A stretch of DNA of 14,400 nucleotides, from positions 1-14,400 of the forward strand of contig CAMJHJ010000034.1 in the NCBI GenBank assembly GCA_946405485.1. The letters are read 5' to 3'. Shown piece after piece: positions 1 through 14,400 of the stretch. The DNA comes from an uncultured Bacteroidales bacterium (GTDB taxonomy: Bacteria; Bacteroidota; Bacteroidia; Bacteroidales; UBA932). Under the pieces are notes generated by a model that did no database searches, had not been told where the DNA came from, and saw only the letters and a program-made list of their open reading frames with translations. Position numbers and translations under genes: made by a program. Positions within the stretch are counted from its first letter, which is position 1, and the number at the start of each line of letters is the position of its first letter.

Positions 1-1
1 T

Positions 2-715
2 ATTGTCTCGAGTGCGGAGGTGATTCGTGCGTTAAGTGATGTTGACAACAATGATGTGGTTAGGACTCAGGAATCTCCTTTTATTTTGTATGTTGAAGGT
101 GAAGATGATGATCGTATCCTTTCCGAATGGGCCAGGACTCTTGGTAAGGAGAGTGTTTATCATAAATTTTATCCTTATACCCTGAAGGGGACGAACAAGA
201 AGGCGATGACTGATCGTGCGGAGAACCATTTTAGAGCTCTTAAGCAGATAGTCCCCGAGTTGAAACGTGTGATGATTTTGGATTATGATGAGGATTCGAC
301 ATATCATCCAGATATAAGTAATCCCGCATTCCATGAGTGGAAGCGCAAGAATATTGATAATTATTTGTTGGTTCCAGGTGCGTGGAAACGTGCTGTTGCT
401 GAAGAGATTGCGGAATCTGAGGATTCTATTTTCCTCACTCCATTTTTCGAATTAATTGATTCGTTTTTTGTTGGACAGAGTCTCGTCCTTCCTCCCGGGG
501 CAGGATGGAATAATGTTCAAGCTAAAGCATTCGAAGCGATTGATGGAAAGAAATTGTTATTTGAGGACCGCGATTCTTTATTTAAAAGAATAGAATCGTT
601 CGATGATCGGCATTTGAAAATTAATAGACAAAAAGTCGCGCGAAATATGCGTGCAGAAGAGATCCATCAAGATATCGTTGCCTTTTTTAATGCTCTTGAG
701 GAGACTTTATTATAA
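2..715 (+). CDS. C-terminal part of a probable OLD-type/AAA ATPase: TOPRIM-like domain protein (5' end outside window)
   Basis: The reading frame is open to the left edge (first full codon at 2), so the GTG at 20 is not a convincing start and the gene is probably cut by the window. The visible 237 residues begin with IVSSAEVIRALSDVD, which resembles the end of an ABC/AAA ATPase domain just after the H-loop region. A TOPRIM-like block follows: VEGEDDDRIL (the acidic VEG motif) and, about 60 residues later, VMILDYDED (the DxD motif). OLD-family nucleases and DUF4435-type proteins share this order, and many act in anti-phage defence or DNA processing; the role here is inferred. Base composition is AT-rich (22 of 60 G+C at 61-120 by hand count), unlike the genes downstream. 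It ends TAA and is followed by the 173-bp leader of the polysaccharide genes, so it is probably not part of that operon. It could instead be a stand-alone DUF4435-like protein. Confidence 0.6.
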   Translation: MVSSAEVIRALSDVDNNDVVRTQESPFILYVEGEDDDRILSEWARTLGKESVYHKFYPYTLKGTNKKAMTDRAENHFRALKQIVPELKRVMILDYDEDSTYHPDISNPAFHEWKRKNIDNYLLVPGAWKRAVAEEIAESEDSIFLTPFFELIDSFFVGQSLVLPPGAGWNNVQAKAFEAIDGKKLLFEDRDSLFKRIESFDDRHLKINRQKVARNMRAEEIHQDIVAFFNALEETLL

Positions 716-736
716 TTAGCGGCCAAATAAAAGATA

Positions 737-877
737 ATGTCATTTATCCCCCGCAGGCTGAGACTTTTGCGTGCATATCGCTTCCAGCGGAAAGTCTCGA
801 GGATCCCCGGCAAAATTAGCCGAAAACTTACCAGGAAACTCGCCAGAAGATGTTGGTTCCTCTGGCGGATGAAGTGA
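737..877 (+). CDS. Possible small, highly basic peptide (46 aa) in the leader of the polysaccharide operon
   Basis: An ATG at 737, preceded by the A-rich stretch AAATAAAAGATA, opens a 46-codon frame ending TGA at 875-877, 11 bp before the pyruvyl transferase start. The peptide has about 12 Arg and 5 Lys and no Asp or Glu. It starts MSFIPRRLRLLRAYRF and ends with a Trp-rich tail (CWFLWRMK). Such a charge pattern could fit an RNA- or membrane-binding peptide, a leader peptide, or the degraded end of a lost gene. A frame this short is common by chance, and both inverted repeats in the leader overlap it. I recognise no family. It is reported as possible only. Confidence 0.25.
   Translation: MSFIPRRLRLLRAYRFQRKVSRIPGKISRKLTRKLARRCWFLWRMK
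760..798 (+). promoter_or_regulatory. Inverted repeat with nested hairpin in the operon leader
   Basis: GAGACTTT (760-767) and AAAGTCTC (791-798) are perfect 8-bp complements. Inside the 23-nt loop, CGCT (779-782) and AGCG (786-789) can form a second small stem. No T-run follows, so this does not look like an ordinary intrinsic terminator. Its place between the upstream gene and the first polysaccharide gene would suit a 5' leader element controlling transcription elongation, as is known for Bacteroides capsule operons with UpxY/NusG-type antiterminators. That role is only inferred here. Confidence 0.3.
841..867 (+). promoter_or_regulatory. Second inverted repeat in the operon leader
   Basis: CGCCAGA (841-847) and TCTGGCG (861-867) are perfect 7-bp complements around a 13-nt loop, and G849-C859 and A850-T858 could extend the stem past one mismatch. 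It ends 21 bp before the chosen start at 889. It also covers the alternative ATG at 850, which is one reason not to use that start. It may fold in the 5' UTR and affect translation or elongation; a chance repeat is also possible. Confidence 0.25.
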
Positions 878-888
878 GTTCGAATGAA

Positions 889-2010
889 ATGAAAGTTGGA
901 ATTTTAACATATCATAGGGCTGAGAACTACGGCGCATTACTTCAAGCGTATGCGCTGCGTGAGTATTTGAAGAGACAGGGATATGATGTGGACTTTGTAG
1001 ATTATTGGCCCGATTATCATAAGGACTATTTCAGGATTTTCCCGCGCAAGAAATTCGCCACCGGAGGACTTGTCGCCAAGGCCCTGAGTGTCTACTGGGC
1101 AACCGTTTGGGCGCTTCCCCGCTATCGCCGCAAGCGAGTGATGCAGGACTTCATGAAGCGCTTCCTGGGGGTGTCCGGGCCTGCGAAATATGCAAGCGAC
1201 AAGGATGTCTGCCGGGAGTTCGATACGGTCGTCTTTGGCAGCGACCAGATTTGGCGCCAGCAGAACCTCCCGACCCATAAGGGACTGGACCTGTGGTATT
1301 TCGGTTCACCCAACATCGAAGCCCGGAAGGTCGCCTATGCTGGAAGTACCGGCCCCATTGACCTGTCCGATAAGGAGCGGGAACTTTTCAAACAATACCT
1401 TTCGGCGTTCGACAGACTGTCCGTCCGCGAATCCTCCTTGAAGGATCTGCTGGATTCGATGGGGCTGACGTCCACGCTTGTCGTCGATCCTGTTTTCCTG
1501 TTGGGTAAACAACCGTGGCTGGAGCTGGCTGCAATGTCAAGCAAGCATGCCACCTACAAACAGAAGAAATACATCCTGTTCTATAATCTCCTGAACTCGA
1601 AAGAAGCGGCAAGGTTCGCGGAGAAGCTGAGCCGGGAGAAGAAACTCCCTATGATCGAAATCACGAAGAGATTCGGCTTCCGATATGTGGGGAAGCGGTT
1701 TTCGCATTATGCGTCTGTCCCTGACTTCCTCTCGCTGATTGAAAATGCCGAATTCGTGGTCAGCAATTCTTTCCACGGCGTCGCCCTGTCCGTCATCTTG
1801 GGCAAGCAGTTCTACGCAATCGGCATGGGAAAACGCTCAGGCCGCGTCGAGTCGCTGCTGGCGGCCTTGGGAATCGAGGAGAGGTATCTCGCCAACGGAG
1901 AAATGCCGGCGGGAGAGATAGATTACAATCAGGTTGAAGAGCGGTTGGCCTGCTATGCGGAACAATCCAGAGACTTCCTCGAGGAAGCCCTTGAAACGCC
2001 GGAGGCCTAA
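889..2010 (+). CDS. Polysaccharide pyruvyl transferase family protein
   Basis: This 373-aa cytoplasmic protein matches the polysaccharide pyruvyl transferase family (PF04230 type), whose studied members move pyruvate from phosphoenolpyruvate onto a sugar as a ketal and so add negative charge to surface glycans. Visible marks are the N-terminal MKVGILTYHR plus ENYGALLQ (residues 12-19), VVFGSDQIW (114-122), VVDPVFLL (198-205) and SNSFHGVALS (292-301) with the conserved His296. The ATG at 889 was chosen because family members begin at this point. The in-frame ATG at 850 would add 13 unlike residues and lies in a hairpin. It is the first clear gene of the locus and is 14 bp from the flippase gene. 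Not every family member transfers pyruvate, so the exact reaction is unproven. Confidence 0.88.
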   Translation: MKVGILTYHRAENYGALLQAYALREYLKRQGYDVDFVDYWPDYHKDYFRIFPRKKFATGGLVAKALSVYWATVWALPRYRRKRVMQDFMKRFLGVSGPAKYASDKDVCREFDTVVFGSDQIWRQQNLPTHKGLDLWYFGSPNIEARKVAYAGSTGPIDLSDKERELFKQYLSAFDRLSVRESSLKDLLDSMGLTSTLVVDPVFLLGKQPWLELAAMSSKHATYKQKKYILFYNLLNSKEAARFAEKLSREKKLPMIEITKRFGFRYVGKRFSHYASVPDFLSLIENAEFVVSNSFHGVALSVILGKQFYAIGMGKRSGRVESLLAALGIEERYLANGEMPAGEIDYNQVEERLACYAEQSRDFLEEALETPEA

Positions 2011-2024
2011 CGCATTTTTTTTGA

Positions 2025-3575
2025 ATGACTACTGTTAACGCGAACAATAAGCGGATAGCCAAGAATACCTTGATGCTATATATCCGGATGATTGTCGTGA
2101 TGCTGGTTACGCTGTACACATCACGCGTCGTCCTGCACGCTTTGGGGGCGGAAGATTTTGGCATCAACAACGTCGTGGGTGGTATCGTGACCATGCTCTC
2201 TTTCCTGAGCAACACGATGCTGCACTCTGCGCAACGCTTCTTCTCCATAGAGCTGGGGCGGGAGAATTACGATCAGCTCAAGAAAGTCTTCAAGGTCAGC
2301 ATCACGATTTATCTGCTGATCGGAGTCGCATCGCTGATCCTGGGTGAGACGGTGGGAATGTGGTTCATGCACAGTTACATGACGATCCCGCCGGAGAGGA
2401 TGCTGGCGGCAGAATGGGTCCTGCACTTCGCGGTTTTCTCCTTCTGCATCTCGATCCTGGTCCTCCCTTACAAGGCGGCCATCATGGCGCGGGAGAATAT
2501 GTCCATCATGGCTTATCTGAGCATCGTGGAGGCCATCGCGAAACTTGCTATCGTTTACCTCCTCGTCGTCAGTCCGATTGACAAACTGATCTCCTATGCA
2601 GCCCTGTCATTTGCCGTGCATGTCATCATCACGGGAGCCTATATGCTGTTCGCGCGGATCAAATACGAAGAGTGCAGATTCGGTATCGTCTCGGAGCGCA
2701 AACTGTTCAATGAGGTGATGAGCTTCACGGGGTGGTCCTTCATGGGCCATTTCGCGACGGTGATCCGGAGCCAGGGCGTGAATATCCTTCTGAACGTCTA
2801 TTGCGGACCGATCGTCAATGCCGCCCGTGCATTGGCATTCCAGGTCAATACGGCAGTCACCAATCTGTACTACAACTTCTTCATGGCTGTGAAGCCGCAG
2901 ATCATCAAATACTACTCCCTTGAAAACAGGGAGGAGATGTTCAAACTGATCATCCGCGGAAGCAAGATCTGCTATTTCCTGGTCTTCGTCATTTCATTGC
3001 CGTTGCTCCTGGAGACTGATTTTGTATTGGGCTTGTGGCTGAAGGAAGTGCCGGATTATACGGCAATCTTTGTCCAGTTGGTGTTGGTGAATACTTTGAT
3101 TGAAGCTGTGTTGGCAGCTTTGACAACCGCAATCGACGCGACCGGAGACATTAAGCGTTATCAGTCCGTTCTGACTGCAATCCTGCTGGCGAGTTTCTTC
3201 ATCTCTTGGATCGTCCTCTGTCGGGGAGGAGCACCGTTCTTGCCGATGATCGTGATCATCCTCTTGACCCTTGTCCGGCTTGTTGTCCAGATGTATTTCG
3301 TCCAGAAGCAGTTGTCGCTCAAGATGAGCTATTTCACAAAGGCTGTGCTTGTGCCGATGGTTCTGGCGAGCCTTTGCGCCTCCGTTCTTCCTTGTTTAGT
3401 ATGCCGGGTGATGGACGGCGGGTGGCTGCGGCTGGTCGTGGTCTTGCTGGCATCCTGCATCGGCGCCATGGCCTTCTTCTGGTTTATCGGAGTCCAAAAA
3501 GAAGAGCGCGACGCTTTGCTCAACCTTTTCAGGAAGAAGTTTATGAAGAAGGATGTCTGCCTGCCTCAGGAATAA
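2025..3575 (+). CDS. wzx: Wzx-like polysaccharide flippase (MATE/MOP superfamily)
   Basis: A 516-aa integral inner-membrane protein with about 12-14 hydrophobic segments spread over its whole length, the usual size and shape for Wzx-type lipid-linked oligosaccharide flippases of the MOP superfamily. The N-terminal region has the typical look of this group in Bacteroidota: RIAKNTLMLYIRM (10-22), TSRVVLHALGAEDFGI (32-47) and a polar stretch HSAQRFFSIELGR (67-79). Its expected job is to move undecaprenyl-pyrophosphate-linked repeat units to the periplasmic face for the polymerase encoded next. The start at 2025 lies 14 bp after the previous stop, and a run of eight T sits in that gap. The next start is only 4 bp after this stop, so the two are surely cotranscribed. 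The wzx symbol is assigned by role and context and is not an orthology claim. Confidence 0.85.
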   Translation: MTTVNANNKRIAKNTLMLYIRMIVVMLVTLYTSRVVLHALGAEDFGINNVVGGIVTMLSFLSNTMLHSAQRFFSIELGRENYDQLKKVFKVSITIYLLIGVASLILGETVGMWFMHSYMTIPPERMLAAEWVLHFAVFSFCISILVLPYKAAIMARENMSIMAYLSIVEAIAKLAIVYLLVVSPIDKLISYAALSFAVHVIITGAYMLFARIKYEECRFGIVSERKLFNEVMSFTGWSFMGHFATVIRSQGVNILLNVYCGPIVNAARALAFQVNTAVTNLYYNFFMAVKPQIIKYYSLENREEMFKLIIRGSKICYFLVFVISLPLLLETDFVLGLWLKEVPDYTAIFVQLVLVNTLIEAVLAALTTAIDATGDIKRYQSVLTAILLASFFISWIVLCRGGAPFLPMIVIILLTLVRLVVQMYFVQKQLSLKMSYFTKAVLVPMVLASLCASVLPCLVCRVMDGGWLRLVVVLLASCIGAMAFFWFIGVQKEERDALLNLFRKKFMKKDVCLPQE

Positions 3576-3579
3576 TAAA

Positions 3580-4791
3580 ATGACTGGCGCTTCGATAAAA
3601 ACCAACATATATGACAAGCTGCTGATCATCTTGATTGTCAGCCTTGTCTCCGGATATGCGGGAGGGATGCTCTTCTCGCCTGTCCATATCGTTGAAATAG
3701 CGGTTCTGCCATATTTTTTTTCCTGTAAGATGCTGTTCCGGAAGCGCATCTTCTTCCAGATGTTTTTATTCTCTTTTATCTGGCTGTCGTTTAGCGTCAT
3801 TTCATTATTGTGGGCATCAGAACCATATAGAAGTATTGTTACCTTGGTGATGTTTTTCTTCCGGTTCTTGATGTGTTTTGAATTGCTTGCTTTCTCCATG
3901 AGAGCCCGAAAACCGCTGGAATCTATCTCGAAAGGCTGGCTGGTGGCCGTTCTTATAACATTGGTTATCGGTCTGTTTGAGATCTTTACGGATCATCATT
4001 TTGCTTATGCACGTGAAGCGGAATTAACTGCCTTGAGCGAGATCGTCCAGAGAGCACGTGCCTCCGTCCTGTTTTATAATCCGAATACTTACAGCCTGTT
4101 CCTTGTGATGGCTTTCCCGTTCCTGGTCTATCGACTTTTTTCGGATAATCGGAAATGGGTGACGATCGTGACGATGTTGGTACTGCTGTTTGTCGTTATC
4201 CGGAATGCTTCGCGAGGAGCCATACTCAGTCTTGGTGTTATGACGATCGTGACCCTGTTCTACTTCCTGAAGCGAAGAAAATACCGTAGATATGCCATTC
4301 TGTCTATTGTCTTGCTTGTGATACTGCTGGTCCTTTTCGGACAGAGTCTGTTCTCTGCATTTCTCCTTAGAATGGAGACCCAGGGCATGCAGGACGGAGC
4401 GAGATTTGATATATGGGCAGGCGCCTGGGATGTGTTCGTTAAATCGCATGGATTGGGCGTTGGCGTGGGAAGTATGACTGCCGTGTTGGGGGAGTTGAAC
4501 CGTTTCGGTATCGGATATGCCCACTGCATGTTGCTGGAAGCTTTGGTTGAGGGCGGTGTTGTCCTTGCTTCCCTGATTGTTATCTTTTTGTTCCGGCTCT
4601 TTAAATCCGCTCTGTCCGAAACGCAAAGGGAAGTGAAACTTGTCCTGCTTTTGTCAATGATTACGTACCCTATCTATTTTATTATCAACAGCGAATACCT
4701 GCGCCCGGCCTTTATCTGGTGCTTCTTTATGTGTCTCTATCTGTTCGCGAAACATCAGGTACTGACCGCGACCCAGCAGCAGAGAGTTTGA
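3580..4791 (+). CDS. wzy: Wzy-like polysaccharide polymerase / O-antigen ligase family membrane protein
   Basis: A 403-aa protein with roughly ten to twelve hydrophobic segments. A large polar loop between late helices carries the hallmarks of the Wzy_C/O-antigen ligase family: NASRGA (209-214), RFDIWAGAWDVF (275-286), GLGVGVG (291-297) and AHCMLLEALVEGG (314-326). Wzy polymerases join flipped repeat units en bloc in the periplasm, while WaaL-type ligases with the same fold attach chains to lipid A core. The position straight after a Wzx-like gene favours polymerase. The ATG at 3580 is preferred over upstream in-frame starts because those overlap the flippase gene; it leaves a 4-bp gap. Codon use is clearly less GC-rich than in the genes after 5978 (28 of 60 G+C at 4081-4140 by hand count). 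Confidence 0.8.
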   Translation: MTGASIKTNIYDKLLIILIVSLVSGYAGGMLFSPVHIVEIAVLPYFFSCKMLFRKRIFFQMFLFSFIWLSFSVISLLWASEPYRSIVTLVMFFFRFLMCFELLAFSMRARKPLESISKGWLVAVLITLVIGLFEIFTDHHFAYAREAELTALSEIVQRARASVLFYNPNTYSLFLVMAFPFLVYRLFSDNRKWVTIVTMLVLLFVVIRNASRGAILSLGVMTIVTLFYFLKRRKYRRYAILSIVLLVILLVLFGQSLFSAFLLRMETQGMQDGARFDIWAGAWDVFVKSHGLGVGVGSMTAVLGELNRFGIGYAHCMLLEALVEGGVVLASLIVIFLFRLFKSALSETQREVKLVLLLSMITYPIYFIINSEYLRPAFIWCFFMCLYLFAKHQVLTATQQQRV

Positions 4792-4823
4792 GGGATGATT
4801 AAACTAAGTAAATAGTATTCGAA

Positions 4824-5972
4824 ATGAAAATACTGGTTGTCGCGAACGGTTATCCTACTCCGAGGGATCCTCAATGGGGTTGCTTTGAGCGGGATCAAGC
4901 TATTGCGTTGAAGGAGTTCGGCCACGATGTCGCTATCCTTGCGGTTGATACGCGATTCCGGAGATATAAAAGAAAACATGGTGTCTCGATTATTCGTGAA
5001 GATGGCCTTGTTGTATATTGGGGCTATTGGTTGCCTACTAAAATCATAAGAATTAGGCACTTAAAAGACTGGATTACCTGTCGCCTTTTTGATAAAACTT
5101 ATTCAAAACTTCTAAGGGAATGGGGGAAACCGGACGTGCTTTTTGCTCATTACCAGCGGAACATCTACTTCTCTCTGTATTTAAAAGAGAAGTATAATCT
5201 TCCTCTTGTCGGAATGGAGCATTGGAGCGCGCTTATGCTTGACCAGCTCCCGAAATTCGTCGCCCAAAGAGGAAGAGACGCGTATCCTGCTGCGGATAAA
5301 CTCCTTTCTGTTTCCAGAGCCTTGTCTGAAAACATCCGGCAAAAGTTTAATGTGTCTTCAGAGGTCGTTAACGATATGTTGGGCCCAGAGTTCCTGGATT
5401 ACTCCGTCAGTTCACGAAATAAAACCGGAGAGTTCCGTTTTATAGCAGTCGGAAGTTTATTCCCGGTCAAGGGGTATGATTTACTGATTAGTGCTTTTGC
5501 TGCGTCAGGGATGAATTCACGCGGATGTAGCTTGACTATTATTGGAGATGGTCCAGAGCGCGCTGCTTTGGCGCGGATTATCGCCGAGCACAATTTGTCT
5601 GAGTCCGTGCACCTGCCCGGGCGGAAGTCAAAAGAAGAGATAGTCCAGGCACTAAGGAAAAGCGAAGCCTTTGTCGTGTCTTCTCGTTCTGAAACCTTCG
5701 GTGTCGCTTGTATTGAAGCCTTGTCTCAAGGTCTTCCTTGTATTGCTACAAGATGTGGCGGACCGGAAGAAATCATTACCGAAAAGGATGGTATTATGAT
5801 AGATCCCGAAAGCGTTTCGGCGCTCGCCGAAGCGATGACTCAGCTGTTCGAGAATTATGAGCGATACGATCAGAAAGAGATTGCGGATCGATGCATGAGC
5901 CGTTTCTCACCCTCTGCGATAGCTACCCGCTTGACGACTATTTTTGAGGAGACAATTCATAATTACAAATAA
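4824..5972 (+). CDS. GT4 family glycosyltransferase (GT-B fold)
   Basis: A 382-aa cytosolic or membrane-associated retaining glycosyltransferase. The N-terminal half begins MKILVVANGYPTPRDPQWGCF, typical of GT-B acceptor domains, and includes HWSAL (133-137). The C-terminal nucleotide-sugar domain starts near 205 with FIAVGSLFPVKGYDLL (K216), then IIGDGPE (239-245) and the family's EX7E motif, E290 TFGVACI E298, followed by CGGPEEI. It should add one sugar to the growing lipid-linked repeat unit; donor and acceptor cannot be read from sequence. It follows the polymerase after a 32-bp AT-rich gap and is 5 bp from the acyltransferase gene. It is the only clear glycosyltransferase in the window, so others needed for the repeat unit must lie elsewhere. 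Confidence 0.9.
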   Translation: MKILVVANGYPTPRDPQWGCFERDQAIALKEFGHDVAILAVDTRFRRYKRKHGVSIIREDGLVVYWGYWLPTKIIRIRHLKDWITCRLFDKTYSKLLREWGKPDVLFAHYQRNIYFSLYLKEKYNLPLVGMEHWSALMLDQLPKFVAQRGRDAYPAADKLLSVSRALSENIRQKFNVSSEVVNDMLGPEFLDYSVSSRNKTGEFRFIAVGSLFPVKGYDLLISAFAASGMNSRGCSLTIIGDGPERAALARIIAEHNLSESVHLPGRKSKEEIVQALRKSEAFVVSSRSETFGVACIEALSQGLPCIATRCGGPEEIITEKDGIMIDPESVSALAEAMTQLFENYERYDQKEIADRCMSRFSPSAIATRLTTIFEETIHNYK

Positions 5973-5977
5973 GCAGG

Positions 5978-6622
5978 ATGAAGAAGATAGCTATATATGG
6001 CGCCGGCGGTTTCGGCCGGGAAGTTTTTTGCCTGATCCAGAAGATCAACGCCGTCTCCCCGCAGTGGGAAGTGATCGGGTTTTTCGACGACGGGAAGCCG
6101 AAAGGCGAGCCGGTCGGCCGTTACGGCAAGGTCTTGGGCGGCATGACGGAGGTCAACAGCTGGCCCGAGCCGCTGGCCGTCGTGATCGCCGTGGGCAGCA
6201 CCGCGAATATGAGAAAGATTGTCGGGGGCATCCAATCTCCGAACATTTCTTTCCCCAACATCATCCACCCGGACGTGGTGTATGCGGACGAGGAGTCCGT
6301 GACGATGGGGAAGGGGAACATCGTCCAGCGCGGTTCCGCTTTCTCCTGCGACGTGAAGATGGGCGACTTCAACGTGTTCAATGGCGGAACGGTCCTGGGG
6401 CATGATGTGGTCCTGGGCTCCTTCAATGTCCTGATGCCGGCTGTTCGGATTTCCGGCAGCACTACGGTGGGTGATGCCAATTTCTTCGGCATCAGCTCCA
6501 TCGTACTCCAGGGATTGAAAATCGGGAACGACGTCACTTTAAGCGCCGGGAGCGTCCTGATGAGGAAGGCCAAAGACGGCAAGCTCTATATCGGCAACCC
6601 GGCGAAAATTATGGAGTTTTAG
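5978..6622 (+). CDS. PglD/NeuD-like sugar O/N-acyltransferase (left-handed beta-helix)
   Basis: This 214-aa protein has the two-part layout of PglD/NeuD enzymes. An N-terminal Rossmann-like nucleotide-sugar-binding part (IAIYGAGGFGREVF, 4-17; FFDDG, 35-39; VVIAVGS, 68-74) is followed from about residue 97 by hexapeptide repeats of a left-handed beta-helix (VTMGKGNIVQ, LGHDVVLGSF, TTVGDANFFG, LKIGNDVTLS, YIGNPAK). His142 in LGHDV matches the conserved catalytic His position of the family. Known relatives move an acetyl group from acetyl-CoA to a 4-amino sugar or a sialic-acid-type sugar. The ACP-based acyl module downstream makes a longer hydroxyacyl donor plausible here, but this is inferred. 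It is 5 bp from the glycosyltransferase gene and 6 bp from the nitroreductase gene. GC use rises sharply from this gene onward. Confidence 0.87.
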   Translation: MKKIAIYGAGGFGREVFCLIQKINAVSPQWEVIGFFDDGKPKGEPVGRYGKVLGGMTEVNSWPEPLAVVIAVGSTANMRKIVGGIQSPNISFPNIIHPDVVYADEESVTMGKGNIVQRGSAFSCDVKMGDFNVFNGGTVLGHDVVLGSFNVLMPAVRISGSTTVGDANFFGISSIVLQGLKIGNDVTLSAGSVLMRKAKDGKLYIGNPAKIMEF

Positions 6623-6628
6623 TCTGCC

Positions 6629-7618
6629 ATGAAAAAACTGATCAAGAAAATAGTCCCGGCGAAAGTTATCGACTGGCTGAGGCAGTTGAAATACTTACCC
6701 GAGATATGCAGGGAGGCGAAGTATATCAAGAAGAAAGTGCTCCGTTTCTCAATGACGTTCAACAAGGAACGCGATTCGTACCTGGCCGGGTTGATGATCC
6801 GGAGCCATGTGCTGGAGAAGGGCATTACCATGCCGGAGCGACGGATGGGATTCGGATATGCCCGGGTCAGGGATATTATAAAAAGGGCCCGGAAGAGTGT
6901 GAAACTGTATGGGGCAGACAGTGTTTTTGTCCAGGCAGCCATCGCTGATCTGAAGCAGTATCAGGACATCCACAAAGAGGCTGATTTCCAACTCCCGGAA
7001 GACATCGTCAGTGGGATTGATTCGTTGCTTCCCTTCCTTGCGGTGGAGGACACGAACTGCTTTATGACCATGCGGGAGGAGTTCTTCAAGCCCCGCGCGG
7101 ATTTTGCAGATTTCGCAAGAAGCCGCCACAGCGTGCGCTGGTTTGATGATTCGCCGGTGGATGAGGAGAAACTGATGGAAGCCATCCGTCTGGCCCAGAC
7201 GGCACCGTCCGCCTGCAACCGTCAGGCGACCCGGGTGAAGATCATCTCTTCAGAGAAAGGGAAGAAACTGTGTCGGTCGCTCCAACATGGCAACCGGGGT
7301 TTCGGAGATAAAGCCGGCAAGTGGCTGCTTGTCACTACGGAGCTTGGCGATTGGGCGCACAATAACGTGGAGATGGCCTATATCGATGCCGGCATCTTCA
7401 CGATGAACCTCCTCTATGCGTTGCATTACTACGGCTTCGTCGCCTGTACGCTTAACGCCCATCTGGAGGTCTCCAAGCGAAAGGAGCTTTATGATGGCCT
7501 TGGGATTCCCGAGTCGGAGCTGCCGGCTGCGTTCATCGTGATCGGCAATCCTGCGAAGTCTTTTATGGTCCCGAAAAGCCGAAGGCTGAACGTTGATGAT
7601 ATTATTCAGGTAATATAG
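6629..7618 (+). CDS. Nitroreductase family protein with N-terminal helical extension
   Basis: A 329-aa protein whose C-terminal half, from about 160, is a nitroreductase-fold FMN domain: SRHSVRWFDDSPVDEEKL (165-182), APSACNRQ (192-199), then IDAGIFTMNLLYALHYYG (252-269) and FIVIGNP (302-308). These are FMN- and dimer-interface-type elements of NAD(P)H-dependent flavin oxidoreductases. The first 155 residues are basic and helical (KKLIKKIVP; SYLAGLMIRSHVLEKGI) and are not part of the usual ~200-aa nitroreductase. Similar extended proteins occur in polysaccharide loci, often with pyruvyl transferases; this is from memory. A redox step on a sugar or acyl precursor is a guess. It lies 6 bp after the acyltransferase gene and 28 bp before the first ACP. 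Confidence 0.8.
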   Translation: MKKLIKKIVPAKVIDWLRQLKYLPEICREAKYIKKKVLRFSMTFNKERDSYLAGLMIRSHVLEKGITMPERRMGFGYARVRDIIKRARKSVKLYGADSVFVQAAIADLKQYQDIHKEADFQLPEDIVSGIDSLLPFLAVEDTNCFMTMREEFFKPRADFADFARSRHSVRWFDDSPVDEEKLMEAIRLAQTAPSACNRQATRVKIISSEKGKKLCRSLQHGNRGFGDKAGKWLLVTTELGDWAHNNVEMAYIDAGIFTMNLLYALHYYGFVACTLNAHLEVSKRKELYDGLGIPESELPAAFIVIGNPAKSFMVPKSRRLNVDDIIQVI

Positions 7619-7646
7619 AAATATAAATAGTTAATAGTTGATTGAT

Positions 7647-7877
7647 ATGGAACTTAATGAGTTTATCGCGAATTTCGCGGAGCAGTTTGATGAGACGGAT
7701 GCCAGTGTGTTTACTGCACAGACCGCATTCCACGATTTGGATGAGTATTCTTCCCTGATCGCCCTGTCGATCATCGCCATGGTGGACGAGGAATACGATG
7801 TCGCGCTAAAGGGTGACGACATGAAGTCTGCCGTGACGATTGAAGACCTGTACAACATCGTAAAGAGCAAAATGTAA
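7647..7877 (+). CDS. Acyl carrier protein 1 (atypical phosphopantetheine site)
   Basis: A 76-aa acidic protein of carrier-protein size and pattern: an N-terminal helix (MELNEFIANFAEQF), then FHDLDEYSSLIAL (28-40) and MVDEEYDVAL (45-54), ending with a short helix EDLYNIVKSKM. By alignment with the usual DSL motif, the phosphopantetheine would attach to Ser36 of YSSL; the preceding residue is Ser instead of Asp. A TTG three codons upstream (7638) could also serve as start, but ATG 7647 gives the normal carrier length. The stop TAA overlaps the KAS III start by one base (TAATG), which points to a working pair. The carrier should hold the growing chain made by the module. A phosphopantetheinyl transferase is not encoded nearby. 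Confidence 0.85.
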   Translation: MELNEFIANFAEQFDETDASVFTAQTAFHDLDEYSSLIALSIIAMVDEEYDVALKGDDMKSAVTIEDLYNIVKSKM

Positions 7878-8911
7878 TGGCATATCTCAGCTTTCGGAAT
7901 GTCCGGATCGCCGGTTTCTCGACTGGGGTCCCGAAGACTGAATTGACGAACGAAGGCGCGGATTCCGAACACTATTCCGCCTCGTCGTTCATCAATTCGA
8001 CCGGCGTGCGCCGCCACAGGGTGTCGGAGAAATACACCGCCGGGGATCTCTGCTACTATGCGGCGGAGCGGCTCATTTCAGATCTGGGATGGGACAAGCA
8101 GGAGATCGAAGCCATCGTCTTCGTCTCCCAGCACGCCGACTATATCTTGCCGGCTACGGCCTGTATCCTGCAGGAGCGCCTCGGCCTGTCCAAGGAGTGC
8201 TATACGGCCGACCTGTCGCTGGGCTGCTCCGGCTGGGTTTACGGCTTGAGCACCGTGGTCTCGCTCCTCTCCTGCGGCATGATCAAGAAGGCCCTGCTGA
8301 TGAGCGGCGACGCCAAGCGGCGCATCAACTACGTGGATCCGCTCTTCGGCCACGCCGGCGCCGTCACGGCCATCGAGTACCAGGAGGGTGCTGCTCCCAT
8401 CCAGTTCTATTTCGGAACGGACGGCAGCGGCTTCGACGCCCTGATCATCCCCGACGGCGGCGCGCGCAACCAGTTCTCCGAGAAGTCCTTCGTGCCGGAG
8501 GACGTGGAGGGCCATATGCTGAACCGCCTGCAGTCCCGAATGAAGGGCATGGACGTGTTCTCGTTCGGCATCACCTGGGGCCCGAAATCCGTCAAGCGCC
8601 TTGCCGAGCACTTCGGCTTTGACTATCAGGAGTGCGACTACTTCGTCTTTCACCAGGCCAACCTGCTGATGAACGAGAAGATCCGCACCAAGCTGAAACT
8701 GCCGGAGGAGAAGGTCCCTTATTGCCTGCAGGACTTCGGCAATACGGCTTCGGCTTCCATCCCGCTGACCATCGTGTCGCAGCTGCGGGGGAAGGTCGAG
8801 AAGCCCCGGATCAAGTGGATCGGCTGCGGCTTCGGCGTGGGCCTGTCCTGGGGCGCCGTCTATTTCGAGACGGAAGATATCGTGGTTTCTGAACTTGTAG
8901 AAGTAGAGTAA
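7877..8911 (+). CDS. 3-oxoacyl-ACP synthase III-like condensing enzyme 1 (KAS III, thiolase fold)
   Basis: A 344-aa FabH-like protein with the full KAS III triad: Cys117 in LGCSGWVYGL, His259 in FVFHQAN (256-262) and Asn289 in DFGNTASASIP. The C-terminal GCGFGVGLSWGA (316-327) is the usual glycine-rich closing motif. FabH enzymes condense an acyl-CoA or similar primer with malonyl-ACP and release a 3-oxoacyl-ACP. The protein is somewhat longer than the ~317 aa of housekeeping FabH, as is common for secondary-pathway relatives, some of which form esters or amides instead. It is translationally coupled to ACP 1 on one side and to the first SDR on the other, by TAATG overlaps. A housekeeping FabH is unlikely because of the second copy at 12827 and the locus context. 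Confidence 0.87.
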   Translation: MAYLSFRNVRIAGFSTGVPKTELTNEGADSEHYSASSFINSTGVRRHRVSEKYTAGDLCYYAAERLISDLGWDKQEIEAIVFVSQHADYILPATACILQERLGLSKECYTADLSLGCSGWVYGLSTVVSLLSCGMIKKALLMSGDAKRRINYVDPLFGHAGAVTAIEYQEGAAPIQFYFGTDGSGFDALIIPDGGARNQFSEKSFVPEDVEGHMLNRLQSRMKGMDVFSFGITWGPKSVKRLAEHFGFDYQECDYFVFHQANLLMNEKIRTKLKLPEEKVPYCLQDFGNTASASIPLTIVSQLRGKVEKPRIKWIGCGFGVGLSWGAVYFETEDIVVSELVEVE

Positions 8912-9666
8912 TGAGTTATAATCCTTATTCCCTGGCCGGGAAAACCATCCTCGTGACCGGCGCCGGTTCCGGCATCGGCCGCGCCACCTCCGTCGAGTGC
9001 TCGAAACTGGGCGCCCGGCTGGTGCTCGTGGACATCAACGAGCAGGGCCTGGCCGACACGCTGGCCATGCTGGCGCAGCCGGAACTGGAGCACCTCACGT
9101 TCGCGGTTAATCTCTGCGACGAAGAGGCCATCGCGGATATGGTGGGCAAGCTCCCTGTCCTGGATGGCGTGTCCAACAACGCGGGCATCACGAAACTCGT
9201 CCCCCTGCAGTTCATCGGGGCGGACGATTTCGAGCGGATCCACAAGGTGAACCTGCTGGCTCCGATCCTGCTGACGAAGTATCTGGTGAAGAAGAAAAAG
9301 ATCGCCAAGGGCGGCTCGATCGTTTTCACCGCATCTGCCGGCGGCGTATTTGTCTCTTCGTTCGGCAATGCCATCTACGCCACCTCGAAGTGCGGCGTGG
9401 ACGGCTATATGCGGACCGCGGCGCTGGAGCTGGCCCCCAAGGGCATCCGCTGCAACAGCGTCAACCCGGGCATGGTGGAGACGCCGCTCATCAACCGCGG
9501 CCAGATTACTGACGAGCAGCACGAGAAGGATAAGGAGAATTATCCGCTCGGCCGTTACGGAAAGCCGGAAGATGTCGCTTTCGCGACGATCTATCTCCTG
9601 TCTGACGCCTCTTGCTGGATGACCGGCACGGCCCTGAAAATTGACGGAGGTTTAACATTGAAATAA
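8911..9666 (+). CDS. SDR oxidoreductase 1, FabG-like 3-ketoacyl-ACP reductase
   Basis: A 251-aa classical short-chain dehydrogenase/reductase. The cofactor motif TGAGSGIG lies at 16-23, NNAG at 89-92, the catalytic set is Asn114, Ser142 (FTAS), Tyr156 and Lys160 (YATSK), and the C-terminal TGTALKIDGG is typical of FabG-like enzymes. Asp41 at the end of the second beta strand (VLVD) would favour NADH over NADPH by the usual rule. Expected reaction: reduction of a 3-oxoacyl-ACP to the 3-hydroxyacyl-ACP. The start overlaps the KAS III stop by one base, and only 1 bp separates it from SDR 2, of which it is a close paralogue, including a shared lysine run KKKK (127-130) before GGSIVFTAS. A sugar or polyol dehydrogenase role cannot be excluded. 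Confidence 0.85.
   Translation: MSYNPYSLAGKTILVTGAGSGIGRATSVECSKLGARLVLVDINEQGLADTLAMLAQPELEHLTFAVNLCDEEAIADMVGKLPVLDGVSNNAGITKLVPLQFIGADDFERIHKVNLLAPILLTKYLVKKKKIAKGGSIVFTASAGGVFVSSFGNAIYATSKCGVDGYMRTAALELAPKGIRCNSVNPGMVETPLINRGQITDEQHEKDKENYPLGRYGKPEDVAFATIYLLSDASCWMTGTALKIDGGLTLK
9435..9482 (+). repeat. Near-identical direct repeat, copy 1 (within SDR 1)
   Basis: These 48 bases match 10204-10251 in the next gene with a single difference (a TC/TG change in a Val codon). They encode PKGIRCNSVNPGMVET, a substrate-loop region. Offset is 769 bp. The match is a mark of tandem gene duplication or later gene conversion. Confidence 0.75.
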
Positions 9667-9667
9667 C

Positions 9668-10429
9668 ATGTCGACGAATCCCAATCCGTTTACTCTCGAA
9701 GGCAAGACCATCCTGATCACCGGCGGGGCCGGGGGGATCGGCAGCGCCACTGCCCGCGCCTGCGTGGCGATGGGCGCGCGCGTCGTCCTCACCGACATCC
9801 GCGAGGATGCCCTCAAGAGCGTGATCGAGTCGCTGCCGGCGCCCAGTTGCGGCGGCGAGAACCTCTATTTTACCGCCGACCTGACCAAGCCGGAGGAGCT
9901 GGACGCCCTGGTCGCATTCTGCCCGTCGCTGGACGGAATGGTGTGCAACGCCGGCGTGATGAAGCTGACGCTCACGCAGTTCATCACGGAGGAGGAGCTG
10001 CAGCGCATCCAGCGCATCAACCTGAATGCGCCGATCCTGCTCACGCGCTCGCTGCTGAAAAAGAAGAAGATCGGCCGCGGCGGATCCATCGTGTTCACGG
10101 CTTCGGCCGCGGGCATCTACCGCGTGTCCATCGGCAACGCCATCTATGCCACCACGAAGTGCGGCATCGACGCGTTCATGCGGACGGTCGCGCTGGAGTT
10201 CGGCCCCAAGGGCATCCGCTGCAACAGCGTGAACCCGGGCATGGTGGAGACCGCGCTGATCGGCAACTTCACCGAAGAAGAGAAAGAACGGGAGCGCCAG
10301 AATTACCCCCTGCGGCGGTTCGCGCAGCCCGAAGATATCGCCAACGGCATCGTGTACCTGCTGTCCGACGCGTCGGCCTTTGTGACCGGCACGGCGCTGA
10401 AGATCGACGGCGGCATGACCTTAAGTTAG
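9668..10429 (+). CDS. SDR oxidoreductase 2, FabG-like paralogue of SDR 1
   Basis: A 253-aa classical SDR with TGGAGGIG (18-25), Asn118, Ser146 (FTAS), Tyr160 and Lys164 (YATTK), and the ending TGTALKIDGGMTLS. It is clearly a tandem copy of SDR 1: same N-terminal lead-in (NP-L-GKTIL), same lysine run (131-134) and the same CNSVNPGMVET segment. The usual NNAG motif is CNAG here (93-96), a mild change near the cofactor. It probably reduces a second 3-oxo intermediate or one of different chain length or stereochemistry. The start is 1 bp after the SDR 1 stop, and the next gene starts 6 bp after this stop. A redundant copy of SDR 1 is the simplest alternative. Confidence 0.84.
   Translation: MSTNPNPFTLEGKTILITGGAGGIGSATARACVAMGARVVLTDIREDALKSVIESLPAPSCGGENLYFTADLTKPEELDALVAFCPSLDGMVCNAGVMKLTLTQFITEEELQRIQRINLNAPILLTRSLLKKKKIGRGGSIVFTASAAGIYRVSIGNAIYATTKCGIDAFMRTVALEFGPKGIRCNSVNPGMVETALIGNFTEEEKERERQNYPLRRFAQPEDIANGIVYLLSDASAFVTGTALKIDGGMTLS
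10204..10251 (+). repeat. Near-identical direct repeat, copy 2 (within SDR 2)
   Basis: Second copy of the 48-base stretch at 9435-9482, with one difference. The flanking sequence in the two genes has diverged clearly more, so strong codon or protein constraint, or a conversion tract, must explain the local identity. Confidence 0.75.
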
Positions 10430-10435
10430 TCTCGT

Positions 10436-11191
10436 ATGAAACTCTTAGAGAACAAAGTATCCCTCATCACCGGCGCAGGCCGGGGGATCGGGCGTGTGAT
10501 CGCGGAGCAGTTTGCCAGCGACGGCGCCATCGTCTATATCAACGACCTGATGCCCGGCGACATGGAGGAGTGGGCCCGCGGGTGCGCGGAGCGCCACGGT
10601 ACCAGGGTGGTGCCCATCTGCTTCGACGTGACGGACAGCGCCGCGCTGAAGGCCGGCCTGATGTCCATCTACAAGGCGGAAGGCCGGATCGACGTAGTGG
10701 TCAACAACGCCGCCATCATCCAGAACCAGAAGCTGGGCATGGTGACCAAGCCGCTGCTGGAGAAGATGTACAGCGTGAACGTGTTCGCCGTCATCGACAT
10801 GATCCAGATTGTGTCGCGCCTGATGGCCCGCACGGGAGGCGGAAGCATCGTCAACATCGCTTCCATCACGGGTGTGGTGGGCTCTCCGGGCCAGGTGGCG
10901 TATTCGTCCACCAAGGGCGCGGTGATCGCCATCACCAAGTCGTCGGCCAAGGAGCTGAGCCCGCAGCAGATCCGCGTGAACGCGGTGGCCCCGGGCATCA
11001 TCAAGACCGAACGCTTCGAGGAGCTCTACGAGGCCAGCGGCGACAAGATTGACCAGCGGATCAGTCGCATCGCGCTGGGCCGCCTCGGCACGCCGCAGGA
11101 CGTGGCGAACGCCGTGAGTTTCCTGGCGTCGGACCGCGCGTCCTACATCAGCGGCCACATCCTGGGCGTGGACGGATGCGCAAGCATTTAA
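10436..11191 (+). CDS. SDR oxidoreductase 3, FabG-like
   Basis: A 251-aa SDR, distinct from the tandem pair and closer to textbook FabG. TGAGRGIG lies at 12-19, NNAA at 90-93 (Ala instead of the usual final Gly), followed by Asn115, Ser143 (NIASITG), Tyr156 and Lys160 (YSSTK), VNAVAPG (181-187) and the ending ISGHILGVDG. The second strand ends YINDL, with Asp37 as a likely NAD-type ribose-binding residue. The predicted role is 3-ketoacyl-ACP reduction. A third reductase beside only two condensing enzymes suggests that one SDR does something else, such as acting on another keto group. It is 6 bp from SDR 2 and 3 bp from the ligase gene. Confidence 0.85.
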   Translation: MKLLENKVSLITGAGRGIGRVIAEQFASDGAIVYINDLMPGDMEEWARGCAERHGTRVVPICFDVTDSAALKAGLMSIYKAEGRIDVVVNNAAIIQNQKLGMVTKPLLEKMYSVNVFAVIDMIQIVSRLMARTGGGSIVNIASITGVVGSPGQVAYSSTKGAVIAITKSSAKELSPQQIRVNAVAPGIIKTERFEELYEASGDKIDQRISRIALGRLGTPQDVANAVSFLASDRASYISGHILGVDGCASI

Positions 11192-11194
11192 CGT

Positions 11195-12574
11195 ATGTTT
11201 TTAGACCTTGACAAGAAAGAGCGGACCCGCATCGCCGCCATCGACGACAGCGGGGAAGCCTTGACCTATGGCGAGCTCTGCGACTTCGCCGCGGAGTTCC
11301 GCCGATATCTGCCGGAGCGGGCCTTGCTGTTCCTCCTTTCGGAGAACTGCCACGGCTCGCTGCTGGGCTATGTCGGATGCCTTTCCAACGGCATCGTCCC
11401 GCTCATCCTGAGCGCCCGGACGGAGGAGAGCCTGTACACCAACCTCCGGGACATGTACCGGCCCGCCTATCTGTGGGCGCCGGAGGCGATGGCGGAGACG
11501 CTCGGCTATGCGGAAGTGTTCCGCGCGCACGGCTACGTGCTGCTCGCCACGGGCAACGCCCCGGTGGCGATGCACCCCGACCTGGCGCTGCTGCTGCCGA
11601 CTTCCGGCTCCACCGGCAGCCCCAAGCTGGTGCGGCACAGCCTGCGCAACATCGAGGCCAACGCCGACAACGTCCGGCGGCTGTTCCAGCTGACCGGCGC
11701 GGAGAAGGCGATGGCCATCCTCCCGATGCATTACACGATGGGCCTCTCGGTGATCGCCAGCCACCTGCTGGCGGGCGCCACGCTGCTCCTGTCCGGCCGG
11801 TCCCTGCTGGACCGCGGGTTCTGGAGCACGCTCAAGGAGGCCACCAGTTTCACGGGCGTGCCCTACAGCTACGAGCTGCTGATGAAGATGCGCTTCACGC
11901 GCATGGACCTGCCCAAGCTGGAGGTCATCACCCAGGGCGGTGGAAAGCTGACGCCGGAGATGTTCCGGGCGCTGGCCGAATACGCCCGCGACAAGGGCAA
12001 GAAGTTCATCGCCACCTACGGCCAGTCGGAGTGCACGGCGCGTATGGCCTACCTCCCGGCCGAGTTGGCGCTGGAGAAGACCTGCAGCATCGGTTTCGCC
12101 GAACCGGGCGGGCAGCTCTCGATCGTGGACGCCGAAGGCAACGAGACCTTCGAGGGCGAAGCCACGGGCGAGATGGTGTACCGCGGCGAGAATGTGACCC
12201 TCGGCTATGCCTATGGCGTGGAGGACTTGCAGAAGGGCGACGAGAACCACGGCGTGATGCACACCGGCGACCTGGCGCGGCGCGATGCCGACGGCTGCTA
12301 CTTCATCGTCGGCCGCCTGAAGCGCTTCCTCAAGATCTTCGGCCTGCGCATCGGCCTGGACGAGGTGGAGAACCTCATCAAGCAGGAATACAAAGCCGAC
12401 TGCTACTGCAAGGGCGACGATGAGAAACTGGTGGTTCTGGTGACGGATCCGGCCCTGGTTGAGGCCCTGCCGGGCTTCATCGAGGAGAAGACCCACCTGT
12501 TCCACAAGAACATAGAAGTGCGCCTCGTGGACGCGATCCTGCGCAACGAGGCCGGTAAAGTGATCAATCAATAA
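11195..12574 (+). CDS. AMP-forming acyl ligase (ANL superfamily adenylation enzyme)
   Basis: A 459-aa adenylating enzyme with the standard motifs in order: P-loop-like LLPTSGSTGSPK (133-144), TYGQSE (274-279), HTGDL (356-360), the hinge GRLKRFLKIFGLRIGLDEVE (373-392) and, near the C-terminus, NEAGKV with Lys455 in the place of the catalytic lysine of the adenylation half-reaction. It should activate a carboxylic acid with ATP and pass it to CoA or, given the ACP gene 9 bp downstream, to the ACP thiol. The protein is short for an acyl-CoA synthetase (usually above 500 aa), mainly because of a compact N-terminal region. The substrate cannot be read from sequence. It could feed a starter acid to the module or recycle released acid. 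Confidence 0.86.
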   Translation: MFLDLDKKERTRIAAIDDSGEALTYGELCDFAAEFRRYLPERALLFLLSENCHGSLLGYVGCLSNGIVPLILSARTEESLYTNLRDMYRPAYLWAPEAMAETLGYAEVFRAHGYVLLATGNAPVAMHPDLALLLPTSGSTGSPKLVRHSLRNIEANADNVRRLFQLTGAEKAMAILPMHYTMGLSVIASHLLAGATLLLSGRSLLDRGFWSTLKEATSFTGVPYSYELLMKMRFTRMDLPKLEVITQGGGKLTPEMFRALAEYARDKGKKFIATYGQSECTARMAYLPAELALEKTCSIGFAEPGGQLSIVDAEGNETFEGEATGEMVYRGENVTLGYAYGVEDLQKGDENHGVMHTGDLARRDADGCYFIVGRLKRFLKIFGLRIGLDEVENLIKQEYKADCYCKGDDEKLVVLVTDPALVEALPGFIEEKTHLFHKNIEVRLVDAILRNEAGKVINQ

Positions 12575-12583
12575 GTAGACAAT

Positions 12584-12823
12584 ATGACCAATCTGGAGAA
12601 ATTGAATGGCATCTTCTGCGAGGTGTTCTCGGTGGATGCCGGGGCGTTGGGCGCCGGTTTTGACAACAAGAGCGTGGAGGGCTGGGACAGCGTCCGCCAG
12701 CTGAGCCTCACCGCTGCGGTGGAGGACAGCTTCGACATCATGCTGGACCCGGAAGACATCCTGGAGTTCACCTCCTACGACAACGCCAAGACCATCCTGG
12801 CCAAGTACGACATCGAACTGTAA
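12584..12823 (+). CDS. Acyl carrier protein 2
   Basis: A 79-aa acidic carrier protein with a canonical attachment site, GWDSVRQLSL (33-42), where Ser36 takes the 4'-phosphopantetheine. It continues AVEDSFDIML (45-54) and DILEFTSYDNAKTILAKY. It differs strongly from ACP 1, so the two carriers are not a recent duplication and probably serve different partners. It sits between the acyl ligase (9 bp upstream) and KAS III 2 (3 bp downstream), which suggests that it receives the acid activated by the ligase and works with the second condensing enzyme. Confidence 0.92.
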   Translation: MTNLEKLNGIFCEVFSVDAGALGAGFDNKSVEGWDSVRQLSLTAAVEDSFDIMLDPEDILEFTSYDNAKTILAKYDIEL

Positions 12824-12826
12824 GGC

Positions 12827-13882
12827 ATGGCACGCTGGGAAATCAAGAACGTAGCCGTCCGCGGCGTCACCGGCACGGTGCCCGACCACGCGGTCAAGAC
12901 CGCCGACTTCGACATCTTCACGAAAGAGGAAGCGGAGATATTCGACAACACCGTCGGCATCAAGAACCGCTACATCGGCCCGGACGACGTGTGCACCTCC
13001 GACCTCTGCTTCGACGCCGCCGAGCGCCTGCTCGCGGCCCTGGGCTGGGAGAAGGAGAGCATCGACGTGCTGGTGTTCGGCTCCGTGACCGGCGACTACA
13101 AGACGCCGCCCACGGCGGGCATCCTGCAGCACCGCCTCGGGCTGCCGACCAGCACCTTCGTGCTGGACATCCCGATGGGCTGCTGCGGCAGTATGTACGC
13201 CATCAACGTGGCCGGCAACCTGTTGAGCGCGGGCAACGTCAAGCGCGCCCTGCTGCTCGTCGGCGACACGGCCCTGCGGATGGGCTCGATGAAGGACAAG
13301 AGCCGCGTCCCCCTGTTCGGCGACAGCGGCACCGCCATGGCGCTGGAGTATGATCCGACGGCCGAGGACATCATCATCGAGTTCAATACCCTGGGCTCCG
13401 GCTACGAGGCCCTCATCACCCCGCACGGCGGCTTCCGCCACCCCATCACACCCGAATCCTTCGTCGAGGAGGACTTCGGCAACGGCATCGTCCGCGCTCC
13501 CAAGGACACGCTCATCAACGGCATGGACGTCTTCTCCTTCGCCATCTCCCGCCCGCCCATCAGCATCAAGCAGATGATGGAGCGCTACGGCCTGACGACG
13601 GACAACGTGGACTACTTCCTGATCCACCAGGCCAACAAGCTCATCGTGGACCGCATCGTCAAGAAGCTCAAGCTCCCGCTCGAGAAGGTCCCCTACGACC
13701 TCCAGGAGTTCGGCAACCTCGGCGGCGCCTCCGTCCCGATGCTGATGACCTACAACCTCGCCGACGAGCTGCAGAAGCGCCCCCTGACGCTCCTCTGCTC
13801 CTCCTTTGGCCTCGGCCTCACCTGGGGCACGATGGTGTTGAGGACCAACGGAGTGAAGGTGGAGCCGGTTGCTAAGATTTAA
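12827..13882 (+). CDS. 3-oxoacyl-ACP synthase III-like condensing enzyme 2 (KAS III)
   Basis: A 351-aa FabH-like protein with a complete triad: Cys119 in PMGCCGSMYAI (116-126), His267 in FLIHQAN (264-270) and Asn297 in EFGNLGGASVP. The closing motif SSFGLGLTWG (325-334) is present. It shares its overall design with KAS III 1 (for example DVFSF-I before the C-terminal half, KLKLP-EKVPY, and -GNxxxASxP), but the two differ throughout, so they are paralogues of some age. The Cys119-Cys120 pair at the active site is a small peculiarity; the first aligns with the nucleophile. It is expected to run a different condensation round, or use a different primer, from KAS III 1. It is the last gene of the GC-rich module; 36 AT-rich bases follow. 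Confidence 0.88.
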   Translation: MARWEIKNVAVRGVTGTVPDHAVKTADFDIFTKEEAEIFDNTVGIKNRYIGPDDVCTSDLCFDAAERLLAALGWEKESIDVLVFGSVTGDYKTPPTAGILQHRLGLPTSTFVLDIPMGCCGSMYAINVAGNLLSAGNVKRALLLVGDTALRMGSMKDKSRVPLFGDSGTAMALEYDPTAEDIIIEFNTLGSGYEALITPHGGFRHPITPESFVEEDFGNGIVRAPKDTLINGMDVFSFAISRPPISIKQMMERYGLTTDNVDYFLIHQANKLIVDRIVKKLKLPLEKVPYDLQEFGNLGGASVPMLMTYNLADELQKRPLTLLCSSFGLGLTWGTMVLRTNGVKVEPVAKI

Positions 13883-13918
13883 TTTCCCAGTTAAATAGAA
13901 ATAATTAACAGTAATACA

Positions 13919-14400
13919 ATGAAATACTACACGATGAAAGATACTCGTGAATTCCTCGAGAGTATCGGAATGCCTGGTGGCGATTTATATGATCTTCCTA
14001 CCTCCGAGAAGCGCTTTCCGGATGGGGGACAGTACCGTTTTGAGGTTCCTGGCATTCAGGGCCCCGGCCCGATGAAAGCCCTTTTGGAGGCACTGGATGA
14101 ATATGGAATCCAGATTCATCGTGTCACCCAGACCAAGGGCATCATGTTCTTGACCGATGAGGAGATTTCCCAGATGGTCGAGTATGCAAAGAAATGGAAG
14201 GTTCAGTTGGTCCTGGCTTGCGGCCCTCGTGCGACCACCGATACTTCTGCTTCTGTGAAGACGGAAGAAGGTCAGCGTATGGGGTACCGCCTGCGTGGCG
14301 AGGAGCAAATCGCCCGTGGTATTGAGGAGATCCGTCGAGGCGTAAAATTGGGAGTCCGTGCTTTCCTCATCTATGATGAAGGCCTTTTGTGGGCTCTTGG
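13919..14400 (+). CDS. Probable TIM-barrel protein, possibly U32-peptidase-like (3' end outside window)
   Basis: From ATG 13919 the frame stays open for 160 codons to the right edge. The start is MKYYTMKDTREFLESIGMPG. Later segments alternate strands and helices as in a beta/alpha barrel: QIHRVTQTKGIMF (65-77), QLVLACGPRAT (96-106) and AFLIYDEGLLW (148-158). Together with PGIQGPGPMKALLEALDEYG (44-63), this resembles a conserved bacterial family that I remember as annotated U32-peptidase-like or unknown; I cannot confirm that. No function is claimed. Codon use is much less GC-rich than in the module before it (27 of 60 G+C at 13921-13980 by hand count). The 36-bp gap before it has a weak inverted repeat, GTTAA/TTAAC (13890-13894, 13905-13909). 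Confidence 0.6.
   Translation, partial: MKYYTMKDTREFLESIGMPGGDLYDLPTSEKRFPDGGQYRFEVPGIQGPGPMKALLEALDEYGIQIHRVTQTKGIMFLTDEEISQMVEYAKKWKVQLVLACGPRATTDTSASVKTEEGQRMGYRLRGEEQIARGIEEIRRGVKLGVRAFLIYDEGLLWAL

What the first reader, a model, noticed from the sequence alone, without database searches (positions are those of the whole stretch)
7647..13882. Dedicated ACP/KAS III/ketoreductase line without dehydratase in a polysaccharide locus: a possible hydroxyacyl-sugar decoration system
Seen: two ACPs, two intact KAS III enzymes, three intact SDRs and one adenylating ligase in a gapless run, directly downstream of a PglD-like sugar acyltransferase and Wzx/Wzy genes. No dehydratase, enoyl reductase, FabF-type synthase or thioesterase is present. 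Known: KAS III makes 3-oxoacyl-ACP and FabG-type SDRs make 3-hydroxyacyl-ACP, and without FabZ/FabA the hydroxyl stays. I recall, without being able to check it here, that some Bacteroidota O-polysaccharides (Flavobacterium psychrophilum) carry a diamino-dideoxy sugar N-acylated with 3,5-dihydroxyhexanoyl or 3-hydroxybutyryl. Inference: two condensations plus keto reductions give such a chain on ACP, and the acyltransferase at 5978 moves it to an amino sugar.
Basis: partly seen in the sequence, partly recalled or inferred. Interest (0 to 1): 0.78.

Follow-up and report, generated by a model that had tools for sequence, protein, structure and literature searches.

The report
Acyl-tag assembly line for polysaccharide
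Inside a surface-sugar gene cluster, a bacterium related to gut and rumen species carries a small set of fatty-acid-like enzymes that most likely builds a short hydroxy-acid tag and hangs it on an amino sugar; the general idea is already published for a fish bacterium, but the ligase-fed, two-carrier version seen here, built from swappable gene blocks, is a variant for which I found no description.

Summary
The eight genes are real, intact and almost gapless. Of 42 related loci, 40 keep ligase, ACP and KAS III together and 40 carry at least one glycan gene; none of 9 presumed housekeeping-FabH places in host genomes does. One relative (L110) carries PglD-ACP1-KS1-SDR-SDR3-LIG-ACP2-KS2-PglC-PglE-PglF as one unbroken run, so the acyl line sits beside a complete UDP-bacillosamine-type pathway. 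The idea is published: F. psychrophilum wfpC-G and P. syringae vioS/vioR/acp. New here: two blocks with separate histories. Block 2 (SDR3-LIG-ACP2-KS2) is inherited together; ACP1, its SDRs and PglD are exchanged; KS1 is optional. I infer a ligase-fed chain on ACP2, extended by KS2 onto ACP1, reduced, optionally extended again by KS1, then moved by PglD. Main gap: the window holds no aminotransferase, 4,6-dehydratase or initiating transferase.

The parts
5978..6622 (+). PglD/VioB-family sugar N-acyltransferase (final transfer step, inferred)
   Evidence: PF17836 + hexapeptide; TIGR03570 152 bits, under its cut-off of 160.8; best solved relative VioB 7txp, then 4m98, PerB 4ea7, PglD 3bss; His142/Asp143 at least 95% conserved in 27
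6629..7618 (+). nitroreductase-family protein of unknown role, between PglD and ACP1
   Evidence: PF00881; no ORF of L001-L044 had it as best blastp hit above the listing threshold
7647..7877 (+). ACP1, carrier of block 1 (product carrier, inferred)
   Evidence: PF00550 21.6 bits; the Ser that is number 36 from ATG 7647 (39, which counts from 7638) is at least 95% conserved in 40
7877..8911 (+). KS1, optional KAS III (extra elongation, inferred)
   Evidence: PF08545/PF08541 above cut-off; own clade, support 100/100; KS1 over 50% identical in 6 of 42 relatives
8911..9666 (+). SDR1, FabG-like ketoreductase candidate
   Evidence: PF13561; best solved relatives named 3-oxoacyl-ACP reductase; YATSK
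9668..10429 (+). SDR2, paralogue of SDR1 (56% identical)
10436..11191 (+). SDR3, ketoreductase candidate of block 2 (31% and 29% identical to SDR1 and SDR2)
   Evidence: passes only NCBIfam PRK07231 'glucose 1-dehydrogenase'; distances follow LIG (Spearman 0.63)
11195..12574 (+). LIG, adenylate-forming acid ligase (loads ACP2, inferred)
   Evidence: PF00501; Lys455 and core motifs at least 95% conserved in 41; acyl-type A4 region
12584..12823 (+). ACP2, carrier of block 2
   Evidence: PF00550 20.2 bits, just under the cut-off; Ser36 at least 95% conserved in 42
12827..13882 (+). KS2, KAS III of block 2
   Evidence: PF08545/PF08541 above cut-off; Cys119/His267/Asn297 at least 95% conserved in 44; own clade 100/100
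850..5972 (+). polysaccharide context: pyruvyl transferase 850-2010, putative flippase 2025-3575, Wzy-like 3553-4791, GT4 4824-5972
   Evidence: PF04230, PF04932, PF00534. The flippase label is weak: no Pfam, NCBIfam or PDB relative, no match to E. coli or P. distasonis flippases; one homologue in L110 hits MATE TIGR00797 below cut-off

Best explanation
A trans-acting, fatty-acid-synthase-like line that makes a short beta-hydroxyacyl chain and delivers it to the amino group of a nucleotide-activated 4-amino-4,6-dideoxy sugar (most likely UDP-Qui2NAc4N for this PglD subtype) for a surface polysaccharide. Proposed order: LIG adenylates a short acid without an amino group and loads it on ACP2; KS2 takes that acyl group and condenses it with a malonyl unit to give a 3-oxoacyl chain on ACP1; FabG-like SDRs reduce it; KS1, when present, adds a second C2 unit that is again reduced; with no dehydratase the hydroxyls stay; the PglD-like enzyme transfers the chain from ACP1. 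Shown here: gene content, intact catalytic residues, co-inheritance of block 2, exchange of the other parts, glycan context, contiguity with PglC/E/F-type genes in L110. Inferred: every reaction, the carrier each enzyme uses, the acid, the product and the acceptor.
For: Glycan gene in 40 of 42 KS2 loci and at 9 of 11 KS1-clade places from 10 of 393 genomes; 0 of 9 presumed FabH control places. L110: unbroken run PglD-ACP1-KS1-SDR-SDR3-LIG-ACP2-KS2-PglC-PglE-PglF, with PF17836, PF08541, PF00501, PF02397, PF01041, PF02719 confirmed (its two ACPs do not reach Pfam's E 0.001). L043 has the same gene types, interrupted, with PF02397, PF01041, PF02719. PglD lies within 1 kb before an ACP1 in 23 of the 28 loci that have one. 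Relay: 27 of the 28 one-KS loci keep two ACPs (L027 is cut by its contig end), so one KS, or a housekeeping synthase, has to serve both. Block 2: LIG-ACP2 0.85, LIG-KS2 0.84; between blocks 0.06-0.34. Precedents: wfpC-G with 3,5-dihydroxyhexanoyl on Qui2NAc4N, gene roles there predicted (PMC6519341, passages, Discussion); vioS/vioR/acp/vioB with 3-hydroxybutyryl viosamine, the vioR mutant loses the modified sugar (PMC3927599, passages); wbeL predicted for tetronate on perosamine (PMC3441752, passages).
Against: No aminotransferase, 4,6-dehydratase or initiating sugar transferase in the 14.4-kb window; two of the 120 listed relatives of the gene after KS2 are named 'peptidase', so the locus may end there. 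PglD passed the threshold in only 28 of 42 relatives. The ligase has no counterpart in the two precedents with a known hydroxyacyl chain. No enzyme or glycan of this module was found studied, and neither F. psychrophilum nor P. syringae proteins were compared directly. NCBIfam puts no protein of the line into FabH, FabG or a named ligase at cut-off, and names SDR3 after a generic sugar dehydrogenase subfamily. ACP2 is just under Pfam's cut-off. ACP1 and SDR2 distances correlate at only 0.39, so block 1 is barely a unit.
Confidence: 0.68

Rival explanations
1. Two parallel lines, not a relay: block 1 (ACP1-KS1-SDR1-SDR2-PglD) makes one hydroxyacyl group and block 2 (SDR3-LIG-ACP2-KS2) makes another for a different sugar or by a different transferase.
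For: The blocks are physically apart in L031 and L043, have unlike histories, and KS-free ACP-SDR-LIG units stand in glycan loci L080 and L089.
Against: 27 of 28 one-KS loci keep both ACPs, leaving ACP1 and its SDR without a synthase unless KS2 or a housekeeping synthase serves it.
Confidence: 0.17
2. The acyl chain goes to a hydroxyl (ester) or to another acceptor, and the PglD-like enzyme acetylates an unrelated sugar.
For: No amino-sugar genes in the window; 14 of 42 relatives show no PglD above threshold and 5 of the 28 that do have it elsewhere.
Against: PglD/VioB/PerB relation; PglD just before an ACP1 in 23 of 28; PglE/PglF/PglC-type genes with the whole line in L043 and L110.
Confidence: 0.1
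3. A lipid, aryl-polyene or secondary-metabolite pathway that merely lies near glycan genes.
For: KAS III, ACP, SDR and ligases occur in such pathways (general knowledge); in 6 of 16 refetched LIG places of the phylum draw (L083-L088, 28-33% identical) an ACP-LIG pair, and in L082 an ACP-SDR-LIG set, shows no glycan gene among my references; two of the 42 KS2 loci (L040, L042) and L077, L114, L119 show none either.
Against: No dehydratase, FabF-type synthase or thioesterase among 16 window ORFs; glycan gene in 40 of 42 relatives.
Confidence: 0.05

Closest known systems
F. psychrophilum O-polysaccharide R-group genes wfpC-wfpG (PMC6519341)
   Same: ACP, two 3-ketoacyl-ACP synthases, ketoreductase and PglD homologue in an O-polysaccharide locus; PglE/F supply UDP-Qui2NAc4N and a PglC homologue is thought to start the repeat; R-group genes differ between otherwise identical loci. 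Relatives here with the same set and no ligase: L070, L112, L115.
   Different: In what I read one ACP, one reductase and no ligase are named; here two ACPs, three SDRs and an AMP-ligase. Sequences were not compared.
P. syringae viosamine island vioA/B/S/R/acp (PMC3927599)
   Same: KAS III, ketoreductase, ACP and VioB-type transferase for a 3-hydroxybutyryl amide on a 4-amino sugar; vioR tested by mutant and mass spectrometry.
   Different: One synthase, no ligase; flagellin glycan, dTDP sugar.
V. cholerae O1 tetronate gene wbeL (PMC3441752)
   Same: A 471-residue protein with a putative ATP-binding domain predicted to help make the hydroxy acid that N-acylates perosamine; that it is ligase-like is my recollection. 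Parallels the LIG-ACP-SDR unit.
   Different: No KAS III in what I read; similarity of WbeL to LIG was not tested.
Housekeeping FabH / type II fatty acid synthesis
   Same: Family, catalytic triad, ACP chemistry.
   Different: Separate clades and gene contexts.

Membership tests
F. psychrophilum wfp-type hydroxyacyl R-group line | Own ACP with two ketoacyl synthases and a ketoreductase | tested here: met
   ketoreductase role from family and PDB relatives only
F. psychrophilum wfp-type hydroxyacyl R-group line | PglD-family transferase in the same locus | tested here: met
   separated from ACP1 by one nitroreductase-family gene
F. psychrophilum wfp-type hydroxyacyl R-group line | PglE/PglF and PglC-type genes in the locus | tested here: inconclusive
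   absent from the window, which may not hold the whole locus; present in relatives L043, L110
F. psychrophilum wfp-type hydroxyacyl R-group line | Sequence relation to WfpC-WfpG | not tested
   their sequences were not obtained; none of the 120 proteins listed is named as Flavobacterium
F. psychrophilum wfp-type hydroxyacyl R-group line | 3,5-dihydroxyhexanoyl product | not testable with these tools
   needs NMR/MS
P. syringae vio-type 3-hydroxybutyryl line | KAS III + ketoreductase + ACP + VioB-type transferase | tested here: met
P. syringae vio-type 3-hydroxybutyryl line | VioA-type aminotransferase in the cluster | tested here: inconclusive
   no DegT family protein among the window ORFs scanned; DNA beyond the window not available
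KAS III family (KS1, KS2) | PF08545/PF08541 above cut-off and Cys-His-Asn | tested here: met
   NCBIfam FabH models not reached at cut-off
Aryl polyene / ladderane-type pathway | FabF-type synthases and dehydratase (recalled definition) | tested here: not met
   none among 16 window ORFs

The most novel reading that the evidence does not exclude
A ligase-primed, two-carrier mini polyketide line that writes exchangeable hydroxyacyl tags on the initiating amino sugar of gut and rumen Bacteroidales polysaccharides. Chain length and starter are set by shuffling gene blocks (KS1 in or out, ligase type, PglD subtype), so the surface antigen can be rewritten block by block, and the tag may be a hydroxy acid not yet seen in a bacterial glycan.
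Probability: 0.33. Interest if true: 0.66.

Novelty: new variant of a known kind. Interest (0 to 1): 0.45.

Why it matters
Surface glycans decide how gut bacteria meet phages and the immune system. If the block reading holds, acyl decoration could be predicted from genes: with or without KS1, which ligase, which PglD. It would give a testable code linking gene blocks to tag chemistry, as R-group genes are proposed to do for F. psychrophilum serotypes, and new enzymes for N-acylating amino sugars.

Tried and rejected
Lipid or aryl-polyene pathway: judged unlikely, because no dehydratase, FabF-type synthase or thioesterase is among the 16 window ORFs scanned and the context is glycan in 40 of 42 relatives.

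Idea that a conserved Arg after the ligase's A5 motif marks a diacid: dropped, because YGQ(T/S)E...R is shared by the KS-free ligases. What does differ is YTMGLS with QGGG in block-2 ligases against mostly Y(S/C)(Y/F)G with QAGG in the KS-free relatives nearest to them. This suggests another acid but names none.

Idea that each KS brings its own SDR: not upheld. L036 and L110 have KS1 with two SDRs; the window, L004, L031 and L043 with three.

PglD subtype follows KS1: among KS2-selected loci 2 of 3 window-type PglD loci and 1 of 20 P. distasonis-type loci have KS1 (Fisher p 0.034). L031 and L043 are near copies, so this is only suggestive. The wider count (6 of 7 against 1 of 21) includes loci picked by KS1 and is biased. 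Two contrary cases fell under the 45% threshold: L070 and L117 have P. distasonis-type PglD (41% and 45% rounded) with KS1.

Direct comparison with F. psychrophilum proteins failed: one search listed none named so among 120; one search found none of six terms in PMC5601056; supplements could not be opened. Paper searches on 3-hydroxybutyryl capsules in Bacteroides (15 of 29 listed), perosamine and tetronate, Acinetobacter, Qui4N clusters, Bacteroides loci, N-acyltransferases and Bacteroidales O-antigen lines were seen as listings of titles and abstract starts; none pointed to a ligase-fed line of this kind. Most subscription journals are not held, so this is weak evidence of absence.

The 46% KS2 hit (G647) is the same gene as a KS1-clade hit and was not counted as KS2.

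Full report
Observation. The window holds the eight genes at the stated coordinates, on the + strand, with gaps of -1 to 9 nt. Pfam names them PP-binding, ACP_syn_III(+C), three adh_short_C2 and AMP-binding; ACP2 is a little below the cut-off. Conserved at 95% or more in relatives: Cys119/His267/Asn297 of KS2 (44 sequences), the attachment Ser of ACP1 (40) and ACP2 (42), Lys455 of the ligase (41), YxxxK Tyr/Lys of SDR2 and SDR3 (40 each), His142/Asp143 of PglD (27); SDR1 and KS1 motifs are present in the window. Upstream are a pyruvyl transferase, a putative flippase, a Wzy-like protein, one GT4 glycosyltransferase, the PglD-like protein and a nitroreductase-family protein. The flippase label is weak. 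No aminotransferase, 4,6-dehydratase or initiating sugar transferase was found.

Against a simple naming: NCBIfam puts none of the ten proteins tested into a FabH, FabG, ligase or PglD-type model at its cut-off; only SDR3 passes one, the generic 'glucose 1-dehydrogenase' subfamily PRK07231. Best Pfam model of the SDRs is titled enoyl-ACP reductase. PDB relatives of SDR1 and SDR3 are mainly 3-oxoacyl-ACP reductases.

Relatives. A scan of one genome per species with KS2 gave 42 loci, L003-L044; 41 are titled as Bacteroidota lineages, many from ruminants; L041 is a planctomycete. P. distasonis record NZ_OY725780 (L001) is annotated with rfbA, a dTDP-glucose dehydratase, a DegT aminotransferase, acetyltransferase (PglD-like), ACP, SDR, SDR, AMP-binding protein, ACP, KAS III, glycosyltransferase and sugar transferase. 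Tally of the 42: ACP 42, ligase 41 (L040's is 26% identical and of another type, so 40 with at least 40%), SDR 41, any glycan gene 40 (not L040, L042), three or more glycan classes 30, PglD 28, initiating transferase 28, DegT 24, PglD with DegT 17, DegT with a 4,6-dehydratase 7. Each locus is at most 21 kb, some are cut, and the references were few, so these are likely minima. Many loci are close relatives and not independent. The ligase itself is common: 7548 of 8000 scored candidates have E up to 1e-20.

Controls. KS1 as query found 37 KAS III places in ten host genomes. I fetched 18 regions holding 19 of them; the others lie in loci already held. For nine genomes I took the lowest-scoring place as housekeeping FabH (my assumption; L065 is divergent and carries an internal stop). 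Of these 0 of 9 have PglD, ACP, ligase, DegT or initiating transferase nearby in 11-20 kb; one has an SDR, two a faint kinase hit. Of the other nine regions 9 of 9 have an ACP and an SDR nearby and 8 of 9 a glycan gene (not L077). A draw less tied to KS2: KS1-clade enzymes occur in 10 of 393 genomes of the order of B. fluxus, at 11 places; 9 of 11 lie with a glycan gene (L118 on one DegT hit), not L114 (7-kb contig) or L119. The KS2 block is rare there: 3 of 393, one being the centre genome.

Anatomy. Block 2 is SDR3-LIG-ACP2-KS2; block 1 is ACP1-(KS1)-SDR, in 23 of 28 cases with PglD less than 1 kb before ACP1. Pairwise distances of LIG, ACP2 and KS2 correlate at 0.79-0.85, SDR3 with them at 0.56-0.66, ACP1 with SDR2 at only 0.39, between blocks 0.06-0.34; PglD with nothing above 0.21 (L040-L042 left out). 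L031 and L043 share PglD and block 1 with the window at 74-85% but block 2 at 48-70%, and there a WbsX-type gene and one more gene separate the blocks; L004 shares block 2 at 83-91% but has another PglD subtype. KS1, KS2 and the presumed FabH form three separate supported groups in a tree of 80 rows. KS1 is present in 6 of 42.

A series is visible: ACP-SDR-KS (L073-L077); PglD with two KS, one ACP and one SDR (L070, L115, and L112, which has a further ACP-KS-SDR set); KS-free ACP-SDR-LIG in glycan loci (L080, L089); and the combined form with KS1 (window, L004, L031, L036, L043, L044, L110; L044's first SDR is split between two frames). L110 is the best exemplar: on one strand, 2391-12265, PglD-ACP1-KS1-SDR-SDR3-LIG-ACP2-KS2-PglC-PglE-PglF, families confirmed by Pfam except the two ACPs (its SDRs were not scanned). 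It and L043 carry the window's PglD subtype, so UDP-Qui2NAc4N is the likeliest acceptor; L001 and L003 point to dTDP sugars for the other subtype, though several loci of that subtype also have PglE and PglC types.

Mechanism. 27 of the 28 one-KS loci keep both ACPs, so I prefer a relay: LIG loads ACP2, KS2 moves and extends the chain onto ACP1, SDRs reduce, KS1 optionally extends, PglD transfers. The ligase's A4 region lacks the Asp of amino-acid-activating domains (recalled criterion; enzymes of that type in L038, L072, L082, L111 look different), so the acid probably has no amino group. Which acid is unknown. All reactions are inferred.

Known systems. F. psychrophilum: wfpD (ACP), wfpC and wfpE (synthases), wfpF (reductase), wfpG (PglD homologue), roles predicted; 3,5-dihydroxyhexanoyl assigned by NMR; R-group genes differ between serotypes (PMC6519341; passages, Discussion). 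P. syringae: vioS, vioR, acp, vioB for 3-hydroxybutyryl viosamine (PMC3927599; passages). V. cholerae O1: wbeL predicted for tetronate on perosamine (PMC3441752; passages). A review lists 3-hydroxybutyryl and 2-hydroxyglutaryl amides in marine glycans (PMC3210612; passages). So the idea is known; the ligase-fed two-carrier form and its block exchange were not seen in the listings of nine paper searches. New variant of a known kind.

Noticed in passing
window 6629-7618: Nitroreductase-family protein with about 150 extra N-terminal residues between PglD and ACP1; not seen in L001-L044 at the listing threshold.
   Followed up: partly
window 13919-14400: Gene cut by the window end; no Pfam family; two of 120 listed relatives are named 'peptidase' (Oscillospiraceae, Porphyromonadaceae), so the glycan locus may end at 13882.
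   Followed up: partly
window 2-715: Cut ORF with no Pfam family at E 0.001, left of the polysaccharide genes.
   Followed up: no
window 2025-3575: Membrane-protein-like 516-residue ORF in the flippase position with no Pfam, NCBIfam or PDB relative; homologues in L019, L028, L071, L074, L110.
   Followed up: partly
L001: A 19-kb circular 'plasmid 35' of P. distasonis consists of a capsule-type locus with the module; either a mobile capsule locus or a mislabelled piece of chromosome.
   Followed up: no
L004 14346-16608; also L008, L012, L021, L022: MaoC-like hydratase (5 of 42 loci) and HpcH/HpaI lyases (4 of 42, not L022) in the same loci: perhaps another acid-making unit.
   Followed up: partly
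L013, L023, L029, L038 (and L073): FabD-like malonyl transferase near a further ACP/KS/SDR set, 4 of 42 loci.
   Followed up: partly
L041: Planctomycete (Thermoguttaceae) locus with PglD-ACP-SDR-KS1-SDR-KS-ACP-LIG: likely transfer between phyla.
   Followed up: no
L038 12890, L072 7463, L082 5628 and 7855, L111 5648: Amino-acid-type adenylation proteins near such lines, hinting at aminoacyl tags in other loci.
   Followed up: no
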